DNA of 64,000 bases, taken from Sabellastarte sp. h YS-2021 (lineage: Eukaryota; Annelida; Polychaeta; Sabellida; Sabellidae). Below the pieces are notes generated by a model. It saw nothing but the letters and a program-made list of their open reading frames with translations. It had not been told where the DNA came from and did not search any database. This document shows positions 1-64,000 of the stretch, one piece after another; within the stretch, counting starts at the first letter, position 1, and the number at the start of each line of letters is the position of its first letter. A program made the position numbers and the translations under genes. The stretch spans positions 18,700,496 through 18,764,495 of the forward strand of contig OZ024936.1 of assembly GCA_964017235.1 (NCBI GenBank), read 5' to 3'.

Positions 1-2922
1 TATTCCCTGCGATTTGGTGAAGGTATCTTTATAAATGAATGAGATATTAAGGTTTATGTAAAAACGTGACGAACGCACGGACGGACACACGGACAGAAGG
101 CGTACTACAGACCAAAGCCTTCAACTGCTGGCGTGAGATAATAGTTAAGCAAGTACATTGAGATTTAGGTTTATTAGTTTATCAAGAGTTTTTAAAACAA
201 AAGTGTAGTATTTCGGGGGGGGGGATATATCGAAAAGTATGTGAGCTTTCGGGGTTCGTGATAGTTTGCATTATTTTCTAAGTGAGGCACACTTGTGAAA
301 ATTTTGCCTATCACATAAATTCCAAATAATTTAAAATATTATTATGGAATTTCAAGTTTTGAACATTCTGTCTAATAGTATACAATGTTAATATTTGAAA
401 TGCATGGAATCTAAATAACTGTTAGATGTTTATTACAATGAATGAGTTTAGTGCTTTTAATATATGAATTAAGATCAATGGTTTTCGATTTTGCCCTTTA
501 GACTGAATTAATACAGCTTTGTAAGCAATGCAAATTCATATTAGTCTCAGACTTTCAAACAGCTTAAGGTGTATAAGTTAAGCCAGGATCATCATTTACA
601 TGAATACAAAGCATAGCTATAAACAAAATGGGTGAAGAATGCTCTAGTTTTAAAAATAAACTACAATGGTAATCTCTCTCACAAATGGGAACACATACAA
701 GAACTAAGTATAGGTTAATGACCAAGTAAGCGTCAAATATTAGAAAATAATGGATTTACATGGTCCAGAAAGGGCCGAGTCAACAATGCAAACAATCCAT
801 TATTTTCTAATAGTGGACACTTACCAGGCTATTAACCTATTAAAATTACGCTGATTTCTTAATTTGTAAATTTAAAGACATTTTGTAACATCCTTAATTT
901 TCATTCCTATATTTCTCGTGTGTATTTTTAGGTTTTTGTGATCATTTTAGTTGAAATAAATGTAGAAGATGTTTCTTTTGAAATGTGTAGTAAGGGTTTC
1001 TCTATATGGCGAAAATCACAGAGTGGAACAACTGCCCAATAGTGAAATTTAAAATATACCTGTGATGTCACACTATTGTTAAAAGTGTAGATTATTCATC
1101 ACTCTTCTGTAGATTCTTTTAACCCAAACTGTGGATACTTAAAAAAATCCACACTTGGATTTCATGGCCAAATAATTACCTCAGCCAGAGCTGGTCTTAA
1201 GAAGCAGTAAAATTACTATTTCAACATTAGAAATGTCTTCATAATTAGGTTGATAATCTAAATTATTCCCTTAGTTAAATGCAGTACAGGTTTTCACAGG
1301 TTTGCACCAATTCGTTGTCATAAATATAAAAAAAATCTGGCCAAGTGTTATTGCTAGTAGAATTCTAGCATTTTCAGCTGCAATATCTGAAAATGTTTTG
1401 TCTCCTAAAGAGCATGTCTACAGCATTGAAAGCTGTATCTTTATCAACTGACCTAGCCAAATTCTCTGTAAATATATTCTGAGTAATAAATATGCCATTT
1501 TCATCAGCATTTTAATCCATTGTATGAATTTCACAGCAAACAATAAATAGAATGACCACTACATACAAACATGCAAGTGAAGGTAGATTTTTCATGGCTG
1601 AATGGCTTTAAAGAGTCCACACTTTTTGGAAATGGTAGCAAACAGTGCAATGAACATATGAAATACTATGATAATCCTTTACAGATATTCTGCTTCCAAT
1701 AACGAGTAGTTAACAAAATCATTATAGTATATGAATTTACAGAATTAACAGAATTTACCAAAACTAATTTATTAAAATATAATGTCTTTTAATGCACCAT
1801 AACTATATACCAATAACCATGCCAAACAATTTATTATATGGTAATACATTTTTTTTTAATTTGGTGACTCTTTTGGATTTCCATAGAATATGTTGTACAA
1901 TATAGGCATAATACATGAACATAATTGTGATCAATCACCACATCCTAAATTGGTTTAAGTGCTATGGTAATTAATATTAAACAATAATATTGAAAATAAT
2001 AATTACATTAACCTCATTGCATTTTTCTAATTTCTTCTTATAGCACAAATTATTATTTAAAAAGTTAACTTCCTGCTCACGAGTCATTATATATTGGTTA
2101 AATGTACCTGGGTGAACACATATTTAGTTTAACATATAATCATGAAATGATATATATTTTAAGTTAGAGAATGCCCTCAAAAATGTGGATGCTTTGATTT
2201 CAAAGAATCCACACTTTTTCGGGAATGCTTCATAATGGACACTTTTAACAAAAGAAAATTTCTTAGGTGTAAAGCGTAAATAAAACAGCATGGTCAAAGG
2301 CAAATGTAAATTTGTGCAACCTTTTTTAACACCCATTTATGGTGGTAGTACACCAGAATTAAGCCACATGACATCCCTTTGTCGCATTTCAGTGGAGATC
2401 ATAATATTCTTTTCTGCTATGGACCTCAAGCATACATTTGAATATTCCCAACCTTTTTATTTGTTTATTTATTTTTTTTTTTTATAATTTAGGCTTTTTT
2501 GAAAAATTCATCAGTAAATGCTAATATGTTCCTGTTAAACATGGTTTATTCTGTATAATTCACCAAAGTGTATGCCTAGGAGTTTAAGAATTATGCAATG
2601 ATTTTACTAAAATATGATCGTTTTCATCTCTGCAATAGTATTTTAATAACATCTAAATATTTTGGACAGATATATAGATACATATTTCGGAGTCAAAATC
2701 AAGACATATTGAGTGTCCTTTGTAAGAAACACCCACCAACATGATATTATCATGTGATTGTCACATGATTAAACAGAACTCAGTACGTGACAGTTATGAC
2801 ACCATTACATATCAGACCTGAAATTTAAGACATATATTTCTATAAAAGTGGTTCTCCAGTGTTTTGGTAGTTGATTAGCTGACTGCATTGATATATAAAA
2901 TGATACTTTCAGCCTGCAGTAA
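1..2922. other. AT-rich flank of Harbinger copy A, no gene recognised
   Basis: This AT-rich stretch has only short open frames, none with a recognisable domain. It contains the small palindromic element at 711-839. A short phrase containing TCCACACTT recurs near 1150, 1616 and 2210, which suggests old dispersed repeat material. The first ~60 bases continue the dispersed repeat seen at 13.5-14.5 kb and, inverted, at 57.5 kb. Confidence 0.6.
711..839. mobile_element. Short palindromic MITE-like element (copy A)
   Basis: The arms begin TAGGTTAAT and end ATTAACCTA. The inner arm AATCCATTATTTTCTAATA pairs with its complement near 737-755, leaving a loop of about 40 bases. The outer arm pairs imperfectly and the inner 19 bp almost perfectly. 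A 129-bp sequence that is nearly all inverted repeat fits a miniature inverted-repeat element or its remnant. No target duplication was established. Confidence 0.5.
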
Positions 2923-3300
2923 TGCCCCTGTTCCACCAAAAGATTAAGCCCCGATCCTGTCGGCGACCCTTAATCATGCACAGTCGGTTGAAAAAAGACA
3001 AAAATGGGCGGGAATACTGGGTCGGTACTGAAGTCTGGGATTAAGAACAGATCGTCCCCAGGACGCCTCAGGACACCTCAGGACGCCTCAGGCGGCCGCA
3101 GACAGTCCCCGACTGGTCTGGGACTAAGAACCGACTAAGCCAGTTTTCGGGTCGGTTTCAACCACGATCCTGTCGGACACAAACCGACTGGGTCCCAGGA
3201 CGCCTCAGGCCTCCTGGGACTAAGAGCCGACTAACACACGATTAACTACCGGCGTCCTCAGGCATCCTCAGGCCTCCTCAGGCCTCCCCAGACCACGATC
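2923..3300. repeat. Left terminal and subterminal repeat region of Harbinger, copy A
   Basis: The terminal inverted repeat is followed by GC-rich sequence, unlike the AT-rich surroundings. It contains repeated GGGA(C/T)TAAG boxes (near 3038, 3117 and 3207), often followed by AACCGAC, mixed with many CCTCAGG/CCTCAGGACG units. The same motifs occur in both orientations at the right end. In Harbinger elements such subterminal repeats are plausible binding sites for the transposase and its Myb-like partner; that role is inferred. Confidence 0.75.
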
Positions 3301-3338
3301 CCCGATTATTGTTTTGCAAAGTTGCTGGATTTTCTGGG

Positions 3339-3353
3339 TATATATATATAAAA
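3339..3353 (+). promoter_or_regulatory. TATA box of the Harbinger transposase gene, copy A
   Basis: An alternating TATATATATATAAAA run lies about 45 bases before the start codon at 3396, so transcription would begin near 3375-3385 with a very short 5' leader. The position agrees with a simple TATA-driven intronless gene. Confidence 0.6.
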
Positions 3354-3395
3354 TTTGCGATCTAATCATCATTGCTTTTCTAGGAACACACCAGG

Positions 3396-4700
3396 ATGCC
3401 ACCTTTTAATGGAAGACAGATTCAACAACAACTTAGGGCTTTTTTGGTTTTTATTCAGTTACAAATAATCATGTATTTCCATTTTTTACGTCAAGCACAG
3501 CAACCACCACCACCACCACCAGCACCCATACAGAGACCTAGAAGAAGGCACAACATGTGGGTCAGGCCGTGGCTACTGCAGAGAGAGGAGAGGGGGGCCT
3601 ACCACAACATTATGGCTGATCTGTATGCCACAGACATTCCAGGATTCACCAACTACATGAGGATGACCCCAGAATTCTTTGAAATGATGAAGACCAGACT
3701 GGAACCACGTCTAGCCAGGCAGGCCACCAACTACAGAGCTCCTATCAGTGTTGGGGAGAAGTTAGCCCTCACCATCAGATATCTGGCCACTGGAGAGTCA
3801 TACACATCATTATCCTGTCAGTTCAGGGTTGGCAGATCCACCATTTCCAAGTTTCTACCAGAGGTCTGCAGGGCCATCCAGGATGAGTTCACCAGAGAGT
3901 ACCTCAAATGTCCTACTACTCCAGATGAGTGGAAAGAACTGGAAAGGGAATTCAGGATCAGGTGGAATGTTCCACATGCCCTGGGAGCCCTGGATGGAAA
4001 GCATGTGGCCCTGAAGAAACCCAAGAACTCTGGAGCCCTCTACCACAACTACAAGGGGTTCTTTTCCATTGTCATGTTGGCCTTGGTAGATGGGCAGTAC
4101 AAATTCAGATGGGTGGATGTGGGTACAGAAGGGTCTTGCTCAGATGCCCAGATATTTAATGCCTCTCAGCTGAAGAGGAGGATTGAAGATGGCAGGATAG
4201 GCTTCCCTGACCCAGCTCCTATAACACAGGGTGGTAGAGATGTCCCCTACTTCATTTTGGCAGATGATGCCTTTGCCCTGAAGACCTGGCTCATGAAACC
4301 CTATGGCAGAAGGCTGTTAACAAGGGAGGAAAGGATTGCCAACTACAGAATATCAAGGGGCAGGAGAGTTGTGGAGAACGCTTTTGGCATCCTTGTGTCA
4401 AGATTTAGAGTCATGAGGACCACCATTGAACTACCCCCAGAAACAGTTAGAGAAGTGGTCATGACCTGTGTGGTTCTGCACAATATACTCAGAAGCCAGT
4501 ATCAAGGTCAACCTGCTGGTCAGCAGCCTGGGGGGGATGATGATGATGATGATGTGCCTGGTGATTGTGGATTGATTGGTGGTGCTGCTGGTGGTGGCCA
4601 AGACAGAAACCCTGCTAGAGAGGCCAAAAGACAGAGGGATTACCTGAAGGACTACTTCAATAATGAGGGAGCAGTGGCCTGGCAAGATGGCAGAATATAA
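3396..4700 (+). CDS. PIF/Harbinger (HARBI1-like) DDE transposase, copy A
   Basis: This is a 434-residue intronless protein of the DDE nuclease family found in Harbinger elements and HARBI1. It would cut the element ends and join them to a TWA target in the nucleus. The N-terminus has a proline run (37-42) and a basic patch (47-51). A helix-turn-helix-like segment with VGRSTISKFL lies near 145-154. The nuclease core shows ALDGKH (D200), VDVGTEGSCSDAQIF (D250), LADDAF (D290/D291) and RRVVENAFG (E327), the acidic positions expected of the catalytic set. I cannot decide by eye which middle aspartate is catalytic. A run of six aspartates (381-386) precedes the basic C-terminus. The ATG follows a short leader after a TATA box, no frame damage is seen, and the length suits the family. 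The 3' end carries two histone-type hairpins (4718-4758). Confidence 0.93.
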   Translation: MPPFNGRQIQQQLRAFLVFIQLQIIMYFHFLRQAQQPPPPPPAPIQRPRRRHNMWVRPWLLQREERGAYHNIMADLYATDIPGFTNYMRMTPEFFEMMKTRLEPRLARQATNYRAPISVGEKLALTIRYLATGESYTSLSCQFRVGRSTISKFLPEVCRAIQDEFTREYLKCPTTPDEWKELEREFRIRWNVPHALGALDGKHVALKKPKNSGALYHNYKGFFSIVMLALVDGQYKFRWVDVGTEGSCSDAQIFNASQLKRRIEDGRIGFPDPAPITQGGRDVPYFILADDAFALKTWLMKPYGRRLLTREERIANYRISRGRRVVENAFGILVSRFRVMRTTIELPPETVREVVMTCVVLHNILRSQYQGQPAGQQPGGDDDDDDVPGDCGLIGGAAGGGQDRNPAREAKRQRDYLKDYFNNEGAVAWQDGRI

Positions 4701-4717
4701 GTCCTGTTGCAGTAAAC

Positions 4718-4733
4718 AGTCCTTTTCAGGACT
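4718..4733 (+). terminator. Histone-type 3' stem-loop 1 after the transposase, copy A
   Basis: AGTCCTTTTCAGGACT forms a perfect 6-bp stem with the 4-nt loop TTTC, starting 17 nt after the TAA stop. Size, loop and the G-C second base pair match the replication-dependent histone mRNA stem-loop. Compared with a GGTCCT/AGGACC type stem, only the first pair (A-T for G-C) differs. The preceding AAAC resembles the A-rich histone 5' flank. Confidence 0.7.
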
Positions 4734-4742
4734 AACTATAAC

Positions 4743-4758
4743 AGTCCTTTTCAGGACT
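4743..4758 (+). terminator. Histone-type 3' stem-loop 2 after the transposase, copy A
   Basis: This is a second copy of AGTCCTTTTCAGGACT, 9 nt after the first. It is followed by ACCAAAT and then TTCCAAAAACAA, as histone stem-loops are followed by ACCA and a purine-rich downstream element. The 31 bases after this hairpin match those after the hairpin of the convergent gene at 29 positions, so this is probably the functional processing site. Confidence 0.75.
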
Positions 4759-4792
4759 ACCAAATATTCCAAAAACAATTAATCAGCTATGT

Positions 4793-5007
4793 GGACAAAC
4801 AGACAAATCCCATGCCGAGCATAACTTGTTGAGAAGGACAAACAGACAAATCCCATGCCAAACATAACTTGTCGAGACGGACAAACAGACAAACCCCATG
4901 CCAAACATAACTTGTCGAGACGGACAAACAGACAAACCCCATGCCAAACATAACTTGTTCAGACAGACAAACAGACAAACCCCATGCCAAACATAACTTG
5001 TTCAGAC
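4793..5007. repeat. 43-bp minisatellite between the Harbinger genes, copy A
   Basis: Five tandem units of 43 bp begin GGACAAACAGACAAA and contain CATGCCAAACATAACTTGT. A degraded partial unit runs on to about 5054. The units differ at a few positions. Open frames across the array are by-products of the repeat. Confidence 0.9.
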
Positions 5008-5760
5008 AGACAAACAGACAAACACAACTTACGCACCCAACAAACAGACAAACCCACTGTTAAACAAAAGCGAAACACAAAGTGACACATAATATCCTAA
5101 ATTGAATAATTATTTTATATATTTTCAAATCCACATCATAATTTAAACATTTTTCTTTTTTCATGGCTGGGAAACTTATTTGTAGCAGAAATTTTTTTAT
5201 GGAAATATTCAATTTTAAATATTCATTTCTAATCACAAAAATTTGGAAAATATAACCATGGAACTAGTTTTGCTTTCAATAATGGGGGATTGTGTTTGCT
5301 AAATAGTTTGTCAGTTCGTTGGCATGGGTTCTATTTACTTTTGGGTTTGGGTGTTTGTTGGTTGGTGGTTACTGGGGTTGGGTTTTTTGGGGTAGTTGGG
5401 TATTAGGTTTGGTACTGGGTTTGTTATTTGGGGGTTATGTTTGGTATTGGGTTTGTCTGTTTGTGGGTTGGTAAGTATGTAATTATGCCTTTTAACTCTA
5501 GGGAAGGTGCAAGTGTTGGACTTTTCAATTACAGATTTTAAACTATCCCATGGATTTTAATCTAAAAATGGGCTGATTAATGGCCATATTGGGAGTTACT
5601 TTTAATATTTTTTTTATGTGGCCTTTTTGGTTATGTGTAGTGCCATGGGTTATTTGTTTCATGTTTGGGGTGGTGTAAGTGTTGGACTTTAATTTTTTTT
5701 TTTCTTGTGATAAGTATTTGTACTGAACTTTTTTGTTTTGGGAGGGGAATTGGAAGAACA
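5008..5760. other. Non-coding spacer between convergent Harbinger genes, copy A, with a G-rich tract
   Basis: No gene is seen here. On the plus strand 5290-5470 is strongly G/T biased with repeated GGTTTGG and GGGTTTGTT runs, a potential G-quadruplex or strand-asymmetric tract. The sequence GTAAGTGTTGGACTT recurs near 5505 (as GCAAGTGTTGGACTT) and 5676. Confidence 0.5.
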
Positions 5761-5793
5761 TGTAGCTGAATAATTGTTTTTGGAAGATTTGGT

Positions 5794-5809
5794 GGCCCTG
5801 AAAAGGGCC
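5794..5809 (-). terminator. Canonical histone-type 3' stem-loop after the MADF gene, copy A
   Basis: Read on the minus strand, GGCCCTTTTCAGGGCC is a textbook histone 3' stem-loop: 6-bp stem, loop TTTC, then ACCA. It begins 32 nt after the TAG stop (5842-5844). TTCCAAAAACAA follows, as after the convergent transposase gene. In histone mRNAs this hairpin binds SLBP and directs cleavage without polyadenylation; that function here is inferred. Confidence 0.8.
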
Positions 5810-5841
5810 TGGCAGGTCAAAGACCCGCCCTGACTGGATGG

Positions 5842-7065
5842 CTACTGAGGAGGCTGCTGCTGCTGTTGAGGCGGTGCTGAAGTGGTGATAGTAAAGAGCT
5901 GCTGCTGCGGTTGTTGCTGCTGCTGCTGCTGCTGAGGCTGCTCGACGATCTGTGTTGATGTCAGATCTGGTAGCTGGCTTAAGATTCCACTCAGATTGTG
6001 TCTGCTCCCTTCGTCCTGTACAGTTAGGACAGATGTAGGGTTGCTGAAGCCAATGGGGCTTGGTGTATAGTACACAAAACTGCTGCTAGCTGCTGCTTGA
6101 GTGGAACTTGGCGCCTGTGGAGTGGTTGTTGGCAGTAGGCCGACCCTCTGGGACTCCGTGGTAACAGTGGCTGATCTTCTGGGCAATGGCTGACGTCTGC
6201 GGTTACTCTTAATATTTTCGATATCTCTGAATATCTTGCCCTTTAATTCTTCAAATTCTTCTTGAGTCATCTTTTCGGCCTCTGATGCCACGTAGTCAAA
6301 GAAGGGCTGCCTGTCTGACTTCTGATGCAGAAAACCTGAGATAAGTGTCCTCATCTGCTCAAAGTGTTCGAGAATCTTGGAGTCTGTAGTTGAAACAGGT
6401 GTTGATGTAATGATGGACTGACTCCTCTCCCTCAGGACACTGGACTCGAGGTGTTCTGTGTCAGTAGTTGACCCACGTGATTCGTCCTGCTTGCTGGTAT
6501 TTGGACTGGCCTCAAAACCTGAACTTCTATTGGCCCCCTTTCTTCTGATGTGGGTTTTAAGAAAACCCATCTGTTGGTAGACCCAGGACTGTCTCTTGGT
6601 CATCTCCCTCGGGGCTTGGCCAGATTGGAGCTTAGACAGCTTTCCATAACGGGTTCGCTGGGACTCAAACCACCTTCTCACATCAAAGGGCTGGAGCTTA
6701 AGTTCTGCAGATATTTCTGCCCAGAGAGCCTCTCTTCTGTTCCTGTCGTGGAAACGTGAATGTTCCTTGTCATACAGTTCAGGGTGCAGCTTGACGAATT
6801 CTACAATGGAAACTTCATCACTGTCTGTAAAAGTTGCACACACCCTGGCTCTCTTGGCTGAAGAATGGCACTCCGGATCTTCCTCACACCTCTCTTCTTC
6901 TTCTGCCACAGCTTCCCCAATAGCTGGATCTTCCTGAATCTCCTCCTCCTCTCTCCTCTCACTTCCTTCTTCTGTAATAACTTCACTCCTCTCCTCTACT
7001 TGACTTTCCTTCTCCCTCTCATCCATCTTTTTCCTTCCTCTCTTCCCTCCTTTCTCTTTTCTCAT
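5842..7065 (-). CDS. Harbinger-encoded MADF/BESS-like DNA-binding protein, copy A
   Basis: This 407-residue intronless protein is the second gene of the element. In characterised Harbinger elements the Myb/SANT/MADF-like partner brings the transposase into the nucleus and onto the ends. Residues 1-75 are highly charged (K/R then E-rich). A MADF-type fold spans about 84-146, with VEFVKLHPELYDKEH, ALWAEISAEL and VRRWFESQRTRYGKL. Residues about 251-287 (FFDYVASEAEKMTQEEFEEL and following) look like a BESS protein-contact motif, though this is weaker. The tail (375-407) is polyglutamine-rich. The ATG at 7065 follows a leader of about 145 nt from a plausible TATA box. The gene converges on the transposase and ends with a histone-type hairpin. 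Neither frameshift nor in-frame stop is present. Confidence 0.88.
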   Translation of the reverse strand: MRKEKGGKRGRKKMDEREKESQVEERSEVITEEGSERREEEEIQEDPAIGEAVAEEEERCEEDPECHSSAKRARVCATFTDSDEVSIVEFVKLHPELYDKEHSRFHDRNRREALWAEISAELKLQPFDVRRWFESQRTRYGKLSKLQSGQAPREMTKRQSWVYQQMGFLKTHIRRKGANRSSGFEASPNTSKQDESRGSTTDTEHLESSVLRERSQSIITSTPVSTTDSKILEHFEQMRTLISGFLHQKSDRQPFFDYVASEAEKMTQEEFEELKGKIFRDIENIKSNRRRQPLPRRSATVTTESQRVGLLPTTTPQAPSSTQAAASSSFVYYTPSPIGFSNPTSVLTVQDEGSRHNLSGILSQLPDLTSTQIVEQPQQQQQQQQPQQQLFTITTSAPPQQQQQPPQ

Positions 7066-7238
7066 GATCCAGTCGACAAAATAATAAAAAAATAGTAAAA
7101 TGTGTCTCCTAACTGTGAAATTTGCCTTAAGCTCAAGTATATAAAATGTAAAATAAAAATTGAAAACCCCTACAAATCAGTGACACACGTCTCTCAGTAG
7201 CCAAACAGTCAGTAACAATGACAAAGTGTGCGCGGTCG

Positions 7239-7246
7239 CTTATATA
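7239..7246 (-). promoter_or_regulatory. TATA box of the MADF-protein gene, copy A
   Basis: On the minus strand CTATATAAGC lies about 175 bases upstream of the ATG. A start site about 30 bases downstream would fall near 7210. Confidence 0.5.
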
Positions 7247-7279
7247 GTCCCAGACCTGCTCATTGCCTCATTTTAATTT

Positions 7280-7866
7280 CCAACGCGCGGAAAACAGTCG
7301 GTTCTTAATCAGTTGTTAGTCCCAGGCCGCCTGGGGCATCCTCAGGACGCCGCAGACTGAAAATGCGTGGTCCCAGGCGTCCTGGGGAGGCCGGTTTGGA
7401 TCGGTTAGGGTCGGTTACCCTTAGTCGGTTCTTAGTCCCAGACCTTGATTTTTGGGTCGCAGGACACCGCAGACGGTCTGAGGCTTCCGGGGACTAATGA
7501 AACCGACTCACTTTCAGACGCATGAAATTCATACGCATCATATTTGAGTCTGGGATTAAGAACCGGCCGCCTGGGACTAAGCTACGGAGGTCTGGGACTA
7601 AGGGTCGCAGGACGCCTGGGACAACAACCGACTCTGTAAATTTGGGTCTGAGGAGGCCTGAGGACGCCTGGGACTGGACATTTTGTTGACGGCGGGAAAT
7701 AGGAATCGGTTGTAGTCGTGTGAAATATCAAACATGTTTGATTTTTCACACGGCCTCAACCGACCACAACCGATCCTTACAGGAAGCCTGGGACTAAGCA
7801 AATATTTCAAACCGACCCCCCAAAACCCTTAATCGGGAGCCTTAGTCGTGTGGTGGAACACCCACA
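7280..7866. repeat. Right terminal and subterminal repeat region of Harbinger, copy A
   Basis: This GC-rich end contains many GTCGGTTCTTAGTCCCAG-type boxes in both orientations (near 7309, 7316, 7428, 7549, 7575, 7591 and 7788) and CCTCAGG/CCTGGG units, mirroring the left end. An inverted pair around AAACATGTTTGA lies near 7725-7750. The terminus is GGTGGAACACCCACA followed by the TAA target duplication. Confidence 0.75.
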
Positions 7867-7982
7867 TAACTTGACCAATTTCTCTCCTAAAGAACACATT
7901 TATTTATCTGCCATTGGAAACCTAGTTTTATGACATTACAGTGCTCAACTTACTTTGTTTAATAAAATACTGACTCTAGCTA

Positions 7983-8182
7983 NNNNNNNNNNNNNNNNNN
8001 NNNNNNNNNNNNNNNNNNNNNNNNNNNNNNNNNNNNNNNNNNNNNNNNNNNNNNNNNNNNNNNNNNNNNNNNNNNNNNNNNNNNNNNNNNNNNNNNNNNN
8101 NNNNNNNNNNNNNNNNNNNNNNNNNNNNNNNNNNNNNNNNNNNNNNNNNNNNNNNNNNNNNNNNNNNNNNNNNNNNNNNNNN
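7983..8182. other. Assembly gap of exactly 200 N
   Basis: A round 200-base N run is a placeholder gap of unknown true size made at scaffolding. The duplicated block ends immediately before it and the ankyrin coding sequence is cut immediately after it. Confidence 0.98.
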
Positions 8183-8470
8183 ACTCTGACTGTTTACACT
8201 AGCCCCGTGTTCTACCAGTAGTTCCACCACTTTACTGTGGTTATTGTCTGCTGCTCTTATCAGTGCTGTATGCTGATATTCCTTCTCCCTCACTTCAGTG
8301 TCTGCACCCTGTGACAACAGGAACTCTACTACACTCACACTGTTGTACTGACACGCTACATACAAAGGTGTACAACCATCATCATCTGTACAGTTTATAC
8401 TGGTTCCTTTTGAAAGACACTCCTTTACAACAGTTACATTATTAGTTTGTGCAGCTTTAAATATATCCAT
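8183..8470 (-). CDS. Ankyrin-repeat protein, N-terminal fragment cut by the gap
   Basis: A minus-strand frame starts at ATG 8468-8470 and runs 96 residues into the N gap. After a first partial repeat (1-31), two ankyrin repeats are clear: DDGCTPLYVACQYNSVSVVE (about 29-61, with the FLLSQGAD end) and HTALIRAADNNHSKVVELLV (about 66-96). They carry the TPL/TAL and LL..GA..N signatures. Such repeats bind other proteins; no partner can be named. The rest of the gene lies in the gap or is missing. Upstream (8471-8900) I see no clear promoter. It could be a real host gene, a gene fragment, or part of a large ankyrin family. Confidence 0.75.
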
Positions 8471-8940
8471 CTTTATATTTTATTTTAGTTTGTATATGGT
8501 GATAAATTAATTCAAATTAATTGTGTATATATTAGTTTCATACGGTTTGAACACTCCTCTGTTTCAAAGAAAATTAGATATCAGAAAGACTGTTTCTGCG
8601 TGAGTGCTCCGTATTTATACTGAAGAATAAATAACTTATCAGTAAAGTTTATCTTAATTGATACAGTATTGTCTCACAAATAGTATCTAAGATAACTGTC
8701 CTTTACTGATAACAAAGGAGATTTCTTCAAGTAATCCCCGCTTCAAGTTTCGCATCAAACGCACAACGCTAGACGTAAAGTTCATTCGAAAGTAATATTG
8801 ACATTCTTGATTTTTTATGCATTAAATAGTCGTACATTTGATTGAAAAGTTCACATTCTAGTTTATTAAATACTGTTATAAATACAAAAAATATATATGT
8901 TATAGATCCATTTGCAGATATTTAAACACATTTTGGCTTT
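8471..8940. other. AT-rich non-coding DNA
   Basis: No gene or strong repeat was recognised. It may include the promoter of the ankyrin gene on the minus strand. Confidence 0.4.
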
Positions 8941-10522
8941 GTTTCAATTACGTACCACATTTTCCGTGTACATACCAGGGACCCGTTTATACAAAGCATG
9001 CGTCTTTTATTGTACATCACACAAACTACTTGGGACCTGAATTCCCTCATATGAACATAATTTGCTAAACACTAGAAAGGTTCAGTGACGCATTTGACTA
9101 ACGTAAAATAATTTCCGTAATAAATACGTTATGTTTGACGTGAATGTGTTTGCCATTTTAGGGTTTAGCAAACACGTCCATGTAAAGGAATTCAGGTTGA
9201 CGTAGCTTTTGTGGGCTGTGGTATATTAATTTGTAATTGGTAGTTTTTAAATAAAATAGATAGGGGTGAGTGAACGTAAAAGGAAGTCACCCTTTATGTA
9301 TAAAGCGTAACAAAAGGTAGTTATACGTTTCCTGTATTATTAGAGAGGTTCAGTACTACGTTTTGGCTGTCAAACGGTAAACGCAAACTTATTTACGTCA
9401 GCAGTAGATATATATCAGGTGATTTTTAGCGTTTTTGGAGTTGATTATAAGACAGGTTTCGTGTTATGTTTTGGGCCATCAAGCCCTTAAATGGAAACGT
9501 ATTTACGTCAGCAGTAGATGTATATTACATGCTTTTTAACGTTCTACAGACCCATTACATTACGTTTTTTACGTTAAGGGTAACTTCTTTAGATTTCCAT
9601 TTGCTTATACCTATCTATTTTATTTTGAAAAAAAAACTATAAGAAACAGATTAATATGTGTTAGACCCACATGTACAGCACGTTTTGGTCAAGTTTCAGG
9701 TTACTACATTTTCCAATATAAATACCAGAGACCTATTTACAAAGCACATGTTTGTCCTGTAACACATAAAAGAAAATAGTAGAGAGATTTATTACACCGT
9801 TTAAAAGGCACATAACATTAAATAATTCCCGTAAGAGATACGTTAGGTTTCAAGTGGATTCGTTTGCTGTATTGGGTTTAGCAATACGTCCATATAAAGG
9901 CATGAAGGTCCACGTAGTTTCTTTGATGTACTACAAAAGAAACATGCTTTGTAAATATGCTTCTGGTATTTATATGGCAAAATATAGTTAACTGACATAT
10001 TGTGACATATTTACTTGTATTGTGTAGTTTTTAAATAAAATAGATAGGGTACACGTGAGTGAACTAAGGAAGTCACTCTTTACGTATAAAACGTAACATA
10101 AGAGAGGTTTAGCACTACACATATTTATCTGCCTGTGGGGCTGTAACATATTTATTTGTATCATGTAGTTTTTTAATAAAATAGATAGGGGTGAGTGAAC
10201 GTAAGGAGGTCACCCTTTACGTATAAAACGTAACCTAATAAACTCCAAAAACACTAAAAGTCACCTGATACACATCTACTGCTGATGTAAATAAGTTTGC
10301 GTTTACGTTTTGACACCCAAAACGTAACACTAAACCTCTCTAATTATTAACCCCAAAAACCGCTAAAATTCACCTGATACACATCTAATGCTGACGTAAA
10401 TAAGGTTGTGTTTACATTTGCATAGCCAAAAACGTAACACTAAACCTCTCTAATAAGTAAACCTGCCTTATTCCTTTGTATGGACATATTGCTAAACCCC
10501 AATATAACCACTGCATCCACTT
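8940..10522. repeat. Patchwork of direct and inverted dispersed repeats
   Basis: Several ~60-100-bp sequences recur. A block containing AATAAAATAGATAGG(G)GTGAGTGAACGTAA occurs near 9250, 10035 and 10175. A block with TTTACGTCAGCAGTAGAT occurs near 9395 and 9505, and inverted (ATCTACTGCTGATGTAAATA) near 10275 and 10395. GGGTTTAGCAA...CGTCCAT occurs near 9160 and 9880 and inverted near 10480. The mix of both orientations suggests nested copies of one non-autonomous element. No coding potential is seen. Confidence 0.65.
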
Positions 10523-10777
10523 CAGGGGCGGATCCAGCTTTTAAGTAAGGTGGGGGTTCACATCAGACATACCATAACTAGGGGAGGGGTTGGGGGGTCG
10601 TGATCCCCAGGAAATAATTAATTTTTGGTAAAAATATAGTGCATTTCCTGTAAATTTAACACCACTCTCAAAAAATAATTTTGTACTTTGGTTTGAACCC
10701 CTTTACATTTTTTTTCAGGGGGAGGGGGGGGGGGGTTCGAACCCCTTAAAACCCCCCACCCCCTCTGATCCGCTATT
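10523..10777. mobile_element. hAT-like MITE inserted in the dispersed repeat
   Basis: The left end reads CAGGGGCGGATCCAGC and the right end (complement) CAATAGCGGATCAGAGG, the GGGGCGGATC-type terminus common in hAT miniature elements. The flanking octamers CCACTTCA and GCACGTCA differ at two positions and may be an aged 8-bp target duplication. The interior holds C/G homopolymer tracts. The flanks rejoin into the repeat seen in inverse near 9130, which supports an insertion. Confidence 0.6.
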
Positions 10778-10920
10778 GCACGTCAAACACAACCTATCTA
10801 TTATAGAAATAATTTAACTTCGCGTGCCTTTTAAATTTTGCACTAAATCACTTTCATACAAAAACGTCATTTAAAGCACACATATGACATCAATCCGTTG
10901 TTAAAAAAGTGCATTATTTC

Positions 10921-13160
10921 AGGCAATACTACGGAGCCCAGGGAGAGACGTACAAGTCGTTCCCACAAGATAGTAAGTCATTCCCACAAGTTAAATAGTC
11001 GTTCCCACAAGATAGAAAAGTTGTTACCACAAGATACTTATTTTAGGCAATACTACGGAGCCCAGGGAGGGACGTACAAGTCGTTCCCACAAGATAGTAA
11101 GTCATTCCCACAAGTTAAATAGTTATTCCCACAAGATAGAAAAGTCATTACCACAAGATACTAAGTCGTTCCCACAAGTTAGCAAGTCATTCCCACAAGA
11201 TAGTAAATTGTTCCCACAAGATAGAAAGTTGTTCCCACATGATGCTAAGTCGTTCCCACAAGATACTAAGTCATTCCCACAAGTTAGAAAGTCGTTGCCA
11301 CAAGCTAGAAAGTTCTCACAATATAGCAAGTTATGGTAATGAGATGTTAAGTAGTGGTAATGAGATACTAAGCCTTGGGAATGAGATGTTAAGTCATGGG
11401 AATAAGATACTAACTTGTGGGAACAAGATACTAAGTGGTTACCACAAGATAGCAAATCCTTGTTTTATTTCATACTCCCCACTCATCAAGTTATTCCCAC
11501 CACTTACTAACTCGTTCCCACCACTAATTAAGTCGTTCCTACCATGTACTCTCTCGTTCCCACCACTTAGTAACTCATTCCCACCATTTAATAACTTTCC
11601 AACCACTTATTTAATCATTCCCAGGGACCAAAAATATGCAAACATGGGTTAACAATATTTATCATACATAATAGTTATAACAGTGAACACTAACAGCTTG
11701 GTAGTATTAATTATTATTATAGAAACTAGTTGATAATACATAAATTCATTTAAGATTGTTACGAGATAAAAGAAAGGAAAATTATTTACAACATACATGA
11801 GCACATAACATTGTGGTTCTCCCCAAAAGGTGCCACATGCAGACACTAAAACCCAATTGGTAGTAAATTTCTACATTACCCATACCTATACTAGAAGAAT
11901 TTAGAAATTTAGGCAGGGGGTTAAGACCAGGGCAAAAAATGGTAATTTTTTTGTTAGAAAATAAAGGTCTATGAAGAAAAAAATGTAAGTTATAGTGTAA
12001 TGTATATAAAGAAGGAGTTGAGAATGAGAAGACTATGCAATTTACAATATGAAAAGACTATGCAAATTGCAGCACAGCAAACACGAGTTTTGCTATGTGC
12101 AGATATAGCTTATATGAGAATCCAAAAGTGATCCTGCAAGGTATGCTGTGCCAAACAGCACCCAATCCAATGTAACATACTAAACTATCTTAGAAAGATG
12201 AAGGGAAGTGCCATATAACAGGCACCTCTAAAAGACAGTAATGCAATATACCTGTAATAATAAGTAGGTGACCTCTGAAGGTCATTAGGTAGGTAACTAA
12301 GAAGAATAACCATTAAAATTGCTAAAACAATAGACATAATCATATAAAAGTTGGACATGTAAAATAATAGGAAACATTCAACCTACAGACATATGTAAAC
12401 TTGAATGGTATGCCAGTAGATGGGTGGCCTCTATATAAGTTGGGTATCATAGACTAAAACATTGCCTGTATATTGGCATCAAAGCATGACTTAGTAAAAC
12501 TTGTGGGAATGACTTCATATCTTGTGGTAATGACTTGCTATCTTGTGGTAATGACTTGCTAACTTGTGGGAACGAGTTAGGATCTTGTGGTACCGACTTT
12601 CTAACTTGTCGGAATGACTTGCTAACTTGTCGGAATGACTTTCTATCTTGTTTTAACGACTTTTTAACTTGTGGGAATGAGTTAGTATATCGTTGTACTG
12701 ACTTTGCTAACTTGTGAGAACAAGTTAGTACCTTGTGGTAACGACTTGCTAAATGACTTTTTATCTTGTAGTAATCACTTTATAACTTGTGGGAATGACT
12801 TGCTAACTTGTGGTAACGACTTGCTAACTCATGGGACGACTTTCTATCTTGTGGGAAAGACTTCCTAACTTGTGGGAACGACTTTTTTTCTTGTTTTAAC
12901 AACTTTCTAACTTGTGGAAATGAGTTAGTATCTTGTGGTAATGACTTTGCTAATTTGTGGTAATGACTTTGCTAACTTGTGGGAATGAGTTAGTATCTTG
13001 TGATAACGACTTGCTAAACGACTTTTTATCTTGTGGTAATGACTTTATAACTTGTGGGAATGACTTTCTAACTTGTGGGAACGAGTTAGTATCTTGTGGT
13101 AGTGACTTTGCTAACTTGTGGGAACAAGTAAGTATGTCTCTTCCTGGGCTCTATACAATA
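10921..13160. mobile_element. Fold-back element built of 21-bp minisatellite units (family 1)
   Basis: The left end contains GGAGCCCAGGGAGAGACGTAC and the right end the complementary-type GTATGTCTCTTCCTGGGCTC, forming inverted termini. Inside the left end (10940-11330) are tandem 21-bp units of type GTCGTTCCCACAAGATACTAA. The right arm (12491-13140) holds the reverse complement units with CTTGTGGGAACGAC. Variant arrays of the same period occupy 11330-11450 (AATGAGATRTTAAG) and 11490-11625 (TTCCCACCACTTACTAACTC). The first 124 bp of the left end are themselves tandemly duplicated (10921-11044 and 11045-11168). The spacer 11640-12480 shows no gene. Open frames rich in CGND are repeat artefacts. 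Confidence 0.8.
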
Positions 13161-14395
13161 CACACGTTTTGGTTCCCATTTACAGACCCCTCAAACAGTC
13201 AACTGGTTTTTTGCCAGAACCATGACATAAATTCTATAAATTGAAGTAAAAAAATAAATCTGAAATAAATGAATGCATAAATAGGATTACAGAACAAATG
13301 TTTCAATTCTAGAAAATCAGTTGAATTATCCAGTTAATTTGCCCAAAAATGTTCTGATTTCTAGAAAAATTATTAGTAATTTTTATTCCCGCTATCCAAA
13401 TAGTAGCAATTCTACAGAATAGAAGAAATACGAGACACCAACATCACATATGGGCAAAATACAAAAGCCAATATATAAACAAACAGGCCACTGTCGCAGC
13501 GGTTATCTCAAGCCTTAGGATCAGTAATAATGGAGAACTAAAGGAGACATAAAGCCTTTGTAGTAAGATGACCCCACTTGACATTAAAGCAGGGGTCAAA
13601 GGTAGAAGTCAGCAATTAGGAAAGAGTCTCAGGCCATGAGTTTCTTTTTTCACATTTGAAACCCTAGTAGCAATGATATTGGAGATATAATGCCTTTTTA
13701 ATAGGATAATCCCATTTAACATTAACATGCGATATGGCAGCCATTTTGATTTCAAAACTAGGCCAAATTACTATCACGCTAACTTTTCTAGCCATATATC
13801 TTTTGTGCAAATTAGATGAACCTAGCTGCATCATTTCAAGGTCTAGAGCATCTTAATGATTTTGAAATAATTGGCTATGGCAGCCATTTTGTTCTTCAAA
13901 ATAAGGCCAAAATTTTTCTCAGGCAAAACATTTGAAGGCCAGGACTTTTCATGGTCTGTCTTTACATTCTGAAGTCATAGTGCTAATAATAAGGGAGAAA
14001 TCAGGACATTTTAGTGTGATGACCCATTTAACCTTGAAGCAATGGTCAAAGGTCAAATTCAACACATGGAAAAGATCCCCAGGCCATGACTTCCAACAAC
14101 TTGTTTCACATTCCAAACCTCAACGAGCAATATTAGGGGAGATATAAGGCCTTTTTAACAGGATAACCCCATTTGACATTAAACGTGATATGGCAGCCAT
14201 TTTTAACTAGGCCAAAATTACTATCAGGCTATCTTTTCTAGCAATAAATCTTTTGTGCAAATTTGATGAAGCTAGCTGTAATATTTCAAGATTTAGAGTA
14301 CCTTTATGATTTTCAAACAATTGGCTATGGACACCATTTTATTTTTCAAAACTCAGGCCAAATATTTTACACAGACAGGTTTTCAGAGCCATAAA
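13161..14395. repeat. Dispersed non-coding repeat with internal sub-repeats, plus orientation
   Basis: 13200-13500 is plain AT-rich DNA. From about 13500 on, phrases such as ATGGCAGCCATTTTG, AGGCCAAA and GATATAAGGCCTTTTTAAC recur every ~350-400 bases. The reverse complement of this repeat occupies 57470-58400, and it continues into the start of copy B at 14396. No coding capacity was seen. Confidence 0.7.
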
Positions 14396-17317
14396 TATTC
14401 CCTGCGATTTGGTGAAGGTATCTTTATAAATGAATGAGATATTAAGGTTTATGTAAAAACGTGACGAACGCACGGACGGACACACGGACAGAAGGCGTAC
14501 TACAGACCAAAGCCTTCAACTGCTGGCGTGAGATAATAGTTAAGCAAGTACATTGAGATTTAGGTTTATTAGTTTATCAAGAGTTTTTAAAACAAAAGTG
14601 TAGTATTTCGGGGGGGGGGATATATCGAAAAGTATGTGAGCTTTCGGGGTTCGTGATAGTTTGCATTATTTTCTAAGTGAGGCACACTTGTGAAAATTTT
14701 GCCTATCACATAAATTCCAAATAATTTAAAATATTATTATGGAATTTCAAGTTTTGAACATTCTGTCTAATAGTATACAATGTTAATATTTGAAATGCAT
14801 GGAATCTAAATAACTGTTAGATGTTTATTACAATGAATGAGTTTAGTGCTTTTAATATATGAATTAAGATCAATGGTTTTCGATTTTGCCCTTTAGACTG
14901 AATTAATACAGCTTTGTAAGCAATGCAAATTCATATTAGTCTCAGACTTTCAAACAGCTTAAGGTGTATAAGTTAAGCCAGGATCATCATTTACATGAAT
15001 ACAAAGCATAGCTATAAACAAAATGGGTGAAGAATGCTCTAGTTTTAAAAATAAACTACAATGGTAATCTCTCTCACAAATGGGAACACATACAAGAACT
15101 AAGTATAGGTTAATGACCAAGTAAGCGTCAAATATTAGAAAATAATGGATTTACATGGTCCAGAAAGGGCCGAGTCAACAATGCAAACAATCCATTATTT
15201 TCTAATAGTGGACACTTACCAGGCTATTAACCTATTAAAATTACGCTGATTTCTTAATTTGTAAATTTAAAGACATTTTGTAACATCCTTAATTTTCATT
15301 CCTATATTTCTCGTGTGTATTTTTAGGTTTTTGTGATCATTTTAGTTGAAATAAATGTAGAAGATGTTTCTTTTGAAATGTGTAGTAAGGGTTTCTCTAT
15401 ATGGCGAAAATCACAGAGTGGAACAACTGCCCAATAGTGAAATTTAAAATATACCTGTGATGTCACACTATTGTTAAAAGTGTAGATTATTCATCACTCT
15501 TCTGTAGATTCTTTTAACCCAAACTGTGGATACTTAAAAAAATCCACACTTGGATTTCATGGCCAAATAATTACCTCAGCCAGAGCTGGTCTTAAGAAGC
15601 AGTAAAATTACTATTTCAACATTAGAAATGTCTTCATAATTAGGTTGATAATCTAAATTATTCCCTTAGTTAAATGCAGTACAGGTTTTCACAGGTTTGC
15701 ACCAATTCGTTGTCATAAATATAAAAAAAATCTGGCCAAGTGTTATTGCTAGTAGAATTCTAGCATTTTCAGCTGCAATATCTGAAAATGTTTTGTCTCC
15801 TAAAGAGCATGTCTACAGCATTGAAAGCTGTATCTTTATCAACTGACCTAGCCAAATTCTCTGTAAATATATTCTGAGTAATAAATATGCCATTTTCATC
15901 AGCATTTTAATCCATTGTATGAATTTCACAGCAAACAATAAATAGAATGACCACTACATACAAACATGCAAGTGAAGGTAGATTTTTCATGGCTGAATGG
16001 CTTTAAAGAGTCCACACTTTTTGGAAATGGTAGCAAACAGTGCAATGAACATATGAAATACTATGATAATCCTTTACAGATATTCTGCTTCCAATAACGA
16101 GTAGTTAACAAAATCATTATAGTATATGAATTTACAGAATTAACAGAATTTACCAAAACTAATTTATTAAAATATAATGTCTTTTAATGCACCATAACTA
16201 TATACCAATAACCATGCCAAACAATTTATTATATGGTAATACATTTTTTTTTAATTTGGTGACTCTTTTGGATTTCCATAGAATATGTTGTACAATATAG
16301 GCATAATACATGAACATAATTGTGATCAATCACCACATCCTAAATTGGTTTAAGTGCTATGGTAATTAATATTAAACAATAATATTGAAAATAATAATTA
16401 CATTAACCTCATTGCATTTTTCTAATTTCTTCTTATAGCACAAATTATTATTTAAAAAGTTAACTTCCTGCTCACGAGTCATTATATATTGGTTAAATGT
16501 ACCTGGGTGAACACATATTTAGTTTAACATATAATCATGAAATGATATATATTTTAAGTTAGAGAATGCCCTCAAAAATGTGGATGCTTTGATTTCAAAG
16601 AATCCACACTTTTTCGGGAATGCTTCATAATGGACACTTTTAACAAAAGAAAATTTCTTAGGTGTAAAGCGTAAATAAAACAGCATGGTCAAAGGCAAAT
16701 GTAAATTTGTGCAACCTTTTTTAACACCCATTTATGGTGGTAGTACACCAGAATTAAGCCACATGACATCCCTTTGTCGCATTTCAGTGGAGATCATAAT
16801 ATTCTTTTCTGCTATGGACCTCAAGCATACATTTGAATATTCCCAACCTTTTTATTTGTTTATTTATTTTTTTTTTTTATAATTTAGGCTTTTTTGAAAA
16901 ATTCATCAGTAAATGCTAATATGTTCCTGTTAAACATGGTTTATTCTGTATAATTCACCAAAGTGTATGCCTAGGAGTTTAAGAATTATGCAATGATTTT
17001 ACTAAAATATGATCGTTTTCATCTCTGCAATAGTATTTTAATAACATCTAAATATTTTGGACAGATATATAGATACATATTTCGGAGTCAAAATCAAGAC
17101 ATATTGAGTGTCCTTTGTAAGAAACACCCACCAACATGATATTATCATGTGATTGTCACATGATTAAACAGAACTCAGTACGTGACAGTTATGACACCAT
17201 TACATATCAGACCTGAAATTTAAGACATATATTTCTATAAAAGTGGTTCTCCAGTGTTTTGGTAGTTGATTAGCTGACTGCATTGATATATAAAATGATA
17301 CTTTCAGCCTGCAGTAA
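14396..17317. other. AT-rich flank of Harbinger copy B, no gene recognised
   Basis: It has the same content as 1-2922, with the small palindromic element at 15106-15234 and no recognisable coding sequence. Confidence 0.6.
15106..15234. mobile_element. Short palindromic MITE-like element (copy B)
   Basis: Identical to 711-839: outer arms TAGGTTAAT/ATTAACCTA and a near-perfect inner stem with about 40 bases of loop. Confidence 0.5.
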
Positions 17318-17695
17318 TGCCCCTGTTCCACCAAAAGATTAAGCCCCGATCCTGTCGGCGACCCTTAATCATGCACAGTCGGTTGAAAAAAGACAAAAAT
17401 GGGCGGGAATACTGGGTCGGTACTGAAGTCTGGGATTAAGAACAGATCGTCCCCAGGACGCCTCAGGACACCTCAGGACGCCTCAGGCGGCCGCAGACAG
17501 TCCCCGACTGGTCTGGGACTAAGAACCGACTAAGCCAGTTTTCGGGTCGGTTTCAACCACGATCCTGTCGGACACAAACCGACTGGGTCCCAGGACGCCT
17601 CAGGCCTCCTGGGACTAAGAGCCGACTAACACACGATTAACTACCGGCGTCCTCAGGCATCCTCAGGCCTCCTCAGGCCTCCCCAGACCACGATC
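17318..17695. repeat. Left terminal and subterminal repeat region of Harbinger, copy B
   Basis: Same terminal repeat, GGGA(C/T)TAAG boxes and CCTCAGG-rich stretch as copy A. These are probable protein-binding sites, by inference. Confidence 0.75.
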
Positions 17696-17733
17696 CCCGA
17701 TTATTGTTTTGCAAAGTTGCTGGATTTTCTGGG

Positions 17734-17748
17734 TATATATATATAAAA
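17734..17748 (+). promoter_or_regulatory. TATA box of the Harbinger transposase gene, copy B
   Basis: TATATATATATAAAA about 45 bases before the ATG at 17791. Confidence 0.6.
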
Positions 17749-17790
17749 TTTGCGATCTAATCATCATTGCTTTTCTAGGAACACACCAGG

Positions 17791-19095
17791 ATGCCACCTT
17801 TTAATGGAAGACAGATTCAACAACAACTTAGGGCTTTTTTGGTTTTTATTCAGTTACAAATAATCATGTATTTCCATTTTTTACGTCAAGCACAGCAACC
17901 ACCACCACCACCACCAGCACCCATACAGAGACCTAGAAGAAGGCACAACATGTGGGTCAGGCCGTGGCTACTGCAGAGAGAGGAGAGGGGGGCCTACCAC
18001 AACATTATGGCTGATCTGTATGCCACAGACATTCCAGGATTCACCAACTACATGAGGATGACCCCAGAATTCTTTGAAATGATGAAGACCAGACTGGAAC
18101 CACGTCTAGCCAGGCAGGCCACCAACTACAGAGCTCCTATCAGTGTTGGGGAGAAGTTAGCCCTCACCATCAGATATCTGGCCACTGGAGAGTCATACAC
18201 ATCATTATCCTGTCAGTTCAGGGTTGGCAGATCCACCATTTCCAAGTTTCTACCAGAGGTCTGCAGGGCCATCCAGGATGAGTTCACCAGAGAGTACCTC
18301 AAATGTCCTACTACTCCAGATGAGTGGAAAGAACTGGAAAGGGAATTCAGGATCAGGTGGAATGTTCCACATGCCCTGGGAGCCCTGGATGGAAAGCATG
18401 TGGCCCTGAAGAAACCCAAGAACTCTGGAGCCCTCTACCACAACTACAAGGGGTTCTTTTCCATTGTCATGTTGGCCTTGGTAGATGGGCAGTACAAATT
18501 CAGATGGGTGGATGTGGGTACAGAAGGGTCTTGCTCAGATGCCCAGATATTTAATGCCTCTCAGCTGAAGAGGAGGATTGAAGATGGCAGGATAGGCTTC
18601 CCTGACCCAGCTCCTATAACACAGGGTGGTAGAGATGTCCCCTACTTCATTTTGGCAGATGATGCCTTTGCCCTGAAGACCTGGCTCATGAAACCCTATG
18701 GCAGAAGGCTGTTAACAAGGGAGGAAAGGATTGCCAACTACAGAATATCAAGGGGCAGGAGAGTTGTGGAGAACGCTTTTGGCATCCTTGTGTCAAGATT
18801 TAGAGTCATGAGGACCACCATTGAACTACCCCCAGAAACAGTTAGAGAAGTGGTCATGACCTGTGTGGTTCTGCACAATATACTCAGAAGCCAGTATCAA
18901 GGTCAACCTGCTGGTCAGCAGCCTGGGGGGGATGATGATGATGATGATGTGCCTGGTGATTGTGGATTGATTGGTGGTGCTGCTGGTGGTGGCCAAGACA
19001 GAAACCCTGCTAGAGAGGCCAAAAGACAGAGGGATTACCTGAAGGACTACTTCAATAATGAGGGAGCAGTGGCCTGGCAAGATGGCAGAATATAA
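17791..19095 (+). CDS. PIF/Harbinger (HARBI1-like) DDE transposase, copy B
   Basis: This 434-residue protein is identical to the one in copy A. It has a proline run and basic patch at the N-terminus, a helix-turn-helix-like VGRSTISKFL, and nuclease-core acidic residues at D200, D250, D290/D291 and E327. Catalytic positions and reading frame are intact. It probably acts with the MADF protein encoded on the opposite strand of the same element. The stop codon is followed within 17 and 42 nt by two histone-type hairpins. If the assembly duplication is artificial, this is the same gene as copy A. Confidence 0.93.
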   Translation: MPPFNGRQIQQQLRAFLVFIQLQIIMYFHFLRQAQQPPPPPPAPIQRPRRRHNMWVRPWLLQREERGAYHNIMADLYATDIPGFTNYMRMTPEFFEMMKTRLEPRLARQATNYRAPISVGEKLALTIRYLATGESYTSLSCQFRVGRSTISKFLPEVCRAIQDEFTREYLKCPTTPDEWKELEREFRIRWNVPHALGALDGKHVALKKPKNSGALYHNYKGFFSIVMLALVDGQYKFRWVDVGTEGSCSDAQIFNASQLKRRIEDGRIGFPDPAPITQGGRDVPYFILADDAFALKTWLMKPYGRRLLTREERIANYRISRGRRVVENAFGILVSRFRVMRTTIELPPETVREVVMTCVVLHNILRSQYQGQPAGQQPGGDDDDDDVPGDCGLIGGAAGGGQDRNPAREAKRQRDYLKDYFNNEGAVAWQDGRI

Positions 19096-19112
19096 GTCCT
19101 GTTGCAGTAAAC

Positions 19113-19128
19113 AGTCCTTTTCAGGACT
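19113..19128 (+). terminator. Histone-type 3' stem-loop 1 after the transposase, copy B
   Basis: AGTCCTTTTCAGGACT, 6-bp stem with TTTC loop, 17 nt after the stop. Confidence 0.7.
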
Positions 19129-19137
19129 AACTATAAC

Positions 19138-19153
19138 AGTCCTTTTCAGGACT
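19138..19153 (+). terminator. Histone-type 3' stem-loop 2 after the transposase, copy B
   Basis: Second AGTCCTTTTCAGGACT, followed by ACCAAAT and TTCCAAAAACAA, the downstream block shared with the convergent gene. Confidence 0.75.
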
Positions 19154-19187
19154 ACCAAATATTCCAAAAACAATTAATCAGCTATGT

Positions 19188-19402
19188 GGACAAACAGACA
19201 AATCCCATGCCGAGCATAACTTGTTGAGAAGGACAAACAGACAAATCCCATGCCAAACATAACTTGTCGAGACGGACAAACAGACAAACCCCATGCCAAA
19301 CATAACTTGTCGAGACGGACAAACAGACAAACCCCATGCCAAACATAACTTGTTCAGACAGACAAACAGACAAACCCCATGCCAAACATAACTTGTTCAG
19401 AC
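19188..19402. repeat. 43-bp minisatellite between the Harbinger genes, copy B
   Basis: Five 43-bp units beginning GGACAAACAGACAAA, identical to copy A. Confidence 0.9.
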
Positions 19403-20155
19403 AGACAAACAGACAAACACAACTTACGCACCCAACAAACAGACAAACCCACTGTTAAACAAAAGCGAAACACAAAGTGACACATAATATCCTAAATTGA
19501 ATAATTATTTTATATATTTTCAAATCCACATCATAATTTAAACATTTTTCTTTTTTCATGGCTGGGAAACTTATTTGTAGCAGAAATTTTTTTATGGAAA
19601 TATTCAATTTTAAATATTCATTTCTAATCACAAAAATTTGGAAAATATAACCATGGAACTAGTTTTGCTTTCAATAATGGGGGATTGTGTTTGCTAAATA
19701 GTTTGTCAGTTCGTTGGCATGGGTTCTATTTACTTTTGGGTTTGGGTGTTTGTTGGTTGGTGGTTACTGGGGTTGGGTTTTTTGGGGTAGTTGGGTATTA
19801 GGTTTGGTACTGGGTTTGTTATTTGGGGGTTATGTTTGGTATTGGGTTTGTCTGTTTGTGGGTTGGTAAGTATGTAATTATGCCTTTTAACTCTAGGGAA
19901 GGTGCAAGTGTTGGACTTTTCAATTACAGATTTTAAACTATCCCATGGATTTTAATCTAAAAATGGGCTGATTAATGGCCATATTGGGAGTTACTTTTAA
20001 TATTTTTTTTATGTGGCCTTTTTGGTTATGTGTAGTGCCATGGGTTATTTGTTTCATGTTTGGGGTGGTGTAAGTGTTGGACTTTAATTTTTTTTTTTCT
20101 TGTGATAAGTATTTGTACTGAACTTTTTTGTTTTGGGAGGGGAATTGGAAGAACA
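19403..20155. other. Non-coding spacer between convergent Harbinger genes, copy B
   Basis: Same as 5008-5760, with the G/T-rich tract at 19685-19865. No gene. Confidence 0.5.
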
Positions 20156-20188
20156 TGTAGCTGAATAATTGTTTTTGGAAGATTTGGT

Positions 20189-20204
20189 GGCCCTGAAAAG
20201 GGCC
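20189..20204 (-). terminator. Canonical histone-type 3' stem-loop after the MADF gene, copy B
   Basis: Minus strand GGCCCTTTTCAGGGCC then ACCA, 32 nt after the stop of the MADF gene. Confidence 0.8.
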
Positions 20205-20236
20205 TGGCAGGTCAAAGACCCGCCCTGACTGGATGG

Positions 20237-21460
20237 CTACTGAGGAGGCTGCTGCTGCTGTTGAGGCGGTGCTGAAGTGGTGATAGTAAAGAGCTGCTGC
20301 TGCGGTTGTTGCTGCTGCTGCTGCTGCTGAGGCTGCTCGACGATCTGTGTTGATGTCAGATCTGGTAGCTGGCTTAAGATTCCACTCAGATTGTGTCTGC
20401 TCCCTTCGTCCTGTACAGTTAGGACAGATGTAGGGTTGCTGAAGCCAATGGGGCTTGGTGTATAGTACACAAAACTGCTGCTAGCTGCTGCTTGAGTGGA
20501 ACTTGGCGCCTGTGGAGTGGTTGTTGGCAGTAGGCCGACCCTCTGGGACTCCGTGGTAACAGTGGCTGATCTTCTGGGCAATGGCTGACGTCTGCGGTTA
20601 CTCTTAATATTTTCGATATCTCTGAATATCTTGCCCTTTAATTCTTCAAATTCTTCTTGAGTCATCTTTTCGGCCTCTGATGCCACGTAGTCAAAGAAGG
20701 GCTGCCTGTCTGACTTCTGATGCAGAAAACCTGAGATAAGTGTCCTCATCTGCTCAAAGTGTTCGAGAATCTTGGAGTCTGTAGTTGAAACAGGTGTTGA
20801 TGTAATGATGGACTGACTCCTCTCCCTCAGGACACTGGACTCGAGGTGTTCTGTGTCAGTAGTTGACCCACGTGATTCGTCCTGCTTGCTGGTATTTGGA
20901 CTGGCCTCAAAACCTGAACTTCTATTGGCCCCCTTTCTTCTGATGTGGGTTTTAAGAAAACCCATCTGTTGGTAGACCCAGGACTGTCTCTTGGTCATCT
21001 CCCTCGGGGCTTGGCCAGATTGGAGCTTAGACAGCTTTCCATAACGGGTTCGCTGGGACTCAAACCACCTTCTCACATCAAAGGGCTGGAGCTTAAGTTC
21101 TGCAGATATTTCTGCCCAGAGAGCCTCTCTTCTGTTCCTGTCGTGGAAACGTGAATGTTCCTTGTCATACAGTTCAGGGTGCAGCTTGACGAATTCTACA
21201 ATGGAAACTTCATCACTGTCTGTAAAAGTTGCACACACCCTGGCTCTCTTGGCTGAAGAATGGCACTCCGGATCTTCCTCACACCTCTCTTCTTCTTCTG
21301 CCACAGCTTCCCCAATAGCTGGATCTTCCTGAATCTCCTCCTCCTCTCTCCTCTCACTTCCTTCTTCTGTAATAACTTCACTCCTCTCCTCTACTTGACT
21401 TTCCTTCTCCCTCTCATCCATCTTTTTCCTTCCTCTCTTCCCTCCTTTCTCTTTTCTCAT
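20237..21460 (-). CDS. Harbinger-encoded MADF/BESS-like DNA-binding protein, copy B
   Basis: This 407-residue protein is identical to copy A. It has a charged N-terminus, a MADF-type domain about 84-146, a BESS-like segment about 251-287 and a glutamine-rich tail 375-407. It is expected to bind the subterminal repeats and assist the transposase, a role known for Myb-like partners of other Harbinger elements and inferred here. The gene is intronless, with a TATA box about 175 bases upstream of the ATG, and ends with the canonical histone-type hairpin. Confidence 0.88.
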   Translation of the reverse strand: MRKEKGGKRGRKKMDEREKESQVEERSEVITEEGSERREEEEIQEDPAIGEAVAEEEERCEEDPECHSSAKRARVCATFTDSDEVSIVEFVKLHPELYDKEHSRFHDRNRREALWAEISAELKLQPFDVRRWFESQRTRYGKLSKLQSGQAPREMTKRQSWVYQQMGFLKTHIRRKGANRSSGFEASPNTSKQDESRGSTTDTEHLESSVLRERSQSIITSTPVSTTDSKILEHFEQMRTLISGFLHQKSDRQPFFDYVASEAEKMTQEEFEELKGKIFRDIENIKSNRRRQPLPRRSATVTTESQRVGLLPTTTPQAPSSTQAAASSSFVYYTPSPIGFSNPTSVLTVQDEGSRHNLSGILSQLPDLTSTQIVEQPQQQQQQQQPQQQLFTITTSAPPQQQQQPPQ

Positions 21461-21633
21461 GATCCAGTCGACAAAATAATAAAAAAATAGTAAAATGTGT
21501 CTCCTAACTGTGAAATTTGCCTTAAGCTCAAGTATATAAAATGTAAAATAAAAATTGAAAACCCCTACAAATCAGTGACACACGTCTCTCAGTAGCCAAA
21601 CAGTCAGTAACAATGACAAAGTGTGCGCGGTCG

Positions 21634-21641
21634 CTTATATA
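21634..21641 (-). promoter_or_regulatory. TATA box of the MADF-protein gene, copy B
   Basis: CTATATAAGC on the minus strand, as in copy A. Confidence 0.5.
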
Positions 21642-21674
21642 GTCCCAGACCTGCTCATTGCCTCATTTTAATTT

Positions 21675-22261
21675 CCAACGCGCGGAAAACAGTCGGTTCT
21701 TAATCAGTTGTTAGTCCCAGGCCGCCTGGGGCATCCTCAGGACGCCGCAGACTGAAAATGCGTGGTCCCAGGCGTCCTGGGGAGGCCGGTTTGGATCGGT
21801 TAGGGTCGGTTACCCTTAGTCGGTTCTTAGTCCCAGACCTTGATTTTTGGGTCGCAGGACACCGCAGACGGTCTGAGGCTTCCGGGGACTAATGAAACCG
21901 ACTCACTTTCAGACGCATGAAATTCATACGCATCATATTTGAGTCTGGGATTAAGAACCGGCCGCCTGGGACTAAGCTACGGAGGTCTGGGACTAAGGGT
22001 CGCAGGACGCCTGGGACAACAACCGACTCTGTAAATTTGGGTCTGAGGAGGCCTGAGGACGCCTGGGACTGGACATTTTGTTGACGGCGGGAAATAGGAA
22101 TCGGTTGTAGTCGTGTGAAATATCAAACATGTTTGATTTTTCACACGGCCTCAACCGACCACAACCGATCCTTACAGGAAGCCTGGGACTAAGCAAATAT
22201 TTCAAACCGACCCCCCAAAACCCTTAATCGGGAGCCTTAGTCGTGTGGTGGAACACCCACA
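21675..22261. repeat. Right terminal and subterminal repeat region of Harbinger, copy B
   Basis: Same arrays of GTCGGTTCTTAGTCCCAG-type boxes in both orientations and the same terminus GGTGGAACACCCACA as copy A. Confidence 0.75.
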
Positions 22262-22264
22262 TAA

Positions 22265-23934
22265 CTTGACCAATTTCTCTCCTAAAGAACACATTTATTT
22301 ATCTGCCATTGGAAACCTAGTTTTATGACATTACAGTGCTCAACTTACTTTGTTTAATAAAATACTGACTCTAGCTACATACCATATTTATGAAGATATA
22401 CCTTATCAATTTGAAAATAGCACATTGGGAAAAATTTCGTTGTTTGAACTAATACTAATTCACAAGCTTATTATTGCTTTCATTTTTAAAAACATTCGGC
22501 TTTAATATTGGATATTGATTGATTTACATAAATTTGCATATATCTAGATCTTGAGTGCATCTGGAAATGTTATCTGTGCCTATAAAATCCGTGTTAAGTA
22601 TTTTGTTTATTACCATTTAAGAGGCTGTAAATAAATCTAATAAATCTTGAAAAAAAAACTAGATACATCGGCATTAATTATGCTGGGCTAAGGAGTACAT
22701 CATGAATTGCTTAAATATTAATGTTATGGTGACCACAACTTCCATTGTAATGAACATATTTACAACTGGCAAAATAATTGGTATTAGGGTTTGGATTAAT
22801 TTTATTTTGTAAATGCCATCAGATATATTTGAGATAAAATATTATTACAAAACTCTCATTTTTGATATTGGGGAATGTTGTATTCATTCTTGACATCATC
22901 AAAAAGTGAAATTAAATATACTTGAATATCTTACATGCGACCTTAAACTGCATTCACGCTAATGGTAATATGAAAGAAATAAGGCCAAAGACTGAATGTA
23001 AAATAACAATGATTCAGCATTTTACTGAGTGGTCAACATAAGATATTTTGTGATAGCTTGAAGATGGTACACGAAAGATTAATTGTTAAAGTAATGCTTA
23101 TGTCATATAATTAATGACACTCAAGTTGTTTTAGTGTTCCTACATGTGACATTATTGAGATTTAAATTCATAACAATCCATTTCAAAGAATTCTGTACTG
23201 GTTTAAATATTAGCAAGTTGGTTCTTGCATTTCAATGACTTATTGAATATTTTATTCCAAAGGCATAAAGTTAGTAATAAAACACTTTGATTTTGCCGAA
23301 ACACTTTTTGCCTCATTTTCAATCAGAATAAAATTAGCATTATACAATTGTCGAGGTATATATCACAGAATAGTTGGCCATAGTTTATACTATTCCATTC
23401 TTGTGAATTTGTGTTCTGTGACATAAATAGATAATACTTCTCACTTGCACAGGTTAGAAACCAAATTGGGAAGTCTCCATCACATTTTAAACATATTAGA
23501 ATGCTTAGAAGCATGTTTTTCCTGATTGGTTACAAATAAATTTGCCTAGTTCTAAAAGCCTTACAACTTAATTGTTGCATCACGAGCATATATGCTGGGT
23601 GGTCACATAAGGGCTGCTTTGTCCTCCATCACTGACATTGTCAGTGTAATCATCTGCCAACGTTGTTATCACACTTCATTTGCAGACAGCACGTCAAAAT
23701 ATCTTAATCAATTAAATTAGAATGTGGCATTTAAACATAACTGCTTATAGAGATGTGCACTATCTATATTGACGTGACTTTAAACTCCCAGCAATAACAT
23801 AATTATACTGATTTTAAGTTTCTTCATTTCTAGAAAGTATCTCAGAAATACCTGAATGGATTCAGTTGAAATTTGGCATGTGAATGTATTTGTTCCTAAA
23901 TATATTCCTAAAGTTTACCTAAATATATTCCTAA
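22265..23934. other. AT-rich DNA without a recognised gene
   Basis: Only short open frames occur. The phrase GGATTCAGTTGAAATTTGGCATG near 23850-23880 also occurs in a variant near 27495, so part of this is an old dispersed repeat. Confidence 0.5.
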
Positions 23935-26670
23935 AACACCCCATGGTGGAATTGGTATTATCTTGCGCAAGAACCTCTCCCACCTGTGCTCAGTTGTTGA
24001 TCTAGTGGACTGTAGGCTACTTGCCTTAAAAATAACCGCAGAAAAGGACAGTCTCTATGTGGTTAGTGTGTATTTACATTATTTTTTCCCATGAGAACTA
24101 TGATTCATATATGTTCTATTTAGGAAAGCTGAATGCAATTATGTCGGATCTACCATCTACTAAGATAACATTCCTTGGAGATTTTAATGCTCATATTAAT
24201 AGTATATTTTACAAGGAGTTGGTTAATTTTTGTCAAAATATGAACTTTGTGATGTCTGATTGCACACTTGTAAGCGAAAACAGCAAAACTTTTACATTTG
24301 TTAGTGATACTCATAATTCAACATCATGGCTTGATCATCTATTGTAAAGTCATGCTATGCATAGTTGTATTGACAGCATAGCTGTTCTTGATAAGTTGCC
24401 CTGTTCTGATCACCTTCCAGTCAGTATCAGCCTGGTGTGTAACTGGTCTAAAAACCCTCATCTGAGTACATTGACAAGACAGTGTAGTACAAAATGTGTA
24501 ACTGGAGTAAAAGTACCTCTTCAGATTTAAGAACCTACTCAAGGCTTACAAAAGATGGTCTCAAACATATAAATATCTCCCAGCATATGTAATCTCGTAA
24601 CACTCTCAGCTGTACAAGTACTTGTCATAAAGATGCAATAACACAGTTGTATGGCGGCATTATTAAATGTCTTTTAAATTCTAGTAACAAATGTATCCCT
24701 CTATCCAGAAACCATCGGGAAAAGGGTGTGGTTCCTGAGTAGAGTGATCTTGTCAAGAAACAACACTACAAAGCTACTAGTGATTATATATTATGGCATA
24801 ACTTAGGTAAACCAAGATCAGGGCCTAGCTGTGAAGAAATGAGATGCTCAAGGTTGTCATTCAAATATGTATTAAGACAGTGCAGGGTTCATGAAGAGTA
24901 AATCAAAGCTGATAAACTTGCAAATGACCTCAAAAATAAAGATAGTATGTCAGTTTGGAAAGCTGTATCTTGCACTTCAAAATTGAATACCCCCTTCCAA
25001 AAAATGTAAATATGGCTCTAGTAATGTGGTAAAAATGTGGAAGTAACATTATGAAATGCTGCTTAACTGTGTTACCGCAGACAAAAACAAATCATATGTA
25101 CTCTCTGAGATTAACAAAATTAATGAGAAGGGTATATCTGTATCTCCCACGGTAGTAGAATATGCCATTAAGAAATTGAAACTTGGTAAGTTTAGTGGCC
25201 ATGATGGTTTAAGTGCTGAGCACTTTAAGTTTGCTGTAGTATTTATTTTCACTTGTCCATATTGTTCACGTCTATTATAAGTCATGGTTATATACCAGAT
25301 GACTTTATGAAAACTGTGCTGCTACCAATCATTAAAAAGAAAACTGGTTATATGCATGTGCATGATGTGAATAATTATCGTCCTATTGGCCTTGTTACTT
25401 CCTATTCAAAGCTTTTTTAGTTGATTCTGCTTGAATTTATTGTCGTGTATCTTGAGACAACTGATAATCAGTTTGGTTTTAAAAGCAAACATGCCACTGA
25501 TATGTGTATTTTTACAATTAAAAATGTCATCAACTACTAAAGAAGACAGAATAGTCCTGTCTATACTTGCTTCTTGGATGCTTCTAAAGCATTTGACCGT
25601 GTCAATCACTGGACACTATTTTCTAAACTAATTAACTGTAAGGTACCATAGTTACTTGTACATGTAATTGTATACTGGTACAGAACTCAGCTGTTTTACA
25701 TCGGATGGGGTCCACATTTGTCAGACAGTAAAAAAAACCTCTAATGGTGTGAGGCAAGGTAGGATTTTATCCGGTAAGGTGTTTGCTGTATATCTAGATA
25801 AGTGACCTATTGCATTAAACAAATCAGGCATTGACTGCAATGTTGGTACTTCTGTGAATCATTTGTTCTGTGCTGATGACCTTTGCCCCTTGGCACTTAC
25901 AGTCATGGCCCTAAGACAAATCATAATTGTTTGTTATGATTACGGTGCTGAACATGACATTGTGTTCAATGCAAAGAAATCTTACCGTGTAGTTTTTAAA
26001 CCAAAAACATACAAACTAAATTGCCCTACAGTGTCCCTCTCTGAGACAGTTATACCAAATCTAAATTCTGTCAAAAATCTTGGACTTATTCTGACTGACA
26101 ATTTACAAGATGATTGGGAAATAATGAAACAAACTAGGAGCCTATATGCTCATGGTGATGTTCTCCTTAGAAAGTTAGGTCTCTGTTCAAGTGAGGTAAA
26201 GCAAGAACTATTTCAATCCTACTGTGCTAATTTTTACTGCTGTTCATTGTGGACCATTTATAACAAAACAACTTACAGTAAAGTTAAAGTTGCATATAAC
26301 AATATTGCACACTGGGTACAACTACAGACACATTGCTAGTCATAGGTTGTCACTAATAATAATGTAGACTCTATGGAAGTTGTTTTGAGAAAATATATGT
26401 AAAATGCATGTTGAAACATCCAACAACTCTATTGTTAAAACTATGTGTGATAATTTTTATCTGAGTAGCTGTGGCACTATTTGTAAGTGCTGGCAAGCAG
26501 CTCTCTATACTTTACTGACATGTATTTTTTTAGTTTTTAATGAGTATATGAACATCTAATGGTCATCTTTATGGTTGTTCTATGGCTACATTTTTATTTA
26601 GTGTATTATTTTTTGTACATGTAACTTTTTAATATGGGCCAAGAGCCTGAAATAAAATCTATCTATTATA
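23935..26670 (+). pseudogene. Decayed non-LTR retrotransposon (endonuclease + reverse transcriptase)
   Basis: Conceptual pieces in shifting frames give an AP-like endonuclease then a reverse transcriptase. Endonuclease signs are GGIGIILRKNLSHL near 23950, FLGDFNAH near 24175 and CSDHLPVSI near 24405. RT signs are KKLKLGKFSGHDGLSAEHFK near 25165, NNYRPIGLVTSYSK near 25370, QFGFKSKHATDMCIF near 25470, FLDASKAFDRVNHW near 25575, GVRQGRILSG near 25750 and CADDLCPLAL near 25870, where the usual YADD has become CADD. The longest open piece is 25854-26339. The 3' end ATGGGCCAAGAGCCTGAAAT with an AT-rich tail near 26670 resembles a LINE tail. Many stops and shifts show that it is dead. The clade is not assigned with confidence (Jockey-superfamily type). 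Confidence 0.82.
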
Positions 26671-27891
26671 AGGTGACATTAAAAAACTCACATCTGTAAA
26701 AATATTATACTTGGCTAAAGTTTTTCCATGTTTACACAGGGTATACCAAAAATGCTCAACATATTTCATTCAAATTTCCTATGTTTATGTATATGGCCTT
26801 AGATAGATGCCCTACATTAAGGTAACCTAAAATGTCCAGAAAAACAGAATTATATTCACTTTAAGTTTGGCATTTTTGGACAGAAAATCAAATATTGTGC
26901 AATCGCTTCTAAGCACATTTAAGCTGTGGATGCAATAAATCTTGAACAAAACATGGCAAGGTGACCTTAAAATCCTTCACAGTTGCAAACTAATGTTGAG
27001 TTTTAGGTTAGGACATTTTTGGTATTTGTACAATATTTTGGGGGTATTAATTGTATTAATTGGGGTTTTTCAATGAAATTTAAAATGTACATATATCTAG
27101 ATCTAAAGACAATTTTGGGGGTTACCATAAACTCGTAACAGTTTTCAAAACATACGAGTTAAATGTTTTTTTACAATGTTTATGTACAACCAGCAGTTGG
27201 GATGGATGACATAAATGGTCATCATTGTCATCACACTTAATTGTTAGACAAGACTTTTGTGTCATCTGCAGGAGGGCATATGTTATCTTCACACTTGTTT
27301 CCAGAGGATATTTCAAAAAGTGTTTGCTGGATTAAATTCAATTTGATCTGCAGACGTTACCAGTAATAAGAGATGTTTCCATTATTAAAATGACATTAAA
27401 CTACTACTTTTTAACACAGAAATAAAGAATTTCTTTTTTTGTCATTTTCTGTCATTTCCTGTCATTTAAATTAAACGCGACTTGATGAATTCAGTTCAAA
27501 TTTGGCATGCAGCGTTACTGGTCCTAAAGGTGTGCCATATTTTAAGATCACCTTAAACTTGTAAGTATTAAAGAATTATATTGATTTTAAATATTTCAAT
27601 GTTTGTGCACATTAAATGGAAAATGACTTGACATACTTAATTATAATTTTGCAAGTATATTTATTATATATTAAAGTTTTACCATTTTTTGGTCAACAAC
27701 TCAAATACTGTGCAATAGATTCTGATTGTGTTTATTCTTATGGATATAACAAACCTTAAGCCAAACCTACATGGCGTGATGAAATATCTTTATTGAACGG
27801 TTCCCATAAATTTTAAATGGCTGAAGAAACTGAAGAGATTAAGGTTACAACATCTTTAATCAGTATGTCTCTCAGTTGAGGGTTAACAGAT
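26671..27891. other. AT-rich DNA with weak dispersed-repeat phrases
   Basis: No gene is seen. Phrases such as AAGGTGACCTTAAA and TTCAAATTTGGCATGC, common in other parts of the window, mark degraded repeats. Confidence 0.45.
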
Positions 27892-30445
27892 TAGTAGCAG
27901 GGTTAACATGACTATTTTTATCTTGATTTATTGACTTACTAACTTGATAAATCGACTTAAATATTTTTAATTGAGTTAGTAAGTCAATAAATCTAGTTAG
28001 TTATCTCGATTTATTGACTTACTAAACTCGATAAATCAACTCCGGTATCTCAATTTAACAACCTAGTATCTCGATAAATCTAGTTAATTATCTCAATTTA
28101 TTGATTTACTCGATTTTTTGAGATACTAAGTCGATCAATCGAGATACCTAAGTCAATAAATCAACATATGTATTTCACTGTTACATAGATGTTTTACCTT
28201 GAATCTTTTCACTCAAGGTCAATTGGCTTTACCAAATAAGTCCAGTTAAATTGGCCCCCAAGATAAAGCACCCTAGTCAAATTATCCCCAAGGAAATTAC
28301 TGTACTCTCAAAGAGAATATGATAAACAAAAATCACAAAAGTTATGCGCTAGTGAAGGGAAGCCATGACTTTAACCTAAAACCTTTATGGTACCCAATCT
28401 CTAACCAGGTCACAATGAAGGGATACTAACCTGATACAGGCTTACCAAATGTATGTTTCATGAATAAATGCTAGCCCAAGAATCTGTCATCTGATGGAGA
28501 TGAAGTACCATAAAAGTATTCTTATTACATCACTTATTTTTGTTTTTGTTTTTTTTACTTTGGGGGGAGTAGACAGGTGCAAAAATTGGTGAGGCAGGGG
28601 CAAAATTGCTGAGGGCTGATTTGGCAAAGGACCAATTTGTTCATCTTTCTCTTTATATGTGTTCTTATAATGCCTTGTATCTCCTTTGGGATCTGAAAAC
28701 TTATGGTAACATGTGGCCTGAATCTTTTGGTGGGTTCACATTTGACCTTGGTCCCCTTCTTTAAGCCCTATTATGGTCCTTGATACTAACAATCCTTATA
28801 CTTATGATACTACTAATGCCTATGGCTCCTTAAAATTGGAATTAGAGGTATGTGATGTGAAAACAGCTTATATCAAACCACATTGTATGAATGATTTAGT
28901 GTAGTAATGTTTGACCTTGAACCCTATGTTCAAGGTCAATTGTGGTCCTTCATACTTTTAATGCCCTGTACCTCATTTGTAATTAACGCTCGACGATAGG
29001 AGAGGGTTATTATAATCAGTTTGTTTCTGTCAGTCTGTCTGTCTGTCTGTCTGTGCACCGTTTCGCCCTTATAACTCAAAAACTATAACACCAATCGAGC
29101 TCAAATTTGGTGGGCAGGTATTTTATGGGGTACAGACGGATTCTTTCAAATTTGGTGTAATTTGTGTGAAAACTAAAGCCAGGCGAGAGTTTTTCTTATT
29201 TTTAATTGGGCTTTTACAGTGAAATCTGCTTCTCTGTCTGTGCACCATTTTGCCCTTATAACTCAAAAACTATACCTTCAATCAATCTCAAATTTGGTGG
29301 GAAGGTATTTCATGGGGTACAGACTGATTCTTTCAAATTTGGTGTAATTTGTTTGAAAATTAAAGCCAGGAGAGAGTTTTTCTTATTTTAATTGGGAATA
29401 CACAGTGAAACTGCTTCTCATCATCACATACGTAAAAATCAATATCTTGCTTTCTGATGATGTCATTACTAAGTGATGTCACAATGTAACTGCCATTGTG
29501 AGGTCACAAACCTAGCTTGTGATACTTGATGTCTTTAAGTAAAAATATTTCTTCTCATTGTATGTCTTGAAATTGACATAAACATAATAAAGAGGGAGGT
29601 GGTATATTCATCATTTTTATTAATTATTATTTCTGTTTTATTTTCTCTTTTTTCTTTCAATTCCTTGACAGTCCATCACAAAAAATTACCATGCATGATT
29701 TTCACCAAGAAGTGACCTTTAAGCAGAATTTTTACCTCAGCAGTTTATGTTTTTGTGTGTTAATTGTTTATGTTTGTTTTATTTATTTATTTTTTTTGTG
29801 TGTGTTTAGATTACTCTAAAACTAATGAACAGATCTTTATTTAAAAATTTGTGAGTAGGACCTGACTGAAGGAAGAAGTTGCTAAAAGAAAGATCAGGAT
29901 CTTATTTTAGATACAAAAAATTCATGATTTTTCAGAGGTCCCATTTCAATGTATTTTTAATGACTTTAGCTTTCTACTTAATATTTCTATGAAAATTAAT
30001 TTACATGTTTGGTTTTATTTTATTGTCTTCCTTACAATATTTTATATCACTTGAGAGACTGGTCACATGGAGTCGAGCGTTTTGCTCTCTCTGAGTGCAT
30101 CTTGTTAGTCCTGAGCTAAGTTGATTTATCAAGTTAGCAAGTCAATAATTCAAGATAATTTAGTCGATTGATCAAGATACTAACTCAATAAATCAAGATA
30201 CCTAAGTTGATTTATCGAGTTAGTAATTCAACAAATCGAGATAACTCAATTTATTGAGATACTGAGTTGATAAATCAGTATATTTAAGTCAATTTATAGA
30301 GTTAATACGTCAAAAACTTGAGAGAACTAACATGATTTATTGAGATAAATGTCGCTAAATTATGATACCTAAGTCCTTTATTACGTTACTGAGTTGATAA
30401 ATCAAGATAAAAAATTTTCTCAAGTTGGCCCTTCTACTCTTCTGC
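27892..30445. mobile_element. Fold-back element built of 21-bp minisatellite units (family 2)
   Basis: The left arm (about 27915-28165) and right arm (about 30115-30410) are inverted arrays of ~21-bp units of type CTCGATTTATTGACTTACTAA. The outer ends show a weak inverted match (AGTAGCAGGGTTAAC at left, complement AGTAGAAGGGCCAAC at right). The architecture and period match family 1 at 10921-13160, but the unit core differs. The spacer holds a further repeat (28985-30082). Confidence 0.65.
28985..30082. mobile_element. Repeat nested in fold-back element 2, with short inverted ends
   Basis: It begins AACGCTCGACGATAGGAGAG and ends GGAGTCGAGCGTT, so the termini are inverted over about 10 bp. 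Near the left end is a GTCT microsatellite (about 29033-29053), then two tandem ~185-bp units (about 29050-29225 and 29240-29410) sharing CCCTTATAACTCAAAAACTAT and GGGGTACAGAC. No credible coding sequence is present. Confidence 0.5.
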
Positions 30446-31930
30446 AGGTTAGCATATCATTTTTGTTTTTTCTTTACCCTTCTTGCTGGTCATGTACAGG
30501 AACAGTATTTTTCATGTCTATGCCAAATGTGATATTTAGGCCTATTGGATTTATTGTTAGTGCGAGATTGCTTTTTTGGAAATATGCCTTGGCAAAACTT
30601 CTTTCTGTTGCTTGGACTTGTTATTTCGTGATTTCGCTTTACATTCACACTCCCTAGACAGATATTGGAGCTGGTTAATTTGTCGGCAATATCTGAGTGG
30701 CCACACTTGTTGTGTTCCTTGGATTTGTAAATTTGTGCTTGCTTTATATTTAACCTCTAGGCAGATTGGAACTGATCAAGCTTTCCGGCGATATCTTAAA
30801 TTCTTTCTAGTAAAAAGTTACAACTTTAAGTGAAGAACATTTATCCATGAAAGGAAATTGTTGGGTTGCAAGATATGATAAGGGATGTTCATGGTTTGTT
30901 TTGTCTCATGTTTGGTCATGGTACCAGTGTGCCTGACTAAATAATATTTATATTGTCTTTGAGGCTTTTCATTTTCTTGGCAGTATGTCAAAAGTGACTT
31001 GTTAGATTTAAGGGATGTAACTCCTCTCAAAGGAGTGTCATGTATTAAGGGGATCTTAAACTCCCAATAATAACAATTGTTGTTTTTTCCTTATTTCCAG
31101 ACAGTATCTCAAAACTAAATTCATGTGATGGAAAGTGAATAATTCATATAGCTATGAATGTCTGTGTGTTTGTCTCGCTCTCCAACGTCTGAGTGCATAC
31201 CTCAAAACTCAAAAACTGTACATTGGATCTGAATCCTATTTGTACACAATTTGAGGTCTGCCCATGTATCAGTTCTCAAAGATAGTCTGGATCTGCAAAA
31301 ATATTGACAGTCAGCTCACTACTTATGTTAGTCCAGTATACTGTGTGTACCCATCGGTTTCAGGCTATAAGGAAAGCGAATAAAGTCTTGTTAGTTGTAC
31401 AAATTATAGTTTTATGTTTTTCATGCCATGACTAACCTTACTTTGAAATTCAATTATTTTTGACCGAAATGATCATATCATGCGCATTTGAAACAGAATC
31501 GTAAAAGTGCGCAATATCAAATGCAATATGTTATGTCAAGAAAATAATTTTATCACTTGTACTAGTGTCCCAAGTAATCATCTAAGCCACAAAAGCTAAT
31601 TTTTCGCCCACTCAGATGAATTATTGGAAGATTTATCATAACTGCTGTGCCAAGTGAAAATATTACTTGGGACACACAAAACATAAGTTATAGTGTGCAA
31701 AGAATGGCCAGAATGGTGTGAAAATATATCATGACACACTACAACAACTTATGAGTGAGCCTAAAAAGTCACCCGGTAGTGAAAATTCTTTCTTCTCAAA
31801 ACTAATATTCCTCACAATTGTACTTTGCTACAATATGTAATTTCAACTTGGATGATAGATACCAGCTTTGATACAATAGGAAATATACCAGGGTTTTGTG
31901 TTCATACACAACATTATTTTCTTTTGGTTT
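30446..31930. other. AT-rich DNA, no gene recognised
   Basis: Short open frames near 30394-30833 have hydrophobic composition but no recognisable domain. Nothing else is supported. Confidence 0.4.
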
Positions 31931-32189
31931 TTATTTCTTTAGGAACTTTTGTCTTGTGCAAAGGTTAGAAAGAAATACCAGAAAAGTTGAGAGTGTAGAG
32001 GGAACATGTGACTGGGGACGAAGTAGCTGAATGGGTATTGTGGGCTCCAGTTACAGCTATGAACATGAGACACAACAGACACATCAGACATAGGAGGCTG
32101 AGAGCACACAACTAACACACAATGAGACTGACATGATGGAGACTGTAACACAGGAGAGCATGGAAACAGAAGAGAAGGCAGAACAAAGG

Positions 32190-32410
32190 TTGTATGTCTT
32201 ATTTACAAAGATAAAGAGGTCATTGTCAAATTACTCAAGGATCATGGGTACTTGTACAACAAGTGGTACCACAAAGAAACATGAAAGTGGACAGCCCAAT
32301 GTTTGTTGATGAGTTCACTGAAACTGGCTAAAGTCAGTAAGTACCACATTGGTACTTTCAAGAATCAAAATTGTAACCTGGTTCAATGACCATTAAACCA
32401 GCAAATAAAG
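32190..32410 (+). pseudogene. Possible remnant of a MADF-type Harbinger partner gene
   Basis: The conceptual frame LIYKDKEVIVKLLKDHGYLY followed by NKWYHKET, a stop and KWTAQCLLMSSLKLAKV resembles the start of a MADF domain (hydrophobic helix, LY/NK, W). The following ~700 bases read as S/T/P-rich, broken frames. It could equally be chance in low-complexity DNA. There is no promoter or intact frame. Confidence 0.3.
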
Positions 32411-33559
32411 GGTTTAGTAGAAATATCTGCAATGGTATCGGCCAAAGGCAAGCACATCCTATCAGCCTAGTGTTAGCCTTATATGACACCTGGTACCACA
32501 GAAATGAGGACAACCTTTTCAGCTCTACCACCAATCACTGATCCAAAAGAATCATCATCTGCCTCTTCATTAATGCATGGCCTTGGATTTGGGACACCCA
32601 AGTTATTTACAGTTGGAGACACTCCAGCTACACCTTTGCCACCATCTAAACTGCAGAGTTGAGAGGTAGAGGGTAAAGCCACTGAAACAGTGAAACACCA
32701 TCACATTTGATTTTACCACTGTGACTACCACAACATCACATACCCAACAACTACATTATTAAACACCAGGCATAACTTAGTGTTTCTCCAGGCATGACAT
32801 CCACAACATTTACCACCACCAGTGCATTAGCTACCTCATAGCCTTACTTTTCCACAACATCAATAGTATAAGCCATCACCATCGCGCCAGTCATTACAGC
32901 TTCCTAAGCCTCCACCACCCATCACTCAAAACAAGAAGATAATACTTCCCATGTAATACAACAGTCACTCACACACAAAAAACACAATATGCACCCTGTC
33001 AGGAGAAACGAAAGAGGGCAATTTCACTTGATAATCAATTAATGTTCAGTGGTAGTGAAAAAGGATTAGTGAGTAACAAAAAGAAGGTTATTTGATGGAA
33101 ATTAAAGCAAATCAAACATACTGCTTTAAAACATATAAAAAGCTTTATGAAACATGCATTTTATCTATAAGTGTATGGGGGTTTCGCAATGACAAATATG
33201 ATGATTCACTGCACTACTAACATATTACCTTGGTGCTCACTGTCCGCTTCAGTTTCTAGACCATTGGTGAATTTGGATGGCTGACCATAAAACCCCAACA
33301 CAACTTAAGCATTTGCAAATTATGGAATCATATCAATAAGCTTGAAGCTATAAGATTAATCAAATGGTTGTTCACCATTATTTAATAAACCCTGACTGGC
33401 ACCTGGGCAAATAAATAAAAAGGTATCGCCTGTTATAGAAATAAGTGAGCTCTGATGTAATCTTTCATTTGAAAGAAACGAAATGGAACTTCTGAATACA
33501 CTAGATCAAAATTGAAAGACCACCCCACTATGTAAATCAAAATAAAGAACATAAAAAAC
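32411..33559. other. Non-coding, C/A-rich and AT-rich DNA
   Basis: Stretches rich in CCACCA/ACCACC-type triplets occur between about 32700 and 32940. No intact frame or known repeat was recognised. Confidence 0.4.
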
Positions 33560-33564
33560 TCCAA

Positions 33565-33870
33565 TTGGGACTTATAGTTAGCTTAATTATCAAAAGTGTC
33601 AGGGTACTTCTAATTGGTAGATATACAAATATTTCTCACACTGACATAACATGTTTCTGGTGTAAAGATTTTATTGAAGATGAGTTTCACATTGTTTTAA
33701 TGATCATTTTACATTGTAGATACTTTACCAGAAATATCAAAAAAGCTTAGGAATTTAAGAAAAATGATATCTTTGAAAGTAACATGAAAAATCTTTTAGA
33801 TTAACATAATGCATTACTGTTTGCTATTACACAACACACTTTTCTTTTAATATATTGGGTAAAACTACTA
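33565..33870 (+). pseudogene. LINE C-terminal fragment (zinc-knuckle end)
   Basis: The frame reads RYTNISHTDITCFWCKDFIE then DEFHIVLMI..LHCRYFTRNIKK. This matches the CxxC...EDEFHFV..C..Y...R ending common to many animal non-LTR retrotransposons. It is about 60 residues and isolated from an RT domain, so it is a truncated 3' remnant. Confidence 0.5.
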
Positions 33871-34613
33871 CATTTGTATATACATTATATCTACTTTGAC
33901 GTTCCAGTACATGTACATGTATTTTTCAACAAATCGTTTGACTCAAACATCAGACAGAAAGACTGTCTTATCAAGATTATATTTTATTTGAATCTGTTCC
34001 ATGTCAGAGTTATAACAATACCAGTTTTATCACTTAAATAAAAACTACTGAGGTTTGTTTGAAAAATCATGTATTTTTTCTGAAATTTTGTAACTGTACA
34101 ATTTAGGTATCCCTCTCAAATGTTTTTGAAGTTGCAATAGACAATTAAACAATTGCAATAGACAATAAACAATTTTCACAAATGTTTTACTTTGGTATGT
34201 AATTTGTCCATTTTTAGCAATTGTTTTGGTATCAGTAAGCCAACCATTATAAGACATTGAGATAATCTTATTCCTAATAATATTTAATAAAGTATTATTA
34301 CCCATTCGGTTTAGTGTGTTTTGATATTTACAAAGATGGCTTCTAAAGATCGCTTATGTAAATACATCACAAAGACAGCATAGGGGTAAAAATTTGAATA
34401 AGTGTTCAACAATTCAATGATTGTAATGAAACATAGGCCTGAAACAGCCCAGAAACACTCAAACATTTGCGAGAATAAAGGCTTGTCATGTGGAGTATAC
34501 ATTTTGTACTGAGCTTTAGGTTTTAGTTTGGGAAAGATCGACTGAGAAATTCAAGAAAATGAATTGTGTAAAATTCAAGAAAATGAATTGTGTATAGTCC
34601 CATCAGAAGTCAC
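33871..34613. other. AT-rich DNA, nothing recognised
   Basis: Only short open frames occur; a direct repeat of AAATTCAAGAAAATGAATTG appears near 34550 and 34570. Confidence 0.4.
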
Positions 34614-35110
34614 ATTTAAGCACTAGTTCTAGCAAAGCTGGTGCTTCTCACAGATCCCCTTTTAAGTGTGAACTATAGTGAGGCTCGCGCTTCTAAAGAT
34701 CACATTTTTGGGGGGTTTTTTTCCGAACTTTCATGAATTGTGGCATGGCCACAATGACTGTCTTTTACAGAAGTTACGTAGTGATGGGATATTTATAAGT
34801 ACTGTGATGGGTTACCACTTCAGTGCACTACCTGTGTCTCTGATGGCTTTGCACTTGCGCTTGTGGACCTAAACCCCTTTGGGCCTTGTTTTTTCCCATT
34901 TTCATTTTTATTTTGCCACTGGACTTTTATGAATTGTGGCATTGTGTGATGAGCACCTGTCTAATCATTGAAGTTAAACAGCAATAGGTTATGTTAGTAT
35001 CAGGACAGGTGACCGTCTAAGATCTAGACCAGGTATGTATCTGACAGGAAATTTGTTTTTGTCACCTGACTTTCATAAATTCTAATGCACTACTCGTGTT
35101 TCTGATGGAT
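34614..35110 (+). mobile_element. 5S-rRNA-derived SINE remnants, two tandem diverged copies
   Basis: Two stretches (about 34726-34860 and 34918-35110) share TTTCATGAATTGTGGCAT and a 5S-like segment. The second reads GAAGTTAAACAGCAATAGG...GTTAGTATC...GGTGACCG, a mutated form of the 5S internal control region. Each is followed by a body with CTCTGATGG(C/A)TTTGCA. These match the better-preserved copy at 38200-38389/42061. Confidence 0.65.
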
Positions 35111-38100
35111 TTGCAGCTCGTTCATGTAGATCAAAACACATTAATTTCATTTTATTCTTAGAGGGGATCATTGTTTAATCTCACATGTTCTATTTACCAG
35201 AGTGAAGCTAGCAAGGCTGGTGTAAATAGCTTCACTTAATTTAGTAGTATTTACGTCATATAGAGCAAAAGGTTTAAAATAACATGGAACATGTCTTTAA
35301 TATTAATCTCTTGTTTACTTTTTTGAAAATTCCCTCCAGTGATGTGTTTAATTAATCAAAATTCTAAAATTTCAGTCTCTTTTAATACTTTCTAAATATA
35401 TTTGCTCTGTTAAGATGTTTTTATAAGGAGAAGAAACCAGACAATCTTCACCTTCCCTTTGTAAAATTTGCTGAAGTTAATTCACAAGCAAGTTAACAGA
35501 TATAAGGACATTTTTAATCAAAAGCAAGTCTCTATTGGTAATCAGTTTCTTGAAGGATAAACAGTCATAGAATTATCATGCGCTGATCACATGATTTGAC
35601 AGTAGATAGCATGTAACAGTTACTATTTTTCTTTTAATATTATTATATTAAATCAAGACTACCTCTTTGGTTGTCTCTCAGTCCTTATGTTTGAATTTTT
35701 GTCCTGGTCTGAAAAGAGGACAGTTCTTAGTTGCTTACATGTGCACAAGGCTATACAATGCAGAATATTGATCAAGTAGTGAGAAGGACTAGCTTGCCCC
35801 GTCCCCCCAAGTACTTATTTTGAAAACCCAGTTCAGTGTGTTGCAAGGAATGTCTAAAACAATGAATCAATTTATATGATGGGTGCATTATGGTGATAGA
35901 AATAGTATTAACAAATTGTACAATGTTCATGTACAATATGTACAACGTACAATATACCAGGCCGGCTCTCAAAAATATAAGAAAGAGAAAAAGTTTATTG
36001 TGTGCTAATCATGCTTGGTTAAGATATGTGAATATCACAAATTAAATTTGTTGACTGGTGGGTTTTGTAAGGGAGAAATTATCTTTGTAATTTATCAATC
36101 TGAATAGCTCTGTGAAGCTCAAAAATTAGAGTTTTATTTATTTACAATGTGTTTAGAATATACTTCATTCATTATTATACCAGCACATTTAGAAAAAAAT
36201 AATGCTTTGAAGATATCCCCAATATCACTTTTTACTATTGAAAGTTTGACTATTTTTTCACACTTCACACTTTTTTATTGGAAATATATTTGGTATAGAA
36301 CACTGGACACTCTACATTTTACCTAAATTAGATGTTCTTTGGGTTCCTTAAATCTGTCTCAAGCACTTTGTCACATTTTAAGTGGCTGAAATGCAATAAC
36401 TTTCATACTTGTCCGTACAACACATCTTACAAGTGAGATAGCCTAATATACATACCGGTATGTTATAGATACATACTTGTCATTTCTAAGGTTACCTAAA
36501 GTTTATTCTATATATTTAAAGTTGACAAAACTATGTCTGGATTTACTTTTGTATTTAGTACATATTATTTTACAATAATAGATTTAGAATTGGGAAAAAC
36601 TATTGCCAACAAATGCTGAATTTTCTATATAAATACAGTACAAATAACTAAAACATAACTGACATATGGGCTTATATAATGCCAACATTAACAGTCATGT
36701 GACAGAAATTAAATATATAAATCAACGTTATCAGTCATGTGACAGAAAATAAAGTGCCTAAGTGTTAAAATATGGATAATAAATCTTTCATTTATTTTAT
36801 TGAGTGTTTGATTAAAGATTTCTTATGAAGCATTGAAGATGACATATAAAAGATTAATTGTAGAAATAATGATAAATAACACTTAAGCTGTGCGAGTGTT
36901 TCTTGGAATGACATGCTTGAGGGTAAAATGTATCACAACCTAATTTTAAGAGTTCTCTCCTAATTTACAAATTTAGATCAGCATTTAAATTACCAATTCG
37001 AATGTGCATATCAAAAAAGATTGAAATGGATAAAAGTGTAAACACTTAAAATCAGTTGAATTAATGATCTATTTCATTTTAAACCCAAGTTATGATTGTT
37101 ATCGAATGATAAAATCATTCTTTTATTTATCACGTCTGTAAAGAAGATCATATAATTTGCTGCATTTCTCTGTTTGTTTGTTTGCCAAATACACCAAAAA
37201 GGTGGAGATCTGCAAAGATGACTGCATTGCATCTCTAACTAGAAAGATGGGTGTGGAAAGCTGGGGTGTAAGCAGGTTATATTCATATGCTGCTTTTTAT
37301 CCACCCCATGCATAAATAATTCAATAAATGTTTCACTCATGAGTCATTGAATATCTACATTAAGGGTATTCGTATGAAATAAAATGGTTTGCATGTTGTA
37401 AAGATATTAAATATTTCATTTGTTTATTACCTCGCAAAATTTCCTAAGATATAAGAAACACTCCTAAGTATATTTTTCATTTTGTTTGCTTGTTTGTTTG
37501 TTTAAATTTGTTTACAGCACAACTCAAAAACTACTGCATGGATGATTATGACATTTTTATTGAGCATCAGAACTATTACAAGGAAGAACCGTGTTAAATG
37601 TGGGCATGACCAGGTCAATATCATTGATTCTGAAGAAGACTGAGTAACATCATTTGCATAGAAGTTTGCAAGGTCTACACTCGGCTCGCATCCGAGTGCT
37701 CTTAATTTATTTATTTTTCTGTCACATAAACTTGCTGAAAGTTATTAATAAATTTAAAACTGCAAAAACAAATTCAAATTCTGCAGTTGACCCTAACCAA
37801 CCCTAACTGACTCTAGAAGGAAAGCCAACAATTTGTGCCATTGTAGTGCGGAAAAAATAAAGGGTAGGTTAACTCTCCATGACAGGACATAATACATCAT
37901 GGCATGTCTGGATCTGCTTCCTGACTTGGGATAAAGCTCTTTTTCTGCACGATCAAACATGAAAGTATTAGGAAAAGCCATAAAAGCAAAACCAACAAGT
38001 TACAGCCGATCAAGATAAGCCATAGTAACAATCTGATAAGACTGGACTCACACTGACTGGAATGCTTAAAGTCTGGAGCAGGGAGAGCAAGTCTGAATCC

Positions 38101-38199
38101 AAACAACACAAAAAACCCTTTGTAGCTTCTGTTACTTATCATTTCTCATTGCAAAAATGCCAACTATACATCAAAAACACTTCCTACAGAAGCTTAGGG
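35111..38199. other. AT-rich DNA, no gene recognised
   Basis: Short frames only. A CAGTCATGTGACAGAAA phrase is repeated near 36690 and 36735, and a (TTTG)n stretch lies near 37480-37505. Nothing else is supported. Confidence 0.4.
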
Positions 38200-38389
38200 C
38201 CTTTTCGTTTTTTTATTGAGTTCAATTTCTAAGCACAAGCTCTAGCGAGGTTTACGCATCTGGAGATCACTTTTTTGTCTCCAGACTTTCATGAATCATG
38301 GCATAGCATGATAAGTACCTGTCTCATCACTAAAGTTAAGCAGCAATGGGTTACGTTAGTACTTGGATGGGTGACTACTCAGTGCACTA
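38200..38389 (+). mobile_element. 5S-rRNA-derived SINE, 5' part, split by a LINE insertion
   Basis: 38300-38376 reads as a 5S rRNA internal promoter relic: AAGTTAAGCAGC, then GTTAGTACTTGGATGGGTGA, nearly the canonical 5S box A to box C region. In SINE3-type elements a 5S promoter drives RNA polymerase III transcription. The element stops at GCACTA (38384-38389) and resumes after the LINE at 42061. Confidence 0.8.
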
Positions 38390-38533
38390 ATCTAATCTAA
38401 TGTGGACTTTTATAGCGCTTAATCTCCATCACTGATGGACTCTAAGGCGCGTCTAAACATAAAGCAAGGCAGTTAGCGTTAATCAAGGGACATAGCCAGG
38501 TCGTACCAAGGAGACACAGATGTGACGGGGAAG

Positions 38534-39736
38534 CTATGGTGGGTAGGCTTTTGCAAACAGGTATGTTTTAAGCTTGTTTCTGAAGGAGGCAACTGATGTT
38601 GCACTGCGAACATCTTGAGGGAGGTCATTCCAGATCTTAGGAGCATCAAAGGCAAAACTATGGCCAAAATGTTTGGCTGACTTAAAGACTGATGAATGGA
38701 AAGGAGGAACTGTAAGGTATTGACGATCTGGGTGACTATGTCTAGTACTATAGGGACAACTACTAAAAGACAAGAACGGTTCGAAGTAAGAAGGAGAACC
38801 ACTATGCAAAAATTTACACACAAGTGTTGCGGTTTTGAAAATACAACGATACTTAACAGGCAACCAGTGGAACTTCTGTAGAATGGGTGTAACATGAACA
38901 TACTTTCTATGATTTGTAACAATACGAGCAAGGGTGTTCTGAATACTCTGCAACTTCTGCTGATTGAAACCGGACAAACCTCTGAACAGAGAGTTACAAT
39001 AGTCCAGACGATTACTAACCAAGACATTTGCAGCAAGGACTGCCACTTCAGAAGTGATATACTTTCTAATTCTACAGAGGTCACGCATCTGAAGGAAGCA
39101 CGCTTTGCAAGTCCTCTTGATATGCTCAGAGAATGAGAAATCTGCAGCAAATGACACACCTAGATTTCTGACAGAATCAACCGGATGAAGAAGGCTACCA
39201 AGAATGCTAACAGGAAAGTGAGAGGAAATCTTCTGACGTTGAGCCTTGGAACCAAAGACAATAAACTCAGGGTTGAGCTTCAATTTACTGAGAGACATCC
39301 ACTCTTGAACATCACGAAGGCAGGCATTTAGCTTGGCGAGAGCCGAAGAAGCATTCTTGTGGGAGAGATGGATGTATAACTGAGTATCATCTGCATAAAA
39401 ATGGAATTTAATATGTGGGTGGAGGCGAATAATTTTACTAAGTGGTGTTGTATAGAGTGAAAACAGTAACGGACCCAGAACAGAACCTTGTGGGACTCCA
39501 TAGATGAGATTGCTTAATTCAGATAGTGTGGAGCCTATCTTAATGGCCTGGCAACGATTTCTTAAGTAGGAAGCAAACCACCTTAGAGCTGTTCCACCAA
39601 GACCAAACCAGGATTTAAAGTAACCAAGGAGAATATTATGGTCTATAGTGTCAAATGCGGCTGATAAGTCAAGAAGTACTAGAGCTGTGGGTTCACCGCA
39701 TGCCAGAGAGAGATGAACCTCGTTTTTTATAGACAA
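38534..39736 (-). pseudogene. LINE reverse transcriptase, C-terminal part (frame-shifted from the N-terminal part)
   Basis: About 400 residues remain open. They include LLDLSAAFDTIDHNIL (RT motif with the first catalytic aspartate, near residue 23), YGVPQGSVLGPLLF (about 79-92) and FHFYADDTQLYIH with the YADD catalytic pair (114-117). The C-terminal domain contains DAPKIWNDLP and SFRNKLKTYLF, typical of CR1/L2-like elements. No ATG opens this frame. It is the continuation of the protein encoded at 39693-41480, out of frame because about 14 nt (39737-39750) replace the segment that should encode the residues after AYKPG. It is probably inactive unless another copy supplies the protein. Confidence 0.85.
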
Positions 39737-41480
39737 TAAATAAATATACTCCTGGCTTATATGCTGATTGATGAGGATTTTCCAGTTTGTTGTTATTAAT
39801 GTGTGATGTTAGCTGCCTAGCAACGACTCGCTCAACCCACTTTGACAGGAAACAAAGACCAGACACTGGGCGATAATTCTTAAGGTCATCTGTAGGAAGG
39901 GAAGCCTTTTTTATGAGGGGGGTGACAACTGCCTTTTTGAAAGAATTTGGGAAGGATCCTTCAATGAGAGAATAATTTACCAACTTGGTAATGGAAGACA
40001 GGAGGATAGCAAGACAATCCTTAAGGAGGAATGTTGGTATAGGGTCTAGTGAGCAAGATTTAGTGGGGGATTCACTAATACACTTATAGATCTCGTCTTC
40101 AGTGACAGGCATAAAGGCATTGAAAGCAGGAGGCACCGAATCCGGTGCATCATTGAAAGAGCCAGATGTAGAAAAGGAGTCCCTGATTTTGCTTATTTTA
40201 TTGGTGAAAAAAGAAGCAAACATGTCCGCGAGGCTTTTGTCTGAGCTATGAGCAGGCAGGACAGTCTCGGAGGTGCGATGCAACACCTTCCTCAATGACT
40301 GCCATAGCTTCTTGGGGTCACGACTATTAGCAGTTATGAGATTTGTATAGTATGAACCCTTGTCTTTATTGGCCAGTCGATTACACCAGGCAATTTGCCT
40401 ACGGAGTCTTGACCTATTCAACTCTGACTTATGTTTTCTCCATCTTTGTTCAAATTGCCGTCTAAGAGATCGAGCCATGTGATACGAATCAGACAACCAC
40501 TCATCAGACTGCTGTTTAGCCTTGCGTGAAATGATAGGAGCATGCTTGTCAAGTACCTGTGTAACACCAGTTATGTACTGATCATAAAGTTCTGCAGCAG
40601 TACCTTCAGGGGACCGTACAAACGGTATATTATTAAGGTCATTTCTGAACTGGTCGATATCAATCCTGTGGTAACGTCGATAGGAGACCCATTTGTCAAT
40701 GCTGGTTGATAGGTGGGAGAAATTCAGTTGGCATCTTATGGCAGCATGGTCAGAAATGAAATCCCCAACACTAACATTGCGGACAAAATCTGAGTCGCAA
40801 GGAGATATCAAAACATCCAGAGTGTGACCCTGTAAATGAGTCGGGCCACTGACACTTTGAACCAAACCGCAACACTGAAGGATGTCGTTAAACCTGGACC
40901 TATCACCACACTCAATATCCAGATGGACATTTATATCACCACAAATGATGAAACTGGAACCAGTCGAAGACAGAAAGCCAGAAAGAGCCAGAAAATCTTC
41001 CAGAAACTGAGTAGTACAAGAACCAGGAGGACGGTACACACAAGCCGCAACAAAGCTATTATAATCAGACTTGAACGAAAGTATGATAATTTCAAATGAC
41101 CTGATAACTGGTGAAGAGACAATACTGGGAGAAAAAGTTTTTCTACACAGAAAACCAACACCACCTCCCCGACCAGTGCACCTTGGTTTTTGGATGAAAT
41201 TGTAATCAGCCGGTGTAAGAGAACTCAGGAGGCCCTCAGTATCATTTCGTCTAATATGCGTCTCAACTAGACCCAGGATATCTAGGCTGCCGCGTTTTAT
41301 CAGGTCCTGCAGGAGAGGGCCTTTATTGCGAATGGATCTACAATTGACAAATCCAAAATTGGTGGGGCCAGGGTTAGAAGCAACATCGCCACACAACAAA
41401 AGGAGTAGTAGTAGGTTTTTAAATTTCAGTTGTGGAGGAACCTGTTTTGTATCACTAGTGTAACAATATTTACGGACCAA
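39693..41480 (-). pseudogene. LINE endonuclease and N-terminal RT with a 2A-like motif
   Basis: About 595 codons are open. Near the N-terminus a leucine run leads to LCGDVASNPGP (about 29-39), a 2A-like ribosome-skipping motif reported in several CR1-like LINEs. The usual glutamate before xNPGP is alanine here. An AP-type endonuclease follows with FVNCRSIRN, GLVETHI, ACVYRPPGS, ICGDINVHLD and GDFISDHAAI, all catalytic motifs present. The RT start (KNYRPVSGLCFLSKWVERVV, then NPHQSAYKPG) follows, and the frame then ends by shift near 39737. In-frame upstream sequence meets a TAA at 41490-41492 without an ATG, so the original start appears lost. Confidence 0.85.
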
Positions 41481-42060
41481 GACAGAAAGTTACACAGACA
41501 GTTACACAAGAAACCAACACACAGGAAACATATCACTAGAATGACTTTCATAAATAACATGGCTAAGAACACATTACCCAATCCACATAAAGGAAACCAG
41601 AGCTGTGTGAAAATAAACTGTCACAGGAAAACAAATGCAAAAAGATTGCAAGAGCCAAGAGATAGCAAACCATAATAGCAGAGGAACCTATAATTACAGT
41701 CATTCACAAGCCAGAGTTAAAACCACCACAACAATGACATTAAACAATAAAAATGATCACTGGGACATAAAAACCATAAAATAATCACTGGGACATGTCA
41801 GGTGATAAGGGGGAATGTGAATTACAACAACAAATGGGTTGAAAATAATACCATGATAACGGGGAATGTGGGCGATAATAGGGTATAGTGATATTTAAGG
41901 AAACTAAGGACATATTAAGGAGATTAAGACACAATTTGTTGAAAAGGACTATATATGTTGTAAAAAATGCCAATAGTGAACCTTATAAACCAATATGTAG
42001 CTTAATTCATGCAATTTGAAATCGGATCGTTTGAAAACACAATACCCGCCACGGCCTCAC

Positions 42061-42170
42061 GCACTACTTATCTCTCTGATGGCTTTACCACTCGTGCTAG
42101 TAGATTGACACCCCTTTCAGCCTTGTTTCATTTTCTTTCTGCTTTGCAATATAGAAAATATGGAAATATA
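42061..42170 (+). mobile_element. 5S-derived SINE, 3' part, right of the LINE insertion
   Basis: It starts with GCACTACTTATCTCTCTGAT, continuing the SINE broken at 38389. It matches the body CTACCTGTGTCTCTGATGGC of the copy near 34830, including the later CCCCTTT...GCCTTGTTT. The exact 3' end is not clear. Confidence 0.7.
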
Positions 42171-42272
42171 TTGAACCCTGAAATGTCTTATAGAGAAGAA
42201 ACTTGTAATGTCTTACAAAGAAGTACTGGATCAGCACTTGCCATACAGCTAGCAAGGTCCTTCAACACACTA

Positions 42273-43372
42273 TAAAGTAGAAGAAGAAAGCCACAAAACC
42301 CTTGGGGTTTGCCGTGGATCTACAAAAGAAAAGATAATGGATGTTACAACAACCTCTTGGCTTATTAAATACAGACTGACGTTCCAGGTAACCAGAATTT
42401 GTGAGGGTGACCTATGCAGTTTTCAAGCTCATTGAAGAGCACATACATCCCAGCTTGAAGAAGGAAGTCATCGATTTCAAGCAATCCTTAGAAGCTGGAT
42501 TTTCCACTTAGAAACTTGGCCACTGGAAAACTATGCCTCTCACTGGATGGTTGGACAAACCACCATATGTAAATTCATCCTAAGGTCTGTCGGAGCATCT
42601 TTGAGGAATTCCAAGAAGAGTATTTGATGTGCCTGCCATTCTTGGAGAATGGAGACAGATCTAGGAGAGGTTCAGAAACAAATGGAATGTCCCCAATAGA
42701 GAAATAGGAAACATGTCGCCATAAACCCTACTACACCCGGGAACAAATTTTACAACTACAAGTGTTTCTTTTCCCTGATTCTGCCAGCTCTGGTTGATAC
42801 TAAATACAGTTTACTTTAGGTAAATGTGGGGTCCAATGGATCTTCATCAGATGCACAAATGTTCAACTGCTACAAGTTGATGAAAAGATAGAAAATGGCA
42901 CTTTGTGGTTTCTGCCACCTGAACCAATGGGGAGAAGGGAGGCTTCCTTTAAACTGTTCCTTGTGGGTGATGACTCTTTTACCTTGAGAAACAGCTAGTG
43001 AAGCCCTACAGCAGTAGAAAACTGACTTGGGAAGAGAGAATAACAAACTACAGGATGCAGAGGGTCGTGAAGAATGCACTTGGGATATTAGTGATCAGAT
43101 TCAGTGTCTTACTCGACAAAATGGAGTAAAAACCAAAGATTGTTGGAGTATTGTCATGTGTTGTTTTACACAATTTCCTGAGGACACATAAAGAAGAAAG
43201 AGCCCAACCACAGAACCTACAGCATGACCTGCTATGCATAATGAACAGTTATATGTGGAGCAGATTGAAACTGTAGGAATACCTCAAGGGCAGCAAAGCC
43301 ACAGAGAAGCCTATACTTAAGGATTACTTGCACCACTTTGGTGCCTTGGCTGGGCAGGAGGCAAGAATATGA
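42273..43372 (+). pseudogene. Dead Harbinger (HARBI1-like) transposase, related to the intact element
   Basis: The conceptual pieces align along most of the intact transposase. They include PWGLPWIYKRKDNGCYNN (start), VGQTTICKFI (helix-turn-helix region), FEEFQEEYLMCLP, GTNFYNYKCFFSLILPALVD, VNVGSNGSSSDAQMFN, then LVKPYSSRKLTWEERITNYR and RVVKNALGILVIRF, ending GQEARI and TGA at 43370-43372. Several stops and frameshifts interrupt it. The DGKH aspartate region reads IGNM and the catalytic glutamate (E327 of the intact protein) is lysine, so it would be dead even if readable. It is still followed by the same histone-type hairpin (43422-43437). Confidence 0.85.
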
Positions 43373-43421
43373 AAATGTGACAGGGGACCTCCCCTGGGGA
43401 CAGAAATAGCTTGCATCTGTC

Positions 43422-43437
43422 AGTCCTTTTCAGGACT
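43422..43437 (+). terminator. Retained histone-type stem-loop after the dead transposase
   Basis: AGTCCTTTTCAGGACT is the same as in the intact element, 49 nt after the stop relic. It is followed by ACC and TTCCAAAAA, matching the downstream block of the intact genes although the coding part has diverged strongly. Confidence 0.7.
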
Positions 43438-44324
43438 ACCCTGTTGTTCCAAAAATTTTAAATTTTCTTAGTGTTGCACCAATGTTAAACAAGTTTCCAA
43501 CCATTTACTTTACCCGACCCTGTAAACATTGCAAACCAACCTTAGAGTCGGGAAGAACTGGTTCCAGTGTAACACCCCTATTATAACTAATGATAATTAA
43601 GTACCATTATTTTATTTAGTTTTAGATTTAGAAATTTGGAGACACCTTGAATAATTGCCTGTATATATCAGTACCCTCCTGATATGATGCAAGACTTATA
43701 TCTTGATGTAGATACATTTTTCGCCAAATCAACCATTAGTATGTTGTATGTTCATTTTAAATCCCTAAATGAATTTTTCATTTCCCAAAACAATCTGATC
43801 TCTTGAGTCCAGAGGTTAATCTAGATTTTCATAACTGTCAGCTTTATAGTTGTGAAATACAAGCACTAATATTAACTGATACATCTGAGCAGAAATATGT
43901 CTTTCCTTAAGAAACTATCAATACATTATGTCAATAATATATACATAAATGAAGGATACTTTTCATAAATTTATGAATATGATATAAAGATTTGATCGTA
44001 CATATTTATAATAAACATATATAATTTGACTTATATATTACTGAATTTACAGGTTACAATTTGATTTTCCTGCGGAGTTTAGAAACAGTATTTACATTCC
44101 GGGATGATTCCTATTCCGGTAAAATTTTGTGTGTTAGCATGCGCCCTTCTTTTTCCTGAACCTTGTACACATATTTGTTTCTTTTGGCTATACTGCGAAA
44201 ATAATGCTAACAGGATATCTATAAATATGAAAGTCAAAGTTCTTTCGCGAAATCCTGATGATTATATTCGAGAAACGAAAAAAGATATACATAAAGGTAA
44301 AAGTGTATATTATCGCCCAACCAA
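43438..44324. other. AT-rich DNA; possible right end of the dead Harbinger near 43575
   Basis: Near 43545-43575 the sequence GGTTCCAGTGTAACACCCC reads in complement as GGGGTGTTACACTGGAACC, which resembles a Harbinger-type terminus. No gene is seen in the rest. Confidence 0.35.
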
Positions 44325-44845
44325 CGTGTGACGTGCTACGGTTTACGTGCAACTCGCTGACACGGGAAGTTGCTGACACTAAATCGCTGACACAACTCGC
44401 TGACAATATGCAAATAAGATACGGCAGGTTTGTACACGCGGAAGTTTTGTTTTGTTTTTTGTTATACAGACGGTTAAACTCGAGAACTCACAGCCATAGA
44501 ACCCATGCAGGTCATTAATATTTATTAGAAGATATGAGGTCACAGATTTCCCCTGGCATTTCCTTGCAATATTTTATAAAACAGACATCTCGACGAATAT
44601 CAAATACTTTAAACTTGAGAACTCACAGCCATAGTACCCAGGTCATTAATATTCATGAGAAGATATGAAGTCACAGGTTTGAAGCATTTCCCAGCAATAT
44701 TTTAAAGTAAAATATGCAAATAAGATAACATGTATATATACGTACGTATACCGGTACATTTCTTGTCTGTGAGTTGTGTCAGCGAGTTTCCGTTAGCGAC
44801 TTCCTATGACAGCGACTTGCACGTAAATCCGTGCTACATACTTAT
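44325..44845. mobile_element. MITE-like element with long inverted repeats rich in CGCTGACA
   Basis: The left arm (from about 44329, ACGTGCTACGGTTTACGTGC) has repeated CGCTGACAC boxes. The right arm (about 44763-44845) is its imperfect complement (GTGTCAGCGAG...GCACGTAAATCCGTGCTAC). Internally, GAGAACTCACAGCCATAG and GGTCATTAATATT recur (about 44480-44560 and 44607-44690). It has no coding content; size and structure fit a non-autonomous DNA transposon. No target duplication was identified. Confidence 0.65.
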
Positions 44846-45690
44846 CACTCGTATTTCGCTCACGCCCGCTCTGTGTATAAGCTTTGGACTGCGTGCCACA
44901 GTACATATTCTTCTGTCCGGTAATGCATCATAAGTAAGCTACTTACAACAGTAAGGTAAAACAAAACTAATTTATTCCCAAATTTATTCTTCTATTTACA
45001 AAAATAATTCTTAAATATATATGTGCTAATTTTCAGTACGCACATAAATTAATTTTTGTAATTTTGTGGCTTCTATGTCACAAACAAAGTTTGTTTTCAC
45101 TTCTAAAGGAAAGGTCCCGGATTTGCCGAACAGAAGAATAGTACTAGCCGATGTATGGGTGTTCGATATTTTCACGTTTTCAGTCATTTAAACTATGAGC
45201 CCCCCAACAGACACAGGCCTTTGAAAACAGGGTCTGTCTAAACACCAAACGGAGGCTCCGTTTGGTTTCACTGAAGGAGATTGAAAGCTAAATATATTCA
45301 CATAAATTCAAGTATATTTTATTAATTTCAATTTTTAAAGGATATAATACATTTGTGTAAAACAAATAAAAAAATGCTGACATTATTTTTTGTTAGGTTT
45401 AAAATATATTTCTGTGATCGTCATCCATCATTAATTATTTGTACATTTATGTGTATTACTGTCAACATAAATTCACCTCAATCGTAAGAACAAATGTGTG
45501 AGTGTCAGTGTTTATTTATTTTATTTTTTTTCTGCTCTTTTGCGGTGCCTCTGGTTAGGGTTTTTTCCCAGCCTTTGCGACAATGGGAATGGTGAGTTTC
45601 ATGTCAGTGGAGACACTGTAACCTTGAGTAGCTGGTCTTCAGCAATATAGGAATAGGTGAAACAGATGCTCCCTATGGGCATTTGATTTT
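44846..45690. other. AT-rich DNA, no gene recognised
   Basis: A GGAGGCTCCGTTTGGTTTCA phrase near 45250 follows ACACCAAACGGAGGCTCC, forming a short palindrome. Nothing else is supported. Confidence 0.4.
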
Positions 45691-46150
45691 GTGAGCCACA
45701 TGTGGCGGGACGGGCCCCCACCCCCGTGTAAACCCACTGGAGAGGGTCGAGCCCCCGGTCCCATCACCGTGTTCCCATGGACCCCGAGATCTGCCCTGTA
45801 CGGGTGCCTCATGGACAGGGACCCCCATAAAAGCAGGAGATTCCCCTTGAAAGAGTGCCTTGTGGACAGGGATCCATCCTTTATGGGTGCATTATGGACC
45901 AGGACCCACCCTTGCCAGCATAAACCTACATAGAGGGGTGAGTTTTACCACCTACCACCCGCCCCGGAACCACTGGGGTGACACGCCCCACAACCAGAGG
46001 GTACAGCCCCTGTCAGGCAAAGAGGCTGACGGCACCCCGGCACTCTACAGACCGGAGGCACCCGCTCTCGAGCGACCCAAAGGTGCAACCCCGCTTATAT
46101 ACTGTGCGGGCCGCCTCCCTGCTCACCCAATGACTGTGCAGATTTGAACC
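45691..46150. repeat. GC-rich island, unrecognised, probably repeat-derived
   Basis: Base composition is sharply GC-rich compared with the AT-rich surroundings. Sub-phrases such as GTGGACAGGGA(C/T)CCC and ATGGACC recur between 45770 and 45905. Near 46140 ATTTGAACCTGTGACC resembles, in complement, a degenerate tRNA-type box B, so a tRNA-derived SINE in minus orientation is possible. Open frames here have Pro/Arg-rich low-complexity composition and no domain. Confidence 0.4.
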
Positions 46151-49100
46151 TGTGACCCCTCAGATTGTTCACATGAAACCCAAATCCAACTAACTTCATC
46201 CCGAGCAGGAGAGTGGACGTGTCCTGGTTTTTCCCTGGACCCTGAAAAACCCTGGTAACCTGTCAAAATTGACTTGTTTTACCCGTTAACTTAACTCAAA
46301 ACTGTAAAATTCAACCATGAACCCAATTTACTTATGCTGCCACCAGGTCATTATTAAGGTTGACCAACCTATAGAATTATTTTCAACTTTTGGTATTGTG
46401 ACCTAAATTGTAGAGTAGGAGAACGTGGATAAGATGACTTATTGTGATCTGAGTGCTCTAGGACCAAGAATTTAAAGATGTTACTCATTTCAACTTAAAA
46501 GTACTAAGATTCATTTAACTAAGATGACCAAAACAAAACTCAAAGGTGTATTAATCAGGTGAAGATGGACTACAGTGTCACGAAGTCTGATACTCTAAAT
46601 CAGGTGCTTATAACTGATCCCAATATGACCATTGTGCTATTGCTGTCACCATTCACTGTCTCGATATGACCATTTATCATCAATCAGGCACCATATAACC
46701 ATGAGGGTGAGAGGTCCAATTCAGACAAGTTATTTATCAAGTTCCTGCTTGGCCCTCAAAGGTCTCACTGAGACAAGACCAACAAGACCAAGTTTCAGAA
46801 AGTGAAGTCAAAGTTCAGACCCTAATACAGGTCTTCTTAAAATAAACAAAGTGAAAACACAAGTATTGAAGTTCATAATATATATTGACAACAAAAAGAA
46901 ATAGTAACAAGGTAAAAAGAATGTGTGTAAAAACAGAATATTGACAAGGGAAAGACTATAATCAACAAATTATGTAATTTGGAGAAAGTGTAGATGTATT
47001 AAATTTTATGAAAGTAAAACAATCAAATGAAACAAGTATGGAGTTAAAGATTATTTGAGAAATTATACAATTAGAGACTAAAGAAAGGCTTAATTTAGTT
47101 ACAAACCAGAAACCCAATAATTAAAGCAAGAGACTTAAGGAAGGCTAAATTTAGGTAAGATCCAAAACCTGAATAATTAATTGTATAAGAGACTTAAGCA
47201 AGGCTATTATATCAAACACCAAAATTTAAGGAGTATTTACAATTAACATTTTGTAAAAAAGGGGTAATAAATTTTAATAGTTAAACAAATTATAAAAAAA
47301 ATGGAACTCCAATACCTGTAAACCCAACCTAAAGTGACAACACACATGACATTTATATAACATGACATTGGGCAACATGACATTTAACATGGATAAATCA
47401 GTGCACACGACAGCAAGCTTATGCAACACCACAAAAAAAAATAAAGGCATCAAGCATCAGATAAAAGCATAAATGAACCATTGAGGGTGTAAAATATAAT
47501 GTAGAAATAATTACACAGAGCCAAAGAAAAAGAGGGAAGGCTAATAATTTTTAACGGAAAAAGAAATGACAGGTGAACATTAAATAAAAGCAGACTTTAA
47601 TACAAGTGCGCCACCAGGCTAATTTGGAGCACCATGTAGCTGTCATGTTAACTCAAGGAAATACTTTATAAGGGATGTTTGGGCTATAATTCTGGAAGGG
47701 TAATAATTTAAGTTAATATTATACCAGAATAAACACATGAAGTAAAATAATAAAAAGAATATTTTGAATGGATAAACAAAAGTATTAACTTCAACATAAA
47801 GATAAGATATTTAAATGTAAAGCCAGTGCAAGGCTAGTAATATTGAGCATTAGTTAATAATAATAATTTGGACAAAAAAAAAATAAAGCTGGAAAATCTA
47901 AATTAGTTCGTTTAATAAAATTTACTGCAGGACCAAGGAAGACCACCTGGAAGGCTAATGTTGTTCCAGAATGAAAAGAGAGAGGAAAAAAAAACAGTTT
48001 GACAGCTAGTTGTGCAGGAGTTGAAATAAAAAGGGGAAGTTTCACAGAAGAAATAACCAAGCATTAGAATTTGGAAAGAGGATGCATTAATTAATAAATG
48101 GCACACAAAGCTTAATTACAGAAGTTTTACCAAATCCAGTTTCAATGGCTGAAAAACACTTCACACACAACTTAAGTACCAGTAATTTGGAACTCTTTCA
48201 AACCAATCTTTAAACAGAAATAAATAAATTAGTGCTAGCTTTTGGAATATTTTTAAATCGAAAGGGTTCAGTATTAGTAATAGTTACCAGATTAAAATAA
48301 AGGTACACTTTAAAATCTCAGATATTGATTTACCAGTGATAAATTAATTATACCCACACAGAAAGTTTAAATTACTCTTTTCAACTCGGTGAATTACTTC
48401 ATCAACTTGGTGAATTACTTTACTTTATCTTTAAACATTACAAAACAGGCATATATCAGCCATTAAACTAAATGCACACAAAAATATAAACAGGTTAACC
48501 CCCAGTTTTATCAGTAAAATCCCAACCACAAAACTGACCCATAACCCAATATTTTTACCCATACCATACCAAAGGGCCCTGCTCTCTGTTCTGGACTATG
48601 AGACCGCACCTGTTTGGGAGGGGGGTCTCCCAGAAAGTGACTGAAAACCAGACCCGATCCAGGAGAGCTCCACCTCTACCCAAAGAGGAAAGGATTGTGT
48701 GATTATGGATAATTATTATGTGATAATGGACAAATAAATAATACCCCACCAAACCTGATGAATAATGAACCCATGAATGAATAACATTTGGGTAGTTGTA
48801 CTCATCTATGGGTGCCCATACTGGTAGCTAACTACCGACCCCCATTACGATGACATCTGCTTAAACAAGCTACACCTACCCCTTGGTTGTTATGGACCTG
48901 TGCAGAGGAGTGGGAACTCTGCTTAAAACATTTTGAAGGGGCAAAATTCCTTACTGTTCCAGCCCACCCATGTAGGAGCCCCCCCCCAAAATGTACAATG
49001 TGAATGAAAATATTGTTAGGGAAGATTTATGGATTGGGACATATAATTTACAGTGGCCACCTATAAAAATAGCCCAAGTCCCCACTTACAAATTCAAAAT

Positions 49101-50820
49101 AAAAACTCAAGACTATTTAGGTCAAAATTAGGAGTAATAAATCTACATCAAATTTGGTAGATATTTTCCCAAAGTCCCCCCTACCCCATCAAATATGTTA
49201 GTAAAATAAATTAGATCAAACCATACCTTTAAAATATGAATTTTCCCATAAAAAAAATCACAGTAATCCACACACACCAAAAAAAACAGGTCTTATCCCT
49301 CTGTTGTCCAGAACAAAAGAGACTGATCCCAAGCCAAACCCAACATGTGCAGCTTCCTTATCTAGGGCTGTGATTGGCCAGGATGCCTCAGGCAAAGGTC
49401 ACCCCATAATCTGAGGGAGGAGATTGGATAGGGGAGATGCATGCTGCATCCACATGCTTATCTATTTGGCGCTAAATCTATTTTAATACAAGGCCTGGAT
49501 TATCTCACTTTGATTTACATCCTGGAGGAAAACATATGTGGGCCCACTTAGATCAAACTGAGGATTACTGGGAATATTTGCATTTCACACCTAAATATAT
49601 CGCAAAATAGTACAAAAGAGACCAGAAAAGTCGGCAATTTCAGCCGAGAATTAACAGGAAAAAGTAATTAAAAACAGGAAATTTACAAGGAAAATACCAC
49701 CAATTAGTGGACAAATACCCAAGACAAGTAAAATAAACAGGGAGTTTAGACGGAAATACCGCTAATTAGTGGACAAACAACCAGGCAAATAATATACAAT
49801 AAACGGGCCCCCCCCTCCTTCAGAAGTAAATAGCAGGAGCGATCCTCGATCGTCACACACACATTTAAAGGTATGTTGTACTTCTCATAGTCTTTGGACA
49901 ACAAAATTCTCCAATGTTCACGAAGGCCCTTTCTGTCTCTTTGACTTAAAAATTTAAAATGCTTCCACTCCATACAGACATTCTATCAAGTCAGGCAGCT
50001 GTTCCACCTTCAAGTCTGTTGAATACTTTATGACATTAAGACTTTAAGAGACTCAGCATTGTTGTTGGTCCACATGACTGTAGTGCCCAATTCCCGAAAT
50101 GGTCTTAAAACATTTTGTTCAATCACTGGTTACACCCGTGTTGCAAACTCAGGACAACAAATAGTGTAAATACACAACAAAGCATGATAGAATATCTGCT
50201 TATCCTTATCATATGAAAAGAGCAGTGACAGTCTAGCAGTCACAGAAAATTATCCTGTATAAAATGCCTTCTTGTCAACAAATATGTATTCCTGGGATTT
50301 GCATTCTATTTTTAACTCAGGACACTTTTAAAATATATGCCATTTCCTTAAATCAAAGGTAAAAGAGATGTTTATTATATTCTGTGTTTATTAATGTTTT
50401 TTAGTCGAATCTTTGATTCGAGTTATGTACTGAGTTGCGGCCGCGATTTTAAATTCGCCGTTTAAGCCCTTAAATATCAAATTCTGCATAATATTTGTTC
50501 ACATATCGGTACATTAAGGTGTATATTATACACTCTGCCATTTTAAAGATTTTTAATGCTTTTATTCAGTTATATTTTATAAAGTAAAAAGCTTGTCTAG
50601 CACTACGTCTGGCTCTCTATAAAGTCCCGGATGTCCTAGAAACTATTGTGTTTGCTATTGTGATGGCCTACTCGAACGAGTCTTTTTTAACCGTTTCATC
50701 TGCTGGTTTCTAGACGGTGAAACCCCAATTAATTTATTTGTCTGCTGGTTTATCACGCAGTCACTGTTAATCTAAAATTGTTGTCGGCGCATCTACCCAT
50801 TTGTCAAACAAATAAACCGC
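46151..50820. other. Long AT-rich stretch without a recognised gene
   Basis: From 46850 to 48500 the plus strand is strongly A-rich with no open frame of interest. 48560-49480 is more mixed. Repeat-like phrases occur but no family was recognised. At 50400-50470 a GC-richer patch contains TTGCGGCCGCGATTTT. Confidence 0.45.
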
Positions 50821-51183
50821 AAAGAAATTAATGAATGAAGTGACGTCACGGTAGTACTACACCTTTGTCGTTCAGCCAATCAGAATCGACAATCAAAATA
50901 TTCAAACTCCGTAGTTCTACATTCAACCACTCGAAGGCGCTTTTGTCCTAGAAGTTATCACATGATTTAATATTTCTGTCAAAATACTTCATCGGTAAAA
51001 TACAGCATAACCTCTGATCCCCGATTATCGCTCATTATGGCTATCGTAATACTGTAGAAATAACACACAAATATTTTATTCAAATACTTACAATTTGCTT
51101 CTGGAAATATCCATATACAGTACTATATATCCACGCTTCAAGATTGAAATATGTCTTCTCATTTCAAAATCAAATTTCAAACT

Positions 51184-51490
51184 GCAAGTCCGTGAACAGG
51201 AAATATGGTGGTAGTTTTCATCTTAAACCAGCCTTGTAAAATATTGTCACGAAACTCCCACAAAGAACTGCCGTGACTGCACATATTTGCTCATTAATAT
51301 TAATGAGGCAAGTCCGTGAACAGGAAATATGCTGGTAGTTTTCATCTTAAACCAGCCTTGTAAAATATTGTCGGAAAACCCCCTCAAAGAACTGCCGTGA
51401 CTGCACATATTTGCTCATTAATATTAATGAGGCAAGTCCGTGAACAGGAAGTGCACTGGTAGTTCTCATCTTAAACCAGCCTTGTAAAAC
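51184..51490. repeat. 124-bp tandem repeat, about 2.5 copies
   Basis: Units begin at 51184, 51308 and 51432 with GCAAGTCCGTGAACAGGAA and end with CTCATTAATATTAATGAG. The third unit is cut near 51490. The ATTAATATTAAT core is itself palindromic. Confidence 0.88.
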
Positions 51491-51871
51491 TTCGCATCTA
51501 CAGACCCTTTATATTTGTATTTCACTACAAATACTAGTACCCATATCGCTACACAAATCTGCAAACAACTCTGGAAGCGGTTTGCAAATGCGGGCGATAA
51601 TACCGAGTTTAAAGATTTCAACACCCAGTGCTGTCCTAAGATTCGACTGTGTGGTTGGCAGAAGGCCAAACACTTCACCCTTGTTTTTTGCATATACTAT
51701 GTTATATAAAACAAAACATCACACAGATTAACAGGGATATACATTGTGCCTAAGGGACATTGATTTCAGCAACGTTACTGTATATCTTCACTGACTGACA
51801 TTTGAAAAATGTGCCACTCTATCATCTCGGGAATAATACGGTAAAAAATTATTCAAAAAATTTAATTTTAA

Positions 51872-52330
51872 CTCCCGCCGGGCTTTAGCCCGGGAGGGAG
51901 ATTATGAAATGATGCCTGTGTGTGCGTGTTCTTGTTTACGCATTTAAACTGAGGACATGACCCTGGTTGCACACCTAACCGAGGACGCACTGCCAACCGA
52001 GGACGTCCTCAGTTAGAATCTTGTTAGAAATCTAAAAAGTATACACTAAATAACCTTTTCTCAAGTTTTCATTGAATTCTGAGATATGTCCTCAGTTAGA
52101 CTGTAAAACACCTAGCACATATGTATGGAGTTATAGGAATTTATTAAAAGCTGTTAATAGTCTCCATGCACTCCATGTCCTCAGTTCCTCCATAAAAATC
52201 CAAGCACACTCCATGTCCTCAGTTGTACATAAAAATTCCTGCACAGAATTCTAGTGATGTCCTCAGTTATACAGGTTAATACTTGGACACCTATGTCCTC
52301 ATATTGGTATTAAAATGCCAACTGTGTGCT
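51872..52330. repeat. GTCCTCAGTT-type degenerate tandem repeat
   Basis: It starts with a GC-rich hairpin (CTCCCGCCGGGCTTTAGCCC then GGGAGGGAG, 51871-51899). GTCCTCAGTT or its variants follow at about 50-60-base intervals (near 52000, 52090, 52180, 52215 and 52258). The same motif builds the longer array at 62886-63400. Confidence 0.65.
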
Positions 52331-52894
52331 TAAATTGGATATTTTGAATTTTTCATCTCTAAATAATGCACAAAACTTGTTTTGTAATAATAAATGATTA
52401 AAAACAGATTGTAGACAACATGTCTTAAACACCAGCTATGTGGTAAGATATCACAATAGATATATGCATAATTTATCCTCATTTTAGTGGTTGAATTGAT
52501 ATATAAATTAATAAATGTAATTAAACTAATTTAGCAGATTTATTCTTTCTAAATCTAAATTGGCCTTTAGTGTTGAATATGTGATGAAAATGAGAAATAT
52601 TAATACTTGTTTCATTTAAAATTGATGGATGCTCTATAATGTAGATAATCTCATACCAACTTATTCAAGGAATAATATGAAATTAACATATTTATGAATT
52701 TGCTAAGTTTTTTAAAAAGATAGGGAGACAGAAATAAGAATATGGCTATGCAAAAGTAAACTAACTTAACACAAGAAAGAGTTGAATATGTTTTTGTCTG
52801 TCAGTTATGTGGCTTTTCCATAATTAAGATGAAGTAGGAATACTCCTTTGTGCAGGTTATTTAAATCAAATTCTTAATGAAAAACAATATTTTG
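52331..52894. other. AT-rich DNA, nothing recognised
   Basis: No gene, and no repeat above background. Confidence 0.4.
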
Positions 52895-52914
52895 AGTGAC
52901 CTTAAATGTGTTTT

Positions 52915-53200
52915 TATCAAGAACAAGATAACTCAAAAACTTATGGATGGATTTTGATGAAATTTTAAGGATATGTCTGAAAAGGAAGAAATGATTAAAT
53001 CTTGGGAGTGATCCGGACCACTCTGGATCTTCTGCATCCATGAAATGTAATTTTTAAACACAAAAACTTATGGATGGATTTTGATGAAATTTTCAGGAAA
53101 TGTCCTAAATGGGACAAGGAAGAAGTGATTAGATTTTGGGAGTGATCTGCATAACTGTCTGGACCATCTGGATCTATGGGCATGGCCGCCATGGGCATTT
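52915..53200. repeat. Dispersed repeat, two tandem ~140-bp units
   Basis: AACTTATGGATGGATTTTGA followed by TGAAATTTT occurs near 52937 and 53064, each with TGGGAGTGATC and a CTGGATCT phrase downstream. It resembles the other degenerate repeats with ATAACTCAAAAACT in this window. Confidence 0.6.
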
Positions 53201-53299
53201 CTTTGAAAATAATCTACATTTTTCTACTGGCTGTTTCTCATAGGTAGAAGGTTGAATCTCTTCATAGGTGATATGTATAACAGATATACATGTCCTCTA

Positions 53300-53396
53300 C
53301 AACCTTGACCTTGAAGCTCTTAATTCAAGGTCATCCACAGAGTGCCGAAGTAGCCCACATAGCAGACTTTAAAAGTGCCTATATCTCCCTTATTAT
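53300..53396. repeat. Partial 147-bp tandem-repeat unit left of the hAT-like insertion
   Basis: TTGACCTTGAAGC...TCAAGGTCA...CTTTAAAAGTGCCTATATCTC followed by CCTTATTAT is a diverged unit of the array that continues at 56514. The two parts are separated by the insertion at 53397-56513. Confidence 0.6.
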
Positions 53397-56300
53397 TAAG
53401 GCTGCAACGATTCTTTGGTTACTCGGAAACGAAACGATTCAGTCTAATACTCGCGTCAAGAAAAGTGAACCGGGTCTTCAAAAACAACTAAAAATAGACT
53501 TAAAATCTACCACAAAATTAGATTTCATTGCGTTAATACATCTATCCAATGAACAATTGCTTTACCGGTCGGCACGACCGGTCCCGCCAATTGTCAGAAA
53601 AAGACGTCCTGTATATAATACCTGGCAGGACCGGCCAGGAGAGTGCATTCGCCAGGTGGTACATCGTACTTCCTCTTCCTGTCTAGACATCGTGACGTCA
53701 TAGCATCTTTTTCGTTTGGCACGTGGAGAGTGAAGACGTGTTTTCACGACAAGCGAATTTTTGTTACTACACTGTACACATCCATTTTATTTCATCTTAA
53801 AGAAGTTCTACAGTGTTATCTATGACTATGTCTTCTCCAGGACAGAGACGAGGTTCCTGCGGTCACGCTATGGCTGGGTTTGACTCCGACTCCAAGTGTG
53901 CACGTTGTTGAGATAAGGGGGTGGGTGACGACCCTTGCGTCCTCAAGAAAGAATGTGATGTCTGTAAGGGGTTTACTCCTGAACATATTCAGTAATTATC
54001 AACACCCACATACAGAGAGCGAAGAGACAAGAAGGCGACTGCGTCCTCCTCTGCTCCCACTCTCGTGGACCCTGCACACGTGAGTGTGCTGGGTAAAGTG
54101 GAGAAGGTCAAGGCTTCACAGCCTCAGTCAACCCCTACTACTGCCAAGAAGACGAAACGTAGTTAGTCTCCCAAGCCCTCTGCCAGCAAGAAGAAATCTT
54201 CCAGTAGCAGACCTTCAGCTGATGATTTGAAACAGCTAGATGATAAATGGGCAGAGAGGTTCTCCCGGCTGGAGGCGATGCTGTTGGCCAAGACTTTCAC
54301 AGTACCGGTTGAACCGGTTGTGAAACCAGCTTCAGATGTGACTACCAGCCAGAAGCCATTTTTTGACCCTGGTGCCACCACCAGCAGTCAAACTGCAGTG
54401 AATTTCGGTCCCTGCCTTGATCAGGCCACCGGGGAAGCAGTAGATGAGATGCAGACAGCCACCCAGCCTCTTGAGGCTCCCGGTGCCGGGACAGCAACCC
54501 AGCCTGTTCAGGCCCCCGGTTCAATCCCTGATGGTCAGCCCACCGGTCAGGGAGATCTGAGTGCAGCATCTGACAGTGAAGCTGACCAGCTCAGTGTTAC
54601 CGGTTCCCTGGATGATGAGATCCACCGGGACCGGTCACCAGACAGGGATGTCACCAGGGATGAGGCTGACCAGGAACCTACCGAGGAGGCCAATTATAGA
54701 GAGACTATGAGAGGTGTGAGAAGCTTCATGAACTGGCACAAGATTCCTGAGTTTGAAACTGTGTCCTCTGCTGCAGATGACAATCCCTTTGCCGGTGCAC
54801 GTGTTCAGCCTACCGGTAAAGTCTCTGTGAAACTCCCTGTGGACGACTGGTTGTGCAGGAAGATGTCTACTCTCAACCTCACAATCACAGAAGGGTATCC
54901 CACCAGGAACACCGACAATACTGGCCTCCTCAGGGATCAGTTTGTTAAACCTCCTAGATCTTCCAGATGGTACGGGATGCATGCTGAGAAGAGCAGTGAG
55001 AGTTCAACAGTACGCACCTGGTCACTGGACCCTGCCAAACTCAACCATTCCTTCAGCAGGGTTGCACGCAGAAACCTACCTACTGCCCCACCCTCCCGGG
55101 CCTTCAGTCAAGATCTGCTCAGGCGTTGGGAGAGAGCAGCACGGGAACAGACAATAATGTGCAACCAGACTGCTGGTTTATCAAGGTGTTTGACTAGAGT
55201 TCAAGACTCTATGGCCACTCAGCTTAAAACCCTGCGTCTGGACAGCAAGGGCAAGTCATCAGAGAAGATGAAACAAGCTGTGAATGAACTAGAATACTTG
55301 ACCACTTTCAACCGGTCAATCTCCCAAGCCATGGCCAGAACGATGCAGGACTTATCTGAGGGTGTTTTTATTAACATGGCGAACTTCACTCTGACTACCT
55401 ACATGCTGGGGTGAAGCAAGATACTGTGAACGCCTTAAGAACGTCTCCGGTACATCTCAGCGCACTGTTCCCAGACCAGCTTATCTCCAAGGCTGAAGAG
55501 GAAATGAGTAAAAGTGAGGAGAGGCATTCGTCTGGTACATCACACTGACATCAAAATCGCTTCCACCCTTATGCTGCAAGTGATAAGTCGACTGGCCATC
55601 ACGACAGGAAATCGAACCTCCCTGCTTGGAAGCAGATTAAAGACAAGCAACAAGCCAGGAAGGGTCGTGGCAAAGCCTCAACATTCTCCCAGAAGCCGGC
55701 CAAGGGTTTCAAGTCTCATAAATGACAATCACTGTGTAAATTCTGTGACCAGTCAGAAGAACTCTGTACATGTTACCGGTCAGGGAGACTTGAACCCAGC
55801 ATCAGTGGTAGCCGGGAACAGCAAAGTGACTTTAAATTTGAATGTAGACCCTTGTGTTGCAAATGCTCATATTGTGACCGGGTTGCCACAAAGGAAAGGT
55901 GTAAATCCCACTTATTGTCAAATGTACACAGAAATAAAATATGTGAAAAATGTTTATTGTGTAGGTCACTTGAGTTCTGTAAATCTTGTCAACAATGCCC
56001 CACATGCTGTTATAGATCCTCCTGTAGGGGCAAGGTTACACCAGTGTTGGGAGAAATGGGATAGGGTATTAACTTATAAAAATTTAATTTACTTATTAAA
56101 TTCGCAATTTTTCTTTAAAAATATGAACATATTTGTATATTTTACTAATATAAGGTGTTTCTGTTTTCAGTTTTTATATTTTAAGCATTTGCAAACTTTA
56201 AATTTTTGCGTAACAATGTTTCTATAAAGATGGCATTTTAATATAACATATTTCAAAGACGCCTCAAATCTCGCAATATTAAAATGGCTAAACGTTCCTG

Positions 56301-56513
56301 TTTTTTGCATTATAAATGCGTATTTATTCCAAAATTCAATGAAGTATCAACATTCTTTCCTGTTGTGTGCATTTTAATAATTTTATAAGGCGTGATATGT
56401 GAAAATATGAAGCAGTTTATTTCGTGGGCGATAATCAAGCGAATAACCGAGTCCGAGTCAGTTCTTTCAAAATGAGGACTCGAGGCGCATTTTCGGGCTC
56501 GCTTGCAGCCCTA
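53397..56513. mobile_element. hAT-type insertion with 8-bp target duplication (3,117 bp)
   Basis: The octamer CTTATTAT flanks both sides (53389-53396 and 56514-56521). The ends are inverted and hAT-like: left TAAGGCTGCAACGATT, right (complement) TAGGGCTGCAAGCGAG. The insertion splits a 147-bp tandem repeat, which independently fixes the borders. No hAT transposase is present. The interior holds a decayed gag-like gene that is not of hAT type. Confidence 0.75.
53828..56064 (+). pseudogene. Decayed DIRS-type gag-like gene inside the hAT-like insertion
   Basis: Reading from the ATG at 53828, the frame opens MSSPGQRRGSCGHAMAGFDS with a Cys-rich start (CARC, then C-V-C spacing) and is interrupted by TGA 53909, TAA 53993 and TAG 54164. 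It then stays open to 55414. The long open part is acidic and S/T/P-rich (about 54300-54720). A conserved-looking section follows with VDDWLCRKMSTLNLTITEGY, RWYGMH, LLRRWERAAREQTIMCNQTA and FNRSISQAMARTMQDLSEGV. After a shift near 55392, pieces DTVNALRTSPVHLSALFPDQ and a Cys-rich end (CKFCDQ...CCKCSYCD...CEKCLLC...CQQCPTCC, to 56064) continue. I associate this domain order with ORF1 of DIRS-like retroelements from general memory. No RT or tyrosine recombinase remains. Confidence 0.6.
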
Positions 56514-57100
56514 CTTATTATTGCTCGTAGAGGTTTGCAATGTGAAACCAACCTATAGGAAATCATGTGCTGCGAATCTTCTGATGTTGTCAGATTTGAC
56601 CTTGGACCCCTCCTTCAAGGTCAAACAAGGATAGCCAAACTTAAAAGTGCTTATAACTCCCTTATTATCGGTCATAGAGGTTTGAGATGTCAAACCAACC
56701 TATAGGAAATCATGGGCTGGGAATCTTTTGGTGTGTTCAGATTTGACCTCGGATCCATCATTCAAGGTCAAACGAGGATAGCAAAAGATAAAAATGATTA
56801 TAACTTGCTTATTATTGGTCCTAGAGGTTTGGGATGGTAAACCAACCTATAGGAAATCATGGGCAGGGAATCTTTTGGTGTGGTCAAATTTGACCTTGGA
56901 CCCCTCCTTCAAGGTCAAACGAGGATAGCCAAACTTAAAAGTGCTCGTAACTCACTTATTATTGGTCGTAGAGGTTTGGGATGGCAAACCAACTTACAGG
57001 AAATCAGGGACAGGCAATCTTTTTACGTGGTCAGATTTGACCTTGGACCCCTCCTTCAAGGTCAAACAAGGATACCCAAACTTAAAAGTGCTTATATCGC
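56514..57100. repeat. 147-bp tandem repeat, four copies
   Basis: Units start with CTTATTATTG at 56514, 56661, 56808 and 56955. Each carries GTAGAGGTTTG, AACCAACCTATAGGAAATCA, TTTGACCTTGGACCCCTCC and TTCAAGGTCAAAC. The 123-codon open frame at 56859-57230 is a product of this repeat. Confidence 0.9.
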
Positions 57101-57469
57101 GAAACATTTTGCTTACTTAGTGTCAGTACAAGTTGCTCCCATAAACGCTTATGCCCCCTCCCCACAGGGGTATATTTGTGTCAACCATAATACTCTGTAT
57201 GTCACGTTTCAACCATGTCCCGTCTGGTGATATACTGTGTCGAGATGCAATCTCTAGTCTATTGGATGGTGTACATTGAATAAAATGTGTGGACACTCTT
57301 GTTATTATATATCTTTATTTGATATTTTATTATTATACAGAAATTATGCGTCCACTATTTGATATTACTGATCCCGAAATGTGTTTCTCCCATTTGCTCT
57401 GATAAATTAACAATTATGTGCTCTCTATTTTGTAAGATAAATCCCAAACTATTTTTATCTACTGCCTGC
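57101..57469. other. AT-rich DNA, nothing recognised
   Basis: No gene is seen; this is the transition between two repeat blocks. Confidence 0.4.
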
Positions 57470-58400
57470 GTCCGTGAGTCCGTCTGCCCGTTCGTCACGT
57501 TTTTACATAAACCTTAATGTCTCATTCATTTATAAAGATATCTTCACCAAATTTGCAGGGAATGTTTATGGCTATGAAAACCTGTCTGTAAAATTTTAGC
57601 GTCATTTTGAAAAACAAAATGGCTGCAATCGCTAATTGTTTGAAAATCATAAAGGTGCTCTAAATCTTGAAATATTCCAGCTAGTTTCATCAAATTTGCA
57701 CAAAAGCTATATGGTTAGAAAAGCTAGCCTGATAGTAATTTTGGCCTAGTTCTAAAAACAAAATGTCCGTCATATCACATGTTTTATGTCAAACAGGGTT
57801 ATCCTATTAAAAAGGCCTTATATCTCCCCTAAAATTTCTCCTAGAGGTTCGGAATTTGAAAACAACTTGTAGGAAGTCATGGTCTGGGAATCTTTTTCAG
57901 GTGTTGAATTTGACCTTTGACCCCTGCTTCTAGGTTAAATCGGGTCATCACACTAAAACTCCCTTTTTATTGGTGCTATGGCTTTAGAATGTAAAGATAG
58001 ACCATGAAAAGTCCTGGCCTGCAAATGTTTTTGAGAAAATTTTGGCCTTATTTGAAAAACAAAATGGCCACCATAGCCGATTATTTCAAAATCATTAGGA
58101 TGCTGTAAAAATGTAAATATCGCAGCTAGGTTGATCAAATTTGCACAAAAGATATAAGGCTAGGAAAGTTAGCCTGATAATAATTTGACCTAGTTTCGAA
58201 AACGAAATGTCCATCATATCAGATGTTTAATGTTAAATGACATTATCCTATTAAAAAGGTCTTAAATGTCCCTTATCATTGCTACTAGGGGCTCCAAATG
58301 TGAAAACAACTTAAAGTCATTGTCTGAGACTTTTCTAACTGCTGACTTTTACTTTTGACCCCTTTTTCAATGTCAAGTGGGGTTATCTTACTTACAAAGG
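57470..58400 (-). repeat. Dispersed non-coding repeat, inverted relative to 13.5-14.5 kb
   Basis: In reverse complement it matches the sequence around 13500-14500, including GTAAAAACGTGACGAACG, AATGGCTGC(A/C)AT and the GATATAAGGCCTTTTTAA phrases with ~350-400-bp internal periodicity. No coding potential. Confidence 0.75.
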
Positions 58401-58699
58401 CCTTATCATTATATTTCCTTTAGTTCTCCATTATTACTGATTCTAAGGCGGGAGATAACTGCTGCGGCAGTGGCCTTGTATATTTATATCCCCAGACGAA
58501 AGTCGGGGATATATTGGATTCAGGTCCGTCGCGCCGCCGCCGCCGCCGCCGTAGAAATTTCCTTGTGGACGCGATAACTCAAAAACAAATTAATATTTTT
58601 TTTTCAAACTTGGTACACATGTTAAGGGTGCCCAAAGGAAGATCCCTATTTTAAGGTGACCTTAAACTCCCAGTAAAAAAGAACTTATGGCCACCTTAA

Positions 58700-60540
58700 G
58701 GTCAGAAATTGCACTTTTGGCCACTTAGAGCCCTGTAGGTCACAAACTATGATGCTCAGCTGGCTGAAATTTTACCTGACAACACATTAATATGTTCTTA
58801 GTACATGTGCCGAAAATCACGACTTTAAGTTGAGGAGAAAATTGTGTTTGAGGCCCATAAATACCCCCACTTGGGGATTTTTTGCTATACTTTTCACATA
58901 TTTTGCCCTATAATTTGGAAGTGGTAATTCTGATGAGTCTCAAACTGCGCTAGGTATAACTTTGATATGTAATCCTTGTCTGTAGAAAATTTTAGGGCTG
59001 TAGGTTTACCCAAAGGGGTCGACTTAAGGTCTCAAAAGTGCCCACAGAGACCCAATTTATGCACTTTTTGCCACTTTCAAGCACTGTAGCTTTCAAACTA
59101 TGTCTCTCATCTAAGTTAAATATCATCTGGGAATATATCTATGTGTTTTCTTATATGTGCCCCAACATTTAGGCCTTTAATAGACAGTTAACCTGTGTAT
59201 CAGGACCATAAACACCCACCCGAGTGACCCTTATAAGACATTTTTCACATCTTTTTCCCTGTAACTTGGAAATGGTAAGTCTGAGAAGTTTCAAACTGTA
59301 TTAGATATATATATTCTGTGTGTAATCTTAGTATGTAACAGATTTTAACTCTGAAGCTTTAATTTTGAAGGTCAAATTGAGGTCTCTAAAAGGCTCCCAA
59401 AGACCCAATATTTGGACTTTTTGCTACTTTTAAGCCCTGTGACTGTCAAACTATGTGACTGATAGAGCTCAAATCCTATCTGGGAAGATATTAGTATGTT
59501 ATTTTTATATGTGCCAAAAATTAAGGCTTTAAGAAGACATTTAACCTGTGTATGAGGACCATAAATCCCCACCCGAGTGACCATTTTTAGACATTTTTCA
59601 CATATTTTGCCCTGTAACTTGGAAATGGTAAGTCTAAGAAGTTTCAAACTGTATTAGATGCATATTCTATGTGTAATCTTAGTATGTGACAAATTTTAAG
59701 TCTGAGGCTTTAATTTGAAGGCCACATTTAGGTCTCTAGAAGGCCCCATAAAGACCCAGTATTTGGACTTTTTGCCAATTTTAAGGCCTGTGACTGTTAA
59801 ACTATGTGACTGATAGAGCTGAAATCTCATCTGGGAATACATTATTATGTTCTTTTTACATGTGCCAAAAATCAAGGCTTCAAGTAGACATTTAACCTGT
59901 GTATGAGGACCTTAAACACCCACCTGAGTGACCCTTTTAAGACATTTATCACATATTTTGCTCTGTAACTTGGAAATGGTAAGTCTGAGAAGTTTCAAAC
60001 TTTATTAGATACATATTCTATGTGTAATCTTAGTATGTAACAAATTTTAAGTCTGAAGCTTTAATTTGAAAGCCACATCGAGATCTCTAAAAGGCCCACA
60101 GAGACCCAATATTTGGACTTTTTAACCACCTTTAAGCCCTGTGACTGTTAAACTATGTGATTGATGGAGCTGAAATCCCATCTGGGAATGCATTATTATG
60201 TCCTTTTTACATATGCCGAAAATCAAGGTTTTTAGTAGACATTTAACCTGTGTATGAGGGCCATAGACACTCGCCCAAGTGCCTTTTTGGACATTTTTTC
60301 CGTATTTTGCCCTGTTATTTGGAAATGCTTAGTGTGACAAGTCTTAAACTGTATTATATATAATTTTTGTTTGTTATGTATGTCCCCCAAAAAGTTTCAG
60401 ATCTGTTGTTTAATTGCTAAGGTCTCTTTAACAATTGTAAAATGCCCACAGAAACCCAATTTATGGACATTATGCCACTTTAAAGCCCAGTAACTGTCAA
60501 ACTATGTGGGTTATAGAGCTGAAATCTTTGAATTTTTAAA
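58700..60540. repeat. ~350-bp degenerate tandem repeat, about five copies
   Basis: The marker phrase TTTGGACTTTTTGCC...CTGTGACTGT.AAACTATGTG recurs near 58708, 59073, 59414, 59762, 60112 and 60462, i.e. every 341-365 bases. Each unit also contains ACATTTAACCTGTGTATGAG and TTGCCCTGTAACTTGGAAAT. No coding potential is seen. Confidence 0.85.
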
Positions 60541-60724
60541 AGGAAATGCCTGTCTATTTAAATTTTGAATATTAATAATGTTATGGCTATCTTAGTCTTT
60601 TAAGAACTTATTTTTGTGTGTTATACCTCTGCTTGCTGAGTTTTTAACTTTTTAAAATGAAACTGGTTAAACATATTCAAGTAGACAAAATGGACACTTT
60701 AAGTGAGCTTTAAGTCCCAATATT

Positions 60725-61740
60725 AATGAAATTATATCCTTATGTAGTAAAAGTAGGGGATTTTTAACCCTCAACTAGCCCAGTTTTATTCAACTTGCCT
60801 CAGTTAATTTTGACACAGCTCCTACAGTTATGAACTCATTTCAGTTGATAATCACATACTTAAAATTCTCAATTCTTTTTGTATTTGAGTACCCCTTTTA
60901 TATAGATTGTTTGTTTACCATTTATGCATCCCCCACCCGGATTCCCCCCACCCACCTCTGGGACCTCCAGCTATATTGAGTGACACTAAATAAACAAAGG
61001 TATTTAATGATATCAGATGAGAAACAAAGAACTCAATGGGGTTGCAGATCTTGTGTAATAGTGAGAGAGGTGTGGAGAAGGGGAGAGGGGTGGGGGTGGG
61101 AGGTGGTGGGCTTCATTACATATAACACAAAGGGGAGTCAGAACTGAGATTGTGTCACATATTTAGGTTGCATATATATGGACCACATATATAGGTATAG
61201 AGGAAATGAATAACTGAAAACAATTTGCAAATTCTAAAAATAATATAATAAAATAATAATATAAATAATTTTTTTTTAAATAATATTTTATTTGTGAACA
61301 AATATAGAAACAGATATGCGCTTTTGGGATTATGAATTTTAGAATGGACATTGAATCATCAATCATTTAAATACTTTGAAGGAAGATTGAAAAGTATGAT
61401 GAGTTGAGTTAAAAATAATATTTTATTTGTCAACAAATATAGAAACAGATATGCTCTTTTGGGATTATTATTTTAGAATGGACATTCAATCATCAATCAT
61501 TTAAATACTTTGAAAATAGGTTTAGAGTTATCATTGCAGGAAGATTGAAAATATAATTTGAGTTATGTATTCGGCGTCTGGGGATACACCATCTTCCTTG
61601 GAAGATATAAACAGAGTAGATTGATGTGCTGAAGTTCATATAATAATGGGTAATTATGTTTTAAAAAATTCCCGATCAAAACCTGTGGCGTGAGTGATGA
61701 CCTGTCTGGGGATATGTTGGCGCCGAGTTGGCCCAATCTA
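60725..61740. repeat. ~1.02-kb tandem duplication, unit 1
   Basis: It starts AATGAAATTATATCCTTATG and ends GAGTTGGCCCAATCTA. It is nearly identical to 61741-62768; unit 2 has 9 extra bases near 61948. Within it, a ~133-bp segment (about 61278-61410) is repeated in tandem with small changes (about 61411-61520). Confidence 0.9.
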
Positions 61741-62768
61741 GTAATGAAATTATATCCTTATGTAGTAAAACTAGGGGATTTTTAACCCTCAACTAGCCCA
61801 GTTTTATTCAACTTGCCTCAGTTAATTTTGGCACAGCTCCTACAGTTATGAACTCATTTCAGTTGATAATCACATACTTAAAATTCTCAATTCTTTTTGT
61901 ATTTGAGTACCCCTTTTATATAGATTGTTTGTTTACCATTTATGCTCAACCCACATCCCCCACCCGGATTCCCCCCACCCACCTCTGGGACCTCCAGCTA
62001 TATTGAGTGACACTAAATAAACAAAGGTATTTAATGATATCGGATGAGAAACAAAGAACTCAATGGGGTTGCAGATCTTGTGTAATAGTGAGAGAGGTGT
62101 GGAGAAGGGGAGAGGGGTGGGGGTGGGAGGTGGTGGGCTTCATTACATATAACACAAAGGGGAGTCAGAACTGAGATTGTGTCACATATTTAGGTTGCAT
62201 ATATATGGACCACATATATAGGTATAGAGGAAATGAATAACTGAAAACAATTTGCAAATTCTAAAAATAATGTAATAAAATAATAATATAAATAATTTTT
62301 TTTTAAATAATATTTTATTTGTGAACAAATATAGAAACAGATATGCGCTTTTGGGATTATGAATTTTAGAATGGACATTGAATCATCAATCATTTAAATA
62401 CTTTGAAGGAAGATTGAAAAATATGATGAGTTGAGTTAAAAATAATATTTTATTTGTCAACAAATATAGAAACAGATATGCTCTTTTGGGATTATTATTT
62501 TAGAATGGACATTCAATCATCAATCATTTAAATACTTTGAAAATAGGTTTAGAGTTATCATTGCAGGAAGATTGAAAATATAATTTGAGTTATGTATTCG
62601 GCGTCTGGGGATACACCATCTTCCTTGGGGAGATATAAACAGAGTAGATTGATGTGCTGAAGTTCATATAATAATGGGTAATTATGTTTTAAAAAATTTC
62701 CGATCAAAACCTGTGGCGTGAGTGATGACCTGTCTGGGGATATGTTGGCGCCGAGTTGGCCCAATCTA
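61741..62768. repeat. ~1.02-kb tandem duplication, unit 2
   Basis: Second unit, starting GTAATGAAATTATATCC and ending CCCAATCTA. It differs from unit 1 by scattered single bases, a 9-bp insertion and small changes near 62625 and 62698. Confidence 0.9.
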
Positions 62769-62885
62769 GTTTGTAATTGATTTCAAATAAACAGTGGCAT
62801 ATGTTATCAGCTACGAATCTTATCAAGTAAATTTAATCATTGATATTGTTAAGATCATTGACTGTTTGACAGATCATCTTGCAAA

Positions 62886-63400
62886 TGTATGTCCTCTGTC
62901 ATATAGATTAATTCATATATGTGTGTCCTCAGTTTGTACCATATGGTGTGTCCTCAGATTGGCAGAACACATGTAAAATGTGTGTCCTCTATCGCATGTA
63001 TTAATTCCTATACTTGTGTGTCCTCAGTTGGCTGTAATACTTAACTAAGTGTGTCCTCAGTTTGACAGATCATGTATAAAGCGTGTGTCCTCTATCGTGG
63101 ATATTAATTCCTGTACTTGTGTGTCCTCAGTTTGCTATTAAATATATGACTTAGTGTGTCCTCAGTTTGACGGATCATACATAAAGTGTGTGTCCTCTAT
63201 TATGTGTATTAAATCCTCTACCTGTGTGTCCTCAGGTTGCTGGTAAGAGTACAACTAAGTGTGTCCTCAGTTTGACGGATCATTTTTGAAATGTGCGTCC
63301 TCAATCATATGCATTAATTCCTATATACTTATGGTCCTCAGTTGGATAGTAAACATACAACTAAGTGTGTCCTCAGTTGTCTTGTAAAAAACCACCTTCT
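62886..63400. repeat. GTGTCCTCAGTT higher-order tandem repeat (~104-bp period)
   Basis: Three sub-units alternate: GTGTCCTCTATC..., GTGTCCTCAGTTGGC... and GTGTCCTCAGTTTGACRGAT. The set repeats near 62982, 63085, 63190 and 63294. It is related to the array at 51872-52330. Confidence 0.8.
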
Positions 63401-64000
63401 AGAAAATAAGTTTTTTCTCAGATTTAAATACATGGGATGATATAAAATAATTCATTTTATGCATATCAATCAAAATCTGATGTTTAAACACAAAAATAAA
63501 GATGTCCTCGGTTGGATAGTAAAAAACCAGCGTCCTCGGTTTACACCATAAACCTGTATGCGTGCGTGCGTGTGTGCGTGCGTTAGTTAGTCACGCAGAT
63601 TCCTCCAAAACTACTACAGCTACAGATTTTTTGTAAATTAATTGTCCCAATGAATTTTCACGCCCTCGAAAATTTTTTTGGTTTTATGGACTTAGGCCTA
63701 AAGATAACTGAGTAATAGCTATCTTAGCTACTTGGAGTAAAGGGCTCATAACTCAAAAACTATTGCAGTTACAACTTTTTCTTCAAATATGTTGTTCAGC
63801 TACTCTGTCCTTAGCTATAAGATGGTACATAGTTCGGGGTCCCATTGCATGCCATAAGTGAGTAATAGCTATTTTCTCATTTGTAGCTAAATAACAAAAG
63901 GAGTAAATGTCAAATATCTTCAAAAGTATTAGAGTTACAGAAATCTTTTCAAATATGTTGTTCATCTACTTTTTGGTAAGCTATCACATAGTAAAGTTTC
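63401..64000. repeat. Repeat-derived tail of the window
   Basis: It contains a (GCGT)n microsatellite (about 63559-63585). Two related stretches near 63760-63870 and 63920-64000 share TCAAATATGTTGTTCA(G/T)CTACT and GTTACA. No gene. Confidence 0.55.

Follow-up and report, generated by a model that had tools for sequence, protein, structure and literature searches.

The window analysed here, a stretch of 64,000 nucleotides, harbors a complete two-gene PIF/Harbinger element (positions 2929-7860), as delimited by its ORFs, its Pfam domains and the alignment of its ends (Table 1). The transposase gene and the MADF gene are convergent, with their 3' ends about 1 kb apart, and the initial annotation, which had called this Harbinger transposon intact, was borne out by the two uninterrupted ORFs, the DDE_Tnp_4 and MADF_DNA_bdg domains, the terminal inverted repeats and the 3-bp target site duplication. 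In agreement with the assignment to PIF/Harbinger, the single insertion inspected has the terminal repeat TGTTCCACCA and a 3-bp duplication, the second gene is of the Myb/SANT/MADF kind (Pfam MADF_DNA_bdg), and the DDE_Tnp_4-type transposase keeps its catalytic residues intact: D200, D250 and E327, which we take to be the catalytic triad, occupy invariant alignment columns across 14 sequences. A transposase accompanied by a Myb/MADF protein, short terminal inverted repeats and a 3-bp target site duplication are likewise found in the PIF/Harbinger elements Harbinger3_DR and Harbinger-Snek. The two-gene design and the 3-bp duplication are described in the accessible text of PMC9710019, and the two-protein design also in that of PMC8437027; the term 'stem-loop' was absent from both by term search. 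Between the convergent genes of the element lies a 43-bp tandem repeat array (4793-5109).

Comparison of the window with itself revealed that positions 1-7982 recur at 14396-22377 with 100% identity, and that the match stops at a gap of 200 N (7983-8182). This copy is probably an assembly duplicate, similar to an artefact of scaffold joining; it was rejected as independent evidence, the element was counted once, and the hairpins that this exact repeat contains, at 19113, 19138 and 20204, add no independent cases. A decayed transposase farther along, which is an independent copy, shares 25-38% amino acid identity with the intact one; behind it stand the 16-nt hairpin of the intact element and then the tail TTCCAAAAA. 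On the minus strand at 38479-40478, ORFs resemble by eye a LINE-type reverse transcriptase, and no TTTC-loop hairpin was found there.

Table 1. Features of the PIF/Harbinger element and its relatives in the 64-kb window
Feature	Position	Strand	Evidence and remarks
Left target site duplication CCC, 3 bp	2926..2928	.	Sequence, end alignment
Left terminal inverted repeat TGTTCCACCA	2929..2938	+	10 perfect positions, imperfect inward; alignment of both ends
Transposase gene, 434 aa, uninterrupted ORF	3396..4700	+	ORF list; Pfam DDE_Tnp_4 E 2.4e-32
Upstream transposase hairpin AGTCCTTTTCAGGACT, without its own downstream element	4718..4733	+	17 nt past stop
Main transposase histone-type stem-loop AGTCCTTTTCAGGACT	4743..4758	+	42 nt past stop; RF00032 31.5 bits
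ACC and histone downstream element AAATATTCCAAAAACAATTAATCAGCT, transposase gene	4759..4788	+	Match to host histone tails
ACC and histone downstream element AAATCTTCCAAAAACAATTATTCAGCT, MADF gene	5764..5793	-	Match to host H4
MADF histone-type stem-loop GGCCCTTTTCAGGGCC	5794..5809	-	32 nt past stop, then ACCA; RF00032 35.2 bits
MADF (Myb/SANT-like) gene, 407 aa, uninterrupted ORF	5842..7065	-	Pfam MADF_DNA_bdg E 2.1e-11
Right terminal inverted repeat	7851..7860	-	Alignment of element ends
Right target site duplication CCC	7861..7863	.	Sequence, end alignment
Duplicate hairpins at 19113, 19138 and 20204	19113..20204	.	Exact second copy
Decayed transposase, nearest to lineage B	42276..43369	+	tblastn, best query P0111 E 9.6e-38 (ten queries)
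Stem-loop AGTCCTTTTCAGGACT (43422-43437) and tail of the decayed copy	43422..43467	+	Tail near host H2A/H2B type, 22/31

The hairpins that the initial annotation had reported at both gene ends are there as claimed, two copies of AGTCCTTTTCAGGACT past the transposase stop and GGCCCTTTTCAGGGCC past the MADF stop, all three with perfect 6-bp stems (AGTCCT in the transposase gene, GGCCCT in the MADF gene) and a TTTC loop. The MADF hairpin, which had been described as looking canonical for histone mRNA, scored 35.2 bits with the Rfam model RF00032 (E 1.7e-6 over 64 kb), above the gathering threshold of 34; the second transposase hairpin reached 31.5 bits, under that threshold (E 4.3e-5 over 64 kb), the first one gave no separate match in the scan of the 64-kb window, and positions 43417-43463 in the decayed copy scored 18.9 bits, which is non-significant alone (E 2.1 over 64 kb). 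Perfect hairpins of histone type in 8183-64000 numbered 4, three in the second copy of the element and one in the decayed copy, against a mean of 0.23 and a maximum of 1 in 60 shuffles. Among the 55 perfect stems of 6 bp with a 4-nt loop in the window, TTTC was the loop in 7, and all 7 stand at Harbinger gene ends (four places plus three in the exact duplicate). The two 3' ends are also alike beyond the hairpin, 40 of 44 nt being identical without gaps from the inner stem to ACCAAATnTTCCAAAAACAATTAnTCAGCTA (score 36, with 100 shuffles reaching at most 20).

The host genome (1.786 Gb) was searched for histone genes and gave 13 matches, of which 10 are covered by the five regions fetched and inspected, with two on C11 and one on C3 left out. 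In these regions, six host histone genes (two H4, H3, H2A and H2B clustered in L048, and an H2A.X-like gene in L051) carry, 31-41 nt past the stop, a stem-loop with a TTTC loop and ACC, followed by a downstream element of type CTTTCAAAAACAATTATTCAGCT or CTTTCAAGAACTTTTATTT; the element reads ACCTATATCTTTCAAAAACAATTATTCAGCTG in H4, ACCTAAAACTTCCAAAAACAATTAATAAGCTG in H3 and ACCCATATCTTTCAAGAACTTTTATTTGAGCTA in H2A. No comparable stem-loop was found within 200 nt of the stop for an H3 in L048 that runs into N, the H3 reading in L049 or the H2A-type gene in L050, and no ORF passed the inspection in L052. Stem-loop, TTTC loop, ACC and downstream element are common to the replication-dependent histone genes of the host and to the transposon. 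Replication-dependent histone genes are uninterrupted, as are both ORFs of the element. The host genes differ in that they encode histones and have the stems GGCTCT (five genes) or GGTCCT (one), beginning with G-C in 6/6, whereas the transposase stem begins with A-U; in lineage A, to which the window element belongs, the distance between stem and downstream element is smaller by 1 nt than in the host histone genes. The tails themselves match those of the host. That of the lineage A MADF gene agrees with H4 at 29/32 positions and that of the lineage A transposase with H2A.X at 26/29 and H3 at 24/27; in lineage B, described below, the transposase tail agrees with H2B at 29/37, and the MADF tail with H3 at 25/27 and H4 at 29/33. 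In each of these comparisons, 0/1000 shuffles were as good.

Paired changes in the stem were analysed by aligning cassettes from the host (five) and from the transposon (three). The stems are paired in all 48 cells of these eight cassettes, a percentage that 0/500 shuffles reached, and in three of the six pairs both partners have changed (G-C/A-U, C-G/U-A and C-G/U-A). The covariation score was 0.512 against 0.257 in shuffled alignments and was reached in 0/500, a comparison in which kinship can beat such shuffles; the count of cells changed on both sides was also reached in 0/500, and two of the five measures lay within the shuffles (number of pairs with both partners changed, 157/500; further pair types, 499/500). 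Sliding the partner columns lowered the score to 0.113 or less. With the four hairpins of the window alone the covariation was weaker, and 28/500 shuffles did equally well. SLBP requires loop uridines 1 and 3 together with the second G-C pair, and the second stem pair is G-C in 8/8 host and transposon cassettes.

The signal is not restricted to the window. The core pattern CCTTTTCAGGNYNACCAAAT occurs 1615 + 1584 = 3,199 times in the 1.786 Gb, and the reversed control 0 times. Among 100 listed places, 40 make 20 convergent pairs, 403-1209 bp apart, with ACT followed by GCC as in the window. All 30 excised loci of the pattern sit after a coding end, 23 of them of transposase and 7 of MADF genes, with the hairpin on the strand of the coding end in 30/30; in these lineage A loci, selected by the hairpin pattern, the hairpin is fully paired in 23/23 and 7/7 cases. 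Across 24 transposase copies, the window included, the 22 nt past the pattern, which were not used in the selection, show 93.3% pairwise identity; the corresponding values are 88.7% for coding sequence, 90.0% for the UTR immediately preceding the hairpin and 46-78% farther downstream, where the two lowest figures are ungapped and hence lowered by indels. In 8 MADF-A copies identity is 85.7% for the downstream element, lower than the 93.5% of the coding sequence, and 97.4% for the UTR preceding the hairpin. Eight further elements, chosen by the hairpin pattern, agreed with the window at 0.97 and 0.96 in the downstream elements of the two genes, at 0.77 in the middle and at 0.10 across the 50 nt after the transposase downstream element. 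The lineage A family has probably moved recently, because 84 of 97 genomic rows matching the protein P0116 list no internal stop; taken as a group, most of these rows resemble lineage A by their 52-54% identity to P0116.

The initial annotation had made its reading depend on hairpin conservation in independent copies of the family, and within this genome such conservation was found in lineage B, a decayed lineage represented by P0111, a protein encoded at C6:41971160-41972539 and 52% identical to the window transposase. The sample consists of the best 25 of 98 matches, picked by coding match alone (92 of 24,100 candidates were scored), and includes as separate members L075 and L080, which lie 24 kb apart with the same identity and stops and resemble one duplicated insertion. 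Nearly all 25 loci contain internal stops, and the transposase hairpin is kept in 23/25 with at most 2/19 mismatches, being perfect in 15 and broken in L069 and L072. The majority tail behind it, ACCCAAATAATCCAAGAACTTTTATTTAGC, belongs to the H2A/H2B type of the host. On the opposite strand, about 0.7-1 kb farther on, a MADF-type hairpin resembling GGCCCTTNTNAGGGCC is present in 17/25 loci with at most 4 mismatches, followed by the majority tail ACCCGAATCTTCCAAAAACAATTAACAAGCT of H3/H4 type; it was absent from the fetched DNA in the other 8/25. A search with the MADF protein of the window, about 30% identical, recognised MADF coding sequence in 4/25 loci: in L069 it reaches the last residue 40 nt ahead of the hairpin, L070 has it upstream of the hairpin and on the strand of the latter, in L082 it is present and the hairpin was not found, and in L073 it is located beyond the transposase, on the far side. 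In the remaining lineage B loci the hairpin is linked to MADF by position. Full pairing is seen in 18/25 transposase and 11/17 MADF-B hairpins. All 17 MADF-B hairpins have T at loop positions 1 and 3, whereas position 2 is C in 9, T in 5, G in 2 and A in 1, and position 4 is C in 11 and A in 6 (Fisher p 2.3e-5). Because stem departures average 4%, these data suggest that loop position 2 varied while lineage B was alive.

A third lineage in the same genome differs from the window element. Lineage C was sampled as seven matches to P0116 at 56-59% (97 scored of 22,567 candidates), and the transposase-side 3' flanks of these seven loci, 651-701 nt long, contain the hairpin in 0/7 cases. Instead, an AATAAA site within an aligned GCAATAAAAT stands 239-265 nt past the last transposase residues in L085-L090 (GGAATAAAAT in L090); L084 differs, its AATAAA lying farther on. 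In a tree of eleven proteins, P0116 and P0119, the stand-ins for lineage C, are apart from the window type and occupy the longest branch, joined to P0098 and P0111 (0.992). If the tree is rooted on the P0116/P0119 branch, it fits a single gain of the histone signal before the split of lineages A and B, as far as can be read from these proteins. On that rooting, the signal is predicted for elements related to P0098, P0075 and P0080 and not for those resembling P0116/P0119.

With regard to the machinery, the SLBP RNA-binding domain (PF15247) was detected in the host as two matches that jointly span the domain (C6:90391325-90402289); since the host has both this domain and ordinary stem-loop histone genes, the processing machinery is present. 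A search with the Rfam U7 model gave no match among 65 of 574,071 candidates scored, too few to be informative. Replication-dependent histone mRNAs of metazoans carry a stem-loop instead of poly(A), according to the accessible part of PMC2781718, and the available text of PMC6210712 describes histone genes with stem-loops in bivalves. The human stem-loop list, as given in excerpts of PMC7807067, includes GGCCCTTTTCAGGGCC and GGCCCTTCTCAGGGCC, which are forms occurring in MADF-A and MADF-B, and likewise GGCCCTTTTAAGGGCC, present in one MADF-B copy (L073). In the openly licensed PMC literature, as covered by titles and abstract openings, we found no precedent for a transposon or a Harbinger element with a histone stem-loop, SLBP or U7.

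Taken together, these results make it likely that the mRNAs of both genes carry the replication-dependent histone 3'-end signal of the host and are processed by SLBP and U7. The suggestion in the initial annotation that the element makes histone-like mRNAs thus receives strong support from sequence, in the form of a two-part signal of host type that recurs thousands of times in the genome and is shared by two lineages with a deep split between them, while a third lineage has a common AATAAA. SLBP/U7 cleavage is the simplest reading because stem-loop, spacing and downstream element are present on both genes. The host SLBP and U7 snRNP would cleave both pre-mRNAs directly past the stem-loop, with CAAAAACAATTA and CAAGAACTTTTA as candidate U7-pairing sequences, and the products would be non-polyadenylated messages ending in the stem-loop, tied, as histone messages are, to S phase or to the pools of the oocyte and early embryo. 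Given the convergent arrangement of the genes, about 1 kb apart, transcripts terminated at the hairpins would presumably also be kept from overlapping. Whether the lineage has in this way taken over the histone 3'-end pathway, so as to place poly(A)-less messages in S phase or the oocyte, when copied DNA permits a gain in copy number by cut-and-paste movement, is a further step that we consider evenly balanced. The downstream element comes in two flavours, H3/H4-like and H2A/H2B-like, and on this view it would have been captured more than once, from different histone genes of the host.

The strongest competitor of this reading, which we regard as rather unlikely, is that the histone signal works and many transcripts, chiefly somatic ones, nevertheless bypass it and receive poly(A) at sites farther downstream. 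A model for such dual ends is the human H2A.X mRNA, for which excerpts of PMC7807067 describe both stem-loop and poly(A) ends; that gene encodes a histone variant of the host, unlike the mobile element. Downstream hexamers are available: AATAAA lies within 400 nt past the hairpin in 11/23 lineage A transposase copies, and 5/9 elements, the window included, have ATTAAA behind the MADF hairpin at distances of about 185 and about 230 nt. The AATAAA positions are, however, scattered over 58-384 nt (raw, unaligned) and missing in 12/23 copies, the window has no AATAAA between its hairpins on either strand, and hexamers alone do not demonstrate use. Among the nine elements, AATAAA is found between the two hairpins on the transposase strand in 5/9 and on the MADF strand in 7/9. 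The lack of poly(A) signals was dropped as a proof of histone-type processing, as it is not general across the copies and is non-significant in the window (0 AWTAAA on the plus strand between the genes against 2.1 expected, P 0.12).

It is much less probable that the hairpins bind SLBP as decoys or translation enhancers and not as 3'-end signals. Tandem copies would then add binding sites, and the transposase 3' UTRs (L010, L026 and others) do contain tandem stem-loops, 1 to 3 per copy and spaced by about 23-25 nt, of which the upstream ones have no downstream element; the last hairpin, however, retains a downstream element of host type in both genes and both lineages, and a pure decoy needs none. 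A structural or chance feature unconnected with RNA processing, such as a recombination hairpin, is similarly improbable: the hairpins do lie near the middle of the element and repeated DNA may hold any palindrome, but the score with the histone model, the paired changes, the host-like downstream element, the MADF-B loops with positions 1 and 3 fixed and 2 and 4 variable, and the constant agreement with the strand of the coding end all speak against it.

To our knowledge, histone mRNAs are the sole animal mRNAs known to end regularly in such a stem-loop. A very abundant transposon with the whole signal would provide naturally occurring substrates of SLBP and U7 other than histone messages, and a possible and testable route by which a mobile element is coupled to DNA replication. 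If SLBP/U7 processing of the element holds, RNA surveys based on poly(A) would miss its messages, and its activity would be underestimated by RNA-seq of poly(A)-selected samples. One genome with two lineages bearing the histone-type signal and one bearing a poly(A) signal instead makes the switch directly testable.

Viral contigs were searched with the transposase and with the alignment, and no relatives were confirmed; two hairpin patterns gave 1 and 2 matches there, all set aside: L001 resembles coding sequence by eye, and L003 and L004 had no RF00032 match, the L003 site standing at the end of its stretch and being scored partially. Prokaryote contigs yielded one Harbinger fragment (L002, 35% identical, without its 3' end) on a betaproteobacterial metagenome-bin contig, which is probably eukaryotic contamination. 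In the protein database, P0088, P0182 and P0217 were dropped by eye as chance matches. Among proteins that have lost their stop, also judged by eye, the hairpin is gone in P0225 and decayed in P0049 and P0064; others read through into the 3' UTR and spell out the cassette, as NQSFSGLPNIPKNN in P0006 and as PGPFQGHQIFQKQL in P0153 and others.
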